DNA of 64,000 nt from positions 2,852,001 through 2,916,000 of the forward strand of contig NZ_CP117996.1 of the NCBI RefSeq assembly GCF_028743715.1. Direction: 5' to 3'. The translations under genes and the position numbers were made by a program. The notes beneath the pieces were generated by a model. The model saw only the letters and a program-made list of their open reading frames with translations. It had not been told where the DNA came from and did no database searches. The DNA comes from Microbacterium sp. Clip185. GTDB lineage: Bacteria > Actinomycetota > Actinomycetes > Actinomycetales > Microbacteriaceae. This document shows positions 1 through 64,000 of the stretch, piece after piece; the first letter of the stretch is position 1; each line of letters begins with the position of its first letter.

Positions 1-592
1 CCACGGCGATCAACACGACCACGCCCCAGACATCGGCCGCCTCTTCGGCGCCGGCGGGGAGGATGCGGGTGAGCCACGCGGCGGTGTTCGCGACCGTCGC
101 GAGGGTCACCCATCCGAGGTGCAGTCCCGTGACGCCGTCGATCAGCACGGCAGAGACGGCGCCCTCGCGCGGCTGCGTGATGGCTCGACGCCAGGTGATC
201 GCGAGGGCGACGAGAAGCAGCACGATGACGAGCACGGTCAGCGGCAGCGTGGTGAACTGCGCTGACACGAGCCACAGTCCGTTGAGCACCTCGGTCAGAG
301 CGATCAACCAGCCCAGGCGTCGCTGCCGTTCACTCCCCCGCTGACCCGGCAGTGCCTGCCAGATGGCGTAGGCGATGAGGCCCAGGTAGACCGCCGACCA
401 GATCGAGAAGGCCTGTCTCGCGGGGGCGAGGTAGCTCGCGTCGGCGTCGAGGGCACCGTCTTGCAGATCCTGCACGGCCGTGCCGCCGAACAGGCCTGTG
501 CCGACCATGGCCGCGACCAGCATGAAGCCGGTCGCGGCCAGGACGGCGATCTGGCGCGTGAGGTCGGATGAGCGCGATGTGGCGACGTTCAT
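1..592 (-). CDS. TspO/MBR-like tryptophan-rich sensory protein, partial (C-terminus off left edge)
   Basis: The reading frame starts at ATG 592 (MNVATSRSSD) and stays open to the left edge, so only about 197 residues are present. It is a multi-span membrane protein: a hydrophobic segment near residues 15-37 (LAATGFMLVAAMVGTGLFGG), then FSIWSAVYLGLIAYAIWQAL, then at least two more hydrophobic stretches. The IWSxxYLGLIAY pattern matches the actinobacterial proteins annotated as tryptophan-rich sensory protein (TspO/MBR family), which bind porphyrins or other hydrophobic ligands; that role is family knowledge and not shown here. A perfect 15-bp palindrome lies immediately upstream of the start. 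No other gene lies between the palindrome and the next gene. Confidence 0.7.
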   Translation of the reverse strand, partial: MNVATSRSSDLTRQIAVLAATGFMLVAAMVGTGLFGGTAVQDLQDGALDADASYLAPARQAFSIWSAVYLGLIAYAIWQALPGQRGSERQRRLGWLIALTEVLNGLWLVSAQFTTLPLTVLVIVLLLVALAITWRRAITQPREGAVSAVLIDGVTGLHLGWVTLATVANTAAWLTRILPAGAEEAADVWGVVVLIAV

Positions 593-600
593 CCCATAAC

Positions 601-615
601 GCTAGATAATCTAGC
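601..615. promoter_or_regulatory. perfect 15-bp palindrome, probable operator of the TspO-like gene
   Basis: GCTAGAT-A-ATCTAGC is a perfect inverted repeat (7-bp arms, 1-bp centre) only 8 bp upstream of the start codon at 592. It is the only AT-rich patch nearby, so it may overlap the -10 region or the start of the transcript. MarR- and PadR-type dimeric repressors use sites of this shape. The regulator is not in the window. Confidence 0.5.
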
Positions 616-689
616 TATCCAGCGCCAGGGGTTGACAGAATCCGTCGCCCGTCAGCGGTCGCGCCGACGGGCGGATCGACCCGCGGCGT

Positions 690-1733
690 TCAGCGGTAGC
701 TCGAGAGCACGCGCTGCGATTCCCGCTCCGCCTTCTCGTTCGCCTTCCCTTCGCGCGAGCCCGCGAGCTTCGCACGGATGTGGTCGCCCACGGTGATGGG
801 TTCGTACAGGTCGGGGTGCTCCGCGTCGACGCAGGACGGCACCGTCTCGATGACCGCATCGACGTCGCCGTCGTGGAAGAACGCGGCCGATCGGCGTCGC
901 TCGATCGTCCCGTCGATCACGGGCGGCTTCACCCGGTGCAGGGTCGACATCCACCGCTCGTTCGTCCAACGCGCCGTCACGTCGCCGAGGTTGATGAGAA
1001 GCGCGCCGTCGGCGGGAGCGACGTCGTTCCACGATCCGTCGGCGCCGAGCACCTGCAGCCCCTTCACCTGGTCGGCCCAGAGGATCGTCACGATGCCGTA
1101 GTCGGTGTGCTCGCCCATGCCGACCAGGTCGCCGTCCAGCGTCACGTCGGTCCCGGGCGGCAGCGCGTAGTTGTTCATCCGCATGACGTCGAGGGAGTGG
1201 CCGGTGCGCCGGTCGAAGAAGTCGGGCTCCAGTCCGAGCGCGTCGGCGAAGATGCGGGTCATCGTGCGTGCCACACGCGCCGCCTCGGCGAAGTACGCCT
1301 GCACCTGCGCCTCGAATCCGCCGACGTCGGGCCACAGGTTGTCGGCATACTCCGGCTGCGGAAGATCCGGGCATGCGGGATAGTCCGCCTGCGCGGCGCC
1401 GACGTTGAACGCCTCGAAGAAGTCGTTCATCCGGTTCGCGGACTCGACCCCCAACGAAAGGCTGAGTGACTCGGACTTGGGCGGGCTGTAGCCGCGGTTG
1501 ATCTGCGGGGGCGTGCGATAGGTCTTCTTCTGCTCCAGATCGAGCGCGAAGAAGCGGTCCATCGCGTCGGTCAGACCGGCGGTGACCGCATCCGGGATCC
1601 CGTGTCCGGTGATCTGGATGAAGCCGACCGTGCGGCAGGCGTCGTCGATCGCGCGTGCGACCTCGGCTTTCGCCTCGGGGCTGCCGGCTTGGACGTACGC
1701 GGTGATGTCGACGAGGGCGACGTGGAAGGTCAT
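690..1733 (-). CDS. 2-oxoglutarate/Fe(II)-dependent oxygenase, isopenicillin N synthase-like family
   Basis: The protein has 347 residues and is cytosolic. It carries the DIOX_N-type N-terminal half (residues 5-125) and the 2OG-FeII oxygenase jelly-roll domain. The iron facial triad is visible as H209 and D211 in GEHTDYG and H266 in STLHRV, and the 2-oxoglutarate-binding R-x-S is at 280-282. In bacteria these enzymes hydroxylate or desaturate small molecules; the substrate here is unknown. Start 1733 was chosen because AGGAG lies 6 bases upstream; a longer frame to 1808 adds 25 residues that read through leader hairpins. The gene stands alone, with a GlnR-like box and structured leader upstream, which suggests a link to nitrogen supply. 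Confidence 0.88.
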   Translation of the reverse strand: MTFHVALVDITAYVQAGSPEAKAEVARAIDDACRTVGFIQITGHGIPDAVTAGLTDAMDRFFALDLEQKKTYRTPPQINRGYSPPKSESLSLSLGVESANRMNDFFEAFNVGAAQADYPACPDLPQPEYADNLWPDVGGFEAQVQAYFAEAARVARTMTRIFADALGLEPDFFDRRTGHSLDVMRMNNYALPPGTDVTLDGDLVGMGEHTDYGIVTILWADQVKGLQVLGADGSWNDVAPADGALLINLGDVTARWTNERWMSTLHRVKPPVIDGTIERRRSAAFFHDGDVDAVIETVPSCVDAEHPDLYEPITVGDHIRAKLAGSREGKANEKAERESQRVLSSYR

Positions 1734-1740
1734 GGCGACT

Positions 1741-1830
1741 CCTGGATGGGGATCGCCCTCGGAAGGGCGACCGATGGGTATCGAGGTAGCCACTTCACGG
1801 TTTCCCACCGCGGCTTGCGAGAGCCGCGGC
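1741..1830 (-). promoter_or_regulatory. hairpin-rich 5' leader of the oxygenase gene
   Basis: Two perfect stems precede the oxygenase start: CCGCGGCT/AGCCGCGG (1808-1815 with 1822-1829, 6-nt loop) and TCGCCCT/AGGGCGA (1753-1759 with 1764-1770, 4-nt loop). The second ends about 20 bases before the start codon, close to the ribosome binding site. I could not match it to a known riboswitch consensus; it may be a cis-regulatory RNA or just GC-rich folding. Confidence 0.35.
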
Positions 1831-1871
1831 GCGTGTTTACATGAACGCTGCCGTCAGGCTAGACGGCTCGC

Positions 1872-1887
1872 GTTTCCCCCGCGTTAC
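1872..1887 (-). promoter_or_regulatory. candidate GlnR box
   Basis: On the minus strand the site reads GTAAC, six bases, GAAAC, which fits the actinobacterial GlnR core gTnAC-n6-GaAAC. It lies about 140 bp upstream of the oxygenase start, between that gene and the small secreted protein gene. A second full half-box was not found. GlnR is the global nitrogen regulator of actinobacteria; whether this organism uses this site is inference. Confidence 0.45.
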
Positions 1888-1903
1888 ATCTGCCACGGTC
1901 GGG

Positions 1904-2146
1904 TCATTGCGTGTAGATGAACGCCCAGAGTCCGTGAATCGAGCGGTAGTGGCAGTTCTTCACGATGGTGATCCCGTCGGCCTGGTACGCCTTGAGAGCG
2001 GCGTGGCACTGCGACTGGGTCGGGTAGTGGCGGGAGTACCACTGGTCAGCGGCGGATGCGGAGAGGGCGGGCGCGAGAGCGATCAGCGTCCCCAAGACCA
2101 CGGAAAGGCCGAGCGCGCCCGAACGTTGAGTTCGTTTCGTCGTCAT
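1904..2146 (-). CDS. small secreted protein of unknown function
   Basis: The 80-residue product has a clear Sec signal peptide: basic start MTTKRTQR, hydrophobic core GALGLSVVLGTLIALAPAL, and a likely cleavage after ASA near residue 32. The mature part of about 48 residues is rich in aromatic residues and has two cysteines (SQCHAAL and KNCHYR) that could form one disulfide. I do not recognise a named family, although short exported proteins with a YPTQSQCxAAL-like stretch are common in actinobacteria. It is transcribed away from the tre operon end and is separated from the oxygenase by the GlnR-like box. Confidence 0.7.
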   Translation of the reverse strand: MTTKRTQRSGALGLSVVLGTLIALAPALSASAADQWYSRHYPTQSQCHAALKAYQADGITIVKNCHYRSIHGLWAFIYTQ

Positions 2147-2190
2147 ACGTGGAGCGTAGCGTTCAGCCCACGAACGGGCGCGAGTTATCC

Positions 2191-3933
2191 TCAGGGCAGG
2201 GGCGCGCCGAGCACCACGGCGGCATCCGCCGGCACGGAAACCGTTCCCGCAGCGGGTGAGACCGGCACGGTGGCCAGGAGAACGCGCTCGGCCGTGGCGA
2301 GCGGCACATCCCAGGGATCGGCCGCGAGGTTCACGATGATCCGCAGTGCCCCGCGTCCCAGCACGAACCGCCGCGCCGACGGGGCCGCATCCGGTCGCTC
2401 GATCGCGGCGCTCAGGTGCGCCGATTCAGGGTCGGTGAGCTCGGGCCGCTCACGCCGCAACCGAGCCAGGTCGCGGTAGAGCGCGAGGATGCGGGCATGA
2501 TCGCCCGTCTCGGCCTCCTCCCACGCGAGCTTGGCGCTCTCGAACGTCGCGGGGTCCTGCGGGTCGGGCACGAGGGACTCGTCCCAGTCCGTCTTCGCGA
2601 ACTCCTCCGCACGCCCCTTCCGCACCGCCTCGCCGAGCCATTGCTCCGGATGCGAGGTGAAGAACGGCCAGGGGGTCGATGCGCCCCACTCCTCGCCCAT
2701 GAAGAGCATGGGCGTGCCTGGCGCGGTCAGCGTCAGGACGGCCGCGACGGCCAGCCGGTCGGGTGACAGCGTCGCACTCAGCCGATCGCCCGCGGCGCGG
2801 TTGCCGATCTGGTCGTGGTCCTGGGCGAAGGTGACGAGGCGCCACGTCGGCACGTCCGCGGGGATCGGATGCCCGTGGTGACGCTCGCGGAACGAGGAGT
2901 ACGTGCCGTCGTGGAAGAACCCGTGCGTCCACACCTTCTCCAGCGCATCGGATGCGGCGAAGTCCGCGTAGTAGCCGCTCGTCTCGCCGGTGAGCGCGAC
3001 ATGCACGGCGTGATGCCAGTCGTCGCTCCACTGCGCGGCGAGGCCGTAGCCGCCGGCTTCGCGCGGCAGGATCAGTGTCGGATCGTTCATGTCGCTCTCG
3101 GCGATGAGCGTGAGCGGGCGTCCGACGTGTGCGGAGAGCGCGTCGACGACCTCCGCCATCTCGCGCAGGATGTGGACGGGCCGCTCGTCGTGGAGCGCGT
3201 GCACCGCATCCAGCCGCAGCGCATCGACGTGGTAGTCCCGGAGCCACATCAGGGCGTTCTCGACGATGAAGGCACGCACGGCCGGCTCGTCGAGGTTCAC
3301 CGAGTCGCCCCACGTGTTGCGGGTGCCTTCACGCAGGTAGGGGCCGAACTCCGGCAGGTAGTTGCCCGAAGGGCCGAGGTGGTTGTAGACGACGTCCTGC
3401 ACGACGGCGAGGCCGGCGGCGTGGGCCGCGTCGACGAAGCGCGCGTATCCTGCGGGTCCGCCGTAGGCCTCGTGCACGGCGTACCAGGCGACGCCGTCGT
3501 ATCCCCAGTTCCAGACCCCGTTGAAGCCGTTCACCGGCAGCAGCTCGATGTGGCTCACACCCAGCTCGACCAGGTGCGGCAGACGCTCGATCGCGGCATC
3601 CAACGTGCCCTCGGGAGTGAACGTGCCCAGGTGCAGCTCGTAGATCAGGCCGCCGGCCAGCTGTCGACCGGTCCACGCCGCATCGGTCCACGCGAACGCA
3701 GCGTCATCGACCCACGCGGATGCCGCGTGCACGCCGTCGGGCTGGCGACGCGAGCGGGGGTCGGGGCGCAGTTCGCCGTCATCGAGCACGAACCCGTAGC
3801 GCTCGCCGTCGGCAAGATCCACCGGCGCCCGCCACCATCCGTCGGCGCCCGCCGTCAACTCGGTTTCGCGTGCCAGCTCGGCACCCGAGCGCATCCGCAC
3901 CCGCCGCGCCTTGGGCGCCCAGAGCTCGATCAT
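2191..3933 (-). CDS. treZ: malto-oligosyltrehalose trehalohydrolase
   Basis: This 580-residue GH13 enzyme releases free trehalose from maltooligosyl-trehalose, the last step of the TreXYZ route. An N-terminal beta-sandwich domain (1-90) precedes the barrel. The four GH13 motifs are visible: DVVYNH at 180-185, LRLDAVHAL with nucleophile D242, IAESD with acid/base E279, and [10 protein letters not shown]. The loop sequence [16 protein letters not shown] after motif II is typical of TreZ. It is the third gene of the operon, 31 bases after treY. Length is normal for the family and the protein has no signal peptide, so it acts in the cytosol. Confidence 0.96.
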
Positions 3934-3964
3934 CGTCTCGTGTCCTCGTCTCGTGGGTCGGTCG

Positions 3965-6313
3965 TCATCCGCGCGGTGCCGCGAGCGCGACCGGCGCGAG
4001 CAGCGCGACCGGGTAGGTCGCCAGCAGCTGGGCGAGCGGGATCCGCTCGGTGTCGAAGACCCGGCCGGTCAGCTGGTCCTGCACGGCGCCGGCGGGATGC
4101 AGCAGCGTGGCGTCGCCCCATCCGCCGCGGGCCGCGAGACCGACGGGCAGCCGGGTCGCGACCGCGATCGCCCCGCCGCGGTCGAAGGCGACCGCGTGCC
4201 CGGAGGCCTCACCGGTCACGGTCACCGGCGTGTAGCGGGTGAACAGGTGCGGGCGATCTCGGCGCAGGCGCAGGGCGCGGGAGACCAGCAGGAGCTTGGC
4301 GGCCGCGGTGTCGTCCACGGGCGGCACGAGCCCCTCATCCAGCTGCGCCAAGGTCGCGGCGCGGGCGGCGAAGTCGACGTGGCGGCGGTTGTCCGGGTCG
4401 ACGAGCGACTGCTCCCACAGCTCGGACCCCTGGTACACGTCGGGGATGCCGGGACCCGCGAGCTGGAGGAGCTTGGCGGACAGACCGTTGGAGTACCCCG
4501 CCGGGGCGATCTCGGCGACGAGCGACTCGACGACCGGACGCGCCTCACCGAAGGCCGCGTCGACGACGGCGTGCATCCGCTGCTCGAAGTCCTCGTTCAC
4601 GTCGAGCCAGCTGGTCGCGTCACCGGCCTCGCGCGCCGCCTTCTCTGCGTAGGCGTGGAGCCGCTCGGCGCTCGCCGGCCAGGCTCCGACGATGGCCTGC
4701 CACAGGAGCGCGTCGAAAGGACCGTGGCCGGTCGTCGCGACCTCGCGCAGCGCATCGAGCGTCTCGGCCCAGCGCTCAGGGATCTCGGCGAGCACATCGA
4801 GGCGCGCCCGCACATCCTCGCCGCGCTTCGTGTCGTGCGTCGACAGGGTGGTGAGCGAATGCGGCCATGATGCCTGCCTCCGCGCGAAGGCGTCGTGGAA
4901 TCCCGCGATGTCGAGCGAGAACTCGGAGGGGTCTCCCCCGACCTCGGTCAGCGACCCGAGACGGGTGTAGCGATAGAACGCGGTGTCTTCGACGCCCTTC
5001 GCCATGACTGGCCCGGTCGTCTGCTGGAAGCGCTGTGCGAGCTCGCTCGAGCCGTCCGCGAGCAGCGGCACGAGCGCGGCGATCGCCTCGGCGAGCTCGG
5101 GACGGGCAGCGGATGCGGCCTCCGCCGCCTCGTCGAGCCACGCGAGCCCCGCAGGCAGGTAGCTGCGGTAGGTCGGGAACAGTGCGAGGAGTTCGGCCAG
5201 CGCCTCTCGGGCACCGGGAACGGGGATCGGCAGCAGGCGCACCAGACGCGCGACCTCGGATGCCTGGATCGTGTCGGCGATCTGACGCTTCGTACCGTGG
5301 ATGAGCTCGGCCCACGACGGCGCCGACGCAAGACCGGTCTCGATGCGCAGCTGCGCATCCAGCGCGTCGAGTCCCGCACGCCCCGCAGGGTCGATGAGCA
5401 CCCGCTCGATCTCACCGAGGGCGTCGTAACCGGTCGTCCCGACGGTGTGCCACCACGAGGGCAGCTCCTCACCGTGCTCCAGGATCTTCTCGACCCAGAC
5501 CGGCAGGCCGTTCGTGACCTCGGCCAAGCGCGCGAGGTATCCGCCCGGGTCGCGCAGCCCATCGGGATGGTCGACGCGCAGGCCGTCCACGAGCCCCTCG
5601 CGCACCCATCGCAGGACCTCGACGTGCGCGTCGTCGAAGACTCGGGGGTCCTCGACGCGGACGGCGGCGAGCGTCGTGACGGCGAAGAACCGGCGGTAGT
5701 TCAGCAGCGCGGCCTCGTCACGCCAGAAGCGCAGCTCGTAGTGCTGACGGTCGAGCACCGCGGCGACGTCACTCGGCTCGAGACCCTCGAGCGAGCCCGG
5801 GGCGAGCGGGAGCTCATGGTCGTAGTACCGCACGAGTCCGTCGGGGGCGTCGGGAACGGGCGTGGGGTCGATCGTGATCTCGCCGATCACGTCCGCGAGC
5901 GGGGCGCCGAGGATCGGCAGCCGCACCCGCCCGTCATCGAGCGCACGGTCGACATCGAAGGCGGACGCGCGCACGGACGCCTCGCCGAGGCGCAGGTAGT
6001 CCCACCACCACGGGTTCTCGCGCGGGATCGAGACGCCCATGTGATTGGGAACGATGTCCACGAGCACACCGAGCCCCGCATCGTGAGCGGCGGCCACGAA
6101 CCGGTCGAGCGCCTCGCCCCCGCCTCGGGCGGGGTCGACGAGCGAGGGGTCGACGACGTCGTAGCCGTGATCGGATCCCGTCGTCGCCTTGAGCAGGGGC
6201 GACAGGTAGACCCATCCCACGCCGAGATCGGCGAGGTAGGGGACGACGGCGGCGGCCGCATCCAGATCGAAGCTCGGACGGATCTGCAGGCGGTAGGTCG
6301 AGGCGGGCAGCAT
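3965..6313 (-). CDS. treY: malto-oligosyltrehalose synthase
   Basis: The 782-residue GH13 enzyme isomerises the reducing-end glucose of maltodextrin from alpha-1,4 to alpha-1,1, giving maltooligosyl-trehalose. It starts [17 protein letters not shown], typical of TreY, and carries [10 protein letters not shown] (motif I), [13 protein letters not shown] (motif II with the nucleophile Asp), VEKIL (acid Glu) and [16 protein letters not shown] (motif IV). The length is typical. GGAGG lies just upstream of ATG 6313. It is the middle gene of treX-treY-treZ, 12 bases after treX, so translation of the three is probably coordinated. Confidence 0.97.
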
Positions 6314-6325
6314 GCGTCCTCCGGG

Positions 6326-8677
6326 TCAGTGCGGGAGCTCGGACTTGGGAGCAGCGCCGGGCACCTCGTCGACAGGGACCGTGAGGTTCTGCGTCAGAGA
6401 TGCGGCGACGGAGTGATCGGGCTCGGCCTCTGCCTCGTGGTGCTCGCGCAGCACGATGAGCGACTTCGCCTCGACCGGCAGCACCTCGCCGGGGCGGACG
6501 GGCTCCGAGTCGGCCCTGTTGCCGGCGGTGTCGACGAGCACGTCCCACTCGGGCGAGAAGTCGACGTTCGGCAGCGTGAACTCGACCGGCTCGTCGCCGG
6601 CGTTGAACAGCACGATGAAATGGCTGTCGACGATCTGCTCACCGCGGCGGTCGCGTTCGCGGATCCCGTTCCCGTTGAGGAAGACACCCACCGCGCGACC
6701 GAAACCGGAGTCCCAGTCCTCCGGCCGCATGGGCGTGCCGTCGGGACGCAGCCACACGATGTCGGGGACGGGCGCATCCTCCTCCTGCAGCACCGGTCGG
6801 CCGTCGAAGAAGCGGCTGCGGCGGAACGTGGGGTGATCGCGTCGGAGCCGGGACAGCGCCGCGGTGAACTCGATGAGGGGCAGGTCGATGTTCTCCCAGT
6901 CGACCCACGTGATCTCGTTGTCCTGCGCGTAGCCGTTGTTGTTGCCACCCTGCGTGCGCCCCAGCTCGTCGCCGTGCAGCAGCATCGGGATGCCCTGGCT
7001 CAGCAGCAGCGTCGCGATGAAGTTGCGCTGGGCGCGGGCGCGGAGCGTCAGCACCTCGACGTCGTCGGTCGGACCTTCGACACCGAAGTTGTAGGAGCGG
7101 TTGTGCGACTCACCGTCGTTGCCGTCCTCGCCGTTCGCGTCGTTGTGCTTCTCGTTGTAGGAGACGAGGTCGCGCAGGGTGAAGCCGTCGTGAGCCGTGA
7201 CGAAGTTCACGGATGCGACCGGCAACCGCCCGGAGTTCTCGTACAGGTCCGCCGAACCGGTCAGCCGCGAGGCGAACTCGCCGAGCGTTGCGGGCTCGCC
7301 GCGCCAGAAGTCGCGCACCGTGTCGCGGTACTTGCCGTTCCACTCGGTCCACTGGGGCGGGAAGTTTCCCACCTGGTATCCGCCCGGTCCCACATCCCAC
7401 GGCTCGGCGATGAGCTTCACCTGGCTGACGATCGGATCCTGCTGCACGAGCTCGAAGAACGCTGCGAGGCGGTCGACCTCGTAGAACTCGCGCGCCAGGG
7501 TGGCCGCGAGATCGAATCGGAAGCCGTCGACGTGCATCTCGAGCACCCAGTAGCGCAGCGAATCCATGATGAGCTGCAGCGCGTGGGGGTTGCCGACGTT
7601 GAGGCTGTTGCCGGTACCGGTGTAGTCCGTGTAGTAGCGCTTGTCGTCGGCTTCGAGTCGGTAGTACGCCTCGTTGTCGATGCCCTTCATCGACAGGGTC
7701 GGTCCGAGGTGATTGCCCTCGGCCGTGTGGTTGTAGACCACGTCGAGGATCACCTCGATGCCGGCGGCGTGCAGCGCCCGCACCATGCCCTTGAACTCCT
7801 GCACCTGCTGCCCGACCTCGCCCGTCGACGAGTACGTGTTCTGCGGCGCGAGGAAGGCGATGGTGTTGTAGCCCCAGTAGTTCGACAGTCCCTTCTGCTG
7901 CAGGGTGTCGTCGTCGACGAACTGGTGCACGGGCATGAGCTCGATCGCGGTCACCCCGAGCTTCTTGAGGTGCTCGATGATGGCCGGATGCGCGATCGCG
8001 CTGTACGTGCCGCGGATCTCCTCGGGGATGCCGGGGTGGAGCTTGGTGAGCCCCTTCACGTGGGCTTCGTAGATGAAGGTCTCCGAGTAGGGCGTCTTCG
8101 GCTGGCGGTCCCCACCCCAGTCGAAGAAGGGGTTGATGACGACGCCCTTCATCATGTGGGCGGCGGAGTCGTCATCGTTGCGCGAGTCCGGGTCGCCGAA
8201 GTTGTAGCCGAAGAGGGATTGGTCCCAGTCGATCTGGCCGTCCACCGCCTTCGCGTAGGGATCGAGCAGCAGCTTGTTCGGGTTGAACCGCTTGCCGGAT
8301 GCGGGGTCGTAGGGGCCGTGCACGCGGTATCCGTAGCGCTGCCCCGGTCCGATGTTGGGCAGATACGCGTGCCAGACGAACGCGTCGACCTCGATGACGT
8401 CGTGCCGGGTCTCGACGCCGTCCTCGTCGAACAGGCACAGCTCGACCCGCTCGGCCCCTTCGCTGAAGAGGGCGAAGTTCGTACCGTTCCCGTCGTACGT
8501 CGCCCCCAGGGGATATGCCGATCCGGGCCAGGTGTGCACGTCGTCGCCTCCCGAGGCATCGGATGCAGGGGCTTTCACCCTAATGGACGCGGGGGGCGTG
8601 GATTCGTCGGTCACCACCGGAGCATGGCTCATCAGGATGAGGCGGGCGCGGGGCTTGACGGGGGCTACGGTGAGCAC
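6326..8677 (-). CDS. treX: glycogen debranching enzyme, TreX/GlgX type
   Basis: This GH13 isoamylase-type enzyme cleaves alpha-1,6 branches of glycogen and supplies linear chains to TreY. The N-terminal CBM48 region (about 50-170) starts at TWPGSAYPLGATYDG. The barrel holds DVVYNHTAEG, FRFDLAATLAREF, IAEPWDVGPGGYQVGNFP and FVTAHDGFTLRDLVSYNEKHN. The start is uncertain: GTG 8677 gives 783 residues and ATG 8632 gives 768, neither with a good ribosome binding site; the conserved part begins near residue 48. It is first in the tre operon and diverges from the flavoprotein gene at 8743 with 65 bp between them. The glgX name would also be acceptable. Confidence 0.94.
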   Translation of the reverse strand: MLTVAPVKPRARLILMSHAPVVTDESTPPASIRVKAPASDASGGDDVHTWPGSAYPLGATYDGNGTNFALFSEGAERVELCLFDEDGVETRHDVIEVDAFVWHAYLPNIGPGQRYGYRVHGPYDPASGKRFNPNKLLLDPYAKAVDGQIDWDQSLFGYNFGDPDSRNDDDSAAHMMKGVVINPFFDWGGDRQPKTPYSETFIYEAHVKGLTKLHPGIPEEIRGTYSAIAHPAIIEHLKKLGVTAIELMPVHQFVDDDTLQQKGLSNYWGYNTIAFLAPQNTYSSTGEVGQQVQEFKGMVRALHAAGIEVILDVVYNHTAEGNHLGPTLSMKGIDNEAYYRLEADDKRYYTDYTGTGNSLNVGNPHALQLIMDSLRYWVLEMHVDGFRFDLAATLAREFYEVDRLAAFFELVQQDPIVSQVKLIAEPWDVGPGGYQVGNFPPQWTEWNGKYRDTVRDFWRGEPATLGEFASRLTGSADLYENSGRLPVASVNFVTAHDGFTLRDLVSYNEKHNDANGEDGNDGESHNRSYNFGVEGPTDDVEVLTLRARAQRNFIATLLLSQGIPMLLHGDELGRTQGGNNNGYAQDNEITWVDWENIDLPLIEFTAALSRLRRDHPTFRRSRFFDGRPVLQEEDAPVPDIVWLRPDGTPMRPEDWDSGFGRAVGVFLNGNGIRERDRRGEQIVDSHFIVLFNAGDEPVEFTLPNVDFSPEWDVLVDTAGNRADSEPVRPGEVLPVEAKSLIVLREHHEAEAEPDHSVAASLTQNLTVPVDEVPGAAPKSELPH

Positions 8678-8742
8678 TCCGGATCCGAGCCGCCTCGCGC
8701 ACCCGAGGGAACACGTCGCCGCGCTCGCGACTTGTCCGGAGT

Positions 8743-9354
8743 GTGAAGACGCTCATCGTGACCGCCCACCCGGACGGCACCTCGCTGACCGCATCCCTCG
8801 CCGCTCGGCTCGCCGACGCTCTCGCACCGGAGGAGGTCGAGGTGATCGACCTCGACGCGGAGGGGTTCGATCCGCGTTTTCGCGCCGAAGACCGCGCCGC
8901 ATACCGGGGTGAGAGCGAGCCGCCCGCCGATGTCCGCTCCTACCAGCGCCGTCTCGACCAGGCGGATCAGCTGATCCTGGTGTTCCCCGTGTACTGGTGG
9001 TCGATGCCCGCGCTCATGAAGGGGTGGATCGATCGCGTCTTCATCAAGGGCTGGGCCTTCGACATCGACCCGGATGGCGGAACCCGCCGCCGACTCGGCG
9101 ACCTCACCGTACACCTGCTCCTCGTGGCGGGCGATGCTGCCGGCACCTACGACCGACACGGCTACGAGCACGCCATCCTGACCCAGATCGTGCACGGGGT
9201 CATCGACTACTGCGGCGCCCGCCGCGGCGGCGTCGTCTTCCTCCACGAATCGGAGCAGGAGGAAGAGAGCGTCCGTCGCGCCGCTGCGGCGGATGCCGTC
9301 GAACGAAGCGTCGCCGCTATCCGACGCGCACGAGCCGCCGACGCCGAGAGGTGA
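8743..9354 (+). CDS. NAD(P)H dehydrogenase (quinone)-like flavodoxin-fold protein
   Basis: The 203-residue protein has the flavodoxin-like fold of the MdaB/WrbA/NQO group. It opens with KTLIVTAHPDGTSLTASLA, the phosphate-binding loop for FMN or FAD, and carries LILVFPVYWWSMPALMKGWIDRVF, the hallmark FPVYWWSxPAxxKGWxDRV block of NAD(P)H:quinone reductases, near residues 77-100. It probably does two-electron quinone reduction in the cytosol. The C-terminal tail is alanine- and arginine-rich. The start is a GTG with only a weak upstream GGAG; a nearby later start is not excluded. It stands alone, divergent from treX and convergent with the DUF1266-like gene 7 bp beyond its stop. Confidence 0.88.
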   Translation: MKTLIVTAHPDGTSLTASLAARLADALAPEEVEVIDLDAEGFDPRFRAEDRAAYRGESEPPADVRSYQRRLDQADQLILVFPVYWWSMPALMKGWIDRVFIKGWAFDIDPDGGTRRRLGDLTVHLLLVAGDAAGTYDRHGYEHAILTQIVHGVIDYCGARRGGVVFLHESEQEEESVRRAAAADAVERSVAAIRRARAADAER

Positions 9355-9361
9355 CGACGCG

Positions 9362-10396
9362 TCAGGCGGCGGGCCAGGTGACGGATGCGGCGGGCCAGGC
9401 GGAACTGCCCAGCTCGGCGATCGCGGCGCGCTGTCGCTGTACGGCTTCGAGCGAGTCGGAGCGGAAGGCCGTCGCGATCACGACCTCGCGCCAGTACTCG
9501 TCCGGGCTCCGGTACACCGCGAAGGCCTTGGCTGCGAGCTGTTCCAGCAGCCGCCAGGCATCCGCCGCATCCAGGTAGTCGGCGACGTAGGCGTAGCGCA
9601 CACCGCCGATCGCGCGCTCGATATCGGCCGCCAGGAGGAGGCGGGGCGGCTGCTCGTCGCTGCCGCGCGCGAGATCGTAGACGTCGAACACAGGCAGGCC
9701 CGTGAGCGAGGCGACCCGCGACATCATCCGCTCGGCGTCGTCGCTGTTCGCGATCTCCGCGAATCGGCTCGACAGCAGACCCTGCGACAGGGTGTCGGCG
9801 ACCAGCAGCTCCGCGTCCGAGCCGGAGACGATCTTGTACTGCTCGTCGAGGGAGGCCCGCAGCTGCGCGATCGGCGGCAGCGGGAGGGCGAACCACGGAG
9901 CGCCGCGCTGGCCGTCCTGGTGCTTCGCGCGCACCTGCTGCGGGAGCTCCGCGAACGTCGGTGTGAACGCCAGCGAGGAGTTCCAGCCTCGGATCGCGAA
10001 GTCGCTCGCGGCGTCGAGCGCGAGGATCTGCTGCTGCCGCTCGGTCAGCGGCGTCCGCGCGGCGAGGCCGACATACCGGCGCTGCGCGCGCAACGGCGCC
10101 GACGCATCGAAGAAGGACAGCGCGGTGGAGGCGACCAGCAGCCCGACCATCAGGCCGAGGAAGAACATGACGAACAACGAGGTCGGCGACCCGCCAGCCC
10201 ACGAGCCCACCGACGCGACGACCGCCACGATGCCGAAGGGGACGGCGATCGCGGTGACGGGAAGCGCGCGACGGCGCATCTGGCGCGGATCGGCCCGCCG
10301 ACGCCGCTCCATCAGTCGTACGTACCGCCAGCGCGTTCGCACCGGGAACTCCACCTCGCCCGGATGGTTCTGCAGGACGCTGACGGGTGCACTCAC
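9362..10396 (-). CDS. two-span membrane protein with C-terminal DUF1266-like domain
   Basis: I start the gene at GTG 10396 (MSAPVSVLQNHPGEVE), giving 344 residues. An open frame continues upstream to 10777, but that part is arginine-rich antisense noise overlapping the next gene. Two hydrophobic helices (about 40-60 and 68-90) separate a short basic cytosolic start from a soluble domain of about 240 residues. The end of that domain, YLDAADAWRLLEQLAAKAF followed by YRSPDEYWREVVIATAF, resembles the DUF1266 signature (EAW... and SWxEY...). No enzymatic motif is visible. The function is unknown; the fold assignment is moderately likely. Confidence 0.6.
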   Translation of the reverse strand: MSAPVSVLQNHPGEVEFPVRTRWRYVRLMERRRRADPRQMRRRALPVTAIAVPFGIVAVVASVGSWAGGSPTSLFVMFFLGLMVGLLVASTALSFFDASAPLRAQRRYVGLAARTPLTERQQQILALDAASDFAIRGWNSSLAFTPTFAELPQQVRAKHQDGQRGAPWFALPLPPIAQLRASLDEQYKIVSGSDAELLVADTLSQGLLSSRFAEIANSDDAERMMSRVASLTGLPVFDVYDLARGSDEQPPRLLLAADIERAIGGVRYAYVADYLDAADAWRLLEQLAAKAFAVYRSPDEYWREVVIATAFRSDSLEAVQRQRAAIAELGSSAWPAASVTWPAA

Positions 10397-10463
10397 CGCA
10401 TCATCTTGGCACCCTGTCGACGCGGTCGCGCACGCCCTGTGAACAGCGCACCGCGCGGCGGGT

Positions 10464-10943
10464 TCACGCTCCCGCGGGCGGGGTGCGAGCGAGGGCCACA
10501 CGCTCGGCGAGGTACGTACCGAGCGGCATGAACCCGCCCGCCGCACTCCAGCGCACGAGAGGGCCGTCCGCCCCCAGGCGCAGCGGTGAGGATGCCGCAT
10601 CCACCGCATCCGGATCGATCGTTTCCCAGCCGACATGCACGCTCTGCCCCTCGGCGAATCCGCCGCGGAAGGCTGCCGCGGCGATCGCCGCCCGCTCGCG
10701 CTGCGACTCGGCAGCGAACCCGCGCCGCACCTCTTCCCTCGCCCGGACGACCTCGCCCGTCGCGAGGACGGCGTCATCCGTCAGCAGCAGGACGCCCAGA
10801 TGCCATGCGGAGCCCGCGGGCACGATGCGCGGCGCCGCGGGGATCCCGAGGATGCGGCGGCTGCGCCACACGCCCAGCGCCTCACGCGGAACCTCGCCCA
10901 GCTCGCGCCGGGCCGCATCCAGGAGTTCGGCCACGGCGTCCAC
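10464..10943 (-). CDS. conserved hypothetical protein
   Basis: The product has 159 residues with no signal peptide or membrane span. It begins with MDAVAELLDAARRELGEVP and holds a beta-rich middle (PAGSAWHLGVLLLTDDAVLATGE) and a C-terminal part with VGWETIDPD. Coding potential is supported by the strong third-position GC and by a hydrophobic pattern that reads as alternating helices and strands. It resembles uncharacterised actinobacterial proteins, but I cannot name a family. It sits 26 bp after the alarmone synthetase gene on the same strand and may be cotranscribed with it. A role connected to (p)ppGpp would be speculation. Confidence 0.65.
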   Translation of the reverse strand: MDAVAELLDAARRELGEVPREALGVWRSRRILGIPAAPRIVPAGSAWHLGVLLLTDDAVLATGEVVRAREEVRRGFAAESQRERAAIAAAAFRGGFAEGQSVHVGWETIDPDAVDAASSPLRLGADGPLVRWSAAGGFMPLGTYLAERVALARTPPAGA

Positions 10944-10969
10944 GCGCCGAGCCTAACCGCGCTGCGGCC

Positions 10970-11665
10970 TCAGACGCGGATGACGTTCGACGCGCTGCTC
11001 GCCCGCCCCTGCTCGCCGTGGACCTCGCGGTGCAGTCGTTCCATGCGCTCGTCGAGCGCGGCCGCGGTCTCGGCCGCCTCGCGCAGGCTCTCGGTGAGCC
11101 CCATCGGCACCTGGCGGTCGTACTTGTAGTAGATCTTGTGCTCGAGACTCGCCCAGAAGTCCATCGCGATCGTGCGGAACTGCACCTCGACCGGCACGCG
11201 TACGGGGCCGGTGGAGAGGAAGACCGGCACCTCGACGATCGCGTGGAGACTCTTGTAGCCGTTCTCCTTAGGGGTGGCGATGTAGTCCTTGACGGTGCGG
11301 ACGCTGATGTCGTCCTGCTGGGTCAGCAGATCGAAGAGCCGGTACGCATCGGTCGTGAAGCTGCAGGTGACGCGCACACCGGCGATGTCGGTGATGTGTT
11401 CGCGGATCGAGGCGAAGTCCGACGGGATGCCCTTGCGCGTCACCTTGTCGACGAGACTGTCGGGCGACTTCAAGCGGCTCGTGACGTGCTCGATCGGGTT
11501 GTACTCGTGCATGTGCAGGAACTCGTCCCGCAGGATCGAGATCTTGGTCTCGATCTCCTGCATGCCGAACCGATACTCGAGCAGGAACCGCTGCAGCTCG
11601 TCACGCACCTCGCGCAGCTGCGCGGGGGACATCATGATCTGTTGCTGCTCGAGCGGCACCTTCAT
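10970..11665 (-). CDS. small alarmone synthetase, GTP pyrophosphokinase family
   Basis: The protein has 231 residues and contains the RelA/SpoT synthetase domain only (about 70-195), with no HD hydrolase, TGS or ACT domain. It therefore belongs to the small alarmone synthetases, which make (p)ppGpp or pGpp from ATP and GTP or GDP. Visible signatures are DIAGVRVTCSF, DYIATPKENGYKSLHAIVE, VEVQFRTIAMDFWASLEHKIYYK. Start ATG 11665 was chosen because GGAG lies 5 bases upstream and the first conserved residues follow soon after; a longer frame to 11743 runs through the xylB terminator. It is separated from xylB by that terminator, so it is a separate unit. Confidence 0.92.
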   Translation of the reverse strand: MKVPLEQQQIMMSPAQLREVRDELQRFLLEYRFGMQEIETKISILRDEFLHMHEYNPIEHVTSRLKSPDSLVDKVTRKGIPSDFASIREHITDIAGVRVTCSFTTDAYRLFDLLTQQDDISVRTVKDYIATPKENGYKSLHAIVEVPVFLSTGPVRVPVEVQFRTIAMDFWASLEHKIYYKYDRQVPMGLTESLREAAETAAALDERMERLHREVHGEQGRASSASNVIRV

Positions 11666-11701
11666 GTCTCCGACCGTACGGGCACCCGCTCGGTGGGCGC
11701 T

Positions 11702-11743
11702 GTGAGGACCGACCGGATCGGCCATGTCCCGGTCGGCCCTCAC
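11702..11743 (-). terminator. hairpin terminator of the xylAB unit
   Basis: Stem GTGAGGACCGACCGG (11702-11716) pairs with CCGGTCGGCCCTCAC (11729-11743) with one mismatch and a 12-nt loop. It starts 2 bp after the xylB stop codon. No T-run follows, which is usual for GC-rich actinobacteria. Confidence 0.7.
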
Positions 11744-11745
11744 AC

Positions 11746-13047
11746 TCAGTCCAGGATGCGGGCGGCCTGACGCGCGGCGCCCAGCGCCACGTACTCGCCG
11801 GGTTCGGGGACCTCCACCGGGAGGCCGAAGACCTGGGGCGCCACGCGTCGCACCGCCTCGGACTGTGCGGCACCGCCGATCAGCAGCACGCGCTCGAGCG
11901 GTACGCCGAGCCCGCGCAGGGCGTCCAGGCCCGCGCCGAGTCCGGACAGCATGCCCTCCACCGCCGCGCGGGCGAGGTTCTCACGCGTCGTCGAGGCGAG
12001 CGTCATCCCCTCCAGGGATGCGGTCGCGTCGGGCAGGTTGGGGGTGCGCTCCCCCTCGAAGTACGGGATGAGTCGCAGACCTCCTGCGCCCGGCTGCGCC
12101 GCGAGTGCGAGCGCGCTGAGCTCGGCGTGGTCGACGCCGAGCAGCCGCGCGATGGCGTCGAGCACGCGCGCGGCGTTCAGCGTCACGACGATGGGCAGGA
12201 AGTTCCCGGATGCGTCGGCGAAGCCGGCGACCGTGCCGGTGGCATCGATCGTGCGCTGGGCGCTGACGGCGAACACGGTGCCCGACGTTCCGATGGAGAC
12301 GATCGCATCGCCCGGGACCGCCCCGACGCCGAGAGCCGCACCCGCGTTGTCGCCGGCACCGGGGCCGACGCGGCGGCCGGCCGCATCCGTCACCCACTCG
12401 TCGGGGCCGAGCACGCGCGGCAGCTGGGCGTCGTGACCGAGAGCTGCGACCAGCAGGTCACGGTCGTAGTCGCCTGTCTCGGGTGACCAGTAGCCGGTAC
12501 CGGAGGCGTCGGAGCGGTCGGTGACGAGTTCGTCGAGCACGGGCCCGAGCGCGCTCTCACCTGCGGGACCATAGCCTCGCAGCCGCCAGGTGAGCCAGTC
12601 GTGCGGCAGCGCGACGGCGGCCACGCGCGCCGCGTTGTCGGGCTCGTTGTCGCGCAGCCACCGCAGCTTCGTGATCGTGAAGGAGGCGACCGGGACGAGA
12701 CCCGTGCGCTCGGCGAGCGCCTCGGCCCCGAACTCTGCGGTCAACTGGGCGGCGGCACCGCCGGAGCGGGTGTCATTCCACAGCAGCGCCGGACGGATGA
12801 CGCGGCCGTCGGCGTCGAGCGCCACCATCCCGTGCTGCTGCCCGCCGATGGACCACGCCGCGATGTCGTCGAGGCCGCCCGCATCCGCGATGGCCGACTG
12901 CAGCGCCTCCCACCAGGCTGCGGGATCCACCTCGGTGCCGTCGGGATGGCTCGCGCGAGAGGTGCGCACGATGGCGCCCGACTCGGCGTCGATCACGACG
13001 ACCTTGCACGACTGGGTCGACGAGTCGACCCCCAACACCAGCGTCAT
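11746..13047 (-). CDS. xylB: xylulokinase
   Basis: The 433-residue FGGY-family sugar kinase phosphorylates D-xylulose to xylulose 5-phosphate with ATP. It begins [18 protein letters not shown] (phosphate 1 motif), then carries [10 protein letters not shown] and ALLWNDTRS, which are typical of xylulokinases, a [17 protein letters not shown] motif ([13 protein letters not shown]) with the catalytic Asp, and [12 protein letters not shown] for ATP binding. Length is slightly shorter than the E. coli enzyme. AAGGAG precedes ATG 13047. It follows xylA after a 246-bp gap that holds a tandem repeat and a long inverted repeat, so the two genes may be separately controlled despite their shared strand. 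Confidence 0.95.
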
Positions 13048-13070
13048 CGCTGCTCCTTCTTCTTCTTCTT

Positions 13071-13130
13071 CAGGACGCCCTCTTCTTCAGGACGCCCTCT
13101 TCTTCAGGACGCCTTCTTCTTCAGGACGCC
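13071..13130. repeat. 17-bp tandem repeat upstream of xylB (three full units and a partial one)
   Basis: The unit CAGGACGCCCTCTTCTT occurs at 13071-13087, 13088-13104 and, with one change, 13105-13121, followed by a partial copy. On the minus strand each unit offers a GA-rich AAGAAGAGGG stretch, and the last stretch merges into the xylB ribosome binding site. It is likely to vary in copy number. Confidence 0.8.
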
Positions 13131-13171
13131 CGCGCTCAGGATGTCCGCTCCTCCCGCATCCGCTTCGCACC

Positions 13172-13243
13172 GTGTCCCACTTTCCGCAGTTTTCGGGGTC
13201 CAATTCTGCGGAAAGTGGGACACGGAGTGCGGCAAGTGGGACA
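13172..13243. repeat. perfect 18-bp inverted repeat with a third half-copy, in the xylA-xylB gap
   Basis: GTGTCCCACTTTCCGCAG (13172-13189) and CTGCGGAAAGTGGGACAC (13206-13223) are perfect reverse complements with a 16-nt loop. A further copy of the right arm, TGCGGCAAGTGGGACA (one mismatch), follows at 13228-13243. It could be a terminator or attenuator between xylA and xylB, or a dispersed palindromic element of REP type. Confidence 0.75.
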
Positions 13244-13293
13244 TGGGGCGCGACGCCCGGGCCGGATGCGGGTCCGGCCCGGATGCGGGTGCG

Positions 13294-14484
13294 TCAGCCG
13301 CGGGCGCCCAGCAGGTGCTCGGTCGCGAGCTGCTGCAGGCGCACGAAGCCGCCGCCCTTGCCGCCCATGTACGCGTCGGTGTCGAAGTCCTCGTAGGCCG
13401 AGCGGTCGGCGAGGAACTGCTCGTACGTCTCGCCCTCACCCAGGGTCGGCACCGACAGCTCGGGGACCTTGGCCGCGGCGAGCGCCTCCTGCACCTCGGG
13501 GTCGGCGCGGAAGGCCGCGGCGCGCTCCTTCAGCAGCAGGTAGGTGCGCATGTTGGCCGCGGCCGACTCCCACACGCCCTTCTCGTCCTCGGTGCGGCTG
13601 GGCTTGTAGTCGAAGTGACGGGGGCCGTCGTAGGCCGGAACCCCGCCGGGGCCGCCGTTCTCGAGCAGGTCAACGAGCGCGAACGCGTTGTGCAGGTCGC
13701 CGTGTCCGAACACGAGGTCCTGGTCGTACTTGATGCCGCGCTGACCGTTGAGGTCGATGTGGAAGAGCTTGCCGTGGAACAGCGCCTGAGCGATGCCGGC
13801 GGCGAAGTTCAGGCCCGCCATCTGCTCGTGTCCGACCTCGGGGTTCAGGCCGACGAGCTCGGGGCGCTCGAGCGAGTCGATGAAGGCGATCGCGTGACCG
13901 AGGGTCGGCAGCAGGATGTCGCCGCGGGGCTCGTTCGGCTTCGGCTCGATCGCGAACTTGATGTCGTAGCCCTTGTCGGTGACGTAGTCGCCGAGCAGGT
14001 TGACGGCCTCGCGGTAACGCTCCAGGGCGGCGCGGATGTCCTTCGCGCTGTCGTACTCGGCGCCCTCACGGCCGCCCCACATGACAAACGTCTTCGCGCC
14101 GAGCTCGGCACCCAGGTCGAGCTGGCGGAACACCTTGCGCAGCGCGTAGCGGCGCACGTCGCGGTCGTTGGCCGTGAAGCCGCCGTCCTTGAAGACGGGG
14201 GCGGAGAAGAGGTTCGTGGTGACCATCGGGATGATCAGTCCGGTGTCGGCGAGTGCGCCCTTGAGGCGATCGATCTGCTTCTGACGCTCGGCCTCGGTGG
14301 AGCCGAAGGCGAAGAGGTCGTCGTCGTGGAAGGTGAGGCCGTAGGCGCCGAGCTCGGCGAGCTTCTCGACGGCGTGGACGACATCGAGGGCGGGACGGGT
14401 AGGTCCGCCGAACGGGTCGGTGCCGTTGTATCCGATGGTCCAGAGGCCGAACGAGAACTTGTCGGCGGGAGTGGGGGCGGGCAT
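13294..14484 (-). CDS. xylA: xylose isomerase
   Basis: The 396-residue TIM-barrel enzyme converts D-xylose to D-xylulose in the cytosol and needs two divalent metals. It is of the shorter group I (actinobacterial) type. Motifs in order: FHDDDL (catalytic His), [30 protein letters not shown] (metal-binding Glu), [16 protein letters not shown] (Glu and His ligands), [17 protein letters not shown] (Asp ligands) and HFDYKPSR (last Asp ligand). It starts at ATG 14484 with GGAG upstream and is divergent from the ROK regulator gene, sharing a 60-bp control region with a xyl-type operator. Glucose may also be accepted, as is usual for the family. Confidence 0.97.
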
Positions 14485-14510
14485 GACGCTCCTTCGCGAT
14501 GCGAGGCGGA

Positions 14511-14531
14511 TATGTTGTTATTCGCAACTTA
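14511..14531. promoter_or_regulatory. candidate XylR operator between xylA and xylR
   Basis: TATGTTG, seven bases, CAACTTA is an inverted repeat with one mismatch in each arm pair. It lies in the 60-bp gap between the divergent xylA and ROK regulator genes and is AT-rich compared with its surroundings. The position fits repression of both genes and relief by xylose. Confidence 0.6.
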
Positions 14532-14544
14532 CTACACTGGAGCC

Positions 14545-15702
14545 ATGGACGCCATCGGCATGCGGCAGCGCAACCTCTCCCGCATCCTTCAACTCGTGCA
14601 CCGCGAGGGCGCCCTCTCGCGCGCCGCCCTCACCGAGGCGACGGGACTCAACCGCTCGACGGTCGCGGCCCTCGTCGCCGAGCTCGCCGCGCAGCAGCTC
14701 GTCGCCGAGAAGGCGCCCGACCCCGCGAGACGTGCCGGCCGCCCCTCACCGATCGTGGCCGCGCAGTCGCGCACCGTGGCGATCGCGGTCAACCCCGAGG
14801 TCGACGCGGTCACCCTCGCCGCCGTCGGACTCGACCTGTCGATCCCCGTCCGCGCGCGCATCGCGATGCCCGCGGCCCCCACACCCACCGAGACCGCGAC
14901 GCTCGTCGCCGAGCACATCGACCGATGGCGCCAGGCGGAACTCGCGGCCCATCGCATCGTGGGCGTCGGACTCGCCGTCCCCGGCCTCGTCCGCACCGGC
15001 GACGGCCTGGTGCGCGACGCCCCCCACCTCGGTTGGCGGGACGTTCCCCTGGCCGAGCTCATCCGCGACGCCACGGGACTCCCCACCGCCATCGGCAACG
15101 ACGCGAGCCTCGGCGTGCTCGCCGAGCACCTCTTCGGCGCCGCGCGCGGCACGGCCGATGTCGTCTACCTCAACGGCGGCGCGAGCGGCATCGGCGGCGG
15201 CGTCATCGTCGCGGACAACCCGCTCGCGGGCACCGGCGGGTACGCGGGCGAGTTCGGTCAGAACCGTCCTGGGATCGAGGATGCGGCGGACCGTCGCGTG
15301 CCCGGCGGCGTCTTGGAGGACGAGGTCAACCGCTCGCTCCTGCTCGCCGCCCTCGGGCTGACGGATGCCGACGACGCGCAGCTGACGAATGCGGTCGCCG
15401 CCGCATCCGGAGACGCCCGCGCCGAGATCGAACGGCAGCAGCGGATCCTCGCGACCGCGCTGGCGAACGCGGTGAACGTCCTCAACCCCAGCGTCGTCGT
15501 GCTCGGCGGGTTCCTGGCGGCGCTGTGCGCGAGCGATCTGGGCGCGCTCGGCGACGCGGTACGCGCCCAGGCGATGCCCGCATGCGCCGAGACCCTCGAG
15601 CTTCGCCTCGCCTCACTGGCCGAGGACCGCCTGCTCATCGGGGCCGGCGAACTCGCCTTCGCCGACCTCCTCGCCGACCCCTCGGAGTTCAGCCCGCGCT
15701 GA
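14545..15702 (+). CDS. xylR: ROK-family transcriptional regulator of xylose genes
   Basis: The protein has 385 residues. Residues 1-65 form a winged helix-turn-helix (MRQRNLSRILQLVHREG, then LSRAALTEATGLNRSTVAALVAEL), and residues 75-385 form the ROK sugar-kinase-like sensor domain with VGVGLAVPGLV, GNDASLGVLAEHLFG and YLNGGASGIGGGVIV. XylR proteins of this type repress xylose genes and let go when xylose binds; the divergent xylA gene supports this role here. The frame is open far upstream, but ATG 14545 is the first start outside xylA and begins the usual MRQRN helix after a few residues. Its stop overlaps the convergent GH43 gene by 14 bp. Confidence 0.88.
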   Translation: MDAIGMRQRNLSRILQLVHREGALSRAALTEATGLNRSTVAALVAELAAQQLVAEKAPDPARRAGRPSPIVAAQSRTVAIAVNPEVDAVTLAAVGLDLSIPVRARIAMPAAPTPTETATLVAEHIDRWRQAELAAHRIVGVGLAVPGLVRTGDGLVRDAPHLGWRDVPLAELIRDATGLPTAIGNDASLGVLAEHLFGAARGTADVVYLNGGASGIGGGVIVADNPLAGTGGYAGEFGQNRPGIEDAADRRVPGGVLEDEVNRSLLLAALGLTDADDAQLTNAVAAASGDARAEIERQQRILATALANAVNVLNPSVVVLGGFLAALCASDLGALGDAVRAQAMPACAETLELRLASLAEDRLLIGAGELAFADLLADPSEFSPR

Positions 15703-17209
15703 GCGTGAAGCGCGTGATGTGCGCCTCACCCGATCCGACGGCGACCGGCCCCACCCAGGCGCCGATGAACCCGCGCGGAGGCCGGGGCGCCAGCACGTCG
15801 AGCTCGCAGGAGACCAGCTCCTGATCTCCCGCGAAGAGCTGCGCGGTGAGGTCGCGGATGCGGAGGCTGAGCTCGATCTCGGCGCCCAGAGCGTCCCGCC
15901 CGAGGGGCACGCGCCCGATCTCCGCTCCCGCCAGCACCGCGATCGCGTCGCCCGCTCCGGTCACCGACAGCTCCAGCTGCTGGGCGTCGGAGACCCGCAG
16001 GAGGATGCCCGCGCGGAACGCATCGTCCTGCGCAGCGATACGCACGCGCAGCGACACGTCGCTGTTCTCGTCGGGGAGTCGTCGACCGAGGAAGGCGACC
16101 CCCGCCGTGTTCGACGGCTCAGCGCCTCCGGGAAGCAGCAGGCCGTCGGCGCCCCCGCTCGCGAACTCCTCCGGCAGCCGGCCGGCGCCGTTCCACTCGA
16201 GGTCGAGCAGCTCACCGGTGAAGTGCTCCTCGACGCGGATCGGGTGCGGTCGCTGATCCGGCACGCCCTCCGCCGTCACGACCTCCTCCACGCGCCCGAC
16301 GCCCGGCGCGAACAGCGGACGCCCGTCGGCCCACGCGACCGGCACGAGGGAGGTGCGGCGACCGAGGATCCCCCGCCGCCCGCCCACGGGATGCAGCGCC
16401 AGCACCGTCGCCCAGCTGCGCCCGTCGACATCGTCCACGAGGTCGGCGTGCCCCACGGCGACGATCGGAGCCACCGGCCCGAGATCACGGTGCGACAGAC
16501 GCGGGTTTCCCGCATCCGGCGTGTACGGACCGTCGATGCGATCGGCATAGGCGACGCACACCGCGTGCTCGAGGTCGGTCCCGCCCTCGGCGACCAGCAG
16601 CATCCATCCGCCATCCGGATGCGGCAGAAGATGCGGACCCTCGGCCCAGACCGCCCCCACAGCGGCTCCCGTCCAGATCACGACCGGCTCGCTGCCGAGA
16701 GCACCCGTGGCGACATCGAGCTCCGCCACCCACACCTCGGTCCGGCCGGGCCAGTAACCCTCCACGGCCTCCCGGGTGCCGCAGAGCCAGACACGATCGC
16801 CGTCGACCGTGATCGAGGGGTCGAACCCGCCCACGCCGTCGATCCACACCGGGTCGGACCAGGGACCCTCGGGAGCGCTCGCCGTCACCAGGAAGTGGCC
16901 GGTCCGCCCGCCCCACTCGCCCTCCTCGGGCCCGACGACCGTGCACACCACGACGAGTCGGCCGTCCACCTCGCGCACCGTCGGCGCATACGTGCCGGAG
17001 GAGGACGTGAGATCCGACAGGTCGATCTGCCCGGGGCGGTGCAGCGCGTGTCCCGCCAGCGTCCAGTTCACGAGGTCGTCGGAGACGTGGACCGGAAGCC
17101 CGGGCAGGTACTCGAAGCTCGAGGTGACGAGGACGTACCGGTCGCCGAAGCGGCAGATGCTGGGATCCGGATGACAGCCCGGCAGGATGGGATTGCGGTA
17201 ACGACCCAT
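15689..17209 (-). CDS. glycoside hydrolase family 43 beta-xylosidase/arabinofuranosidase
   Basis: The 506-residue protein has no signal peptide and so probably hydrolyses imported xylo-oligosaccharides in the cytosol. The GH43 five-bladed propeller covers about 1-310, with the general base Asp in NPILPGCHPDPS (D15), the pKa-modulating Asp in GGFDPSI and the acid Glu in WAEGPHLL. A beta-sandwich domain of the kind found in GH43 xylosidases follows (about 320-500). AAGGAG six bases upstream of ATG 17209 fixes the start. It lies 50 bp downstream of the LacI gene on the same strand, so regulator and enzyme are likely cotranscribed. Arabinofuranosidase activity is possible as well. Confidence 0.9.
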   Translation of the reverse strand: MGRYRNPILPGCHPDPSICRFGDRYVLVTSSFEYLPGLPVHVSDDLVNWTLAGHALHRPGQIDLSDLTSSSGTYAPTVREVDGRLVVVCTVVGPEEGEWGGRTGHFLVTASAPEGPWSDPVWIDGVGGFDPSITVDGDRVWLCGTREAVEGYWPGRTEVWVAELDVATGALGSEPVVIWTGAAVGAVWAEGPHLLPHPDGGWMLLVAEGGTDLEHAVCVAYADRIDGPYTPDAGNPRLSHRDLGPVAPIVAVGHADLVDDVDGRSWATVLALHPVGGRRGILGRRTSLVPVAWADGRPLFAPGVGRVEEVVTAEGVPDQRPHPIRVEEHFTGELLDLEWNGAGRLPEEFASGGADGLLLPGGAEPSNTAGVAFLGRRLPDENSDVSLRVRIAAQDDAFRAGILLRVSDAQQLELSVTGAGDAIAVLAGAEIGRVPLGRDALGAEIELSLRIRDLTAQLFAGDQELVSCELDVLAPRPPRGFIGAWVGPVAVGSGEAHITRFTLSAG

Positions 17210-17259
17210 GGATGCTCCTTCGCGTGATGGTCGGGTTCCGCCCGGTGCGGGCGGCGGTC

Positions 17260-18264
17260 TCACCGCTCCGCGCGCGGCGGAGCGGTGGTGGCGCGCGGGA
17301 CGAGCCGCGTCGCGAGCCGGACGTGCGTGGCATCCAGCTCCTCGCCGTTCATGAGGGCGAGGACCATGGTCGCGGCGGCGGCGCCGAGTCGCTGCATGGG
17401 CTGGCGCACGGTCGACAGGGGCAGCGCTGCACGGGCGGCCTCGGGGACGTCGTCGAACCCGATGACCGACAGATCCTCCGGCACCGAGAGCCCCAGTTCG
17501 TGCGCGACGTCGATGATCGAAAGCGCGGAGAGGTCGTTGGCGGCGAAGATCGCCGTGGGCCGGTGGACGGAGGACAGCATCTGCACGGCGGCCTCGCGAG
17601 CGATGTCGCCGTGATATCGGCCGACGCCGACGAGATTCGGATCGAAGGGGATGCCGGCCTCGGACAGTGCCACCCGGTAGCCCGCGTCGCGCGCGGCGGA
17701 CGAGCGCAGATCCGGACGCCCGGCGATGAAGCCGATGCGGCGGTGGCCGAGCTCGACGAGGTGGCGAACCGCCTGCTGCGCACCGGTGAAGCTGTCCGAC
17801 TCGACGGTCGGGAGGTCGGCGCGGCCGGTGTGCGGATCGACCGCGACGATGGGCACGTCAGAGGTGACGTTCACGATCGTGGGCGTCACCATGATCGCGC
17901 CGTCGATGAGAGTTCCGCTGAGGCGACTGAGCGAGCGCCGCTCCCAACCCGTCCCCTCCTGGTGGGAGCCGCTGTACGCCAGCACGTCATGGCCGGAGTC
18001 GGCCAGAGCGCTGCCCACGCCCTTGAGCACCTCGGCGGAGAACGGCTCGAAATCGGCGACGAGCACACCGATCACCCCGGTGCGCCGCGAGCGCATGCTC
18101 GAGGCGACGAGGCTGGATTCGTAACCCAGCTCGTCGACCGCGGACAGCACGCGCGCCACCGTCTCCTCCGCGACGCCGTACCGGCCGTTCACGGCTTTCG
18201 AGACGGTCGCGACGGACACGCCGGCGGCTGCGGCGACGTCGTGAATCGTGACCCTTCGGACCAT
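17260..18264 (-). CDS. LacI-family transcriptional regulator
   Basis: The 334-residue protein has the LacI helix-turn-helix and hinge at residues 1-60 (VTIHDVAAAAGVSVATVSKAVNGR, then VARVLSAVDELGYESS) and a periplasmic-binding-protein-like sensor domain from about 62 on. Near its end it shows AIFAANDLSALSIIDVAHELG and DLSVIGFDDVPEA. It is divergent from the sugar ABC transporter operon and precedes the GH43 gene, so it probably responds to a xylo-oligosaccharide or xylose derivative and controls both directions. A GTTTTCGAAAAC palindrome with a central CG, as LacI proteins prefer, lies 29 bp upstream of its start. Confidence 0.93.
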   Translation of the reverse strand: MVRRVTIHDVAAAAGVSVATVSKAVNGRYGVAEETVARVLSAVDELGYESSLVASSMRSRRTGVIGVLVADFEPFSAEVLKGVGSALADSGHDVLAYSGSHQEGTGWERRSLSRLSGTLIDGAIMVTPTIVNVTSDVPIVAVDPHTGRADLPTVESDSFTGAQQAVRHLVELGHRRIGFIAGRPDLRSSAARDAGYRVALSEAGIPFDPNLVGVGRYHGDIAREAAVQMLSSVHRPTAIFAANDLSALSIIDVAHELGLSVPEDLSVIGFDDVPEAARAALPLSTVRQPMQRLGAAAATMVLALMNGEELDATHVRLATRLVPRATTAPPRAER

Positions 18265-18292
18265 GACGCCTCAGCGTAGACCACCGGAAAAG

Positions 18293-18335
18293 GTTTTCGA
18301 AAACGTTTGACACCCTTTCGGGTGGTTGCCACACT
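18293..18335 (+). promoter_or_regulatory. LacI operator and promoter of the ABC transporter-GH3 operon
   Basis: GTTTTCGAAAAC (18293-18304) is a perfect 12-bp palindrome with a central CG. Two bases further on is TTGACA (18307-18312), and after a 17-bp spacer CACACT (18330-18335), a fair -35/-10 pair for the plus strand. The operator directly abuts the -35 box, a position that fits repression. The rest of the gap to 18455 is an untranslated leader of about 115 bases with nothing else clear. Confidence 0.65.
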
Positions 18336-18455
18336 GACACCGCTCGAACCCTTCGAGCCCCCGCACGACGCCACGTCGAGGCAGCGACGCCACGGATGCT
18401 CGTGCCCACAGCAGCACCTCGGGGTGCGACTCGATGAAGAGAAAAGGTGGATCAC

Positions 18456-19742
18456 ATGAGAACCAAGAAGTTGCTGGTCGGTGCTGCTGCGCTGGCCATG
18501 AGCGCCCTCGCGCTCGCCGGCTGTAGCGGCGGAGGAGATTCCGGCGACAGCGGCGGCGACGTCACGCTGACCTTCTGGCACAACTCGACCACGGGCGACG
18601 GCAAGCAGTACTGGGTCGACACGGCCGCCGCCTTCGAGAAGGCCAACCCCGGCGTCAAGATCGAGATCCAGTCGATCCAGAACGAGGAGATGGACGGCAA
18701 GCTCCAGACCGCCCTCAACTCCGGCGATGCGCCCGACATCTTCATGGCTCGCGGCGGCGGCAAGCTCGCCGATGTGGTCAAGGCGGGTCAGGCCATGGAC
18801 CTCACCGACGGCCTCTCGCAGGCGACGAAGGACGCGATGGGCGGCGCGCTCTCCGCCTTCGCGATCGACGGCAAGAACTACGGCGTTCCGACCGCCGTCC
18901 TGCCCTCAGGCATCTACTACGCGTCCGACCTCTTCACCCAGGCCGGCGTGACCGAGACCCCCACCACCATCGACGAGCTCGAGGCGGCCAACGAGAAGCT
19001 GCGCGCGGCCGGGATCGACCCAATCGCCGTCGGCGCGAAGGATGCGTGGCCCGCCGCGCACTGGTATTACAACTTCGCCCTGCGCGCCTGCTCGAAGGAC
19101 GCACTCGACAAGGCGGCCTCCGACCGCTCCTTCGACGACCCGTGCTGGCTGGAGGCGGGTGAGAACCTCGAGGCCTTCATCAAGACCAACCCCTTCAACG
19201 ACGGCTTCCTCACGACGACGGCGCAGCAAGGCGCCGGCTCCTCGGCCGGCCTGCTCGCCAACCACCAGGCCGCGATGGAGCTCATGGGCGCCTGGGACCC
19301 GGGTGTGATCGCCTCGCTGACTCCCAACGAGGAGCCGCTCGCGGACCTCAAGTGGTTCCCCTTCCCCGAGGTCTCGGGCGGCAAGGGTGAGGCCGGCGCC
19401 ATGATGGGCGGCGTCGACGGCTTCAGCTGCTGGGTCAACGCTCCCAAGCAGTGCGTCGACTTCCTGAACTTCATCGCTGAGAAGGAGAACCAGGAGGGCT
19501 ACGCGAAGGCGTTCCAGACCCTTCCGGCGTCCACCGAAGCGCAGAGCGTCGTGACCGACCCCGCTCTGGTCGACATCCTCAAGAGCTACAACGACGCCCC
19601 CTACGTGGTCGTCTGGCTCGACACCCTGTACGGCCAGAACGTGGGCAACGCGCTCAACGTCGCCGTCGTCGATCTGTTCGCGGGCAAGGGCACGCCGCAG
19701 GGCATCGTCGACGCCGTCAACGCCGCGGCCGCGAAGTCCTGA
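18456..19742 (+). CDS. sugar ABC transporter substrate-binding lipoprotein
   Basis: The 428-residue protein is the extracellular binding protein of a carbohydrate uptake (CUT1) transporter. It has a lipoprotein signal peptide, MRTKKLLVGAAALAMSALALAGC, with the lipidated Cys at residue 22 (lipobox LAGC), followed by a Ser/Gly-rich linker. The mature part matches SBP_bac_1: VTLTFWHNSTTGDGKQYW at the start and GDAPDIFMARGGGKLADVV in the first lobe. ATG 18456 is preferred over GTG 18447 because AAAGGTGG sits at the right distance. Xylo-oligosaccharides or a related glycan fragment are the likely ligand, from its place between the LacI regulator and the GH3 gene. Confidence 0.93.
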   Translation: MRTKKLLVGAAALAMSALALAGCSGGGDSGDSGGDVTLTFWHNSTTGDGKQYWVDTAAAFEKANPGVKIEIQSIQNEEMDGKLQTALNSGDAPDIFMARGGGKLADVVKAGQAMDLTDGLSQATKDAMGGALSAFAIDGKNYGVPTAVLPSGIYYASDLFTQAGVTETPTTIDELEAANEKLRAAGIDPIAVGAKDAWPAAHWYYNFALRACSKDALDKAASDRSFDDPCWLEAGENLEAFIKTNPFNDGFLTTTAQQGAGSSAGLLANHQAAMELMGAWDPGVIASLTPNEEPLADLKWFPFPEVSGGKGEAGAMMGGVDGFSCWVNAPKQCVDFLNFIAEKENQEGYAKAFQTLPASTEAQSVVTDPALVDILKSYNDAPYVVVWLDTLYGQNVGNALNVAVVDLFAGKGTPQGIVDAVNAAAAKS

Positions 19743-19749
19743 GAGGTCG

Positions 19750-20769
19750 ATGACGATGGCTTCCGTTCGCGAACACGCGAGTACCGTCGCTGACGCGGCG
19801 GACAGCCTTCCGCCGGTGGGCGGTGCCGCATCCGCGGCATCGTCCACCCGGCCCCGCCGCCGACGGGGCAGGTGGCGCCTGCGCGCCGAGCTGCTCCTGC
19901 TGCTCGGCCCCGCCCTGATCGTCTTCGTCTCGTTCGTGATCTTCCCGGTCGCGATGGCGGCGTTCTACGGCTTCTTCAGCTGGTCGGGCTACGGCGCCCC
20001 CACCGACTTCGTCGGCATCCGCAACTACGTCACGATCCTCACCGACCCGGCCTTCCACGAGGCCCTGGGGCACAACGGCTTCATCGTCGTGATGTCGCTC
20101 GTGATGCAGGGACCGCTCGCTCTGGGCCTCGCCCTGCTGCTCAACCGCAAGATGCGGTTCCAGTCCCTCATCCGCGTGCTCATCTTCGTGCCGTACGTCA
20201 TCTCCGAGGTCGTCGTCGGCCTCGGATGGGGCCTGCTGCTGCAGTCGAACGGCGCACTGAACGGGCTGCTCGAGAAGATCGGCCTGGGCGCTCTCGCGAA
20301 CGACTGGATCTCGAATCCCTCGCTCGCGATCTGGACCCTCATGGTCATCATCACGTGGAAGTACGTCGGCTTCGCCGTCATCCTCTTCCTCGCAGGCCTC
20401 CAGGGCATCCCGGAGGAGCTGTCGGAGGCGGCCGCGATCGACGGCGCGTCGTACTGGCAGATCCAGCGTCACATCGTGCTGCCGCTCATGGGACCGACGA
20501 TCCGCATCTGGGCCTTCCTCTCGGTGATCGGATCGCTCCAGCTGTTCGATCTCGTGTGGATCGTGTGGGGGCAGTACGTCGCCTCGACGGCGGGCACCTC
20601 CACCATGGCCACCTACATGGTCGCCAACGGCCGCAACGCCGGAAGCTACGGCTACGGCAGCGCGGTCGCGGTCGTCATGTTCCTCATCTCGCTGGCGGTC
20701 GCACTGCTCTACCAGCGCTTCGTCCTGCGCCGCGACACCGCCGGCGCCATTACGGGAGGTGCCCGATGA
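19750..20769 (+). CDS. sugar ABC transporter permease, MalF/UgpA-like
   Basis: This is the first inner-membrane subunit of the CUT1 transporter, 339 residues. A 40-residue basic, alanine-rich cytosolic start (ending RPRRRRGRWRLR) leads into six predicted spans. The ATPase-coupling EAA loop reads EELSEAAAIDGASYWQIQRH near residues 220-240. It starts 7 bp after the binding-protein stop, with AGAGG upstream, and overlaps the next permease gene by 4 bases (ATGA). No ATPase gene lies in the operon; as in many actinobacteria, a shared MsiK-type ATPase elsewhere probably powers it. Confidence 0.93.
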   Translation: MTMASVREHASTVADAADSLPPVGGAASAASSTRPRRRRGRWRLRAELLLLLGPALIVFVSFVIFPVAMAAFYGFFSWSGYGAPTDFVGIRNYVTILTDPAFHEALGHNGFIVVMSLVMQGPLALGLALLLNRKMRFQSLIRVLIFVPYVISEVVVGLGWGLLLQSNGALNGLLEKIGLGALANDWISNPSLAIWTLMVIITWKYVGFAVILFLAGLQGIPEELSEAAAIDGASYWQIQRHIVLPLMGPTIRIWAFLSVIGSLQLFDLVWIVWGQYVASTAGTSTMATYMVANGRNAGSYGYGSAVAVVMFLISLAVALLYQRFVLRRDTAGAITGGAR

Positions 20770-21659
20770 CCGCCACCGCAGCCGTCGTCACCCCGGGCCG
20801 GCGCACGCCGACCCGCCGACACTCGAGCGGGCTTCCCGGCCAGCGGAAGTCGTCCAACCTCGCCGTCTACTTCGTCGCCCTCGTCCTGGTCGCCCTGATG
20901 CTGGCGCCCGTCGCGTACATCATCTTCGGCGGGTTCCGCACGAACTCCGAGATCACCCTCGACCCGTCGGGCCTTCCGACGACGTGGAACTGGGAGAACT
21001 ACGTCAACGTGCTGGCCAGCGGCGTCTTCTGGCGCCAGGTCGGAAACTCGCTCATCGCCGCCGTCGCCACGACGCTGTTCGTGGTCGTCCTCGGGCTCAT
21101 GGCGGCCTTCGCCCTGGCGCGGTACAACTTCCGCGGACGCGGTGCGTTCTACGCGCTGTTCACCGCCGGACTCATGTTCCCGATGACCGTCGCGATCACA
21201 CCGCTCTACATCCTGGTGCGCGACCTCGGGCTCATGAACTCGCTCGCGGGCGTCATCGTGCCCCAGATCGCCTTCGGCCTCCCGATGACGATCATCATCC
21301 TCGTCCCCTTCCTCGCTGCGATCCCCCATGAGCTCCAGGAGGCCGCATCCATCGACGGATGCTCGCGCCTCGGCTTCTTCTGGCGCATGGTGGTGCCGCT
21401 CGCGGTGCCCGGCATCATCACGGTCGGCATCCTCGTCTTCGTCCAGAGTTGGAACTCCTACATGCTGCCGCTGTTCATCCTCAACAACGAGGCGTCCTTC
21501 ACACTGCCGCTGGGCACGCAGGCGTTCGCGTCGCAGTACTCCGTCGACACGGCCAAGGTGCTCGCGTTCACGTCGCTGTCGATGATCCCCGCGCTCGTGT
21601 TCTTCAGCCTCTTCGAGCGTCGGATCGTGGGCGGTCTGACCGGGGCGGTGAAGGGCTGA
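20766..21659 (+). CDS. sugar ABC transporter permease, MalG/UgpE-like
   Basis: The second permease subunit has 297 residues with six spans after a basic start. The EAA motif is ELQEAASIDGCSRLGFFWRM near residue 195, and PMTVAITPLYILVRDLGLMN and QSWNSYMLPLFIL are typical MalG-type stretches. Its start overlaps the stop of the previous gene (ATGA) and its stop overlaps the start of the GH3 gene (TGATG), so all four genes are translationally linked and the transporter and glycosidase are made together. Confidence 0.94.
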   Translation: MTATAAVVTPGRRTPTRRHSSGLPGQRKSSNLAVYFVALVLVALMLAPVAYIIFGGFRTNSEITLDPSGLPTTWNWENYVNVLASGVFWRQVGNSLIAAVATTLFVVVLGLMAAFALARYNFRGRGAFYALFTAGLMFPMTVAITPLYILVRDLGLMNSLAGVIVPQIAFGLPMTIIILVPFLAAIPHELQEAASIDGCSRLGFFWRMVVPLAVPGIITVGILVFVQSWNSYMLPLFILNNEASFTLPLGTQAFASQYSVDTAKVLAFTSLSMIPALVFFSLFERRIVGGLTGAVKG

Positions 21660-23959
21660 TGTCGCTCGAACAGGATGCGGCCGTGTCCGCCTCAGCCCCC
21701 AGCTCCCGCGTCGTCGACCTGCTCGGGCAGATGACCCTCGAGGAGAAGCTCGCTCAGCTCGTCGGGTTCTGGATCGACCAGGGCGACGAGGTCGTGGCGC
21801 CGATGGCGGGCGAGATGGCCGGCTCCACGCGCTACGCGGATGCGTCGGTGCACGGCATCGGACACCTCACCCGCGTCTACGGCACACGCCCGGTCGATCC
21901 TGTGGAGCGCGCCCAGTGGCTGTGGTCCGAACAGCGCCGACTGCGGGAGCAGACGCGGCTCGGCATCCCCGCGATCGTGCACGAGGAGTGTCTCACGGGC
22001 CTGGCCGCGTGGAAGGCGGCGACCTTCCCGACCCCGCTCGCCTGGGGCGCGGCGTTCGACCCTGAGCTCGTGGCCGAGGTCGGGGAGGCGATCGGTGACT
22101 CGATGCGCGAACTCGGCATCCACCAGGGTCTGGCCCCCGTGCTCGACGTCATCCGCGACCCGCGCTGGGGACGCGTCGACGAGTGCATCGGCGAAGACCC
22201 CTACCTCGTGGGAACCGTCGGCACCGCATACGTGCGGGGCCTGCAGGGTGCGGGTGTGCACGCCACCCTCAAGCACTTCGTCGGCTACTCGGGGTCACAG
22301 GCGGGCCGTAACCACGCACCCGTGCACGCCGGCCGGCGCGAGCTGCAGGACGTGTTCCTGCCGCCGTTCGAGATGGCCGTGCGCGACGGTGGCGCCCGGA
22401 GCGTCATGAACTCCTACGCCGACATCGACGGCGTCCCGGTGGCCGCATCCGGCGAACTGCTGACGGGGCTGCTCCGCGAGGAGTGGGGCTTCGACGGCGT
22501 CGTCGTCTCGGACTACTTCTCCGTCGCGTTCCTCGAGACGATGCACAAGATCGCCGCGGACCGCGGTGAGGCCGCCGCGCTCGCGCTGGCGGCGGGCATC
22601 GATGTGGAGCTTCCCACGGGCGACGCGTATGCGGAGCCCCTCGCCCAGCGGGTCCGCGAGGGCGCGGTGCCGATCACGGACATCGACCGGGCGGTGCTGC
22701 GCGTGCTCACCCAGAAGGAGGAGCTCGGCCTGCTCGATGCCACCTTCGAGGAGCCGGCACCCGCATCCGTCGATCTCGACACTCCTCGCCACCGCGCGCT
22801 CGCACGCCGCCTGGCAGACGAGTCGATCGTGCTGCTCTCCAACGACGGCGTCCTGCCGCTCGCAGAGCCCGCGCGCATCGCGCTGATCGGACCGAACGCG
22901 GATGCGGCCTCGGCACTGATGGGCTGCTACTCCTTCGTCAACCACGTGCTCGCGCACCATCCGGGTGTGCCGATGGGGTTCGAGATCCCGTCGCTGCGTG
23001 AGGCCCTGACGGCGCGCTACCCCGATGCGTGGTTCGACGTCGCCGAGGGGTGCGCCGTCGAGGGCGACGACCGCTCCGGCTTCACGGCCGCGATCGATGC
23101 CGCCCAGGGCGCCGAGGTGGCGATCGTCGCGGTCGGCGACCGGGCCGGGCTCTTCGGCCGGGGAACGGTCGGCGAAGGCAACGATGTGGAGTCGCTCGAG
23201 CTGCCCGGCGTGCAGCGCGAGCTGGTCGAGCGCATCGTCGCCACGGGCACGCCCGTCGTGCTCGTGGTGCTGTCGGGCCGCCCGTACGCGATCGACTGGG
23301 CCCTCGAGGGCGAGACGGCACCCGCCGCGGTGCTGCAGTCATTCTTCCCCGGCGAGGAGGGTGCCACTGCCTTGGCGGCCATCCTCGCCGGGGATTCGGT
23401 GCCGTCGGGCCGGCTGCCCGTCTCGCTGCCGCGGTCGGCGGGGGCGCAGCCGTACAGCTACCTGCATCCGCTGTTGGGTGCGGCGAACGAGATCACGAGC
23501 GCCGACAGCACCCCGGTGCGTCCGTTCGGCTTCGGCCTGTCCTACACACGGTTCACGCACCGCGACCTCGTCGTGGATGCGGATGCGAGCACCGCGGGCG
23601 GGTTCACGGCGCGTGTGGTGGTCGACAACGTGGGTGACCGTCCCGGCGTCGATGTGGTGCAGCTCTACACGCACGACCCCGTCGCCTCGGTGACCCGCCC
23701 GGTCGCGCAACTCGTCGGTTACGCCCGCGTCGAACTCGCCGCCGGTGAGCGGGCCACGGTGGAGTTCGCCGTCCCCGCCGCGCGGCTGGCGTTCTCCGAC
23801 CGCGGCTATCGCCGCGTGGTGGAGCCCGGCGCCCTGGAGGTCTGGGTCGGGCCGTCCTGCGACGAGCGCGAGACGGCCGCCGACACCGCTCTCGCGGGAG
23901 GGGTGCACGAGATCACGGCGCGCGACGAGCGACTCACCGTGGTGAGCGTCACCTCGTAG
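21659..23959 (+). CDS. glycoside hydrolase family 3 beta-xylosidase/beta-glucosidase
   Basis: The 766-residue protein has no signal peptide, so it acts on imported oligosaccharides. Domain order: GH3 N-terminal barrel (20-340) with RLGIPAIVHEECLTG, GLAPVLDVIRDPRWGRVDE, ATLKHFVGYSG and the catalytic nucleophile Asp in GVVVSDYFSV near residue 285; GH3 C-terminal alpha/beta domain (380-600) with ADESIVLLSNDGVLPL; and an FnIII-like domain at the end (about 650-735) with NVGDRPGVDVVQLYTHD. It is the last gene of the transporter operon. Beta-xylosidase is the likelier activity given the neighbouring xyl genes, but GH3 enzymes of this length can also be glucosidases. Confidence 0.92.
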   Translation: MSLEQDAAVSASAPSSRVVDLLGQMTLEEKLAQLVGFWIDQGDEVVAPMAGEMAGSTRYADASVHGIGHLTRVYGTRPVDPVERAQWLWSEQRRLREQTRLGIPAIVHEECLTGLAAWKAATFPTPLAWGAAFDPELVAEVGEAIGDSMRELGIHQGLAPVLDVIRDPRWGRVDECIGEDPYLVGTVGTAYVRGLQGAGVHATLKHFVGYSGSQAGRNHAPVHAGRRELQDVFLPPFEMAVRDGGARSVMNSYADIDGVPVAASGELLTGLLREEWGFDGVVVSDYFSVAFLETMHKIAADRGEAAALALAAGIDVELPTGDAYAEPLAQRVREGAVPITDIDRAVLRVLTQKEELGLLDATFEEPAPASVDLDTPRHRALARRLADESIVLLSNDGVLPLAEPARIALIGPNADAASALMGCYSFVNHVLAHHPGVPMGFEIPSLREALTARYPDAWFDVAEGCAVEGDDRSGFTAAIDAAQGAEVAIVAVGDRAGLFGRGTVGEGNDVESLELPGVQRELVERIVATGTPVVLVVLSGRPYAIDWALEGETAPAAVLQSFFPGEEGATALAAILAGDSVPSGRLPVSLPRSAGAQPYSYLHPLLGAANEITSADSTPVRPFGFGLSYTRFTHRDLVVDADASTAGGFTARVVVDNVGDRPGVDVVQLYTHDPVASVTRPVAQLVGYARVELAAGERATVEFAVPAARLAFSDRGYRRVVEPGALEVWVGPSCDERETAADTALAGGVHEITARDERLTVVSVTS

Positions 23960-23974
23960 GCGCCGAGCGAGACG

Positions 23975-24011
23975 GGCCGGCGCGCGCTGGGGGACAGATC
24001 GCGCGCCGGCC
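23975..24011 (+). terminator. hairpin terminator after the GH3 gene
   Basis: GGCCGGCGCGCG (23975-23986) and CGCGCGCCGGCC (24000-24011) form a perfect 12-bp stem with a 13-nt loop, beginning 16 bp after the GH3 stop. CTCTTC follows instead of a T-run. Confidence 0.75.
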
Positions 24012-24039
24012 TCTTCACGTCCTGCCGCGAGCCCGCCCC

Positions 24040-24072
24040 GGTCGTTGAGCGAGCGCAGCGAGACGAAACGCC
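24040..24072. repeat. candidate dispersed intergenic repeat
   Basis: The stretch reads GGTCGTTGAGCGAGCGCAGC followed by GAGACGAAACGCC. I recognise near-identical words from intergenic spaces of many actinobacterial genomes, where they occur in many copies; that is from memory, and only one copy is in this window. The rest of the 304-bp gap (23960-24263) holds the GH3 terminator and, from about 24120, GC-rich sequence leading to the aminotransferase; no gene is visible there. Confidence 0.45.
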
Positions 24073-24263
24073 GCGACCCGGCCCACACCCCGCATCCCGC
24101 CACACCTCTGCGCAACGGCCACAGAGAATCACTGGTGCATCCGCGGGAAAGTGGCGCATCTGCGCACCTGCAACGCGACTCGGGCAGGGAAAGCGGGGAC
24201 CGTCCGGCGGGTACAGTTTCGCCGAGGGCGGGAGTATCGTCGGGCGCAACGAAAGGCGCCGAC

Positions 24264-25664
24264 ATGACTGATGAGCCCGCACCGTCCTTCGATATCGCCG
24301 ACCTGCAGTCCAAGGCGCGCGACCACCTCTGGATGCACTTCGCCCGCCAGTCCACGATGGACGCGCCCGACGGGGTCCCCATCATCGTCCGCGGCGAGGG
24401 CCATCACATCTGGGATGCGGCAGGGCGCCGCTACATCGACGGACTCGCCGGGCTGTTCGTCGTCAACGCGGGGCACGGCCGACGCCGCCTGGCCCAGGCC
24501 GCAGCGCGCCAGGCCGAGCAGCTCGCCTTCTTCCCGATCTGGTCCTACGCGCATCCCGCCGCGATCGAGCTCGCCGACCGGCTGGCGCATCTCGCGCCGG
24601 GGGACCTCAACCACGTCTTCTTCTCCACAGGCGGCGGCGAGGCGGTCGAGACCGCGTTCAAGCTCGCAAAGAACTACTGGAAACTCGTCGGCAAGCCCGG
24701 CAAGCACAAGGTCATCTCCCGCGCCATCGCCTACCACGGCACCCCGCAGGGGGCGCTCGCGATCACGGGGCTTCCGGGCATGAAGCAGATGTTCGAGCCG
24801 CTCACGCCGGGCGGCTTCCGCGTGCCGAACACCAACTTCTACCGCGCCGCAGAGATGGGCTTCTCCGGAACCTCGGAAGAGGAGTTCGGGCGGTGGGCGG
24901 CGGATCGCATCGAGGAGATGATCCTGTTCGAGGGCCCCGACACCGTCGCCGCCGTCTTCCTCGAGCCGGTGCAGAACTCCGGCGGATGCTTCCCTCCCCC
25001 GCCCGGCTACTTCGCGAGGGTGCGGGAGATCTGCGACAGGCACGACGTTCTGCTGGTCAGCGACGAGGTCATCTGCGCCTTCGGACGCGTCGGGGAGTAC
25101 TTCGCCGCCGACGCCTTCGGGTACCAGCCCGACATGATCACCTTCGCGAAGGCGGTCACGAGCGGCTACTCGCCGCTGGGCGGCACGATCGTCAGCGACC
25201 GCATCTACGAGCCGTTCGCGACCGGGACGACGAGCTTCGCGCACGGCTACACCTTCGCGGGGCATCCGGTCTCGGCGGCGGTCGCCCTCGAGAACCTCGA
25301 CATCTTCGAGGAGGAGCAGCTCAACCTGCACGTTCGCGAGAACTCGCCGCTGTTCCGGGCCGCCCTCGAGCGGCTGACCGATCTGCCGATCGTGGGAGAC
25401 GTCCGCGGCGCCGGGTACTTCTTCGGCATCGAACTCGTCAAGGACAAGGCGACGAAGGAGACCTTCGACGACGCCGAGTCCGAGCGTCTGCTTCGGGGGT
25501 TCCTCTCCAAGGCCCTGTACGACGCCGGGCTCTACTGCCGCGCTGACGACCGCGGCGACCCCGTCATCCAGCTCGCCCCGCCGCTCACGATCGGACCGGC
25601 GGAGTTCGACGAGATCGAGCAGATCCTGCGCGGCGTGCTCACCGAGGCCTGGCAGCGTCTCTGA
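24264..25664 (+). CDS. class III PLP-dependent aminotransferase (omega-amino acid type)
   Basis: The 466-residue enzyme is a fold-type I, class III aminotransferase. Signatures: IWDAAGRRYIDGLAGLFVVNAGHG near the start, FFSTGGGEAVETAFKLAKNYW (phosphate cup), VFLEPVQNSGGCFPPPPGYF, LLVSDEVICAFGRVGEYF with the PLP-binding Asp, and MITFAKAVTSGYSPLGG with the Schiff-base Lys. These fit the beta-alanine:pyruvate or putrescine-type omega-transaminase group. The frame is open further upstream, but ATG 24264 has GAAAGG at the right spacing and starts the conserved region. It is monocistronic or cotranscribed with the hydrolase 36 bp downstream. Substrate unknown. Confidence 0.92.
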   Translation: MTDEPAPSFDIADLQSKARDHLWMHFARQSTMDAPDGVPIIVRGEGHHIWDAAGRRYIDGLAGLFVVNAGHGRRRLAQAAARQAEQLAFFPIWSYAHPAAIELADRLAHLAPGDLNHVFFSTGGGEAVETAFKLAKNYWKLVGKPGKHKVISRAIAYHGTPQGALAITGLPGMKQMFEPLTPGGFRVPNTNFYRAAEMGFSGTSEEEFGRWAADRIEEMILFEGPDTVAAVFLEPVQNSGGCFPPPPGYFARVREICDRHDVLLVSDEVICAFGRVGEYFAADAFGYQPDMITFAKAVTSGYSPLGGTIVSDRIYEPFATGTTSFAHGYTFAGHPVSAAVALENLDIFEEEQLNLHVRENSPLFRAALERLTDLPIVGDVRGAGYFFGIELVKDKATKETFDDAESERLLRGFLSKALYDAGLYCRADDRGDPVIQLAPPLTIGPAEFDEIEQILRGVLTEAWQRL

Positions 25665-25700
25665 CACACTGTCGGGCACAGAGACGATTCGGGGGGGATC

Positions 25701-26918
25701 ATGTCGCACTCCAGTGTCTTCGCCGCTCCGTTCGCGCGGTCGGCCGATCGTGACTTCATCGTGCGGTGCGTTCTCGGTCTCGCACCGTCCGGCGGCGCGG
25801 ACATCGGCGAGGTCCTCGCCGCCGTCGATGATGTGAAGCCGAAGGATGCGGGCGCGTGGCGGGCGGCGTGGCAGACGCTCGGCGAGCGCGTGGCGGGACA
25901 GGCGGAGGAAGCAGCAGCCGACGGGCGTTCCGACACGGCGCGCTGGGCGTCGCTGCGCGCGGCGAACTACCTCGCGGTCGCGGTGGATGCCGCATCCGCC
26001 GCCGACGACACGGACCGGGCCGCCTCGCTGTTCGCCGCGCATCGCGCCGCATGGGAGGCGTTCGCCGCGGACGCGGGCGTACGGATGAGCCGGATCGACG
26101 TGCCGCTCGAGGACGCGACGATGCCCGGCTACCTCTTCCACGCGGATGCGGCGGGCCCCCGCCCGACGATCGTCTTCGTCAACGGCAGCGACGGCTCGAT
26201 CAGCTCCCTGTGGGGCACCGGCGTCGCCGCAGCCCTGGCACGGGGCTTCCACGCGTACGTGTTCGACGGCCCCGGCCAGCAGTCGATGCTCTTCCAGCAG
26301 CACGTGCCGTTCCGCCCCGACTGGGAGAACGTGCTGGCCCCTGTCGTCGACGAGCTCGTGAGCCACCGCTACGTCGACGAGCGCCGCCTCGTCGTGTGGG
26401 GGATCAGCCAGGCGGGCTACTGGGTGCCGAGGGCGCTCTCCGGCGAGCACCGATTCGCCGCCGCCATCGTCGACCCCGGCGTCGTCGACGTGTCGACGTC
26501 GTGGACGGATCACCTGCCGGCATCGCTCGGCAAGCTCCTCGACGAGGGGAAGGATGCGCAGTTCGACCGCGACATGGCACTCGGGATGCGCTTCTCCCAC
26601 GATCTGTCGGCGACGTGGACCTTCCGCGCCCGGCCGGTGGGTGTCGGCGGGTACGCCGCGGTCATCCGCCGCATGCGGGAATTCGCGTTGACGCCGGTGC
26701 AGGCCGCCCGCATCGACACACCGCTGCTGATCACCTCTCCCGAGGGGGAGCAGTTCTGGCCGGGTCAGTCGGAGAGGCTCGCCGCCCTGACGCGGAAAGT
26801 CTCGCACCTGGTGCGCTTCACCGCCGCCGAAGGAGCCGACAGCCACTGCGAGCCGTTGGCGAGGACCCTCGTGCACGAGCGTGTGCTGGACTGGGTCAGC
26901 GCGACGATCCCGGGTTGA
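25701..26918 (+). CDS. alpha/beta hydrolase with N-terminal cap helices
   Basis: The 405-residue protein has a helical N-terminal part (1-125) and a C-terminal alpha/beta hydrolase domain. Seen motifs are TIVFVNGSDGS (oxyanion-hole strand), FDGPGQQSML, WGISQAGYW with the nucleophile Ser, and EGADSHCEPLAR with the catalytic His. The layout resembles the 2,6-dihydropseudooxynicotine hydrolase/prolyl-peptidase-like group, some members of which cleave carbon-carbon bonds in ketones. A run of seven G residues before ATG 25701 acts as the ribosome binding site. Its last 23 bp overlap a convergent small gene. Substrate unknown; the aminotransferase just upstream may belong to the same pathway. Confidence 0.85.
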   Translation: MSHSSVFAAPFARSADRDFIVRCVLGLAPSGGADIGEVLAAVDDVKPKDAGAWRAAWQTLGERVAGQAEEAAADGRSDTARWASLRAANYLAVAVDAASAADDTDRAASLFAAHRAAWEAFAADAGVRMSRIDVPLEDATMPGYLFHADAAGPRPTIVFVNGSDGSISSLWGTGVAAALARGFHAYVFDGPGQQSMLFQQHVPFRPDWENVLAPVVDELVSHRYVDERRLVVWGISQAGYWVPRALSGEHRFAAAIVDPGVVDVSTSWTDHLPASLGKLLDEGKDAQFDRDMALGMRFSHDLSATWTFRARPVGVGGYAAVIRRMREFALTPVQAARIDTPLLITSPEGEQFWPGQSERLAALTRKVSHLVRFTAAEGADSHCEPLARTLVHERVLDWVSATIPG

Positions 26919-27036
26919 GGGGCCCGTCCGTTCGCGGCAGCAACTCACCGTCCACGACGTCGATGCCGGGCACGCTGTCGAACAGGGCGCCGCCCTCGGG
27001 CGGCTCGGGTTGAGCGTTCTCGTCGCGGGGGCGCAT
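26896..27036 (-). CDS. 46-residue protein of unknown function
   Basis: This small gene starts at ATG 27036 with an almost ideal Shine-Dalgarno sequence, AGGAGGTGAG, five bases upstream, the best in this part of the window. The product (MRPRDENAQPEPPEGGALFD onward) is acidic and proline/glycine-rich, with no membrane span or cysteine, and may be disordered. Its end overlaps the end of the hydrolase gene on the other strand by 23 bp. No family is recognised; the ribosome binding site is the main evidence that it is translated. Confidence 0.6.
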   Translation of the reverse strand: MRPRDENAQPEPPEGGALFDSVPGIDVVDGELLPRTDGPLNPGSSR

Positions 27037-27127
27037 GGGCCTCACCTCCTGCGGAAGACAAGCCTGCCGCATCCGAGAGAGGAGCCCGGGCGCTCTTGAC
27101 AGCCCGCGCCCCGAACCGTAGAGCTTC

Positions 27128-27442
27128 TCAGCCGTGGTCGACGGGCTCGTCGGCCGGCTCCGGCACGATCGAGAGCCCGTGCGGACCGGATGCGGCGAGC
27201 ATGAGGTCTTCGACCCAGGCGCGGTTGATCTTCGGCTGACGCGATCCGTAGAAGTGGAACTGCATCGGCACCGACGGGTGCACCCAGAAGCTGCGGCGGC
27301 CGCTGCCGTCGCCCACCTCGACATCGAACATGAACGGCTCGCCACGGCGCAGCTTGTTCATCACGACGATGCGCAGATGCGCGAGAGTCCTGTCCTCGAT
27401 CTCGACGGCGTTCGAGGCGGTGTCGTAAATGAATCGGCCCAC
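27128..27442 (-). CDS. DUF7882-like small protein (paralogue A)
   Basis: The 104-residue cytosolic protein opens MGRFIYDTASNAVEIEDRTLAHLRIVVMNKLRRGEPFMF and ends in an acidic tail (EPADEPVDHG). Proteins with this MGxxxY...IEDRxLAHL...KLRRGE pattern are widespread small proteins of Microbacteriaceae, with HPSVPMQFHF in the middle; I know them as DUF7882-type, function unknown. A paralogue is encoded divergently 73 bp away at 27516. The two share the pattern IEDR-LAHL, KLRRGE and HPS-P--F. It is sometimes labelled as a DNA-ligase-related protein, for which I see no catalytic motif. Confidence 0.8.
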   Translation of the reverse strand: MGRFIYDTASNAVEIEDRTLAHLRIVVMNKLRRGEPFMFDVEVGDGSGRRSFWVHPSVPMQFHFYGSRQPKINRAWVEDLMLAASGPHGLSIVPEPADEPVDHG

Positions 27443-27515
27443 GGTACGAGCATAACCAGCACGGCCCGGATACCATCACCTGCCGTTCCGGGTGGGTCGG
27501 CATTAGGGTGTGCGC

Positions 27516-27842
27516 ATGGGAACCATCTACTACGGCGGCGGGAGCACGCCGATCCACATCGAGGATCGTGCTCTCGCACATCTGAAGGTCGTCATCGCGA
27601 CCAAGCTTCGCCGCGGTGAGAGTTTCACCCTGTCGTGGCGCCACCCCGACGACCAGCCGCGCGGCCGCAGCACGCTCTGGCTGCACCCGTCGATCCCGCT
27701 GCGCTTCGTGTTCGATGACCCGGAACCGGCCATGCTCAGTCGCGAGTGGGTCGAGGAGCTGGCGAACTCGGCCAACTCGTCCGGCGGCATCATGCTCGTC
27801 GCCGAGCATTTCGACTCCCACCCCGCTCCGACGGCCTCTTGA
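27516..27842 (+). CDS. DUF7882-like small protein (paralogue B)
   Basis: The 108-residue protein, MGTIYYGGGSTPIHIEDRAL onward, matches paralogue A over its full length: IEDRALAHLKVVIATKLRRGESF against IEDRTLAHLRIVVMNKLRRGEPF, then LHPSIPLRFVF against VHPSVPMQFHF, and REWVEELANSA against RAWVEDLMLAA. Identity is perhaps 40% by eye. The start is ATG 27516 (AGGG eight bases upstream) instead of GTG 27510. The divergent layout suggests an old local duplication with inversion, and a shared control region. Function unknown. Confidence 0.8.
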   Translation: MGTIYYGGGSTPIHIEDRALAHLKVVIATKLRRGESFTLSWRHPDDQPRGRSTLWLHPSIPLRFVFDDPEPAMLSREWVEELANSANSSGGIMLVAEHFDSHPAPTAS

Positions 27843-27843
27843 C

Positions 27844-28569
27844 TCAGGCGGTCGGGGTGAGCGGCCCCCAGTGTCCCGGTGCGGGAAGGTCCGCGTAGCG
27901 CACGTCCACACCGCCCACTCCCCCGACGCTCGCCACGCACACGAGCAACGACAGCGTCGGGATGCCGAGGTGGCGATGATCGCGGATGAGCGCGCGGTCA
28001 TCGGTCGCCTCGAGTCGCGCACTGCGCTCGATGACCTCGAGCCAGCTGCGCCACCACTGGTCGTCGGAGTCGTCTTCGGCCAGCGCGGCGAACTGCGGCA
28101 GCCAGTGGGTGATGCGCGCCGTGCGCGGATCGTCGAGATCGTCGTGGGCGATCATGTGCGTGCCGGGGCTCAGCACGCTCTCGCGCAGCGCCTCACCGTC
28201 CCACGAGATCACCCGAGCGCCGGCCGGTGAGACGTCGAGCAGGTTGAAGCCGCGCGTCGGCGGCGCTCCCTCGGGAACCCGACCCGCCACCGCCTCCAGC
28301 GGCAACACGCCGCGCGAGGTGACGGCGTCGTCCGCGAGGGGTGAGGTGTCGGCGCGGTTCAGCAGCACCGCCAGCCGGGATGCGGCAGGGTCCGCCGCGA
28401 GCCATGCACCCCCGGCTCGAACATCGTGCACACCGATGACGCCGGGGTAGGTGTCCGGCCACCAGGGGCCCAGCCGATTCCAGGGACGGTTCGGGTCCTC
28501 GTCGCGAATGGCCACGATCCGCGTGGGCTCGCTGGCATCCTCGGGCACGCGGACGATCACGGTGCACAT
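27844..28569 (-). CDS. NRDE family protein (TANGO2-like)
   Basis: The 241-residue protein starts MCTVIVRVPEDASEP and shows IVAIRDEDPNRPW, the NRDE-type motif (here RDED), followed by GVHDVRAGGAWLAADPAA and LAVLLNRAD. The N-terminal Cys right after Met is a hallmark of this N-terminal-nucleophile-like family, where Met removal would expose Cys2. Eukaryotic TANGO2 proteins are linked to haem handling; the bacterial role is unclear. It converges with paralogue B (stop codons 1 bp apart) and is divergent from coaBC, 50 bp away. Confidence 0.88.
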   Translation of the reverse strand: MCTVIVRVPEDASEPTRIVAIRDEDPNRPWNRLGPWWPDTYPGVIGVHDVRAGGAWLAADPAASRLAVLLNRADTSPLADDAVTSRGVLPLEAVAGRVPEGAPPTRGFNLLDVSPAGARVISWDGEALRESVLSPGTHMIAHDDLDDPRTARITHWLPQFAALAEDDSDDQWWRSWLEVIERSARLEATDDRALIRDHRHLGIPTLSLLVCVASVGGVGGVDVRYADLPAPGHWGPLTPTA

Positions 28570-28619
28570 CGGCGGGACGGTCTCCTTCGGGCGGCGGGGC
28601 CGGATGCGACAATCGAGAC

Positions 28620-29816
28620 ATGTTCGTCGTCGTCGCAGTCACGGGCGGCATCGCCGCATACAAGACGGTACATCTGGTGCGCGACCTGGTTCGCGCCGGC
28701 CACGAGGTTCACGTCGTCCCCACGGCCGATGCCCTCCGGTTCGTGGGCCTGCCGACCTGGGAGGCGCTCAGTCGCAACCCGGTCACCACCTCGGTGCACG
28801 ACGACGTCGCGCGCGTGCGCCACGTCTCCCTGGGGCAGCAGGCGGATGTCGTCATCGTCGCCCCCGCCACGGCGAACACGATCGCCAAGATGGCGGCCGG
28901 CATCGCCGACGACCTGCTCGGCACGACGCTGCTCGCCACGACCGCACCGGTCGTCATCGCCCCGGCGATGCACACCGAGATGTGGCGCCACCCCGCCACG
29001 ACCGCGAACATGGCGACCCTGCGCAGCCGCGGCGTGATCGTCGTCGGCCCCGACGACGGACTGCTCACCGGCGGCGACAGCGGGCCCGGCAGGATGAGCG
29101 AGCCGGCAGACATCCTGCGTGCGGCGCTCAGCGCCGTGTCCGCCCCCGACCTCGAAGGCCTGCGGGTGCTCGTGAGCGCCGGCGGCACGCGGGAGCCGCT
29201 CGACCCGGTGCGCTTCATCGGCAACCGTTCGAGCGGGAGGCAGGGCATCGCCCTCGCGCTCGCCGCCGCCGACCGCGGGGCCGAGGTCGATCTCGTCGCC
29301 GCCCATGTGGAGGCCGCGGTCCTCGCCTCGGCCGCATCCCACCCCCGTATCCGCATCACGCACGTGGGCACGACCGCCGAGCTGCAGGATGCGGTGGTGG
29401 CCGCCGCATCCGTCGCGGACGTCGTCGTGATGGCGGCCGCGGTGTCGGACTACCGTGTCAGCGAGGTCGCCGACACGAAGCTCACGAAGGAGGGCGGCGA
29501 CGGCACGCTCACGCTGCGGCTCGTCGAGAACCCCGACGTGCTCGCGGGACTCGCCCGCACGCGCCGACCCGGCCAGACCATCGTCGGATTCGCCGCCGAA
29601 ACGGCATCCGGCGACGAGCTCCGCGAGCGCGGGCGCCGCAAGCGCGAGCGCAAGGGCGCCGACCTGCTCGTCGTCAACCGTGTCGGCTGGAGCGAGGGGT
29701 TCGAGTCCGAGGAGAACTCCGCGCTACTGCTGGCGGAGGACGCCGAGACCGAGACCTCCGGCTCGAAGCGCGAGGTCGCCGACGCCGTGTGGGATGCGGT
29801 GCTCGGCCTGCGCTGA
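28620..29816 (+). CDS. coaBC: bifunctional phosphopantothenoylcysteine decarboxylase/phosphopantothenate-cysteine ligase
   Basis: This 398-residue cytosolic enzyme makes 4'-phosphopantetheine precursors of coenzyme A. The N-terminal flavoprotein CoaC domain (1-175) has VTGGIAAYK, HVSLGQQADVVIVAPATANT and APAMHTEMW; the C-terminal CoaB domain (180-398) has VSAGGTREPLDPVRFIGNRSSG and VVMAAAVSDYR. The substrate flap reads GGDSGPGRMSEP, without the Cys that E. coli CoaC has here; from memory the mycobacterial enzyme lacks it too, so this seems an actinobacterial trait and not a defect. The gene stands alone and its stop abuts the convergent transporter gene. Confidence 0.96.
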   Translation: MFVVVAVTGGIAAYKTVHLVRDLVRAGHEVHVVPTADALRFVGLPTWEALSRNPVTTSVHDDVARVRHVSLGQQADVVIVAPATANTIAKMAAGIADDLLGTTLLATTAPVVIAPAMHTEMWRHPATTANMATLRSRGVIVVGPDDGLLTGGDSGPGRMSEPADILRAALSAVSAPDLEGLRVLVSAGGTREPLDPVRFIGNRSSGRQGIALALAAADRGAEVDLVAAHVEAAVLASAASHPRIRITHVGTTAELQDAVVAAASVADVVVMAAAVSDYRVSEVADTKLTKEGGDGTLTLRLVENPDVLAGLARTRRPGQTIVGFAAETASGDELRERGRRKRERKGADLLVVNRVGWSEGFESEENSALLLAEDAETETSGSKREVADAVWDAVLGLR

Positions 29817-30797
29817 TCAGGCCACCACGATCTCGTCGGTCGCCTCCTCGGGCAGAGTCGTCACGACCACGATCGACACGTCCTGCATCTTCCAGTCGAT
29901 CTCGGCCACGGCGCGGCGCGCGTCGTCGAGCTCGCGCACCCGCACCTTCCGGCGCCGGGGCACGACATACGCCTCGACGTGGAAGACCTGGCCCATGTCG
30001 CGCATGCGCACCGCGGCCGCATCCACCCACGGCAGCTCCTCGAGACGCTGGACGATGCGGCCGATGAGCGGATGGGTGCCGCTGTCGTCCTCCGTTCGTG
30101 CCCGCTGATCGATCAGATCGAGGATGGCCGTGCGCGCGTTCTTGATGCCGTCCCAGACGATCCCGACCGAGATGAACAGCGCCGCGACGCCGTCGAGCCA
30201 CCAGAGTCCGATTCCCACCCCGAGCACACCCACGATCGAGGCGACGGTCGTGGTCCAGTCGGCCTTGGCCATGTCGGCGTCCGCGTAGAGCACCTTGTTG
30301 TGCAGGACCGGCGCGAGCTTCGCCTTCGCATGACCGTAGAAGAACGGCCCCACCACGACGAGCGCCATGACGGCGACCATGAACCATCCGAGCCACACGG
30401 TCGCGCCGAACACGCGCACCGTCCCGATCGCCGGATGCTCGGCTTTCACGAGCCCGATGACCGATTCGATCGCGAGGCTGCCGCCGATCGCCAGCAGGGC
30501 GACGCCGGCGACGAGATGGCCGACGCCCATCACACGGTGCAGCCCGAACGGGAATGCGCGCGTGGGCCGGCGACGGATGAACAGGAGCGCGAGGAGGAAG
30601 GAGATCTGCGGGATGAGGGAGAGCATGTCCTCGATCCACGCGGTCTTCATCGCCTGAGATCCGCCCACGACGAGGGCGATCAGCACGATCGTGACCGTCG
30701 TGTATCCGATCGTGAACCACTCCCAGCGCACAGCGGAACGCAGCGCTTCCCGCTGCTGGTCAGGGAGGTCGGTGCGCCCGACCGAGTCGATCCGCAT
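29817..30797 (-). CDS. cation diffusion facilitator family transporter
   Basis: The 326-residue protein has the CDF layout: a cytosolic start, about six spans between residues 25 and 215, and a C-terminal cytosolic domain of about 100 residues. Candidate metal-site residues are in WIEDMLSLIPQ and in HNKVLYADADMAKADW. CDF transporters export Zn, Co, Fe or Mn in exchange for protons. It starts at ATG 30797, which overlaps the stop of the upstream lipoprotein gene (TGATG), so the two are made together. An open frame continues upstream to 31199 but lies opposite the real lipoprotein frame. Metal specificity cannot be told. Confidence 0.88.
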   Translation of the reverse strand: MRIDSVGRTDLPDQQREALRSAVRWEWFTIGYTTVTIVLIALVVGGSQAMKTAWIEDMLSLIPQISFLLALLFIRRRPTRAFPFGLHRVMGVGHLVAGVALLAIGGSLAIESVIGLVKAEHPAIGTVRVFGATVWLGWFMVAVMALVVVGPFFYGHAKAKLAPVLHNKVLYADADMAKADWTTTVASIVGVLGVGIGLWWLDGVAALFISVGIVWDGIKNARTAILDLIDQRARTEDDSGTHPLIGRIVQRLEELPWVDAAAVRMRDMGQVFHVEAYVVPRRRKVRVRELDDARRAVAEIDWKMQDVSIVVVTTLPEEATDEIVVA

Positions 30798-31261
30798 CAG
30801 CCGACCTCCTCGTCGAGGAAGCGTTCGATCGCCGCCTGGAGACCGTTCTCGCCCATCGGAAGCAGGATCACCACATCCGCTCCGTTCGACCCGGGCAGCT
30901 GCGGGTATGCGCGGGTGACCGAGACCTGCTCGGCCCACGGCGTCTGGGCGGTCATACCTCCCACAGCGACGTCGAGGCGGCCCGACGCCAGATCGTCGAC
31001 GAGGTCCTCTTCGCTGTCGACCGTCCACTCGACGCGGGCGTCCCGCGCTGCGGCGAAGTCCTCGACCACGTCCGCGAGAACGCCCGACACCTCGCCTCCG
31101 TCCACGATCACCAGCTCGCCGCTCGGCGAAGCGCCGGCGCGGAGCACGCCGCCGGTGATGCGATCGAGAGATCCGTCCGGGTCGGCGGGGATGCCGCATC
31201 CGGTCAGCGCGAGAGCGAGTGTCGCCGCCACGGCGAGCGCCGATGCGATCCGCGGTCTCAT
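30797..31261 (-). CDS. short binding-protein-like lipoprotein coupled to the CDF transporter
   Basis: The 154-residue product starts at ATG 31261 with GGAGG four bases upstream. MRPRIASALAVAATLALALTGC is a lipoprotein signal with lipidated Cys22. The mature part resembles the start of SBP_bac_3 solute-binding proteins (SGELVIVDGGEVSGVLADVV, then VEWTVDSEEDLVDDLASGRLDVAVGGM) but is far shorter than the usual 220 residues and seems to hold only the first lobe and the hinge return (FLDEEVG end). It is translationally coupled to a CDF exporter, a rare pairing; it may sense or capture metal or act as an accessory protein. Confidence 0.78.
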   Translation of the reverse strand: MRPRIASALAVAATLALALTGCGIPADPDGSLDRITGGVLRAGASPSGELVIVDGGEVSGVLADVVEDFAAARDARVEWTVDSEEDLVDDLASGRLDVAVGGMTAQTPWAEQVSVTRAYPQLPGSNGADVVILLPMGENGLQAAIERFLDEEVG

Positions 31262-31429
31262 GTTGCCTCCGTCCGCTTGCTCATCGCGGACGCTACCCGG
31301 ACCTCCCGCCCGTCGCAGCGGCTTGACAGCGAGCGTCGCCTGCCGCATCCGCGGGCTCGGCGCAAGGCCCGGGGTGCGCCGCCGTGCGGGGCATAGCGTC
31401 GCTGACACCCCTCACGGAAGGACGACGCG

Positions 31430-32413
31430 ATGACACGTTTCGGCTACACCCTCATGACCGAGCAGAGCGGGCCGCGCGAGCTCGTACGCTATGCCGCCGG
31501 CGCGGAGGAGGCGGGATTCGACTTCCTCGTCTCGAGCGACCACTTCTCACCGTGGCTGACGAGCCAGGGACACGCCCCGCACGCGTGGACCGTGCTGGGA
31601 GCCGTCGCGCAGGCGACGAACCGCGTCGAGCTGATGACGTACGTGACCTGTCCGACGATGCGCTACCACCCCACGATCGTCGCCCAGAAGGCCGCCACGC
31701 TGCAGCTCCTCTCCGAAGGACGCTTCACGCTGGGCCTCGGCTCCGGCGAGAACCTCAACGAGCACGTCGTCGGGGAAGGCTGGCCCGCCGTGCAGATGCG
31801 CCAGGACATGCTCGTCGAGGCCATCGAGATCATCCGGGCCCTGCACACGGGCGAACTCGTCACCTACGACGGCCAGTACTTCCGCGTCGACTCCGCCCGC
31901 ATCTGGGACAACCCCGAGGGCGGCGTGCCCATCGGCGTCGCGGTGTCCGGCGACAGCTCCATCGAGAAGTTCGTAGACCTCGCCGAGCACCTCATCGCCG
32001 TCGAGCCGGATGCCGACCTCGTGCACGCATGGGACAGCAAGCAGCCGGCGGGCGGCTCGGAATCGGGCGAGTCGCGCAAGATCGGCCAGATCCCGATCAG
32101 CTGGGATCCGGACCGCGACGCGGCGATCGCCCGCGCGCACGACGAGTTCCGCTGGTTCGGCGGCGGCTGGGGCGTCAACGCCGACCTGCCCACGCCCGCA
32201 GGGTTCGCGGCCGCATCCCAGTTCGTGCGTCCGGAGGACGTCGCGGACTCGATCGCGTGCGGGCCGGACCTCGACGAGCTGGCCGAAAGCGTGCGACCGT
32301 TCCTGGATGCGGGCTTCACGGACGTCGCGGTCGTGCAGATCGGCGATGCGCAGCAGGAGCGTTTCGTCGCCGAGGTCGCCGCACCCCTGCTCGAGAAGCT
32401 CCGCGCCCTCTGA
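31430..32413 (+). CDS. F420-dependent LLM-class oxidoreductase, glucose-6-phosphate dehydrogenase-like
   Basis: The 327-residue protein is a luciferase-like TIM barrel of the F420-using branch. It starts TRFGYTLMTEQSGPRELVRYA, and shows FLVSSDHFSPWLTSQGHAPHAWTVLGAVAQAT, RYHPTIVAQKAATLQLLSEGRFTLGLGSGENLNEHVVG and WDNPEGGVPIGVAVSG. These match the TIGR03557/Fgd-like subgroup, whose members use coenzyme F420; not all oxidise glucose 6-phosphate. GGAAGGACGACGCG precedes the ATG. It is divergent from the lipoprotein-CDF pair. A Ddn-like F420 protein at 46364 suggests the host makes F420. Confidence 0.9.
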   Translation: MTRFGYTLMTEQSGPRELVRYAAGAEEAGFDFLVSSDHFSPWLTSQGHAPHAWTVLGAVAQATNRVELMTYVTCPTMRYHPTIVAQKAATLQLLSEGRFTLGLGSGENLNEHVVGEGWPAVQMRQDMLVEAIEIIRALHTGELVTYDGQYFRVDSARIWDNPEGGVPIGVAVSGDSSIEKFVDLAEHLIAVEPDADLVHAWDSKQPAGGSESGESRKIGQIPISWDPDRDAAIARAHDEFRWFGGGWGVNADLPTPAGFAAASQFVRPEDVADSIACGPDLDELAESVRPFLDAGFTDVAVVQIGDAQQERFVAEVAAPLLEKLRAL

Positions 32414-32457
32414 CAGGGTCGGATGCGGGGCCCTGGCGCCGGCGATGCGGCGACATG

Positions 32458-32526
32458 TGCACGACCGATCGCCCGGTCGGCGCCCCATCCGCCCCTCCAG
32501 GCCCCTTCTGCACCACGGGTCGTGCA
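32458..32526. terminator. inverted repeats between convergent genes
   Basis: TGCACGACC (32458-32466) and GGTCGTGCA (32518-32526) are perfect reverse complements, and a tighter CTGCAC/GTGCAG pairing exists near 32508-32527. The 141-bp gap lies between two convergent genes, so a bidirectional terminator is the simplest reading. Nothing else is visible in the gap. Confidence 0.4.
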
Positions 32527-32554
32527 GACGTCGCAGTACTCGGGACTCGGTCGG

Positions 32555-34162
32555 TCAGTCGACGGGCAGGCGGACCGCCGTGCGCGCCTCGGCGAGCTCC
32601 GCGGCGGTCCGCTCCCGGCTCCAGGAGCGCGCCTCGGCCATGATGTCCGCGGCGAGGCCGAGGATGCGCTCCCCGGGATCCTGGAGGCGGCCGATCCCGG
32701 TGCGCCGCAGCAGCACGTCGGTGAGGTGCTCGGGAGCCTCATCGCGCACGGCCCACGCGACTGCCGCGAGCGGCTCGCCGTCGGAAGTGGCGCGCTCGGC
32801 GAGACGCGGGTCGGATGCGGCAAGAGCCAGCACGGAACGAGCCCTGCTGCCGTAATGGGCGAAGAGCACGTCGGCTGTGTCCGCCGCGAAACCGAGCCCC
32901 GCGGCATCCCGACGGAGCACCGCCTGCGCGGCCGTGACGTCGTCGACATCGCCACCGGGAAGGGGCGTCTTCGCGGTGGTCGAGGGGGCTGGGCGCAGTC
33001 CGTGCGCGGCCAGGCGGTCGACGATCTGCTGGGCGAAGGCGCGGGAGGTCGTGTACTTGCCGCCGAGCGCGGAGAACAGACCCGCGACCCCGTGACGCGC
33101 ATGATCGACGAGATCGGATGCGCGGGAGGCCCGGTACGTGTCGGTGCCCGCCGACTCGGCGAGCGGACGCAGGCCGCCGTACGCGGCCGTGACATCGTCG
33201 AGTGTCAGCGGCTCCGGCAGCTTCGCGCCCGCGTTGATCTCGGCGATGAACCGCTCGATCGCGCCCAGTGTGAGCCGCCACTGGTCCACAGGACCGGTGT
33301 ACGGCGTCTCTGTGGGCCCGATGAGGCTGCGATCACGCCACGGGGCGACGCTGAAGTGCCCGCCGGAGGAGACCGTCAGCACCATCGTCTCGCCGAGGCG
33401 CCGGGTGACGAGGTAGATGCCCTCCGAGCGCACGGCGGGTGCCGGGCCGATGGTCTCGCGCAGCGCCGGGGTCCGGGCGAGGAAGTCGTGCGAGAAGGAG
33501 CCGGTCGCATCGATCGTCACCGTGGCGGCGATCTCCGCCGTCTCGTCCGAGACGGCATCGTGCACCTCGGCCCCGACCACGCGCCCCGCGCGCACGAGCA
33601 GCTTCGTCGCACGGGTGTACGTCGAGATGGTCGCACGGTGGGATGCGGCCGCCTCCGCGAAGGCGAGCGTGAGGCGTTCCGGCGAGAGCATCATCGCGTC
33701 GTAGTAGAGGATGCCGTGCCGCATCCATCCGAGGCCGCGATCGACGAGCTCGGCGGGCGACAGCGATCGGTGCCGGGGGATGTGTGCGGACGCGTCCGCG
33801 AGCCGGTTGCGGTCGAACGACAGCGCGTCGTACGCGGTCAGGCCGACATGCTCGATGAGTCCCGGCTCGGGCAGCACCATGCCGATCGGGCGCACGAGGT
33901 GCGGCGCGATGGCGAGCAGGGTGCGGCGCTCGGCGAGGGACTCGCGCACGAGGCGCACCTCGAGGTTCTTGAGGTAGCGCAGACCGCCGTGGATGAGCTT
34001 GCCGGTGGCGGCACTCGTGGCGCCGCCGAGATCACCCGCCTCGACGAGCGCCACGGAGAGCCCGCGACTCGCCGCCTCGTACGCGATGGCGACACCGGTG
34101 ATACCGCCGCCGACGACGAGCACGTCGACCGCGCCGTTCGGCAGAGCGCGCCGCAGACTCAT
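32555..34162 (-). CDS. FAD-dependent glycerol-3-phosphate dehydrogenase-like enzyme (GlpD family)
   Basis: The 535-residue flavoenzyme has the Rossmann start VDVLVVGGGITGVAIAYEAASRG, the GlpD signature TSAATGKLIHGGLRYLKNLE, RPIGMVLPEPG and, in the C-terminal DAO_C domain, LFAHYGSRARSVLALA. GlpD proteins oxidise sn-glycerol 3-phosphate to DHAP at the membrane and pass electrons to quinone; relatives oxidise other polyol phosphates such as erythritol 4-phosphate. Start ATG 34162 overlaps the kinase stop (ATGA). It is last in an operon with an APH-fold kinase and a class II aldolase, so its true substrate may be a sugar-alcohol phosphate made by that kinase. Confidence 0.85.
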   Translation of the reverse strand: MSLRRALPNGAVDVLVVGGGITGVAIAYEAASRGLSVALVEAGDLGGATSAATGKLIHGGLRYLKNLEVRLVRESLAERRTLLAIAPHLVRPIGMVLPEPGLIEHVGLTAYDALSFDRNRLADASAHIPRHRSLSPAELVDRGLGWMRHGILYYDAMMLSPERLTLAFAEAAASHRATISTYTRATKLLVRAGRVVGAEVHDAVSDETAEIAATVTIDATGSFSHDFLARTPALRETIGPAPAVRSEGIYLVTRRLGETMVLTVSSGGHFSVAPWRDRSLIGPTETPYTGPVDQWRLTLGAIERFIAEINAGAKLPEPLTLDDVTAAYGGLRPLAESAGTDTYRASRASDLVDHARHGVAGLFSALGGKYTTSRAFAQQIVDRLAAHGLRPAPSTTAKTPLPGGDVDDVTAAQAVLRRDAAGLGFAADTADVLFAHYGSRARSVLALAASDPRLAERATSDGEPLAAVAWAVRDEAPEHLTDVLLRRTGIGRLQDPGERILGLAADIMAEARSWSRERTAAELAEARTAVRLPVD

Positions 34163-34977
34163 GCCGCCGCCAGGTCGGCGCGGATGCCGGCGATCATGCG
34201 CTCGCGCTCGGACGCGATGTCGAGAAGCCCCAGACGCAGCACGCGCGCGGCGATCTCCCATCGATCGAGGTCGGCGACGCTGACGGTGCCGGCCCGCAGA
34301 TACGACCGCAGGTAGAAGCGGAGGAGGATACGGCGCACCGCCCCGTAGACGACGCGCATCGGCGCCGAGGTACCGGGGAAGAGCTCCGCCTCGCGGAACA
34401 GCAGACGCGTGAGGGCGACGTCGGCGGCGGGCTGGCCGGCGACCGCCGTCTGCCAGTCGATGACGACGTTGCGCCCGGCGAGCACGAACACGTTCTGCGG
34501 GTGGAAGTCCAGGTGCAGCACCGCATCGCCGGCGGGGAGGGCGCGGATGCGGCGGGCGACGGCATCCCGTTCGGTCGGTGTGAGGGCCGAGAGCGCGGGG
34601 GTGTCCAGCTGCGCGACAGCGAGCTCGCGCACGTCGGGCAGGCGGTCGGTGCGAGCGCGGTGGACGAACAGGTGCTCGGCGGCGAGAGTGCTGCCCACCT
34701 GAGGCAGGCGCAGGATGTTGCGTTCGGCGACGGCCGTGAGCGGGATGCCGTCGATGCGGTCGAACACGATGCCGTGGCGTCCGTCCATCTCGATGCCACC
34801 GTGACAGCGCACCGGGGTGATGCCGAGCTCGTACGCGAGGCGCGAGGCGGCGATCTCTTGAGCGACCTCGGTCGCGTCGATGCCGGGAAAGGCGAGCTTG
34901 ACGACGCGGTCGTCGCCATCGGCGAAGACCTCGGCGGACCGACCGCGCGCGATCGGACGGGAGCCCACGGCGCTCAT
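34159..34977 (-). CDS. small APH-fold phosphotransferase
   Basis: The 272-residue protein belongs to the aminoglycoside phosphotransferase/choline kinase-like fold. The catalytic loop HLDFHPQN is at 155-162 with D157, the metal-binding Asp is D174 in VIDWQ, and a likely ATP-binding Lys is K27 in VVKLAF. It starts at ATG 34977 inside the aldolase stop (ATGA) and ends inside the GlpD-like start (ATGA), so it is tightly coupled to both. Antibiotic resistance is unlikely in this setting; a metabolic kinase acting on a sugar, a sugar alcohol or a methylthioribose-like compound is more plausible. I cannot name the substrate. Confidence 0.8.
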   Translation of the reverse strand: MSAVGSRPIARGRSAEVFADGDDRVVKLAFPGIDATEVAQEIAASRLAYELGITPVRCHGGIEMDGRHGIVFDRIDGIPLTAVAERNILRLPQVGSTLAAEHLFVHRARTDRLPDVRELAVAQLDTPALSALTPTERDAVARRIRALPAGDAVLHLDFHPQNVFVLAGRNVVIDWQTAVAGQPAADVALTRLLFREAELFPGTSAPMRVVYGAVRRILLRFYLRSYLRAGTVSVADLDRWEIAARVLRLGLLDIASERERMIAGIRADLAAA

Positions 34978-35648
34978 CGCTCGGCTCGCTGCGGCTGGCC
35001 GTATCCGCGACGAGTGGCGGCCTCCACGACCGCGCGCTGCGCGACGGCGTCCAGCGCGCGAGGCTCGCCGATGGCGCGCGCGTGCCAGTACAGATCGCAG
35101 ATCCACTCCGTCAGCAGCGCATTCTCGACCGCGTGGACGAGGTCGCGCCCGAGGGCGACGGCACCGTGATTGGCCATGAGCGCGGCGAGTCGCCCGTCCA
35201 GCGCTGCCCCCACGGCGTGCGCGAGTTCGACGCTTCCGAACGGGTGGAAGGGGGCGACCCGCAGTGCCCCGCCGAGAAGCAGCTGCTGGTAGTGCACGAC
35301 CGGCACCTCGTCGAGCACGAGCGAGAGGCTCGTCGCCATGGGTGCGTGGGTGTGCACCACCGCCCCGACCTGATCGGCGGGTGCGTGCCGGAGCACGCCC
35401 AGATGCAGCGCCGTCTCGGATGTGGGCGCCCAGTCGCCCTCGACGACCTCGCCCTCGAGCGTGACGATCGTCACCTGTTCCGGGGTGAGCTCACCAAGCA
35501 CGGCGCCGGTGGCCGTCACGGCGGCGAGCTCGCCGATGCGCATGCTGACGTTGCCGGCGGTGCCGACGAGCAGGCCTGCTTCGGCCAGGGATCGGGAGGC
35601 GTCTGCCACCGCGACGCGCGCGGCGGAGATATCTGACGTCGTTGTCAT
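34974..35648 (-). CDS. class II aldolase/adducin family enzyme
   Basis: The 224-residue protein matches zinc-dependent class II aldolases of the L-fuculose-phosphate aldolase/ribulose-phosphate epimerase/MtnB group. GTAGNVS (30-35) binds phosphate, E78 in PTSETALH is the likely catalytic residue, and the zinc ligands H99 and H101 (VVHTHAP) and H161 (ANHGAVALG) are all present. Such enzymes cleave sugar phosphates to DHAP and an aldehyde. It is the first gene of the aldolase-kinase-dehydrogenase operon. A promoter read from the sequence would start the transcript at or next to the ATG, so the messenger may be leaderless. Confidence 0.88.
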   Translation of the reverse strand: MTTTSDISAARVAVADASRSLAEAGLLVGTAGNVSMRIGELAAVTATGAVLGELTPEQVTIVTLEGEVVEGDWAPTSETALHLGVLRHAPADQVGAVVHTHAPMATSLSLVLDEVPVVHYQQLLLGGALRVAPFHPFGSVELAHAVGAALDGRLAALMANHGAVALGRDLVHAVENALLTEWICDLYWHARAIGEPRALDAVAQRAVVEAATRRGYGQPQRAER

Positions 35649-35654
35649 GGCGCT

Positions 35655-35693
35655 AGCATGACCGCGAGCACAAACCAAAGTCAAGTTTGGTTT
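35655..35693 (-). promoter_or_regulatory. TetR operator overlapping the aldolase operon promoter
   Basis: AAACCAAA (35672-35679), GTCAAG, TTTGGTTT (35686-35693) is a perfect 8-bp inverted repeat. On the minus strand the spacer holds TTGACT, a good -35 box, with CATGCT as -10 after 18 bp (35660-35655). The predicted start of transcription falls on the aldolase ATG at 35648. The operator thus covers the -35 box, as expected for repression by the divergent TetR protein. Confidence 0.65.
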
Positions 35694-35714
35694 TCGACGG
35701 AAGGATGCGGCACC

Positions 35715-36347
35715 GTGACACGCCTCGCTGCGACGGAACCGGACTGGGACCGCATCCCGCTGCAGCGCGCACCCCGCCAGGACCGCTCGCGCGAGAAGGT
35801 GGCGCGGGCGCTGGCGGCCGCATCCGATCTCGTGGCGCGAGAAGGCGTGGCGGCTCTGACGCTCCCGCGCGTGGCCGAGGCCGCGGGGGTCAGCGTGGGC
35901 GCCCTGTACCAGTACCTTCCCGACCGTGACGCGATCGTGCGTGCCCTCGTGGCGGAGTACCACGCACAACTCGAGACTCTGCTGGAGAACGCGGTCGTCC
36001 TGACGCGTGAGAGCACGCCGCCCGCCGACCCCGTGGGCCATGTGATCGACGCCGTCGCCGAGATCTATCGCGACCGCGATGCGGTGCGCACTCTCGGCAC
36101 CGCCTCCGCCGGCGGCCCCATTGACGCCGACCGCGCGGCACACAAGCAGCGGATGGCCGAGGCCGCCGCGCGCCTCCTCCATGCCAGCGGGCTCACCCGT
36201 GACGAGACGGATGCGACGGCCCGCGCGCGTGTCGCGTTCCTCGCCGCCGACGCTGTGCTGCACGACGCCTTCGCTGCCCCGCCCGATGCGCAGGAACAGA
36301 CCCTGCACGAGCTACGCCTGCTCCTTCGCCGCTACCTCCAGCCCTGA
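35715..36347 (+). CDS. TetR/AcrR-family repressor, probable regulator of the aldolase operon
   Basis: The 210-residue protein has an N-terminal helix-turn-helix (about 20-65: DRSREKVARALAAASDLVAR, then LPRVAEAAGVSVGALYQYLPDR) and a helical ligand domain. GTG 35715 is the chosen start, since an upstream frame from 35658 would run through the operator; the first conserved residues follow about 18 residues later. It is divergent from the aldolase operon, with the perfect AAACCAAA/TTTGGTTT operator between them, so it probably represses that operon and possibly itself. Ligand unknown, but a substrate or intermediate of the aldolase pathway is likely. Confidence 0.85.
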   Translation: MTRLAATEPDWDRIPLQRAPRQDRSREKVARALAAASDLVAREGVAALTLPRVAEAAGVSVGALYQYLPDRDAIVRALVAEYHAQLETLLENAVVLTRESTPPADPVGHVIDAVAEIYRDRDAVRTLGTASAGGPIDADRAAHKQRMAEAAARLLHASGLTRDETDATARARVAFLAADAVLHDAFAAPPDAQEQTLHELRLLLRRYLQP

Positions 36348-36375
36348 CCCCGCCGCGGCCACCGGCGCCACTCCC

Positions 36376-36503
36376 CGCGAGACTGTCCCCACGCCCTCTC
36401 CACGCCCGCTGCGCGGACGCGGAGCCTCTGGGCGCGTGGGCCCACCTTCGTGACGAGATCACTGTCATTACCCGTGATCTCGCGCGGGAAGTGCAGTCTC
36501 GCG
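36376..36503. terminator. nested inverted repeats between convergent genes
   Basis: Inner arms CGAGATCAC (36454-36462) and GTGATCTCG (36474-36482) are perfect with an 11-nt loop. Outer arms CGCGAGACTG (36376-36385) and CAGTCTCGCG (36494-36503) are also perfect. The element fills the 180-bp gap between the convergent TetR and AsnC genes and probably terminates both. Confidence 0.55.
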
Positions 36504-36527
36504 GAGACGGGAAGGGGGAAAGGGGGC

Positions 36528-37031
36528 TCAGCCGATGGGGCCGCGCATGTCGTCGAACCCGGCGGCGCGGGCGGAGGTGCGCACCCAGTCGAACACGATC
36601 TGCGTCTCGGTCGAGGCGACCGCGGGATCCATGCTCAGGCGCGTGGCGACGAAGTCACGCAGCTGCTCCGGCGAGGTCGTGACGACGTGGATGAGAAAGT
36701 CGGTCTGGCCGCCGAGGAAGAAGAGATTCAGGACGTTCGGCAGACGCGAGACCTTCTCGGCGTAGGTCTTGATCGCCGGACGCGCCTGCGCGCGGAGTTT
36801 GACCGCGACGATGGCTTGGAGCGGCAGCCCCAATGCTGCGAAGTCCACGTCGGCGTGGGCCGAACCGAGGGCACCCGACTCCCGCAGCGCCCGCACGCGT
36901 GCGTGCGTCGTCGACGGCGAGAGCCCGACGCGCGCCGCGAGCGCCGCGTTGGTCTGCGACGCGTCGCGACGAAGCTCCCAGAGGATGCGCTCGTCGACCG
37001 AGTCCATCCGTCGGTTCTGCGCCTGCGCCAT
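36528..37031 (-). CDS. Lrp/AsnC-family regulator, AldR-like
   Basis: The 167-residue protein has the AsnC helix-turn-helix (residues 9-55: MDSVDERILWELRRDASQTNAALAARVG, then LSPSTTHARVRAL) and the RAM ligand domain (about 80-160, with GGQTDFLIHVVTTS). It is divergent from the alanine dehydrogenase gene, the same arrangement as aldR and ald of mycobacteria, where the regulator senses alanine and activates ald. It therefore probably senses L-alanine or other amino acids and controls ald and itself from the 148-bp gap between them. Confidence 0.9.
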   Translation of the reverse strand: MAQAQNRRMDSVDERILWELRRDASQTNAALAARVGLSPSTTHARVRALRESGALGSAHADVDFAALGLPLQAIVAVKLRAQARPAIKTYAEKVSRLPNVLNLFFLGGQTDFLIHVVTTSPEQLRDFVATRLSMDPAVASTETQIVFDWVRTSARAAGFDDMRGPIG

Positions 37032-37064
37032 GATCCACCCCGCATCCGGCCGGAGCTTCTACGG

Positions 37065-37086
37065 AATTCTCGCGCTGGGGAGAATT
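37065..37086. promoter_or_regulatory. candidate AldR/AsnC binding site
   Basis: AATTCTC (37065-37071), eight bases, GAGAATT (37080-37086) is a perfect inverted repeat in the AT-rich part of the AsnC-ald gap. AsnC-family octamers bind several such sites; a weaker AT-rich stretch with GATTCTGACACGATTTTC follows at about 37103-37120. Confidence 0.5.
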
Positions 37087-37179
37087 GTCTTCGGCAGGTA
37101 GTGATTCTGACACGATTTTCTTCTAGATTCGGCCCGCTCCAGACGAACATCCTGATACATCGACACGAAGGACGGCGCC

Positions 37180-38271
37180 ATGCGCATCGGAATCCCCACC
37201 GAGGTCAAGAACCACGAGTACCGCGTCGCCGCCACGCCCGCCGGCGTGCGCGAGCTCGTGCGCCACGGCCACGAGGTCTCGGTGCAGCGCGGCGCCGGCA
37301 TCGGCAGCTCGATCACCGACGAGGAGTTCGCCGCCGCGGGTGCGCGGCTCGTCGACGTCGCCGAAGCGTGGGCGGCCGAGCTCGTCCTCAAGGTCAAGGA
37401 GCCGATCCCCTCCGAGTACGGCTATCTGCGCGACGACCTCACCCTCTTCACCTACCTGCACCTGGCCGCCGACGAGCACCTCGTCGACGCACTGCTGGCC
37501 GCCGGCACGACGGCCATCGCGTACGAGACCGTTCAGCTGCCCGATCGCTCCCTGCCGCTGCTGGCCCCCATGAGCGAGGTCGCCGGACGCCTGTCCGTGC
37601 TGACCGGCGGCTACCACCTCCTCGGTTCGCAGGGCGGCCGCGGGGTCCTGCTGGCCGGAGTCCCCGGCGTGCGTCCCGCGAAGGTCGCGGTCATCGGCGG
37701 CGGCATCGCCGGCAGCAATGCGGTCGCGCAGGCCGTGGGCCTCGGCGCGGACGTCACCGTGCTCGACATCTCCATCCCGCGGCTGCGTCAGCTCGACGAC
37801 CTGTACCGCGGCGCGGTGCGCACGGTGGCATCCAGCGCCTACGAGATCGAGCGCACGGTGCTGGAGGCAGACCTCGTCATCGGAGCCGTCCTCATCCCCG
37901 GCGCGAAGGCGCCGCATCTCGTCTCGCACGAGATCGTCGAGCGGATGAAGACGGGCAGCGTGCTCGTGGACATCGCCATCGACCAGGGCGGGTGCTTCGA
38001 AGACTCCCACCCCACCACCCACGACGACCCGACATTCCGTGTCGGCCCCACGATCTTCTCCTGCGTGGCGAACATGCCCGGCGCCGCCGCCGGCACCTCG
38101 ACGCCCGCCCTGACCAATGCGACGCTGCCCTACGCACTGGCTCTCGCCGACAAGGGATGGGAGCGGGCCCTCGCCGACGATCCGGCCCTGGCGCTCGGAC
38201 TCAACACGCTCGGGGGTTCAATCGCGAACGCGGGCGTCGCCGCGGCCTTCCCCGACAAGCCCCGCGTCTGA
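37180..38271 (+). CDS. ald: alanine dehydrogenase
   Basis: The 363-residue NAD-dependent enzyme interconverts L-alanine with pyruvate and ammonia. It opens [20 protein letters not shown] with the substrate-binding Arg and Lys, has HLAADEHL with the catalytic-region His, MSEVAGRLS, the Rossmann motif [20 protein letters not shown] and [17 protein letters not shown]. The length is normal. ATG 37180 follows a GAAGGACGGC-type ribosome binding site. Divergent AsnC-type regulator suggests control by alanine supply, and the enzyme can serve both alanine catabolism and redox balance under low oxygen. Confidence 0.97.
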
Positions 38272-38405
38272 CGCCGGCCGTATGCGGGGCGCCCCGCAGC
38301 CCGGACGCCCCCTCCGCCCGGTGCCCCGCAGATTACGGCGGCGTTTCCCGCACCTGCGAATCGCGGCGAATGCTTGCCCCGCACGGGGTGCGTGCGCTTT
38401 CATGA

Positions 38406-38416
38406 ACCAACTTGGT
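38406..38416. promoter_or_regulatory. candidate TetR operator upstream of the SDR operon
   Basis: ACCAA-C-TTGGT is a perfect palindrome, partly extended as TGA-ACCAACTTGGT-CA, about 43 bp upstream of the SDR start. The operon encodes a TetR protein as its second gene, so autoregulation is likely. The remainder of the 187-bp gap after ald holds a perfect TGCGGGGC/GCCCCGCA palindrome near 38283-38298, possibly the ald terminator. Confidence 0.5.
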
Positions 38417-38458
38417 CAAACGTCCAACTGCGATGGCGCAGAGACGGAGGAGGCTCAT

Positions 38459-39256
38459 ATGCAGGAAACGCGGCGACCCGTGGCGGTCGTGACGGGCGCG
38501 AGCTCGGGGCTCGGACGCGGCTACGCGGAGCGTTTCGCCGCCCGCGGCCACGATCTCGTGCTCATCGCCCGCCGAGCGGACCGACTCGAGGAGCTCGCCG
38601 CCACGCTGCGCTCGCAGCACGGCCGACAGGTCGATGTGATCCCGGCCGACCTCGCCGATCCCGCTGCCCCCGAGCAGATCGCGGCCGAACTCGCGCAACG
38701 CTCGCTCACGGCGGAGGTCCTGGTGAACTGCGCCGGGTTCGGAACCGCGGGCGCCTTCGCCGGCGAGGACCCCGCGCGCATCGCTCAGGAGATCGCGGTC
38801 GATGTGACCGCACCCACACTGCTCACCCGGCTGCTGCTGCCGGACCTGCTCGCCGCCGACGGCGGCATCCTGCTCATGGTCTCCAGCACCGCGGGCCACC
38901 AGCCCACCCCCAACCTCGCCGTGTACGGCGCGTGCAAGGCGTTTCTCACCTCGCTGACCGCCTCGATCTGGGAGGAGAACCGCGGATCCCGGATGCGGGT
39001 GCTGGCCGTCTGCCCGGGCCCGACCGCGACCGAGTTCTTCGAGGCGTCGGGTTCCGAGCAGTTCAAGGTGGGCCGCGTCGGCACGATCGACGAGGTGCTC
39101 GACGCGACGTTCACCGCCCTCGACGCCCGCCGCGGCCCCGTCGTCACGGTCGGCTGGGGCAACCGCATCCAGTCGATCGGCTCGAAGCTCGCGCCGCGCC
39201 GGCTGACCCTCAGAGTGGGCCGCACCGCGACAGAGCGCGCCGGAAGGAACGCCTGA
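38459..39256 (+). CDS. short-chain dehydrogenase/reductase
   Basis: The 265-residue classical SDR has TGASSGLG at 12-19 for NAD(P) binding, NCAG near residue 90, the catalytic Ser in MVSSTAGH, and YGACK as the YxxxK pair. A basic residue pair after the second strand (ARRADRL) favours NADP. The sequence up to AVCPGPTATEFF is typical of SDRs acting on short ketones or acyl compounds; the C-terminus (about 230-265) is basic. GGAGG precedes ATG 38459. It is first in a five-gene operon, its stop overlapping the TetR start (TGATG). Substrate unknown. Confidence 0.9.
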   Translation: MQETRRPVAVVTGASSGLGRGYAERFAARGHDLVLIARRADRLEELAATLRSQHGRQVDVIPADLADPAAPEQIAAELAQRSLTAEVLVNCAGFGTAGAFAGEDPARIAQEIAVDVTAPTLLTRLLLPDLLAADGGILLMVSSTAGHQPTPNLAVYGACKAFLTSLTASIWEENRGSRMRVLAVCPGPTATEFFEASGSEQFKVGRVGTIDEVLDATFTALDARRGPVVTVGWGNRIQSIGSKLAPRRLTLRVGRTATERAGRNA

Positions 39257-39867
39257 TGCGCCGACTCTCGTTCGAGGAACGCCGCAGCGAACTGCTCGAC
39301 GCGGCCGTCCGGGTCATCGGCCGCGAGGGTCTGGCGGCCGCCACCACCCGCGCGATCGTCGCCGAGGCCGACATGCCGCTCGGGGCATTCCACTACGTGT
39401 TCGCCTCGCGCGACGACCTGATCGCCGCGATCGTCGAGCACATCACCGAGCAGGAGCGCCTCGCGGCGTGGATGGATGCCGACACCGACGCGACGTGCGC
39501 CGAAGTGCTGGCACGAGGCCTGGACGCCTACCTGCGGCTGCTCGAGTCGGAACCGCAGCGCGAGATGACCCTGCTCGATGTCGCCACGCACGCCATGCGA
39601 CACGACCCGGAGGCGGTTCAGCGCCAATGGGCCACTTATCGCGCCGCGGCCCGCGCCAGCCTCTCCTACGCCGCCGAGCTCGCCCGCATCACGTGGACGC
39701 GGCCGCTCGACGAGCTGGCCTGGTCACTGGCGAGCTGCCTCGACGGACTCACCCTCTCGTGGCTCAGCACGCGCGACTCGGATGCGGCCCGCCGCCACAT
39801 CCGTCTGCTCGCCGATGCCTTCGCCACCTATGCCACCCCCGTGAAGGAGACCACCGATGCTCACTGA
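39256..39867 (+). CDS. TetR/AcrR-family regulator inside the SDR operon
   Basis: The 203-residue protein starts MRRLSFEERRSELLDAAVRV and has the TetR helix-turn-helix to about residue 50 (TTRAIVAEADMPLGAFHYVFASRDDL). The C-terminal domain (80-200) resembles the BetI-like TetR_C group. Its gene overlaps the SDR stop (TGATG) and the next gene start by 11 bp, so it is an integral operon member, most likely an autorepressor acting at the palindrome at 38406. Its ligand would be a compound handled by the operon. Confidence 0.88.
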   Translation: MRRLSFEERRSELLDAAVRVIGREGLAAATTRAIVAEADMPLGAFHYVFASRDDLIAAIVEHITEQERLAAWMDADTDATCAEVLARGLDAYLRLLESEPQREMTLLDVATHAMRHDPEAVQRQWATYRAAARASLSYAAELARITWTRPLDELAWSLASCLDGLTLSWLSTRDSDAARRHIRLLADAFATYATPVKETTDAH

Positions 39868-40624
39868 GACCGACGCCCGCGTGCTCGCGCTCACCAACGC
39901 GCGAGCCGTACTGGGAGCCCTGCCCCGACTGGTCGAGCTCGTGCCCGAGGCCAGACGCATCCTCGGGACCCTGCCCTCGCCGACGACGCTCTCGCTCGTC
40001 GCGCCGGGCATCCCCGTGACGCGATACCGCTTCTCTTCCGAGGGCATCGCCCCGGTGTCCGAGGGCCGCGGCCCGACCCTGATGTTCCGCTCCGTCGAGC
40101 ACCTCAACGCCGTCATCGCCGGGACCGCGCAGCCCATCCCGATCGCGGGACCCGCCGGCATCCGGTTCCTGACGCGAGTGTTCACGCCGCTCACCGACCT
40201 GCTCGGCGTGTACCTGAAGCCCGATGAGGCGCGCCTCGCGGATGCGGAGTTCCGCCGCCGCAGCACGCTGCTCACCCTCGAAGTGGCGGCGCGCGCGATC
40301 GCCGTCGTCGGCAACGAGGACACCAGCGGGCGCTTCTCCGCCGCGCACATGCCCGACGGCGATCTCGACCTCGAGATCGGCGACGAGCTGCGCTACCGCC
40401 TCGAGGTGAAGAATCACCGCATCCGCCTCGACGACGACCAATCAGACCCGCCGCGCGCCGCCCTCCGCTTCGCCGACCTCGACGTCGCCGGGGGCGTGAT
40501 CAGCGGCCGCGACAGCGCTCTGGCCTGCGTCTGCGACGGCCGACTCGCCATGCGCGGTTTCATCCCCCTCGTCGACAACACCAGCCGCATCCTCGACCGC
40601 GTCGGCGCCTACCTCGGAGCGTGA
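39857..40624 (+). CDS. SCP2-like lipid-binding-domain protein
   Basis: The 255-residue protein has no signal peptide or span. Its C-terminal part (about 165-255), with DGDLDLEIGDELRYRLEV, RAALRFADLDVAGGVISGRD and ACVCDGRLAMRGFIPLVDNTSR, resembles the SCP2 sterol-transfer fold, which binds hydrophobic ligands. The N-terminal part has YRFSSEGIAPVSEGRGPTLMF, which does not match a family I can name. It overlaps the TetR gene by 11 bp and is followed at 2 bp by the aminotransferase. It may carry or bind a hydrophobic substrate of the SDR and aminotransferase. The assignment is moderate. Confidence 0.7.
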   Translation: MLTETDARVLALTNARAVLGALPRLVELVPEARRILGTLPSPTTLSLVAPGIPVTRYRFSSEGIAPVSEGRGPTLMFRSVEHLNAVIAGTAQPIPIAGPAGIRFLTRVFTPLTDLLGVYLKPDEARLADAEFRRRSTLLTLEVAARAIAVVGNEDTSGRFSAAHMPDGDLDLEIGDELRYRLEVKNHRIRLDDDQSDPPRAALRFADLDVAGGVISGRDSALACVCDGRLAMRGFIPLVDNTSRILDRVGAYLGA

Positions 40625-40626
40625 TC

Positions 40627-41883
40627 ATGAGCACCCCCACCCTGACCCCCGTCTACAGCTACACGAAGAGCAACGAGGCGTTCGCCCGGGCCGTGAAGGT
40701 CATCCCCGGCGGCGTGCCCGGACACCTCGGCCCCTCCGAGGGCTGCTTCATTCCCCGTTCGGCATACCCGCTGTTCTCCGAGCGTGCCGAGGGGACCCGC
40801 TTCTGGGACGTCGACGGCAACGAGTACATCGACTACATGTGCGGCTACGGTCCGAACGTGCTGGGCTACGGAGACGCGGATGTGGCCGCCGCAGCTCAGG
40901 CGCAGGCGCGGAAGGAGGACGTCGTCTCGCTCCCCTCGACCACGATGATCGACCTGGCGGAGCTGCTGGTGGACACCGTCGCCAGCGCCGACTGGGCGTT
41001 CTTCGCGAAGAACGGCGGCGACACGACGACGCTGGCCATCATGACCGCCCGCGCCGCGACCGGCCGACGACGCATCGTCTTCATCGAGGGCTACTACCAC
41101 GGCGTCGCACCGTGGACGCAGAAGCTCGACTATCCCGGCGTGCTCGACACCGACGTGCAGGGCAACATCGAGGTGCCGTGGAACGACATCGAGGCCATGC
41201 GCCGGGTATTCACCGAGCACCGCGGCGAGATCGCCGCACTCATCGCCCAGCCGTACAAGCACGGCAACTTCTTCGACAACGCCCTGCCCGCCCAGGGGTA
41301 TTGGCAGGCGGTGCGACGGCTGTGCGACGAGCACGGCGTCGTGCTGATCGTCGACGACGTGCGCGCGGGCTGGCGGTTGGATCTCGCCGGCAGCGACCAC
41401 TTCTACGGCTTCGAAGCGGACCTCATCTGCTTCTGCAAGGCCATCGCGAACGGCTACAACATGTCGGCGCTGTGCGGCAAGGACAGCCTGCGCGAGGCGG
41501 TGTCGAGCATCACCTACACGGGCAGCTATTGGATGAGCGCGGTGCCCTTCGCCGCCGGCATCGCCACGATCGAGAAGCTCAAGGCGATCGATGGCCCCGC
41601 CCTGTTCCGCGAGCTGGGCACGACGCTGACGGCGGGGCTCACCGAGGTGGCGGCCTCGCACGGCCGGACGCTCGTCGCCTCCGGCGAGCCGGCTCTGTTC
41701 TACCTGCGTCTCGCCGACGACGAATCGCTCATGCTGCATCAGCGGTGGATCGCCGAGTGCGTGCAGCGCGGCGCTTTCTTCAGCTCCCACCACAACCACT
41801 TCATCAACGCGGCCCTCACGAGCGCGGACATCACCCGGACGCTCGAGATCGCCGACGAGGCGTTCCGCGCGATCGAGGCATGA
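40627..41883 (+). CDS. glutamate-1-semialdehyde aminomutase-like class III PLP enzyme
   Basis: The 418-residue protein is a fold-type I class III enzyme near glutamate-1-semialdehyde 2,1-aminomutase. Evidence: FWDVDGNEYIDYMCGYGPNVLGYGD, FAKNGGDTTTLAIMTARAAT, LIVDDVRAGWRLDLAGS with the PLP Asp, and DLICFCKAIANGYNMSAL with the Schiff-base Lys. The tail differs from true HemL, and in an SDR/MFS operon a haem role is unlikely, so it is better called an aminotransferase or aminomutase of unknown substrate. ATG 40627 with GGAG upstream is preferred; a GTG at 40621 overlaps the previous stop. Its stop overlaps the MFS start (ATGA). Confidence 0.88.
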   Translation: MSTPTLTPVYSYTKSNEAFARAVKVIPGGVPGHLGPSEGCFIPRSAYPLFSERAEGTRFWDVDGNEYIDYMCGYGPNVLGYGDADVAAAAQAQARKEDVVSLPSTTMIDLAELLVDTVASADWAFFAKNGGDTTTLAIMTARAATGRRRIVFIEGYYHGVAPWTQKLDYPGVLDTDVQGNIEVPWNDIEAMRRVFTEHRGEIAALIAQPYKHGNFFDNALPAQGYWQAVRRLCDEHGVVLIVDDVRAGWRLDLAGSDHFYGFEADLICFCKAIANGYNMSALCGKDSLREAVSSITYTGSYWMSAVPFAAGIATIEKLKAIDGPALFRELGTTLTAGLTEVAASHGRTLVASGEPALFYLRLADDESLMLHQRWIAECVQRGAFFSSHHNHFINAALTSADITRTLEIADEAFRAIEA

Positions 41884-43031
41884 CCGCGCTGCCGGCACTG
41901 CGCACGCGCGGGGCGGCCGTCGGCGCCGCCTACGCTGCGCAGGGTCTCGGCTACGCCACGATCGTCACCGCCCTGCCGACGATCAAGGACCGCGTCGACA
42001 TCGGCGACGACGCGGTGTCGATGCTCCTGCTCGCGACCTGCCTCGCCGCCGCTCTCGGATCGGTGCTCGCCGACGTGATCGCCGTGCGCGCCGGCAGCAG
42101 ACTCGCCCTCGCGTCGGGGCTCGCGGCGCAGGCGGTGGGACTCCTCTTCGTCAGCTTCACCGCATCCCTGCCGGTACTGATCGTCGCCATCGTGCTGTAC
42201 GGCGTGGGACTGGGCGCGGTCGACGCGTCATCGAACATGCAGGGCTCGCTCCTACAGCGCCACCACGAGCGCCCGGTGTTCGGCAGGCTGTACGCCGGGT
42301 ACACGGGCGCGGCGATCGTGGCGACCGGCGTCACGGCGGCGGTGCTCGCCACCGGGGCCCCCGCGGGCCTCACTCTGGTCATCGCGGCGGTGGCGCAGAT
42401 CGCGATCGCCGGATGGGGCCTCCGCGCCTTCGACCCCACGCGTGCGGCCCACGAGGTCGACGACTCCGCCGCATCCCGCCCCTCGCTGCCGCGCCGCGCG
42501 ATCTGGGCGGTGGGAGCGATCGTCTTCGCGGCGTTCGTCGTCGACTCCGCCGTCGCGAGCTGGAGCACGATCTACCTGACCGACGGGCTGCGCGCCGACC
42601 CGGGCGTCACACCTCTCGGCTACGGGGCGTATCTCGTCGCGATGCTGGCGGCGCGTCTGGGCACAGACCCGCTCGTGCGACGGATCGGACGGATGCGGCT
42701 GGGCATCGCCGCGGTCGTCGTGGCCGTGGCGGGCGCCGTGCTGGTGGCGGCTGCCCCGTTCGTGCCCGCGGCGATCGTCGGCTTCGCGGCGATGGGCGTG
42801 GCCTCAGGGGCGCTCGTGCCGATCGCGTTCAGCCGCGCCGGCGAGCTGCTTCCCGAGCGCAGCGACGAGGTGATCGCGCGCGTGAACCTGTTCAACTACG
42901 CGGGTGCCGTCGCCGGAGCGGTCGCGCTCGGACTCATCGCTGCCGGGCCGTCGCTCGGCCCGGCGTTCCTCGTGCCCGCCGTCATCCTCGCCGCACTCTC
43001 GCCCCTGTTGCGCACGCTTCGCCGCCACTGA
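41880..43031 (+). CDS. MFS transporter
   Basis: The 383-residue integral membrane protein has about 12 hydrophobic segments with a loop of about 25 polar residues in the middle (RAFDPTRAAHEVDDSAASRP). A short basic stretch LLQRHHERPVFGRLYAGYTGA between spans is typical of MFS proteins of the FucP/YbjJ-like type. It is the last gene of the SDR operon and overlaps the aminotransferase start (ATGA). It probably imports the pathway substrate or exports its product; direction cannot be read from the sequence. Confidence 0.88.
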   Translation: MTALPALRTRGAAVGAAYAAQGLGYATIVTALPTIKDRVDIGDDAVSMLLLATCLAAALGSVLADVIAVRAGSRLALASGLAAQAVGLLFVSFTASLPVLIVAIVLYGVGLGAVDASSNMQGSLLQRHHERPVFGRLYAGYTGAAIVATGVTAAVLATGAPAGLTLVIAAVAQIAIAGWGLRAFDPTRAAHEVDDSAASRPSLPRRAIWAVGAIVFAAFVVDSAVASWSTIYLTDGLRADPGVTPLGYGAYLVAMLAARLGTDPLVRRIGRMRLGIAAVVVAVAGAVLVAAAPFVPAAIVGFAAMGVASGALVPIAFSRAGELLPERSDEVIARVNLFNYAGAVAGAVALGLIAAGPSLGPAFLVPAVILAALSPLLRTLRRH

Positions 43032-43067
43032 CGCCCGCTTGTTCCGTCTCCCACCCCTGCTCGCACG

Positions 43068-44030
43068 TCAGCGAGAGAGGGCGGCGCGGATGCGGGCCAT
43101 CGTCTCCAGCGTGAGACGGGTGCGCTCCTGATCCTCGGCCGCTGCGGTCCCGCCCGCCTCGACGAGCGCGACGAACCGCTCCACCTCGCCGCGCAGCGAG
43201 TGGCGCTCATCGGGGATCTCGACGGCCTCCCGATCGCCGTCGACGGCGTGGCGCACCACGCGGCGCGGACTCACGAGGTCGTCGATCGACAGGGTGGCCT
43301 GCTCCCCCTCGATCTCGCTCACACGCCCGGCGTTCGTGATCTTCGAGTACGACACGTCCACGACGAGACTCGGGTAGCCGAGCAGGGCGACGCCCGCACC
43401 GTCCGCGCCGCTCGCGATCGGCACATCCAGCGCACGCACGGAATCGGGACGGCCGAACAGCAGCACGGCCGCGTGCACGGGGTACACGCCGAGATCCGCG
43501 AGGGCACCGCCGCCCATCTCGGGGTCGAAGATGTTGACCCGGCGCCCGGCCAGCACGTCGTCGTAGCGGGAGGAGCGCTTGCCGTAGTGCAGGGACGCCC
43601 GACGCAGCACCCCGAGCGTCGGGAGTAGATCGCGAACGACGCCGATCCCTGGGTCATAGGCCAGCCGCATCCCCTCCATGAGGATCACACCGCGCTCGGT
43701 CGCCGCCTCAGCGAGCGCGACCCATTCCTGCTCGGACGAGACCGCGGGCTTCTCGACGAAGACGTGCTTGCCGGCGGCGAGCGCGGCCCGGATCTGTTCG
43801 GCGTGCACCGAGTTGGGCGAGCCGACGTACACCGCGTCGATCGCCGGATCGGCGAGCACCGCGTCCAGATCGGATGCGGCGTGCGGGGCACCGATGCGCC
43901 GGGCGATCTCGGCCGCACGCGCTGCGTCGCGCGAGGTCGCCGTGTGCAGCGAGATGCCCTCGACCTGGGCGACCGCACGCGCGAAGGCCTCGGTGATGAT
44001 GCTGGAGCCGATCGTGGCGACGTTGATCAT
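43068..44030 (-). CDS. Gfo/Idh/MocA family oxidoreductase
   Basis: The 320-residue NAD(P)-dependent enzyme has a Rossmann start (INVATIGSSIITEAFARAVAQ, where the usual GxGxxG is GSSIIT, an unusual variant), SPNSVHAEQIRAALAAGKHVFVEKPAV with the EKP motif, and MRLAYDPGIGVVRDLL before the C-terminal sheet domain. The family oxidises or reduces sugars, inositols and related compounds. It converges with the MFS gene and is not obviously linked to it. The weak nucleotide loop deserves note but the EKP motif is intact. Confidence 0.9.
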   Translation of the reverse strand: MINVATIGSSIITEAFARAVAQVEGISLHTATSRDAARAAEIARRIGAPHAASDLDAVLADPAIDAVYVGSPNSVHAEQIRAALAAGKHVFVEKPAVSSEQEWVALAEAATERGVILMEGMRLAYDPGIGVVRDLLPTLGVLRRASLHYGKRSSRYDDVLAGRRVNIFDPEMGGGALADLGVYPVHAAVLLFGRPDSVRALDVPIASGADGAGVALLGYPSLVVDVSYSKITNAGRVSEIEGEQATLSIDDLVSPRRVVRHAVDGDREAVEIPDERHSLRGEVERFVALVEAGGTAAAEDQERTRLTLETMARIRAALSR

Positions 44031-44067
44031 CGCACCAGCGTAGGCGGGGCCATGAGTGCGACGGTGC

Positions 44068-45705
44068 TCAGGCGAGCGCGAGCGCGCGGTGCACGGATGC
44101 GACGGCGCTGGATCCCTCCCCGACAGCCGCAGCCACCCGCTTCATGGATCCGCGTCGCACGTCGCCGGCGGCGAACAGTCGTGGCAGCGAGGTCTCGAAC
44201 GGCAACGGCTCGCGTCCGAGCTGCTGCCAGCGCGAGATCGACTGCACCGTGACGTCGGTGCCGGTGCGCAGGAACCCGTGGTCGTCGCGGTCGAGCGATC
44301 CGAGCCAGGATGTGGCGGGCTCGGCACCGATGAAGCAGAAGAGCCCGCGGGCGTCGACGTCGCCGACGGTGTCGATTCGCACGCGCTCCAGAACGCCGTC
44401 GCCGTCCAGCGCCGTCACGTTGGCGGCCGTGTGGATGCGGACGCCCGGGCTCTCCAGCAGCCGGTCCACGAGGTAGCTCGACATGCGCTGGCGCAAGTCC
44501 GTCCCCCGCACCACGAGGTGCACGGGGCAGCCGTTGCCGGAGAGATAGAGGGCGGCCTGCCCTGCGGAGTTCGCACCCCCGACCACGACGGAGGGCGCTC
44601 CGGAGACCTGGTGCAGCTCGAGCGGCGTGGCCGCGTAGTAGATGCTGGAGCCCTCGAACCGCGACCACCCGTCGATGTTCAGCCGGCGGTAGGCGGCGCC
44701 GGAGGTGACGATGGCGGTGCGGGTGCGGATGAGACGCCCGTCCGCGAGGGTGACCTCCAGCCCTTCGGGAAGCTCGGCGATCGCGACGGCTTCGCACGGG
44801 GCGTAGACCCGCACCCCGAACTTGAGGGCCTGCAGCGTGGCCTGGCCGATGAGCTGGCCGCCGCTCACGCCGAACGGGAAGCCCAGGAAGTTCTCGATGC
44901 GAGAGGTCGCGGCGGCCTGACCACCCGGAGCGACGGCATCCAAGAGCACCGTGTTCAGGCCCTCCGACGCACCGTAGATCGCGGCGGCGAGCCCCGCGGG
45001 ACCGCCGCCGATCACCACGAGGTCGACGGCCGCATCCGTTTCGGCCTGGTAGCTGAGTCCCAGCCGGTCGGCGACGACGCCCGGTGTCGCCCGGGTGATC
45101 GGCTCCCCCTGGATGTAGGCGATCGGCAGGTCCTCGATGCGCACGCCGTGTTCTGCGTGCACACCCATGTCGTCGGGATCCACCTCGACGGAGGTGTGCA
45201 CGAGGTCGAGTCGTTCGGCGAACCGGTCGAGCGCGAGGAACTCCCGCGATCCGTGCAGGCCGACGAACTTGAGCGTGAGAGCGGCGGGGCCCGCACGCAG
45301 CGACTCCCGCCTGTCCCACAGGGCGTGCAGGATCAGATCGCAGAGCTCGTCGTCCTCCGCCATCAGCCGGCGCAGCTGCGCGCGCGGCACGCGCAGGATG
45401 CGACCGGGCTCGGCCACACGCGCGGACAGGAACGCCCCTTGCCCGTTGAGCAGGCTGAGCTCCCCCGCGAACGTGCGCGCACCCATGCGGGTGAGCACCA
45501 CCTCGTCGACCCAGCCCAGCCCATCGCGGACAATCTCGACCTCGGCGGTGTCGACGAGGATCATGTCGTAGTCGTGATCGCCGGAGCGGAACACGTAGTC
45601 TCCGGCGGCGACCTCCTCGGGCGTGCCGTACGAGCACAGCCGCTCCCACTGGGCGTCGGTCAGGTCGGAGGGACGAGTCGGCGCGGCGACGGTCTCGTGG
45701 CTCAT
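44068..45705 (-). CDS. cyclic-nucleotide-binding domain fused to thioredoxin-reductase-like flavoprotein
   Basis: The 545-residue protein has an N-terminal cNMP-binding-like domain (about 15-130, with AGDYVFRSGDHDYDMILVDTAEVEIVR and TFAGELSLLNGQGAFLSARV) and a C-terminal FAD/NAD(P) module (about 215-540) with VVIGGGPAGLAAAIYGASEG, AATSRIENFLGFPFGVSG and SVVVGGANSAGQAALYLS. Before GGANSAGQ, where thioredoxin reductases have CxxC, there is no cysteine pair, so it cannot be a classical thioredoxin reductase. A ferredoxin/flavodoxin or small-molecule reductase gated by the sensor domain is possible. ATG 45705 starts it, 49 bp after the MarR gene. Confidence 0.88.
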   Translation of the reverse strand: MSHETVAAPTRPSDLTDAQWERLCSYGTPEEVAAGDYVFRSGDHDYDMILVDTAEVEIVRDGLGWVDEVVLTRMGARTFAGELSLLNGQGAFLSARVAEPGRILRVPRAQLRRLMAEDDELCDLILHALWDRRESLRAGPAALTLKFVGLHGSREFLALDRFAERLDLVHTSVEVDPDDMGVHAEHGVRIEDLPIAYIQGEPITRATPGVVADRLGLSYQAETDAAVDLVVIGGGPAGLAAAIYGASEGLNTVLLDAVAPGGQAAATSRIENFLGFPFGVSGGQLIGQATLQALKFGVRVYAPCEAVAIAELPEGLEVTLADGRLIRTRTAIVTSGAAYRRLNIDGWSRFEGSSIYYAATPLELHQVSGAPSVVVGGANSAGQAALYLSGNGCPVHLVVRGTDLRQRMSSYLVDRLLESPGVRIHTAANVTALDGDGVLERVRIDTVGDVDARGLFCFIGAEPATSWLGSLDRDDHGFLRTGTDVTVQSISRWQQLGREPLPFETSLPRLFAAGDVRRGSMKRVAAAVGEGSSAVASVHRALALA

Positions 45706-45754
45706 ACGCGGGATTTTCCTCGTCACACCGCCCCGTCACAACTCGACGGGCGCG

Positions 45755-46258
45755 TCACCCGCGTTCGGGACCCATGAGCGGGCGTAATGCTCGCGTGAGG
45801 GCGGCGATGTCGGCACGATCCGACCCCGCCAGCACCTCGGCCTCCCGCCTCACGAGCTCCGTCATGGCCGCATCCACGACCCTGATGCCCTCGTCTGTCA
45901 GCAGGATGTAGACGCTCCGTCCGTCGGAGGGGTTGCGCTTTCGCAGCACGAGCCCCCGCGTCGACAGATTCGCGAGCCGATGCGACATCGTCGCGCTCGT
46001 GATCATGGTCCGCTCGATCAGCTGCGCGGGGCTCAGCCGGTGTGGCGGATCGGCCCGGCGCAACGCGGCGAGCACGTCGAACTCCCATGAGGCGAGGCCC
46101 GCCGTCGCGAACGCGGCCGCCCGCAGGCGATCCAGGCGGATCGCCGCCCGGCGCAGCCGCGACATCACATCGAGGGGCGTGAGGTCGACGTCGGGCAGGC
46201 GCTGCGCCCACGCGTCGATCAGCAGATCGACCTCGTCGTCTCGACGGTCATCGCTCAC
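45755..46258 (-). CDS. MarR-family regulator
   Basis: The 167-residue protein, started at GTG 46258, has the winged helix of MarR proteins: SWEFDVLAALRRADPPHRLSPAQL, then MITSATMSHRLANLSTRGLVLRKRNPSDGRSVYILLTDEG. An open frame runs on to 46576, but that part lies antisense to the deazaflavin gene and does not look like protein. It is followed by the cNMP/flavoprotein gene on the same strand and is divergent from the Ddn-like gene, so it may control either or both, for example in response to quinone or redox-active compounds. Confidence 0.88.
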   Translation of the reverse strand: MSDDRRDDEVDLLIDAWAQRLPDVDLTPLDVMSRLRRAAIRLDRLRAAAFATAGLASWEFDVLAALRRADPPHRLSPAQLIERTMITSATMSHRLANLSTRGLVLRKRNPSDGRSVYILLTDEGIRVVDAAMTELVRREAEVLAGSDRADIAALTRALRPLMGPERG

Positions 46259-46363
46259 ACGACGACGGTAGCGTGCGCGGACCCTATGCGGGCCGGTTGC
46301 CCCATCCTCCGCCCGGGGTGCGAGGATCGAAGCGGCTGACCCACCGGCGGACGGAGCACACCC

Positions 46364-46765
46364 ATGACCTCGTACAACGATCACGTGATCGCCGAGTTCC
46401 GGCGAAACGGCGGTCGGGTGGAGAACTTCGGCGATGCCCTGATCCTGCTGCACCACGTCGGCGCCCGCAGCGGGGTCGAGCGCATCGCCCCGCTCATGGC
46501 GCTGCCGGACGGAGAGGATGCCTGGCTGATCGCCGCGTCGAAGGCGGGCGCCGCAGACAACCCGGCCTGGTTCCACAACCTCCGCGCGTATCCCGACGTG
46601 ATGATCGAGACGCCGTCGGGCGAGGTGCCGGTCACGGCGCGGGTGCTCGAGCCGTCCGAGCGGGATGCGGCGTGGCAGCGCTTCCTCGAAGCCAGCCCCG
46701 GTTTCGGCGACTACGAGCGTCGCACGACGCGCACCATCCCGGTCGTCCGTCTGGAACGCCGATGA
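46364..46765 (+). CDS. deazaflavin (F420)-dependent nitroreductase-like protein, Ddn family
   Basis: The 133-residue protein belongs to the F420H2_quin_red split-barrel family. It has the pattern FGDALILLHHVGARSGVERIAPLMALPDGEDAWLIAASKAGAADNPAWFHNLRAYPDVMIE, where GARSG and NPAWFHNLRA are the family blocks that bind F420. Such proteins reduce quinones or nitro compounds with reduced F420. It is first in a three-gene operon and overlaps the Nudix start (ATGA). Divergent MarR regulator. Confidence 0.92.
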   Translation: MTSYNDHVIAEFRRNGGRVENFGDALILLHHVGARSGVERIAPLMALPDGEDAWLIAASKAGAADNPAWFHNLRAYPDVMIETPSGEVPVTARVLEPSERDAAWQRFLEASPGFGDYERRTTRTIPVVRLERR

Positions 46766-47433
46766 CTCATCAGCCCGGTGTCGACGTCCCCGATGCGCGT
46801 GGGCGCACGGGTCTCGACCGCGCAGGGCTCGATCTGCACGGCAATCCCCGGGTGCGGGTGCGCGAGGTCCGCGTGCTCACCTCGAACTGGTTCGTGACGC
46901 GCACGACGACCTTCGACTTCCAGCACTCGGACGGCACGTGGACCACCGAGCACCGCGAGACCTACGACCGCGGAGACGGAGCGTGCATCCTGCTCTACGA
47001 CGCCGAGGCGCGCACCGTGCTGCTGACGCGTCAGTTCCGCTACCCGGTCTACGTCAACCGGCATCCCGATGGCATGCTCATCGAGGCCGCGGCCGGCCTG
47101 CTCGACGACGACGCTCCCGAGGCCGCCATCCGACGTGAGGCCGAAGAGGAGACCGGGCGTCCGGTCGGCGACGTGGAGCACGTCTTCGATGTCTATATGA
47201 GCCCCGGCTCTGTCACCGAACGGCTGCATTTCTTCGCCGCGCCCTACCGCCGCGGTGATGTCGTGTCGGGCGCGCGAGCGGGACTCGCGGACGAGGGCGA
47301 GGACATCGAGGTGCTCGAGCTCGGGTTCGACGACGCTCTCGAGCGCATCGGCGTCGATATCGTCGACGCGAAGACGATCATGCTGCTGCAGTGGGCGGCG
47401 CTGCGCGGCCCGTTCTCGGCGGCCCGCACGTGA
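46762..47433 (+). CDS. Nudix hydrolase (ADP-sugar/GDP-mannose pyrophosphatase-like)
   Basis: The 223-residue protein has the Nudix box AAGLLDDDAPEAAIRREAEEETG with REAEEETG as the metal-binding core, near residues 110-135. A long N-terminal sheet (LTSNWFVTRTTTFDFQHSDG) and YMSPGSVTERLHFFAAPY after the box match the NudK/ADP-ribose pyrophosphatase subgroup, which cleaves nucleoside diphosphate sugars. It overlaps the Ddn gene (ATGA) and the phosphoesterase (GTGA), so the three are coupled. Substrate is not fixed. Confidence 0.9.
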   Translation: MTHQPGVDVPDARGRTGLDRAGLDLHGNPRVRVREVRVLTSNWFVTRTTTFDFQHSDGTWTTEHRETYDRGDGACILLYDAEARTVLLTRQFRYPVYVNRHPDGMLIEAAAGLLDDDAPEAAIRREAEEETGRPVGDVEHVFDVYMSPGSVTERLHFFAAPYRRGDVVSGARAGLADEGEDIEVLELGFDDALERIGVDIVDAKTIMLLQWAALRGPFSAART

Positions 47434-47921
47434 CGACGCGGCTGCTGCTGATCTCCGACACCCACATCCCTGCGCGTCGGCGCACGCTCCCGGATGAGGT
47501 GCGCCGGCTCGCGGATGAGGCCGATCTCATCGTGCACGCCGGCGACTGGGTGGTCGACTCCGTGCTGGATGACATTGCGCAGCACGGCGAGGTCGTCGGC
47601 GTGTACGGGAACAACGACGGCGCAGACCTCCGCGCGCGACTGCCGCTGGTCGCGCACCGTCGGATCGAGGGCGTGCGGATGAGTGTCGTGCACGAGACGG
47701 GCGACGCACCCTCCAGGGAGCGTCGGATGGATGCGGCTTACCCTGAGACCGATCTGCTCGTGTTCGGACACAGCCACATCCCGTGGGACACCCGCACTCC
47801 CCGGGGCATGCGCCTGCTGAATCCAGGATCCCCGACCGACCGGCGCCGACAGCCCCACCACACCTGCATGAGGGTCACGATCGACGACACCCGCATCGAG
47901 GCGACGCTCGTGACGCTCTGA
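47430..47921 (+). CDS. YfcE-type metallophosphoesterase
   Basis: The 163-residue protein has all calcineurin-like motifs: LLLISDTHIP (D-x-H), DLIVHAGDWV (GDxx), GVYGNNDG (GNND), MSVVHETGDAPS (GHD region, with a final H), and VFGHSHIPW (GHxH). It starts at GTG 47430, inside the Nudix stop (GTGA). YfcE proteins hydrolyse phosphodiesters in vitro; the natural substrate is unclear. A role after the Nudix step on a nucleotide-like compound is conceivable. It converges with the Asp23-like gene, with 22 bp between. Confidence 0.9.
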   Translation: MTTRLLLISDTHIPARRRTLPDEVRRLADEADLIVHAGDWVVDSVLDDIAQHGEVVGVYGNNDGADLRARLPLVAHRRIEGVRMSVVHETGDAPSRERRMDAAYPETDLLVFGHSHIPWDTRTPRGMRLLNPGSPTDRRRQPHHTCMRVTIDDTRIEATLVTL

Positions 47922-47943
47922 GCCGTGCGGCGCGCTCACCCCG

Positions 47944-48228
47944 TCACTGGATGCGATCGACCTGCACCCGAATGAGATCCGCCTCCGGGAAACGTGCCAG
48001 CAGGAGATCGGCGACCTCGCGGCCCGTGTCGGCCGCACGCCCGGCCGCGTCCGCGGCGATCCGCACCTGGACGGTCTCCGCGGCCGCATCCCCCGTCACG
48101 AGCGGAGCGACGGAGCCGAGGGCGCCCGCCACCGCATCCGCGACGCGCGGCGGGAAGACCGCGGCGACGCCGGGAGCATCGAGGACGAGATCGGTCACCG
48201 CGTCGCGCGGCGCAGAGGGCAGGTTCAT
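47944..48228 (-). CDS. short Asp23/Gls24-like protein
   Basis: This 94-residue protein starts at ATG 48228, inside the stop of the upstream fusion gene (ATGA). It has DAVTDLVLDAPGVAAVFPPR and ends VADLLLARFPEADLIRVQVDRIQ, which fits a degenerate Asp23-type alpha/beta fold (strand DLIRVQVDRI). It is the third gene of the sigma-factor operon. It would be a partner or a variant of the Asp23-fused anti-sigma protein encoded just before it. No signal peptide or span, so it is cytosolic. Confidence 0.68.
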   Translation of the reverse strand: MNLPSAPRDAVTDLVLDAPGVAAVFPPRVADAVAGALGSVAPLVTGDAAAETVQVRIAADAAGRAADTGREVADLLLARFPEADLIRVQVDRIQ

Positions 48229-48827
48229 GACGCGTCCCTTCGCGGCTGGGGAGCATGGACGTCCTCGATCGTGACGTCGATCGCGGCCACCTCGAGATCG
48301 GTGTGCCGCGCCACGACATCCGCGATGCGGCGGCGCACGTCGTCGGCCACGGCGCGCGCATCGAGATCCCACGCGATGGATGCGGTGACATCGATCGTCA
48401 CGGGCGCGCCGAGCTCCTCGACGTCGCCGATGATGCGCGTGCGTCCGATGAACACCCCGTCCAGCTCGTCGGCGGCCGATCTCAGCAGGGTGCGTACCGC
48501 GCCCTCGGCGACCGTGATCCGCACCCTCGGGTCGGGGTGGCGCACCGGCAGATCACGCCCCGACCGCAGCTCCGCCGCGACCTGGTCGAGGATCCCGCCG
48601 AACCATCCCGCCGACGGCTCCGGCAGCGAGGCGGCGTCGGCGGCGAAGAGATCGCGGGAGAGGTCGCTGACGCGGGAGAGGGACTCGAGTGCGTTCAGGC
48701 ACTCCGGGCACTGTTCGATCTCGGCGTCGCGCGGCGAGCGCCCCGCCTCCAGATACTCGCTCAGCTCCTGGATCGTGCGCCCGCAGTCGAGGACGTCGGA
48801 TGAGGCGTTCGATGCGGTCATCGCCAT
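48225..48827 (-). CDS. degenerate anti-sigma zinc-finger domain fused to an Asp23/Gls24-like domain
   Basis: The 200-residue protein has two parts. Residues 10-80 look like an anti-sigma helical bundle: CGRTIQELSEYLEAGRSPRDAEIEQCPECLNALESLSRV, with C40 and C43, but the His of the usual H-x3-C-x2-C zinc site is missing. Residues 100-200 match Asp23/Gls24 folds (VRITVAEGAVRTLLRSAADELDGVFIGRT, then VTIDVTASIAWDLDARAVADDVRRRI and VAAIDVTIEDV). Its start overlaps the sigma gene stop by 10 bp, as anti-sigma genes do. It probably binds the sigma factor and links it to the Asp23 layer. Confidence 0.78.
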   Translation of the reverse strand: MAMTASNASSDVLDCGRTIQELSEYLEAGRSPRDAEIEQCPECLNALESLSRVSDLSRDLFAADAASLPEPSAGWFGGILDQVAAELRSGRDLPVRHPDPRVRITVAEGAVRTLLRSAADELDGVFIGRTRIIGDVEELGAPVTIDVTASIAWDLDARAVADDVRRRIADVVARHTDLEVAAIDVTIEDVHAPQPRRDAS

Positions 48828-49387
48828 CCCTCCATCCCGATCATGATGCTCGCTCTCGCGCGGGCGAGGTTGCCTCGCACGGTGCTCACCGGCACGTCCA
48901 GCTCCTCCGCGATCTCGGAGTAGCCGAGCCCCGCAGCCTCCCTGAGCAGCCAGGTCCGTCGCTGCGCCTCCGGGAGCCGTTCCAGCGCCGCCGCGAGTGC
49001 CGTGAGTCTAGCGTTGCGTTCGGCGACGTGCTCGGGCCTGGTGCTCTCCGGTGTGGACGGCTCCCAGTCCTCGAACGGCGTCTCCTTGGCCGAGCGACGG
49101 AGGACCCGAAGTGCTTCCCTCGACGCGATGCGCAGCAACCAGGCCTTGACCGACGCGCCGTCGCGCAGGGTGGGCAGCTGTCGCCAGGCGACGACGAAGG
49201 CATCCTGCACGACGTCGTCGGCGTCGGCCTGCGAGCGGAGCATGCGCGCGATGTAGGCGCGCATGAGCGGGCTGTGCCGGCGCACGATCTCGGCGAACGC
49301 TGCGACGTCGTCATCGACCGCCCGCTCCACGAGGATGCGGTCTGACAGCGCTGCGAGATCCCTCGACCCCGTTTCAGGCTCCGCCAT
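48818..49387 (-). CDS. ECF-type RNA polymerase sigma factor
   Basis: The 189-residue protein has region 2 (YIARMLRSQADADDVVQDAFVVAWRQLPTL) and region 4 (LERLPEAQRRTWLLREAAGLGYSEIAEELDVPVSTVRGNLARARASI), with no extra domain. ATG 49387 follows GGAGAGG and starts MAEPETGS. It is first in the operon with the Asp23-fused anti-sigma protein and the short Asp23-like protein, and its promoter region of 145 bp is shared with the divergent Asp23/AmaP operon. It is probably released on envelope or alkaline stress and directs that operon; this is inference from the layout. Confidence 0.92.
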   Translation of the reverse strand: MAEPETGSRDLAALSDRILVERAVDDDVAAFAEIVRRHSPLMRAYIARMLRSQADADDVVQDAFVVAWRQLPTLRDGASVKAWLLRIASREALRVLRRSAKETPFEDWEPSTPESTRPEHVAERNARLTALAAALERLPEAQRRTWLLREAAGLGYSEIAEELDVPVSTVRGNLARARASIMIGMEGWR

Positions 49388-49404
49388 CGGCCTCTCCGAA
49401 AATC

Positions 49405-49425
49405 CGTCAGAACTTTTTCGTGACG
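49405..49425. promoter_or_regulatory. inverted repeat in the sigma/Asp23 intergenic region
   Basis: CGTCA (49405-49409) and TGACG (49421-49425) flank an A/T-rich run of AACTTTTT, about 18 bp upstream of the sigma start. It could belong to an autoregulated sigma promoter. The 145-bp gap holds no other clear -35/-10 pair; AAAGGAG before 49533 is the Asp23 ribosome binding site. Confidence 0.35.
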
Positions 49426-49532
49426 ATCCGGCGGGTAGGTGCCTCATGTCAGTAGGGCGAAGTTAGCGCCGACGACGAGAAGCGTCCGGCGCTCTTGTCA
49501 CCGCCCTGGCAAACGAGATAAAGGAGCACATC

Positions 49533-50003
49533 ATGGCCACTGAGCAGAAGACCACTCCCGCCGTCGCCCCTGCCCGCGTCGACCGCGGCGCCGCCGGAAC
49601 GACCGGAGCCGCCCCGACGGTCGCGGCCGCAGGACGCACGGTCATCGCCGATGGCGTGGTCGCCAAGGTCGCAGGCATCGCGGCTCGGGAGGTTCCCGGC
49701 GTCTACGCGCTCGGCGGCGGCGGAGCCCGCGCTCTGGGGATGATCCGCGACGCCATCAACGCCACCGACCTGACTCAGGGTGTGAAGGTCGAGGTCGGCG
49801 AGACGCAGGCCGCAGCCGATCTGACGATCGTCGTGGAGTACCCCGCCCCCATCCAGGAGGTCGCCGCCGGTGTCCGGGCAGCCGTGGCCGGTGCGATCTC
49901 CCGCCTGGTCGGCCTCGAGGTCGTCGAGGTCAACGTCGAGGTCAACGACGTGCACCTTCCCGGTGACGACACCGACGACGACGCCGAGGCGCGCGTCGCA
50001 TGA
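49533..50003 (+). CDS. Asp23/Gls24 family envelope stress protein
   Basis: The 156-residue protein has a Pro/Ala-rich start (about 1-35), then VIADGVVAKVAGIAAREVPGVYALGGGGARALG and TIVVEYPAPIQEVAAGVRAAVAGAISRLVGLEVVEVNVEVNDVHL, the hallmark Asp23 strands and helix. It ends in an acidic tail (DDTDDDAEARVA). Asp23 of Staphylococcus forms a layer under the membrane anchored by AmaP and protects the envelope in alkaline stress. AAAGGAG precedes the start. It is first in a five-gene operon with membrane partners and overlaps the next gene by 4 bases (ATGA). Confidence 0.92.
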   Translation: MATEQKTTPAVAPARVDRGAAGTTGAAPTVAAAGRTVIADGVVAKVAGIAAREVPGVYALGGGGARALGMIRDAINATDLTQGVKVEVGETQAAADLTIVVEYPAPIQEVAAGVRAAVAGAISRLVGLEVVEVNVEVNDVHLPGDDTDDDAEARVA

Positions 50004-50188
50004 GCGCCGCGGTGAGCGGAGCGCTCGTGGGTGCGGTGCTCGCCGTGTCCGCCCTGCTGTTCGGCTTCTGGGGGTTCCTCCTGGTCGCCCTGTTCATGGG
50101 CGTCGGAGCGCTCGTCGGCCGCGTCATGTCGGGATCGCTCGACCTTCGCGCGCTCGCCAACGTGTTCTCCGGCCGCCGCACATCATGA
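50000..50188 (+). CDS. DUF2273-like small membrane protein
   Basis: The 62-residue protein has two close hydrophobic segments (AVSGALVGAVLAVSALLFGF and WGFLLVALFMGVGALVGRV) and a basic tail (LDLRALANVFSGRRTS). DUF2273 proteins of this size are standard partners in Asp23/AmaP clusters and are thought to sit in the membrane next to the Asp23 layer. Its start and stop both overlap neighbouring genes by 4 bases (ATGA), which supports translation as part of the operon. Confidence 0.85.
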   Translation: MSAAVSGALVGAVLAVSALLFGFWGFLLVALFMGVGALVGRVMSGSLDLRALANVFSGRRTS

Positions 50189-50574
50189 GCACCGTGACCT
50201 GGTCCGCGCTCGGCGGCGGGATGACGCCCGCCGCCGAGACGGTCCTGCCGGGCCGGACGCTCGTGGCCGAGCGGGCCCTCGTCGCCGTGTGCGAGCAGGC
50301 GGCGGCGCGCGCCGTCGGGATCCCGCGGCGCGAGGTCACGGTCCGCCTCGGTGCGGCCGCCGGAGCATTGGCAATCCGGGTCGAGGCGCCGCTTCCCATC
50401 CCGGATCTGTCGGATGAGGCTCGGTCGGCCGATTCCGAGACCGTCACCGCTCGCGCACACCGCATCCGCGAGCAGATCCGCACTGACGTCGCGGCTCTCA
50501 CCGGCCGTGACGTGCGCCGCGTCGACCTCACGATCACCGGCGCCCGCATCGAGGAGAGGAGGAGGGTGAGATGA
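50185..50574 (+). CDS. second Asp23/Gls24-like protein
   Basis: The 129-residue protein reads GGMTPAAETVLPGRTLVAERALVAVCEQAAARAVGIPRREVTVRLGAAAGALAIRVEAPLPIPD and ends RIREQIRTDVAALTGRDVRRVDLTITGARI, which follows the Asp23 plan (long helix, beta strand, final helix and strand) with low identity to the first copy. It is coupled to both neighbours (ATGA at start and end). It may form mixed filaments or complexes with the first Asp23 protein. Confidence 0.8.
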   Translation: MSTVTWSALGGGMTPAAETVLPGRTLVAERALVAVCEQAAARAVGIPRREVTVRLGAAAGALAIRVEAPLPIPDLSDEARSADSETVTARAHRIREQIRTDVAALTGRDVRRVDLTITGARIEERRRVR

Positions 50575-51143
50575 GCGCTGCCGATCGCACCCTCGCGCGC
50601 GTGCAACGGCGCGAGACCCATTCGCCGCGGTCGACGGCCATGGTCGTCGCCGTCATCCTTCTGATCGCGCTGATCGCCTACCTCGCGACCGAGACCGTGC
50701 TGGTCATGGCGGACGCACCCCCGCTCATCGCGGCCCCGGCAGATCTCCTGCGCGGCATCTCGACGGCGTCCGGCGCTGCCATGACCGCGGTCGGCGCCGC
50801 CCTGGCGCTGGCGGGCGTGGTGCTCGTGGTGATCGCCGTCACACCCGGGCGCCTGGCGAAGCACACCATGAGCGCCGCCGACGGCACGATCGTCGTCGTC
50901 GACAACGCCGTGATCGCTGCTGCGCTCGCCCAGCATCTGAGCGATGCCCTCGGGATGGATCGGCGCCGCCTCACCGTCGGCGTCGGACACCGCCGCGTCG
51001 ATGTCACCGTCCGCCCCGAGACGGGTCTGGACATCGATCTCGACGAGGTGCGCGCCGCATCCGAGGCCGAGCTCGCCACATACCGGCTGAGCCCGCCGGT
51101 CGCGCTGAGCGTGCACCGCCGGCTGGACAAGAAGGAGGACTGA
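50571..51143 (+). CDS. AmaP-like membrane protein (DUF6286-type)
   Basis: The 190-residue protein has two spans (about 24-46, MVVAVILLIALIAYLATETVLVM, and 67-90, AAMTAVGAALALAGVVLVVIAV) and a C-terminal cytosolic domain of about 95 residues. That domain, VVDNAVIAAALAQHLSDALGMDRRRLTVGVGHRRVDVTVRPE, has the helix-strand-strand layout of AmaP C-terminal domains. AmaP anchors Asp23 to the membrane. It starts in the previous stop (ATGA) with a strong GGAGG, and its stop overlaps the next gene (TGATG). Confidence 0.82.
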   Translation: MSAADRTLARVQRRETHSPRSTAMVVAVILLIALIAYLATETVLVMADAPPLIAAPADLLRGISTASGAAMTAVGAALALAGVVLVVIAVTPGRLAKHTMSAADGTIVVVDNAVIAAALAQHLSDALGMDRRRLTVGVGHRRVDVTVRPETGLDIDLDEVRAASEAELATYRLSPPVALSVHRRLDKKED

Positions 51144-51757
51144 TGAACACCACCCGCCGCGGCCTCAACCGCGCACTCGTCTTGGTCGCGGGCCTCATCG
51201 CCCTCGCCGCGGGAGCAGCCGTCGTATGCGCCTCCGTCTGGGACGAGGCCCATCGGATGTGGGAGCAGACCCTGACCGATGCCGCCGGCGCCGCGGATGC
51301 CGCACACGCCGCGACTCTCGTCGGCGCGGGTCCGATGTCGTGGGCCGGGCTCGGCGTGATCGCGATCGCCGTGATCCTTATCGTGCTGCTGCTGATCCCG
51401 GTCGCTCTGCTGTCGCACCGACGCTCGCGCACCGTGCTGCGCAGCGCCGAGACGGATGCGACGCCCGGCCGCGTCGTCATCCGGGAGGGCTTCGCCTCCG
51501 ACTCGGTCACCTCGTCGCTGGCGCGGCGCGCCGACATCCTCTCGGCGCGCGTCGTGGCAGACGACGTGCTCCACGCACCCGTGCTCCACGTGGCCGTGAC
51601 CCCCCGCCCTCACGCGTCACCGCGCGAGATCGCCGACCATGTGACAGCCGTCGGCGCCCGTCTCGACGCGCTACTGGAGCGCCCCACACGCACGTACATC
51701 TCACTTCACGCAGGTCTGCGGGCACGTCTCGCCACAGACCGGCGCCCCCTCACGTGA
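51143..51757 (+). CDS. second AmaP-like membrane protein
   Basis: The 204-residue protein repeats the plan of its upstream neighbour: a basic start, two spans (about 9-31, ALVLVAGLIALAAGAAVVCAS, and about 65-92, AGLGVIAIAVILIVLLLIPVALL), and a cytosolic C-terminal domain with GRVVIREGFASDSVTSSLARRADILSARVVADDVL and HVAVTPRPHASPREIADHV. The two probably arose by duplication and may pair with the two Asp23 copies. It is the last gene of the coupled set; the CsbD gene follows 44 bp later. Confidence 0.78.
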   Translation: MNTTRRGLNRALVLVAGLIALAAGAAVVCASVWDEAHRMWEQTLTDAAGAADAAHAATLVGAGPMSWAGLGVIAIAVILIVLLLIPVALLSHRRSRTVLRSAETDATPGRVVIREGFASDSVTSSLARRADILSARVVADDVLHAPVLHVAVTPRPHASPREIADHVTAVGARLDALLERPTRTYISLHAGLRARLATDRRPLT

Positions 51758-51801
51758 CCGCGCACCGCGCGGGTCATCCGAAAGAAGAGAAAGGAACCCT
51801 C

Positions 51802-51972
51802 ATGGGACTCGACGACAAGATCAAGAACGCAGCTGAGGACCTGGTCGGCAAGGCCAAGGAAGCCGCCGGCAAGGTCACGGGCAACGAGAAGCTCGAGGCC
51901 GAGGGCAAGGCCGAGCAGGCGAAGTCCGACCTCAAGCAGGCCGGCGAGAACGTCAAGGACGCTCTCAAGTAA
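51802..51972 (+). CDS. CsbD-like stress protein
   Basis: The 56-residue protein is highly charged and helical: MGLDDKIKNAAEDLVGKAKEA followed by AGKVTGNEKLEAEGKAEQAKSDLKQAGENVKDALK. This is the CsbD pattern (KGKxKEAxGKVTGNxxLEAEGK). CsbD genes are induced by general stress, and the function is unknown. AAAGGAAC lies upstream of ATG 51802, and a perfect 15-bp terminator hairpin follows the stop. It probably shares the stress control of the Asp23 operon. Confidence 0.92.
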   Translation: MGLDDKIKNAAEDLVGKAKEAAGKVTGNEKLEAEGKAEQAKSDLKQAGENVKDALK

Positions 51973-51979
51973 GCCGGAA

Positions 51980-52018
51980 CACATGTGCCCCGCGGCCCTC
52001 GGTCGCGGGGCACATGTG
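51980..52018 (+). terminator. strong hairpin terminator after the CsbD gene
   Basis: CACATGTGCCCCGCG (51980-51994) pairs perfectly with CGCGGGGCACATGTG (52004-52018), a 15-bp stem with a 9-nt loop. It begins 7 bp after the CsbD stop and marks the end of the Asp23 operon. Confidence 0.85.
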
Positions 52019-52061
52019 CGCGGGGATACCGCTGCCGCGCTTCGGCTGCGACGATCGACGG

Positions 52062-53198
52062 GTGCCAGCCCGTGCCTCCCTCCCACCCTCGCGGATCGTC
52101 TTCGCGCCCGACAGTTTCAAGGGATCACTCGACGCGACGAGAGCGGCTCGCGCCCTGGCCGACGGATGGCGCGGCGTGCGCCCCGACGACGAACTGCTGC
52201 TGCGACCGATGGCGGACGGGGGCGAAGGCACCTTGAAGGCGTTCGCCGCGGCGATCCCGGACTCTCGACGGGTGCCCGTCACCGTCACCGGACCGACCGG
52301 GCGACGGATCGCCTCCCACTGGCTGATGCTGCCCGGAGATCGGCCCCGCACCGCCGTGGTCGAGTTGGCGTGCACCTCGGGCATCGAGCTCGTCGGCACC
52401 GACGAGACGGTCGACCCACTGGCGACGCACACCCTCGGGTTCGGCGAAGCCATCCGCGCTGCACTCGCGGCCGGAGCCACCCGCCTGCTGCTCGGCATCG
52501 GCGGCAGCGTGTCCAGCGACGGCGGGGCGGGGGTTCTCACCGCACTCGGTGCCATGATCCGCGATGACCGGGGCCACCGCGTGTCCGCCGGCGCCGCGGG
52601 ACTCGCACGCGCCGCATCCTTCGATGGCACAGACCTCATCCCACCGCCGGGCGACGGCGTCCTCGTGCTCTCCGACGTCCGCGCCTCGCTCCTGGGCCCC
52701 GAGGGCGCCGCGCGCGTGTTCGGGCCGCAGAAGGGAGCGGACCCCGCTCAGGTCGACCGAATCGAGAACGCCCTGGCACGCTGGGCCCGGGTCGTAGGCG
52801 TGGCCTCGGACGTGCCGGGAGCGGGAGCTGCCGGCGGATGCGGATTCGGGCTGCTGGTCTGGGGTGCGCAGCTCGCGTCGGGGGCGGACGCGGTCGCCGA
52901 GACGATCGGCCTCGACGCGGCTCTCGTGGATGCGGCGCGAGTGATCACGGGCGAGGGGTCCTACGACTCTCAATCTCTGCTGGGCAAGGCGCCCGGCGTG
53001 GTCCGCACCTACGCCGAGGCCCGGGGCGTACCGGTGAGCGTCGTCGCGGGCCGCTTCGGCGTGCCCGCAGGGGTGGATGACATCTCGCTGACCGAGATGT
53101 CGGGCTCCCCCGCAGCGGCCCTGTCGGATCCGCGACGATGGCTCCGCGAAGCGGGCGCCCGCCTCGCCCGGAAGCACACGGACCGCGATAGCGTGTAG
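52062..53198 (+). CDS. glycerate kinase (GlxK/GarK type)
   Basis: The 378-residue enzyme phosphorylates D-glycerate, in the pathway of glycerate or glyoxylate use. It shows RIVFAPDSFKGSLDATRAARALADG at the start, DELLLRPMADGGEGTLKAF, LLLGIGGSVSSDGGAGVLTALGA, RVFGPQKGADPAQVDRIE and ITGEGSYDSQSLLGKAPGVV, all typical of the type I glycerate kinase family. The GTG at 52062 is the likely start; ATG 52014 lies inside the terminator stem of the previous gene. Length fits the family. It stands alone apart from the small gene that follows 27 bp later. Confidence 0.92.
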   Translation: MPARASLPPSRIVFAPDSFKGSLDATRAARALADGWRGVRPDDELLLRPMADGGEGTLKAFAAAIPDSRRVPVTVTGPTGRRIASHWLMLPGDRPRTAVVELACTSGIELVGTDETVDPLATHTLGFGEAIRAALAAGATRLLLGIGGSVSSDGGAGVLTALGAMIRDDRGHRVSAGAAGLARAASFDGTDLIPPPGDGVLVLSDVRASLLGPEGAARVFGPQKGADPAQVDRIENALARWARVVGVASDVPGAGAAGGCGFGLLVWGAQLASGADAVAETIGLDAALVDAARVITGEGSYDSQSLLGKAPGVVRTYAEARGVPVSVVAGRFGVPAGVDDISLTEMSGSPAAALSDPRRWLREAGARLARKHTDRDSV

Positions 53199-53225
53199 GG
53201 ACGGTACCTGCGAGGCGAGGAGCGC

Positions 53226-53687
53226 ATGATGAGCCTTCACGCGCGACTGCGTCGGCGGGTCGAGCAGGACCTTCGTAGCGCCCGCGTGCTCATCGACGGC
53301 GATGCGGAGGCGCTGATCACCGGCATCCGGCGCGTCATCACCCCCGACCAGCTCGTGCTGCCCGGCGTCGGCGATCGCCTCGCCGACCTCGGCGTCGTCA
53401 TCATCGACCGCAAGGCGCACGGTTCGACCCTGCACCGTGCGCAGGAGTTCTTCTCCCGTATCGACGCGCAGCTCGTCGAGGACGCACCGCGGATCTGTCT
53501 CATCGTGGGCGGCGCGAACTCGGTGGCGCCGCGCACGCTGGCACGGCTGTTGAGCGCCGAGCTCGTCCATCAGATCGTGGTGAGCACCGCGCCGTCGCTG
53601 GCCACGACGCGTGACCGGGCAGACCGCCGCCGTCTGCGTGCGCTGGGATGGCTCGGAATCGACATCCTGCGACTCGGTCGCGTCTGA
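53226..53687 (+). CDS. conserved hypothetical protein
   Basis: The 153-residue protein has no signal peptide or span. It reads as alternating helices and strands: LHARLRRRVEQDLRSARVLIDGDAEALITGIRRV, then LVLPGVGDRLADLGVVIIDRK and ICLIVGGANSVAPRTLARLLSAEL. The pattern GDxxxLITGxR suggests a nucleotide- or nucleic-acid-related fold, but I recognise no family. GAGGAGCGC precedes ATG 53226, which supports translation. It follows glycerate kinase and may be cotranscribed; downstream the spacer switches to repeats and the leader of the next operon. Confidence 0.65.
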   Translation: MMSLHARLRRRVEQDLRSARVLIDGDAEALITGIRRVITPDQLVLPGVGDRLADLGVVIIDRKAHGSTLHRAQEFFSRIDAQLVEDAPRICLIVGGANSVAPRTLARLLSAELVHQIVVSTAPSLATTRDRADRRRLRALGWLGIDILRLGRV

Positions 53688-53704
53688 GGGGAAGCGCCGA
53701 ACCG

Positions 53705-53737
53705 CAAGGAATGCGCAAGGAATGCGCAAGATCCGCA
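53705..53737 (+). repeat. 11-bp direct repeats upstream of the GT2 operon
   Basis: GCAAGGAATGC occurs twice in tandem (53705-53715, 53716-53726), followed by GCAAGATCCGC (53727-53737) sharing the first five bases and the final GC. The 11-bp spacing matches one helical turn, as in tandem sites of OmpR/PhoB-type regulators. It lies about 165 bp upstream of the GT2 start. Confidence 0.6.
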
Positions 53738-53820
53738 ATCCCACCTGAAGATTCGGGCCGTTCCGCCCGAATTCGCCCGGACGCGCGTCGCAGCTGAAAC
53801 CGCTCTCGTACCGTAGCTCC

Positions 53821-53878
53821 AGCAGCACTCCGCTGCTCTCGGTGAGCGCCCCGTCACCCGAAGGCGTGGGCGCTCACC
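53821..53878 (+). promoter_or_regulatory. structured leader before the GT2-GH18 operon
   Basis: Two adjacent perfect stems: AGCAGC/GCTGCT (53821-53826 with 53832-53837) and GGTGAGCGCCC/GGGCGCTCACC (53841-53851 with 53868-53878, 16-nt loop). The second ends about 11 bases before AGGAG. I could not match it to a known riboswitch; it might be an upstream terminator, an attenuator or a ligand-binding RNA. Confidence 0.45.
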
Positions 53879-53899
53879 GCTCCCTCGGCAGGAGACAAG

Positions 53900-56239
53900 A
53901 TGGGGAAGACTCCTGCGCTTCCAAGCGCACGCAAGCGGCAATGGGGATCCGAACGACGCCGCGAGCCGTTGCCTACCCTCCACCCGCGTCCCTCGGCCGC
54001 GAAGATCGTGTGGGCGCGCGTCGCCATCGCGATCACGGTCGCCGGGTGGGCCGCGTACATGCTCACCACGGCCCTGCGTCAGATCTTCGCCTACGACGGT
54101 GAGCACATCTGGCCCACGATCGAGGCCTGCATCTACGCTCTCGTCATCACCGCGCTGAGCTTCTCGGCGCTGATGTTCCTCGTGCAGCGCGAGGCCGCGC
54201 TCAGGCGGTTCCGCGATCACGAGCGGGTACCGCGCGCGGAACTCGACCGCCACTTCGACGATGAGCACGGCGAGGGCATGACGGTCCTCATCCCCTCGTA
54301 CGCCGAGGAGCCCTCGGTCATCCGCAAGACCATGTGGTCAGCGGCGCTGCAGGAGTATCCCTCGCTGCGAGTCGTGCTGCTGCTCGATGACCCTCCGTTC
54401 CCCACGGATCCGCACACGCTCGCCCGCCTGGAGGCGACGCGCCAGATCGCTCTCGGAATCGCGGAGGACCTGGCCGAGCCCTCGTACCGCTTCACAGAAG
54501 CGCTGTTCGACTTCGAACAACGTGCCGCGACCAGCGGCGTCGGCGAGGCGGAGATCCTCTCGCTGCGTGACGAGTATCGCTACGCGGTCGCCTGGCTGAA
54601 CGACATGGCGGACTCCGAACCGCACGAGGACCACGTCGACACCTTCTTCATCGAGCAGGTGGTCCGCGGGCTCGCCGACGACCTGGATCTCACGGCATCG
54701 GCGCTCGAGTCCGCGGCCGAATCCGGGACCGAGCTCTCTCACCAGCGTCTGCACGAGCTGCACCGACGCCTGGTGTGGATCTTCTCGGTGGATGTGGGAA
54801 CGTTCGAACGTAAGCGCTACGCCTCGCTGTCCAGCGAGGCGAACAAGGCGATGAACCTCAACGCCTACATCGGCCTGATGGGCGGTCGCTACCGGTTCGT
54901 AGAAGGCCCCGGCCGAAAGACCGCGCTGCGTCTGGTCGCCGGTGCCGGGCAGGAGGCGGATCTCGTCATCCCCAACTCCGACTACCTGCTCACCCTCGAC
55001 GCCGACTCGCTCCTGCTGCGCGACTACTGCCTGCGTTTGGTCTACTTCCTCGAGCAGCCCGGCAACGAACGCGTCGCGGTCACCCAGACCCCGTACTCGT
55101 CGTTCCGGGGCGCCCCGACGCGCATCGAACGCCTGGCGGGGGCGACGACGGACATCCAGCACATCCTCCATCAGGGCATGTCGGGCTACGACGCCACCTT
55201 CTGGGTCGGGGCCAATGCCGTCATCCGTATGGAGGCGATGGACGACATCATGCAGATCGACGATGTCGACGGCTTCGAGGTGCGCCGCTACGTGCAGGAC
55301 CGCACCGTGATCGAGGACACCGAGTCCTCGGTGGATCTCGCCGATCACAACTGGACGCTCGTGAACTACCCCGAGCGACTCAGCTACTCGGCCACCCCAC
55401 CCGACTTCGGCTCCCTCGTGGTGCAGCGCCGACGCTGGGCGAACGGCGGCCTGCTCATCCTGCCGAAGTTCCTGCGTCAGGTGCGCGCCCGCAGGCGCAG
55501 TTCGCGCCCGGTGCGCCTGGGCGAGTGGATGATCCGCGTGAACTACATGGCCTCGCTCGCGTGGGCCAGCTTCGCCCTGCTTCTCCTGCTCACCTTCCCG
55601 TTCGACAGCAACCTGCTGAGCCCGCTCGTCCTGGTCGCGGCGGCGCCGTACTTCCTGTGCCAGGCGAGCGATCTGAAGTACTCCGGCTACCGGTACCTCG
55701 ACATCCTTCGCATCTACGGCTTCAATCTGATCCTGCTGCCGGTCAACCTCGCCGGCGTGCTGAAGTCGATCGAGCAGGGCCTGACCGGCCGCAAGATCCC
55801 GTTCGCACGCACACCGAAGGTGCGCGAGCGCACCGCCACGACCCTGCTCTACGTCGTGGCGCCCTGGGCGATCGTCGCGTTCTCGATCTTCACCGCCTGG
55901 TGGAGCTTCAACGCCCAGAACTGGGGCACGTTCTTCTTCGGCACGCTCAACGCGCTCTGCGCCCTCTGGGCATGCGTCGAGAACATCGGCATTCGCAACT
56001 CGATCGTCGATGTGTGGATGGGCCTGACCAACTGGATGTGGGTTCCCGTCCCGGGCGAGACCACGCATCGCGCCGCACCCGGCGAGCCCGGATTCGACTG
56101 GCAGGACGCACTGTTCCACGGCTACCCCGCAGCCGGCGATCCGATCCGCCGCACCTCTCGGCCCGCCGCATCCGCCGTCGTCGAGGCGGCGCCCTCGCGC
56201 GCGATCGGGGCGTCGAGCGCGCCGGGCTCCGGCGCATGA
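53900..56239 (+). CDS. membrane glycosyltransferase family 2, cellulose/chitin synthase-like
   Basis: The 779-residue protein has two N-terminal spans (about 38-58 and 75-96), a GT-A domain, and about five to six C-terminal spans (from 533). Catalytic motifs: DDPP (163-166), LDADS (366-370, UDP/metal binding), IEDTES (E472 and D473, general base region) and QRRRW (509-513, acceptor-binding QxxRW). An unusual insert of about 190 residues lies between DDPP and LDADS. This is the layout of processive polysaccharide synthases. No PilZ domain is seen. Its stop overlaps the GH18 gene start (ATGA), so polymer synthesis and a hydrolase are coupled. Confidence 0.9.
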   Translation: MGKTPALPSARKRQWGSERRREPLPTLHPRPSAAKIVWARVAIAITVAGWAAYMLTTALRQIFAYDGEHIWPTIEACIYALVITALSFSALMFLVQREAALRRFRDHERVPRAELDRHFDDEHGEGMTVLIPSYAEEPSVIRKTMWSAALQEYPSLRVVLLLDDPPFPTDPHTLARLEATRQIALGIAEDLAEPSYRFTEALFDFEQRAATSGVGEAEILSLRDEYRYAVAWLNDMADSEPHEDHVDTFFIEQVVRGLADDLDLTASALESAAESGTELSHQRLHELHRRLVWIFSVDVGTFERKRYASLSSEANKAMNLNAYIGLMGGRYRFVEGPGRKTALRLVAGAGQEADLVIPNSDYLLTLDADSLLLRDYCLRLVYFLEQPGNERVAVTQTPYSSFRGAPTRIERLAGATTDIQHILHQGMSGYDATFWVGANAVIRMEAMDDIMQIDDVDGFEVRRYVQDRTVIEDTESSVDLADHNWTLVNYPERLSYSATPPDFGSLVVQRRRWANGGLLILPKFLRQVRARRRSSRPVRLGEWMIRVNYMASLAWASFALLLLLTFPFDSNLLSPLVLVAAAPYFLCQASDLKYSGYRYLDILRIYGFNLILLPVNLAGVLKSIEQGLTGRKIPFARTPKVRERTATTLLYVVAPWAIVAFSIFTAWWSFNAQNWGTFFFGTLNALCALWACVENIGIRNSIVDVWMGLTNWMWVPVPGETTHRAAPGEPGFDWQDALFHGYPAAGDPIRRTSRPAASAVVEAAPSRAIGASSAPGSGA

Positions 56240-57822
56240 ACACCCGCGTCGCCTACACCGCACCGCCCGCACCTGGCCCGTACGAGGGCAAACGTCTCTC
56301 ACCCTGGCGGGTCGCGCTGGGGTTGGCCATCCTCGTCGCCATCGTCGCGGGTTCGCTCTTCGGCTACCGCCTGCTGGTCGTGGACCAGGTGCGCGCGGTC
56401 ACGGGCGCTGCCTGGTTCGCCCCCTATGTCGACGTCACGACCACACCGTTCTTCGCGTTCGAGAAGCCCGAGAACCACGCTGACCGCGACGTCGTCCTCT
56501 CGTTCGTGGTAGCGGCCGCGGCAGATTCGTGCACGCCCTCCTGGGGCGGGTACTACGACCTCGAGGAGGCTGCCCGCGACGTCGATCTCGACCGACGCAT
56601 CGCGCGATTGCGCGACAGCGGCGGCGATGTCGTGCTGTCCTTCGGCGGGGCGTCCGGCACCGAGCTCGCGGGCGCATGCACCGACGAGGACGCTCTCGGA
56701 CAGGCGTACCGCAGCGTCATCGACCGTTACGACGTGTCGACGATCGATCTCGATGTCGAGGGGCAGAACCTCGAGGACCCGGTCTCGGGTCTGCGTCGTG
56801 CCGTCGCGATCGCCGACCTGCAGCGCGAGCGGCGGGCGGCGGGCGAGGAGCTCGCCGTGTGGCTGACGCTCCCGGTCGCGCCCGACGGGCTGACCGCTTC
56901 CGCGCGCACGGCCATCGCACAGATGCTGGAGTCCGGCGTGGACCTGACCGGGGTGAACGTCATGACGATGGACTACGGCGTGGACCTCGGCGCGCAGACC
57001 ATGGCCGATACCGCCATCGACGCGTTGCGCGCGACGCACACGCAGCTCGGCGCACTCTACGAGGACGCGGGGACGCCGCTGACGGCACCCACGCTCTGGG
57101 GCAAGCTCGCCGCGACGCCCATGATCGGGCAGAACGACGTCGCCGGTGAGGTCTTCACCCTCGACGACGCGGCGGCACTGAACGCCTTCGCGCAGCAGCA
57201 GCGGATGTCACGGCTGTCGATGTGGTCGCTGAATCGTGACCGCACCTGCGGCACGAACTATGCCGACACCTCGGTCGTCTCCAATGACTGCAGCGGCATC
57301 GATCAGCAGGACGCGACCTTCGCCGAGACACTCCAGCCGGGGTTCGAGGCCGCACCCGACGAGTCGGCGGGGCGTCGCACCACGCCGGAGCCCGTTCCCA
57401 CGGTGACCGACGACCCCGCGGCGAGCCCGTATCCCATCTGGAGCGAGACCAACACCTACCTGTCGGGCGCGAAGGTCGTCTGGCGCCAGAACGTGTACGA
57501 GGCGAAGTGGTGGACGCGCGGCGACGATCCGGACAACCCGTTGGCGGATGCGAATTCTTGGCCGTGGCGACTGATCGGCCCGGTGCTTCCGGGCGAGACG
57601 CCCTACCCGCAGCCGACGCTGCCTGCGGGAACCTACCCGGACTGGGATCCGGCGGCGACCTACACGGAAGGTCAGCGGGTGATGTTCCAGCAGGTGCCCT
57701 ACGAGGCCAAATACTGGACACGCGGCGACAGTCCCGCCGCCCAGGCCTCGGATGCGGACGGCTCGCCCTGGCAGCCGCTGACGATCGCGCAGCTCGAACA
57801 GGTCATCCAGGGCGGCCCGTGA
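56236..57822 (+). CDS. membrane-anchored GH18-type glycoside hydrolase with two chitin-binding-like modules
   Basis: The 528-residue protein has a short cytosolic start, one span (about 24-46, RVALGLAILVAIVAGSLFGY) and an outer part. The GH18 barrel has VVLSFGGASGTELA and the catalytic DLDVE at 171-175 (the DxxDxDxE glutamate), followed by VMTMDYGVD. Near the end are two CBM5/12-like repeats (YPIWSETNTYLSGAKVVWRQ..., then YPDWDPAATYTEGQRVMF...) with conserved Trp and Tyr. GH18 enzymes cleave chitin or act as lytic or binding partners. It is coupled to the GT2 synthase (ATGA), suggesting processing of the same polymer. Confidence 0.88.
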   Translation: MNTRVAYTAPPAPGPYEGKRLSPWRVALGLAILVAIVAGSLFGYRLLVVDQVRAVTGAAWFAPYVDVTTTPFFAFEKPENHADRDVVLSFVVAAAADSCTPSWGGYYDLEEAARDVDLDRRIARLRDSGGDVVLSFGGASGTELAGACTDEDALGQAYRSVIDRYDVSTIDLDVEGQNLEDPVSGLRRAVAIADLQRERRAAGEELAVWLTLPVAPDGLTASARTAIAQMLESGVDLTGVNVMTMDYGVDLGAQTMADTAIDALRATHTQLGALYEDAGTPLTAPTLWGKLAATPMIGQNDVAGEVFTLDDAAALNAFAQQQRMSRLSMWSLNRDRTCGTNYADTSVVSNDCSGIDQQDATFAETLQPGFEAAPDESAGRRTTPEPVPTVTDDPAASPYPIWSETNTYLSGAKVVWRQNVYEAKWWTRGDDPDNPLADANSWPWRLIGPVLPGETPYPQPTLPAGTYPDWDPAATYTEGQRVMFQQVPYEAKYWTRGDSPAAQASDADGSPWQPLTIAQLEQVIQGGP

Positions 57823-57909
57823 CTCGCTGTCGCGTCAACCCCCGCCGGGAAGGACGCACGGCGGCGTAGCGTGCCGGCATCCGCTGGATCCGATCGAGAG
57901 GAGACCACG

Positions 57910-58083
57910 ATGTCGAACAACACCTTCCCACCCCCGGTGCCGCTTCCCGGTGACGGCGGTGCAGACCAGGATCCGACGCGCGAGGTGGACGGCGAAGAGG
58001 TGCTGGACGAGGACCTCGACGACGACCAGGTCGACAGCGCCGACGCCGATCGCATCGCCTCTCAGGAGGGCGACGCGAGCTGA
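57910..58083 (+). CDS. 57-residue acidic protein
   Basis: The product (MSNNTFPPPVPLPGDGGADQ onward) is very acidic, with DGEEVLDEDLDDDQVDSADADRIASQEGDAS making up the second half, and has no cysteine, span or signal. It is probably disordered. A GAGAGGAG ribosome binding site lies upstream of ATG 57910 and a strong hairpin follows the stop, so it is likely a real transcription unit or the last gene of the GT2-GH18 operon, 87 bp after it. Function unknown. Confidence 0.6.
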   Translation: MSNNTFPPPVPLPGDGGADQDPTREVDGEEVLDEDLDDDQVDSADADRIASQEGDAS

Positions 58084-58092
58084 GCCGGGCCC

Positions 58093-58124
58093 GGGGACCT
58101 CGCGCCGATCGGTGCGGGGTCCCC
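58093..58124. terminator. hairpin terminator after the acidic protein gene
   Basis: GGGGACCTCGCGCC (58093-58106) pairs with GGTGCGGGGTCCCC (58111-58124) through two G-U type wobbles, with a GATC loop. It starts 9 bp after the stop codon and lies between convergent genes, so it may work in both directions. Confidence 0.75.
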
Positions 58125-58141
58125 TCGTTCGCGCAGACGCC

Positions 58142-58657
58142 TCAGTCGGCGTGCTCCGGCGGCCACACGACGGAGAACCGCTCGAACACGATCTCGTCAT
58201 CCTCCGACCAGACGGCGCCGCGCGCGGCGCTGACACGCTCCCAGTATCGCCGGTGCTCGCGCTGCCAGCTCTCGAGCGAGCCGTCATCCTCGCCCTCGTC
58301 TCTGGCGAAGGAGGCGTCGGCGCTCCCGAAGGGACCGAGGCGCAGTTCGGTGCTGCGGATCACGATGCGCGGCGCGCCGGTACTGTCGCACGCGATCCAG
58401 TGGGAGCCGATGCGCGGTACGGCATCGCCGCGCGCCAGGAAATCGGCGACGAGTTCGGCCGTGGCTCGTTTGCGTCCCGACAGGACGATCTCGAGGAGTT
58501 CGTCGGCGAGGCGCGCGGAGTCGCCGAAGTGCTCGACGGTGTACTCGGGTGAGGCGGCCACCGCCTCGGGGTGAGCGGCGCGGTACGCCTCCCACATCCG
58601 TTCGGCGGCTGCGGTGTCTCTGCTGAGGGCGACGGACGAACGGGACGGTTCAGACAT
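58142..58657 (-). CDS. ASCH domain-like protein
   Basis: The 171-residue protein starts MSEPSRSSVALSRDTAAAERMWEAYRAAHPEAV and carries an ASCH-type beta-barrel core: LLEIVLSGRKRATAELVADFLARGDAVPRIGSHWIACDSTGAPRIVIRSTELRL. GRKRAT is the typical ASCH start, where RNA or nucleoside ligands bind. It ends EIVFERFSVVWPPEHAD. These proteins are linked to RNA or nucleobase chemistry in some bacteria; the role here is unknown. ATG 58657 is the chosen start, after a GAAGGATG-type ribosome binding site. The large GH43 gene lies upstream, ending in its own terminator. Confidence 0.85.
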   Translation of the reverse strand: MSEPSRSSVALSRDTAAAERMWEAYRAAHPEAVAASPEYTVEHFGDSARLADELLEIVLSGRKRATAELVADFLARGDAVPRIGSHWIACDSTGAPRIVIRSTELRLGPFGSADASFARDEGEDDGSLESWQREHRRYWERVSAARGAVWSEDDEIVFERFSVVWPPEHAD

Positions 58658-58683
58658 CCTTCGATTCTCCCACTTACATACTG

Positions 58684-58731
58684 GCGGGCAGTGCCCCGGG
58701 GCGGCGATCGCCGTCCCGGGGCACTGCCCGC
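58684..58731 (-). terminator. long hairpin terminator after the GH43 gene
   Basis: GCGGGCAGTGCCCCGGG (58684-58700) and CCCGGGGCACTGCCCGC (58715-58731) form a perfect 17-bp stem with a 14-nt loop. It starts 7 bp after the stop of the large GH43 gene on the minus strand. Confidence 0.85.
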
Positions 58732-58738
58732 TCATCCG

Positions 58739-61339
58739 TCAGAGCTGCGAACGACGCCCGCGTGAGCGCAGTCGCAGCATCGCCACGACGCCGAGTCCGA
58801 GCATTGCTGCACCGAACAGCGACGCCGACATCAGCGGAGCGGTCTCCTGTCCGGTCGCCGCCAGCGACCCGGCCGCCGCACGGACGGTCACGGGGACCGA
58901 CGCGAGGATGCGGTCGCCATCGCGCAGTTGGATGTGGTGCTCTCCGGGTGCGATGTCCGCGGGAATCGTCACCGTCGCCCGAAGCGCGCCATCGGTCACA
59001 TCGGCCGTGGCCAGCGCACGATACGTGCTCGCGATGCCGATCTCCACCTTCGCGACCTCGAGGCCCTGCGCCGTCACCGTCAACGACTCCCCCGCACGCA
59101 CCTCCGTGCGAGACAGGACCGCGGTGACCTCGGACTCACCCGGGTTACCGGGGTTACCGGGGTTGCCCGGGTTGCCGGGCTCGGTTGCCTCTTCGGCCGT
59201 GAAGGTCCAGTTGTCGACCTCCATCAGCTTCGAGTCCGTGCCGGCCTCGGGCTCAGCGAACACGAAGAAGACGTCGTGTTCGCCCGTCGCGCCACTCACA
59301 TCGGCGCTCACGGTCGTCCACTCGCCCACGGTCCCCTCGACGGCGATCTCTCCGACGACCGGGCCATCGACCTGGTCGAGGCGCACCTGGATCGAGGCGC
59401 CCTCCACGAGCGGCTTCACGCGCGCCGACACCGAGGCCGCTCCGTCGCCGAAGTCCACGCCGGAGATGCCGGCGAAGTCGCCGTCATCGATGGAACTCAG
59501 CACCATGTTGCCGCCGCCGTTGTGCTCGGGGAACTCGACGGACGCCGCATCCGTGGCGACCGTCTTCAGTCCGAGCTGCCATGCCAGCGTCTCCGCCTCG
59601 AAGGTGCGGTACGGGTCGAACGCCTCGACCTGCTCGACGCCCGCACGGGTTCCCTGAACGGGCTTGATGGTGCCGTCCTCGTTGAACTCGAGCTTGTCGA
59701 TGTGCACCGAGCGGTAGCCCTGGGTCGATCCCGGGGTTCCGAGCGCCGCCGCCCACGCCGCGCCACGCGTCTGGGCGTGGTACGTGAAGTACGTCTCACC
59801 CTTGAACGTGAACATGTCGGAGTGGTTGTTGCCGCCGTTGCCCGCACCGAAGAAGTTCGACTGGTTCTGGAAGGCGACACCCGCATACTTCGACGCCGGC
59901 AGGTTCATCGGGTCGTCGGTCATCATGTAGGCAATCGCACCGGTGGGCGGGTACACGCCCTCCTGCGGTCGCACCTGGAAGTTCGACGAGTAGGAGTAGT
60001 AGTACGTGTCGCCGCGCTTGAACATGCTCGAGGCCTCGAACATGCCGGGGCCATCGATCTCCACGGGGTCGCCGTCGAGCGTCACCATGTCGTCCTTGAG
60101 CTTCACGACACGCGTCGACTTGGGGTTCTGCGGCCCCTGGACGTTGCTGCCGGAGCCGATCTGCGAGTTGCCGCCGAAGTACAGGTACGCCTGTCCGTCG
60201 TCGTCGATGAAGACCTCGGGGTCGAACAGCCACATCCCCGCCGGGAATCCGCCGCCGGCGATGTAGTCGGGCGACACGGTGTCCGGGATGATCTTCTTGC
60301 CGACCGGGTCCGTCCACGGCCCGAGGGGCGATCCGCCCACGACGACCGCCGTTCCCGTGCCGCTGTCGCAGAAGTAGAGGTAGACCTTGCCGTCCTTCTC
60401 GATCGCGGCCGGAGCCCACGAGTTGCGCGCCCAGGGAGCGGCGCCGCCCTCGCGCGCGATCGGCACCGCGCCGTGGTCGACCCAGTTGACCATGTCGGAC
60501 GTCGACATGACGTTCAGCCGCGTGATGGCGCCGTAGCCGTTGGACTGCGTGGGCAGCCCGTTGGCGTCCTTCGTGTTCGCCTCGTACTGCTGGGTGTCAT
60601 CCGTCGAGTAGATGTAGAGACGGCCGTTGTAGATCAGGTGGTGCGGGTCGGCTCCGAACTTGTGGCCGACGAGGGGGTTGTGGTCGCCGATGGGCTTGGT
60701 CTGCACCTCCTCGAGGCTGCCGTAGGTCGGAGCCGCCGGAGCGTCTGCGACCTTGATCAACGACATGTCGTCGACCTGGAAGTCCTGCAGCGCGCTCGAC
60801 CCCCACGGGGTCTCGACGAAGAGCCAGTCCGCGGACGCGTGCCGCGCCTCCGCCGTGAACTCCTTCGAGAAGGTGCCCCACTCGCCGCGCGTGTACGTCT
60901 GTCCGTTGTCGACGCATCCGTTGAAGTTGCTCGGGCAGAACGTGAAGTTGAACTGCTGCGTCGGCTCGCCCTCGGTGTACTTGAGCTTGCCGCCGAGGCG
61001 GTAGGTGGCGCCGACCTCGAGCTTGCCCGTCACCGAAGCGAAGGGTCCCGACTGGGTGTTGGTGCGACCGGTGACCTTGAGGGAGTGCGCCCCGCTCGCT
61101 GCGTCATCGCTGAGCGCGAGCGTGCCGGAGCGCGTCGCCGTCCATCCCGTGAACCCGTCCACGAACCGGCCGTCGGGAAGAAGGTTGCCGGCGACGGCCG
61201 GCGGCTCGGTCGGCGCTGCGTGCGCAGCAGGGACCGCGATGACCGACGACAGAGCGAGAGCTCCGATGCCGAGCAGGGCGCCGAAGGCGCGTGAGTAACG
61301 AGCTTTCCTCAGCCCAGGGGTGCGTAGGGGTGGTCTCAC
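58739..61339 (-). CDS. surface-anchored multidomain GH43 arabinanase/xylosidase-type enzyme
   Basis: The 866-residue protein has a signal peptide cleaved after AHA near residue 42, a CBM4/9-like module (about 50-195, LLPDGRFVDGFTGW), a GH43 domain (about 215-545) with GHKFGADPHHLIYNGRLYIYSTDD, NSWAPAAIEKDGKVYLYFC and FDPEVFIDDDGQAYLYFGG, a CBM6-like module (about 575-705, FEAETLAWQLGLKT), an Ig-like region after a PGNPGN linker, and a C-terminal sorting signal: LAATG at 826-830, a span and RLRSRGRRSQL. LAxTG is the class E sortase motif. It probably attacks arabinan or arabinoxylan at the cell surface. Confidence 0.92.
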   Translation of the reverse strand: MRPPLRTPGLRKARYSRAFGALLGIGALALSSVIAVPAAHAAPTEPPAVAGNLLPDGRFVDGFTGWTATRSGTLALSDDAASGAHSLKVTGRTNTQSGPFASVTGKLEVGATYRLGGKLKYTEGEPTQQFNFTFCPSNFNGCVDNGQTYTRGEWGTFSKEFTAEARHASADWLFVETPWGSSALQDFQVDDMSLIKVADAPAAPTYGSLEEVQTKPIGDHNPLVGHKFGADPHHLIYNGRLYIYSTDDTQQYEANTKDANGLPTQSNGYGAITRLNVMSTSDMVNWVDHGAVPIAREGGAAPWARNSWAPAAIEKDGKVYLYFCDSGTGTAVVVGGSPLGPWTDPVGKKIIPDTVSPDYIAGGGFPAGMWLFDPEVFIDDDGQAYLYFGGNSQIGSGSNVQGPQNPKSTRVVKLKDDMVTLDGDPVEIDGPGMFEASSMFKRGDTYYYSYSSNFQVRPQEGVYPPTGAIAYMMTDDPMNLPASKYAGVAFQNQSNFFGAGNGGNNHSDMFTFKGETYFTYHAQTRGAAWAAALGTPGSTQGYRSVHIDKLEFNEDGTIKPVQGTRAGVEQVEAFDPYRTFEAETLAWQLGLKTVATDAASVEFPEHNGGGNMVLSSIDDGDFAGISGVDFGDGAASVSARVKPLVEGASIQVRLDQVDGPVVGEIAVEGTVGEWTTVSADVSGATGEHDVFFVFAEPEAGTDSKLMEVDNWTFTAEEATEPGNPGNPGNPGNPGESEVTAVLSRTEVRAGESLTVTAQGLEVAKVEIGIASTYRALATADVTDGALRATVTIPADIAPGEHHIQLRDGDRILASVPVTVRAAAGSLAATGQETAPLMSASLFGAAMLGLGVVAMLRLRSRGRRSQL
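59141..59176 (-). repeat. 9-bp tandem repeat encoding the PGN linker
   Basis: Four units of the form CGGGTTACC or GGGGTTGCC encode Gly-Asn-Pro repeats in the linker between the CBM6-like and Ig-like parts of the GH43 protein. Repeat-encoded linkers of this kind change length easily. Confidence 0.85.
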
Positions 61340-61605
61340 GTCTTGTCTCCTTTGAGTTCGAGTGCCACCAGCGCCCTCATCTGCGAAAGCGCCGCTCCCG
61401 TCGATCAGTCGCCGGCCTCACCGGCCACGAACCCGGTTCCGACGCAGCGAGCCACCTCGCTCACTGCACCCTGTCCGCGCACGGGAGGCCGCGGGACGCC
61501 GTCCCCTTCGCACGCAGGCTGGTCGCCGCTGCGAGGGGCCGACTCACCCTGCGTCGTCGGCGTCTAGTCGTCGGCGAAAACGCGAGGATGGGGAACCGTT
61601 CGCGA

Positions 61606-61630
61606 TGTTACCGGTACCATTAGCGCTAAC
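61606..61630. promoter_or_regulatory. two adjacent LacI-type operators upstream of the large GH43 gene
   Basis: TGTTACC-GGTACCA (61606-61619, one mismatch) and ATTAGCGCTAAC with the perfect core TTAGCGCTAA (61620-61629) sit side by side. On the minus strand TTGTGT and TAACAT, 18 bp apart, could be the -35 and -10 boxes, placing both operators inside the promoter. That gives a leader of about 250 bases. The gap 61340-61777 holds no gene. Confidence 0.6.
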
Positions 61631-61720
61631 ACAATGGTGTTGCATAACGAACTCCCAGTTTCGAACGATTTTCGACGTCTTCGCCTTCGATCCCGAAGGA
61701 GGCGCACACCCGCGCACGGG

Positions 61721-61756
61721 GAGCGTCCCGCCTCGGATGACCGGGACGGGACGCTC
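61721..61756 (-). terminator. hairpin terminator after the aquaporin gene
   Basis: GAGCGTCCCG (61721-61730) and CGGGACGCTC (61747-61756) form a perfect 10-bp stem with a 16-nt loop, about 20 bp beyond the aquaporin stop on the minus strand. Confidence 0.7.
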
Positions 61757-61777
61757 GCGTATCCGGATGTCGGATGC

Positions 61778-62608
61778 TCAGCTGTTCGGCTCCGGTCGGT
61801 GAGCCAAGGGCGTGCCCTGGGCGGCCTTCGCCTCCACCGCAGAGGCCGGTCCGCGCAACACGCGCGCGATGCCGACGGCGACGACGGCACCGATGACGGG
61901 CCCCAAGAGATAGACCCAGTAGCCGCTGAAGTCGCCCGTGGCCAGGGCCGGGCCGAAACTGCGCGCCGGGTTCATGGACGCACCCTCGAACGGGCCTCCC
62001 ATCGTGCCCCACGCGATGATGTAGCCGCCGACGGCGATCGGGATGAAGGGCCCGTTGAGTTTGGGACCGTTCGCCATGTTGAGCACGAGCAGCACGAGAC
62101 CGCACGTGAGCACCGCCTCGAACCCGACCGCCGACCATTCCAGTCCCGGTTGCGGCCTTGTGGCGGCCAGGTCGCCGCCCCCGCCTGCGAAGGCGAGCGC
62201 CAGCAACGAGCCCGCGGACGCCGCCGCGAACTGCACGAGCCAATAGAACCCGGCCATGATCCAGCCCATGTCGCCGCGGAGGGCGAAGGCGAGCGTGACG
62301 GCCGGATCGAAGTGGGCCGACATGTCGCCGAGGAAGAAGACAGCGACCATCAGCCAGAGTCCTGAGACGGCGGAGAGCACCAGCGCGAGCTGCCACACCC
62401 CGATCTGACCGCCCCACCGCGTGATGATCGCCGCGCCGCCCGACAGGATGAACGTGAGACCGCCGACCCCGATCGCCTCCGACATGAGCCTGCGCAGGCG
62501 ATGCCGCGGGTTCGTCCAGTCCGCGTAGGCGCGAGGGCCTCCCACCGAGGCGATGAATTCCTGCTTCGCCTGCGAGATCCCACGCCCGGTCGGAATCGAT
62601 CCGCTCAT
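61778..62608 (-). CDS. MIP-family channel (aquaporin-like)
   Basis: The 276-residue protein has six spans and the two half-helix loops of aquaporins. Loop E is intact (MNPARSFGPAL), but loop B reads HFDPAVTLAFAL, with DPA in place of NPA. A cytosolic N-terminus of about 45 residues precedes span 1. Water or small uncharged solutes are the usual substrates; the Asp in the pore could change selectivity. It lies 27 bp after fumC on the same strand and may share its transcript, although a functional link is not obvious. Confidence 0.88.
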   Translation of the reverse strand: MSGSIPTGRGISQAKQEFIASVGGPRAYADWTNPRHRLRRLMSEAIGVGGLTFILSGGAAIITRWGGQIGVWQLALVLSAVSGLWLMVAVFFLGDMSAHFDPAVTLAFALRGDMGWIMAGFYWLVQFAAASAGSLLALAFAGGGGDLAATRPQPGLEWSAVGFEAVLTCGLVLLVLNMANGPKLNGPFIPIAVGGYIIAWGTMGGPFEGASMNPARSFGPALATGDFSGYWVYLLGPVIGAVVAVGIARVLRGPASAVEAKAAQGTPLAHRPEPNS

Positions 62609-62635
62609 GGTCGTCCCTCCCCTCTCGCGCGCAGG

Positions 62636-64000
62636 TCACGCACCGCCGACTCCGGATCCGATCATGTTGGCCGGGACGACGATCTTGTCGAACTGCTCAG
62701 CCGTCACTTTGCCGGAGGCGAGCGCGGCTTCGCGCAAGGTCTGCCCCTTCGCGAGCGCCGCCTCCGCGATGTGCGCGGCGTTCTGGTAGCCGATGACAGG
62801 GCTCAGCGCGGTGACCAGCATCAGACTGTCCTCGACGTACGCCGAGATCCTGGTCTCGTTGAGCTGGGTCCCCTTGACCGAGTACGTGAGGAACTTCTCG
62901 CAGCCGTCACCGAGGATGCGCGCGGAGTGCAGCACGTTGTTGATGATGATCGGACGCATCGCGTTGAGCTCGAAGTTGCCCTGCGAGCCGGCGAACGCGA
63001 CGGCGGAATCGTCGCCGATCACCTGGATCGAGATCATGACGATGGCCTCGCACTGGGTGGGATTGACCTTGCCCGGCATGATCGAGGACCCCGGCTCGTT
63101 CGAGGGGAGGATGAGCTCGGCGAGGCCCGTCCGAGGACCGGAGGCGAGCCATCGCATGTCGTTGGCCACCTTCATCAGCGTCACCGCGATGCCGCGGAAC
63201 GCCGCGTGCACCCGCACCATCGCGTCCAGCGAGCCCTGCACCTCGAACTTGTTCGGCGCCGTGACGAATGGCTTGCCCGTGAGTTCGGCGATCTTTGCCG
63301 CCACATTCTTCGAGAAGCCCGCCGGCGCGTTCAACCCGGTTCCCACGGCGGTGCCGCCCAGCGCGAGCTCGTACAGGCCGTCGCGCGCGTGCTCGACGTC
63401 GCGAATCCCCTTCTCCAGCTGCGCGGCGTAGCCCGACCACTCCTGTCCGACGGTGAGCGGCACCGCGTCCTCGAGATGCGTGCGACCGATCTTGACGACA
63501 CCCATCCATTGCCGGGACTTCTCCGCGATCTCGCGGTGCAGCTCTCTCAGCCGGGGCAGCAGTCGTTGATCGATCTCGGTGACGGCGGCGATGTTCATCG
63601 CTGTCGGAAACGAATCGTTGCTGGACTGCCCCATGTTCACGTCGTCATTGGGCCCGACCGGATGCTGGGACCCGAGCGTGCCGCCCAGAAGCTGGATCGC
63701 ACGGTTCGAAATGACCTCGTTGACGTTCATATTGCTCTGCGTCCCCGAACCCGTCTGCCAGACGTACAGCGGGAACTCGGTGTCGAGCTCGCCGGCGATC
63801 GTCTCGTCCGCCGCCTGGGTGATGACGCGGGCCTTCCACGACGGCAGCCGTCCCGCGGCCTCATTCACCAGCGCGGCGGCCTTCTTCACGTACCCGTAGG
63901 CGCGGTAGACCTCGACCGGCATGTGGTCGTTGCCGATCGAGAAGTGCAGCAGTGAACGCTGGGTCTGCGCACCCCAGTAGCGGTCGGCCGGGACGGCGAC
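62636..64000 (-). CDS. fumC: class II fumarate hydratase, partial (N-terminus off right edge)
   Basis: The frame is open from the right edge to the stop, giving about 454 residues; it starts in VAVPADRYWGAQTQRSLLHF, so only about 10 N-terminal residues are missing. It hydrates fumarate to malate in the citric acid cycle, as a tetramer. Motifs are SGTQSNMNVNEVISNRA, HPVGPNDDVNMGQSSNDSFPTAM, GRTHLEDAVPLT (substrate His) and the SS loop GSSIMPGKVNPTQCEA. GGTAVGTGLNAP and QGNFELNAMRPI favour FumC over aspartate ammonia-lyase. The aquaporin gene follows 27 bp after the stop. Confidence 0.94.
   Translation of the reverse strand, partial: VAVPADRYWGAQTQRSLLHFSIGNDHMPVEVYRAYGYVKKAAALVNEAAGRLPSWKARVITQAADETIAGELDTEFPLYVWQTGSGTQSNMNVNEVISNRAIQLLGGTLGSQHPVGPNDDVNMGQSSNDSFPTAMNIAAVTEIDQRLLPRLRELHREIAEKSRQWMGVVKIGRTHLEDAVPLTVGQEWSGYAAQLEKGIRDVEHARDGLYELALGGTAVGTGLNAPAGFSKNVAAKIAELTGKPFVTAPNKFEVQGSLDAMVRVHAAFRGIAVTLMKVANDMRWLASGPRTGLAELILPSNEPGSSIMPGKVNPTQCEAIVMISIQVIGDDSAVAFAGSQGNFELNAMRPIIINNVLHSARILGDGCEKFLTYSVKGTQLNETRISAYVEDSLMLVTALSPVIGYQNAAHIAEAALAKGQTLREAALASGKVTAEQFDKIVVPANMIGSGVGGA

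Follow-up and report, generated by a model that had tools for sequence, protein, structure and literature searches.

Here, we describe a four-gene unit of Microbacterium sp. Clip185, in which a class II aldolase, an APH-fold small-molecule kinase and a GlpD-like flavoenzyme are encoded, in this order, in an operon on the minus strand, with a tetR gene diverging from it. The unit is real and its genes are functionally coupled. On balance, judged from its sequence, it would seem to encode an inducible catabolic route resembling the DHAP shunt, in which phosphorylation and oxidation are followed by aldol cleavage to DHAP. From the open-licence literature searched, we know of no earlier description of this gene set. 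The window, i.e., the whole stretch of DNA that was analyzed, comprises 64,000 nt (NZ_CP117996.1:2852001-2916000) of the 3.3 Mb genome (G000). The features of the unit and of a second, linked cluster are given in Table 1.

Table 1. Features of the four-gene unit and of the linked cluster (positions within the window).
Feature	Position	Strand	Family or remark
GlpD-like FAD-dependent dehydrogenase, 535 aa	32555..34162	-	PF01266 (DAO) + PF16901 (DAO_C)
APH-fold small-molecule kinase, 272 aa	34159..34977	-	PF01636 (APH); motif HLDFHPQN ... IDW
Class II aldolase, 224 aa	34974..35648	-	PF00596 (Aldolase_II), 137 bits
Predicted promoter	35655..35684	-	-35 TTGACT (35684-35679), 18-base spacer, -10-like CATGCT (35660-35655), aldolase start codon 6 bases on
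Operator, 22-base inverted repeat AAACCAAA-N6-TTTGGTTT	35672..35693	.	over -35 box, between tetR and aldolase
TetR-family regulator, likely GTG start	35715..36347	+	PF00440 (TetR_N)
SDR oxidoreductase, exact start uncertain	38396..39256	+	PF00106
Second TetR	39253..39867	+	PF00440
Protein X, 255 aa, with SCP2 fold (residues 139-252)	39857..40624	+	without Pfam match
Class III aminotransferase, FumI-like	40621..41883	+	41% identity with FumI (6hbs), 399 aa aligned
MFS transporter	41880..43031	+	PF07690

The coordinates that the initial annotation had given for the operon genes are correct. Its description of three enzymes overlapping by four bases each is borne out by the Pfam assignments, which are strong for all three as well as for TetR, and by ATGA start-stop overlaps at 34974-34977 (aldolase/kinase) and 34159-34162 (kinase/GlpD-like). 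Four-base NTGA overlaps are present at both junctions in all 15 loci examined, namely 13 of the 15 loci from the genus and two from Nocardioides. For the aldolase, the kinase and the GlpD-like protein every NCBIfam match lies under the curated cut-off, so that none of the three can simply be counted to a named enzyme. The operon itself carries neither a transporter nor an aldehyde dehydrogenase gene, and an aldose-1-phosphate isomerase is absent from its three genes. Searches of the window for tRNA and Rfam families gave no matches. Convergent with the end of the operon lies an F420-dependent LLM oxidoreductase (TIGR03557; 31430-32413), which is missing from the flanks of the loci L002 and L026. 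At a larger distance (~10970-25664), an apparent xylose/xylan utilization region with kinase, isomerase, LacI, ABC transporter and glycosidases was recognized by eye from the translations.

Local control of the operon by TetR, already named in the initial annotation, is best supported by the conserved operator, and from its position repression is what we infer. The inverted repeat was obtained in 0 of 100 shuffles of the sequence. It aligns in all 17 units, followed 17-18 bases on by a weak -10-like hexamer and, 6-7 bases further, by the start codon. This short distance suggests a leaderless mRNA, and the transcript of the operon is probably of this kind. Allowing up to three mismatches, each of the 17 unit-bearing genomes had exactly one site, six genomes lacking the unit had none, and the same pattern read backward, used as control, had no site in 23 genomes. 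The GTG at 35715 is the more likely start of tetR rather than the ATG at 35658, since the operator lies between both codons and the alignments of orthologues begin near the GTG. Further members of a TetR regulon were looked for and dismissed, as the operator pattern is single in each of the 17 genomes; the linked cluster can therefore not be assigned to the TetR of the operon.

For the reactions, their order and the class of substrate we infer the following route. TetR would occupy the operator covering the -35 box until a ligand releases it, whereupon the three enzymes would be made from the overlapping genes. The kinase would phosphorylate a terminal hydroxyl of an alditol-like compound and the GlpD-like flavoenzyme would oxidize the adjacent hydroxyl, giving a 1-phospho-2-ketone, i.e., a ketose-1-phosphate head. 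The aldolase would then cut between C3 and C4, releasing DHAP and an aldehyde that bears the remaining molecule. Since a GlpD-type oxidation stands in the place of an aldose isomerase, the input is expected to be alditol-like. The same succession of kinase, oxidation and cleavage to DHAP had been put forward in the initial annotation; it agrees with which residues and gene overlaps are conserved and with the regulation being local, with the reactions themselves as predictions.

The flavoenzyme had been called GlpD-type, which holds in the sense of GlpD-like. As GlpD proper it fails, since it scores 253.7 bits with one GlpD model (curated cut-off 360) and 226.7 bits with the second (cut-off 352). 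The alignment of the GlpD-like proteins comprises 17 rows from 16 distinct loci, L072 being left out. In all 17 rows, the equivalents of R54, Y55, R317, R332 and K354 of E. coli GlpD are kept, which we take to be the phosphate-binding residues. GPTE is likewise present in 17/17 rows at the position where E. coli GlpD has GTTD (T270, D272), and an RSEGIYL pattern in 13/17; the equivalent of E. coli H233 is ambiguous, as two aligners disagree. A second GlpD homologue in the Clip185 genome carries GTTD, thus the copy in the operon need not be the housekeeping enzyme.

The aldolase carries the FucA-type motifs of class II aldolases: by pattern, GTAGN and (T)SE...H are present in 17/17 rows, ANHG in 16/17 and HTHA in 15/17. 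Against the best model of L-fuculose-phosphate aldolase (FucA) it scores 123.1 bits and does not reach the cut-off of 264, and its best NCBIfam match, the haloarchaeal ribulose-1-phosphate aldolase, gives 157.3 bits against a cut-off of 300. This aldolase type is widespread (4935 proteins at E <= 1e-30), so that its presence by itself is weakly informative. The best match would suit a small soluble alditol as substrate, most simply a pentitol, which would be converted via a pentulose-1-phosphate to DHAP and glycolaldehyde, while the FumI-like cluster would be unrelated and merely co-inherited in the genus. We regard this reading as tentative. It agrees with the unit standing alone in two Nocardioides and with the operator not being found at the second cluster, but a sugar transporter is lacking in or beside the operon in the window and in the two Nocardioides loci (L002 and L072), and within the genus the FumI-like/SCP2 cluster is linked to it.

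Up to E 10, the NCBIfam matches of the kinase are two thiamine kinase models and TIGR02172, none of which reaches its cut-off; a methylthioribose-kinase model is not among them. Its nearest folds are antibiotic kinases and choline kinases. This would fit a protective function, in which phosphorylation by the kinase would disarm an antibiotic-like compound or toxic alcohol and the product would be removed by the flavoenzyme and the aldolase, with no gain of carbon as the aim; also the TetR, the single operator and the missing transporter suit defense equally with catabolism. We consider such a function improbable, since an oxidase and an aldolase would be unusual after an inactivating phosphorylation and the kinase is under the NCBIfam cut-off of every resistance family. 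The salvage of 5-deoxyribose or methylthioribose by the DHAP shunt proper, which the initial annotation had offered as alternative, fares much worse and is very unlikely. Although a kinase and a class II aldolase share an operon as in the drd and mtn clusters (PMC6079011, PMC12632272), a methylthioribose-kinase match and an isomerase gene in the operon are both missing, and the GlpD-like enzyme would have no role there.

Within the genus, the kinase was found at E <= 1e-25 in 15 of 366 genomes, possibly a lower bound, with about six first-look candidates scored per genome. All 15 genomes also carry the aldolase, the GlpD-like enzyme and the divergent tetR in unchanged order, at kinase identities of 49-100%. 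The closest named kinase match among the genome contigs searched is from Microbacteriaceae bacterium PS02066 (97%), and named matches at 78-69% are from Microbacterium. The full unit is present in two Nocardioides, L002 (Nocardioides sp. GY 10127; kinase 54%) and L072 (44%). These were the two kinase matches in 128 genomes drawn from Nocardioides, one being the starting genome. A draw of 299 genomes from the family yielded a single other match, 34% identical and without partners in 10 kb, and 394 genomes drawn from the class likewise yielded one, on a 3.3-kb contig; for the relatives in G036 and G822 (34-36%), no match to aldolase, GlpD-like enzyme or tetR was seen in 10 kb or on the 3.3-kb contig. 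An Acidipropionibacterium MAG contains the kinase, but both partners are missing within 8 kb of it, and further relatives among the matches belong to Gordonia, Cellulomonas, Propionicimonas and Leptospira. On plasmids, only six distant kinase records were found (26-35% identity), with unrelated neighbors in the two inspected. Co-occurrence of the orthologues, to which the initial annotation had looked as a test, was seen in 17 of the 18 loci with a kinase of the operon's type, L003 being the exception. In L002, a different class III aminotransferase (PF00202; 11185-12489) lies 0.8 kb past the GlpD-like gene.

Beyond the coordinates of the initial annotation, which had been limited to the operon, lies the FumI-like aminotransferase cluster. 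Past the tetR of the operon, the order is lrp, alanine dehydrogenase, SDR, TetR, X, aminotransferase and MFS. The Lrp/AsnC regulator and the alanine dehydrogenase (36528-38271) lie between the clusters also in close relatives, and the latter enzyme could recycle alanine from a pyruvate-using aminotransferase. Compared with solved structures, the aminotransferase matches FumI (6hbs) best, with 312 bits versus 165 for the next, and the aligned lysine of the K-x-x-A-N-G stretch is kept.

Protein X is present in 15/15 kinase-bearing genomes of the genus versus 2/135 kinase-less ones tested (0/55 + 2/80), which were drawn out of 351. The Fisher test gives 8e-19 with shared descent ignored, and the kinase carriers may be few lineages, so that these counts are not independent. 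The distance between X and the kinase is within 7 kb in 14 of the 15 genomes; in G321 the two are on different contigs. The linked cluster is inverted between two sets of genomes. In Microbacterium sediminicola, X is listed on a contig other than that of the kinase and the aldolase, so that both may occur unlinked there. In G583, X matches in two pieces (L058, ~5441-6205), and a frameshifted gene or an assembly error is possible.

Outside the genus, the operon and the linked cluster were found separately, and X has no match among plasmids. In Nocardioides sp. GY 10127 the unit is present, but the aminotransferase has no close relative (best FumI-like match in the genome 33%). Conversely, X and the aminotransferase are present and the kinase is missing in six genomes (G062, G116, G122, G914, G336 and G359). 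A TetR, an SCP2-fold protein and a FumI-like aminotransferase also occur together without the kinase operon at L056, L059, L060, L061, L094 and L095, and such kinase-less clusters in several actinobacterial genomes mostly include the SDR and MFS genes too. This recurring cluster is probably a separate small pathway or detoxification system.

If the linkage were functional, it would point to a hydrophobic amino-polyol as substrate. Here, the aminotransferase would deaminate the compound, with pyruvate as acceptor, and the SDR would reduce the carbonyl, after which a long-chain aldehyde and DHAP would be produced by kinase, GlpD-like enzyme and aldolase. The lipid would be held by the SCP2 protein. 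This appears unlikely, given the six genomes and the Nocardioides strain just mentioned, the operator not being common to both clusters and the possible non-independence of the co-occurrence counts. Somewhat less likely still is that both clusters jointly catabolize, by these five steps, an environmental amino-polyol of the kind of a phytosphingosine-type base or an aminobacteriohopanepolyol-like terminal amino-polyol lipid, with a long-chain or polycyclic aldehyde as second product. With a C2 amine, the GlpD-like oxidation would merely reverse the SDR step, whereas with a terminal amine every enzyme would be used once and in its usual reaction. A hopanoid of the cell's own was considered and set aside as unlikely, since the squalene-hopene cyclase family PF13243 is found in 0/15 kinase-bearing genomes of the genus; above cut-off it occurred in 1/21 genomes, G914 only. 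The candidate substrates of the proposed DHAP-forming route are a soluble alditol and a lipid-like amino-polyol, while methylthioribose and 5-deoxyribose are unlikely. Searches of the open-licence literature retrieved nothing on an aldolase-based degradation of bacteriohopanetetrol or on a xylulose-1-phosphate polyol route, and the best-ranked titles and beginnings of abstracts mention no phytosphingosine or Microbacterium sphingosine route of the amino-polyol kind.

Relatives of the aldolase occur in different contexts. The best relative on a plasmid, from Streptomyces sp. NBC_00015 (54-56% identity), has a TetR gene diverging from it. Next to it comes a 799-aa frame in which a PfkB kinase and a flavin amine oxidase are fused and of which the record annotates the oxidoreductase part alone, and then an SRPBCC protein (L096:9600-11999). 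In this single case, amine removal, a kinase and a lipid-transport-family protein would again surround the aldolase type of the operon. In Rhodococcus opacus, the relative belongs to an ordinary sugar-type operon, which also encodes an FGGY kinase, an MFS transporter and a zinc dehydrogenase. A further operon of the sugar type, on a Rubrobacter plasmid, encodes an ABC transporter, GlpD, a glycerol-kinase-type kinase and a class II fructose-bisphosphate-type aldolase. It shows the logic proposed for the Clip185 operon with other families and thus speaks for that reading.

If the order of steps is true, the unit would represent a DHAP-shunt-like route with a polyalcohol as its starting compound, in which a flavoenzyme takes over the isomerase's place. 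Public records name the proteins generically, e.g., 'aminoglycoside phosphotransferase family protein' and 'class II aldolase/adducin family protein', so that a defined substrate would correct annotations. A functional link to the FumI-like cluster would mean that bacteria have a route for amino-polyol lipids, sphingoid-like or other, and would supply new enzyme candidates against sphinganine-analogue mycotoxins. Should the amino-polyol reading be true, head groups of sphingoids or hopanoids would be dismantled without a lyase.

Among known systems, the erythritol pathway uses the polyol kinase EryA (FGGY), followed by the GlpD-family polyol-phosphate dehydrogenase EryB, and is not known to have a comparable class II aldolase step afterwards. 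The operon resembles it in the predicted succession of a polyol kinase and a GlpD-family dehydrogenase, but its kinase belongs to PF01636 (APH) and not to FGGY. The linked aminotransferase shares with FumI, which acts on hydrolyzed fumonisin, the conserved lysine and 41% identity. In contrast, the transaminases reported as active on hydrolyzed fumonisin B1 share 61-74% identity with FumI enzymes (PMC9858248), and the partners here are an SDR, an SCP2-fold protein and an MFS transporter. The haloarchaeal non-carboxylating pentose bisphosphate pathway contains the aldolase family closest among the curated ones; its ribulose-1-phosphate aldolase forms DHAP plus glycolaldehyde and can use several aldehydes, whereas its kinase, isomerase and phosphatase are of other families (PMC9700705). 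In the DHAP shunt (DrdK-DrdI-DrdA; MtnK-MtnA-Ald2), phosphorylation precedes class II aldol cleavage to DHAP and an aldehyde; the genes form a three-gene operon, in E. coli with a dedicated regulator (PMC6079011, PMC12632272). The operon of Clip185 likewise consists of three genes, with a kinase, a class II aldolase and its own regulator. It differs in that its kinase is outside the MTR family by NCBIfam and that a GlpD-like oxidase stands in the isomerase's place, so that the predicted input is an alditol, where the shunt takes an aldose.
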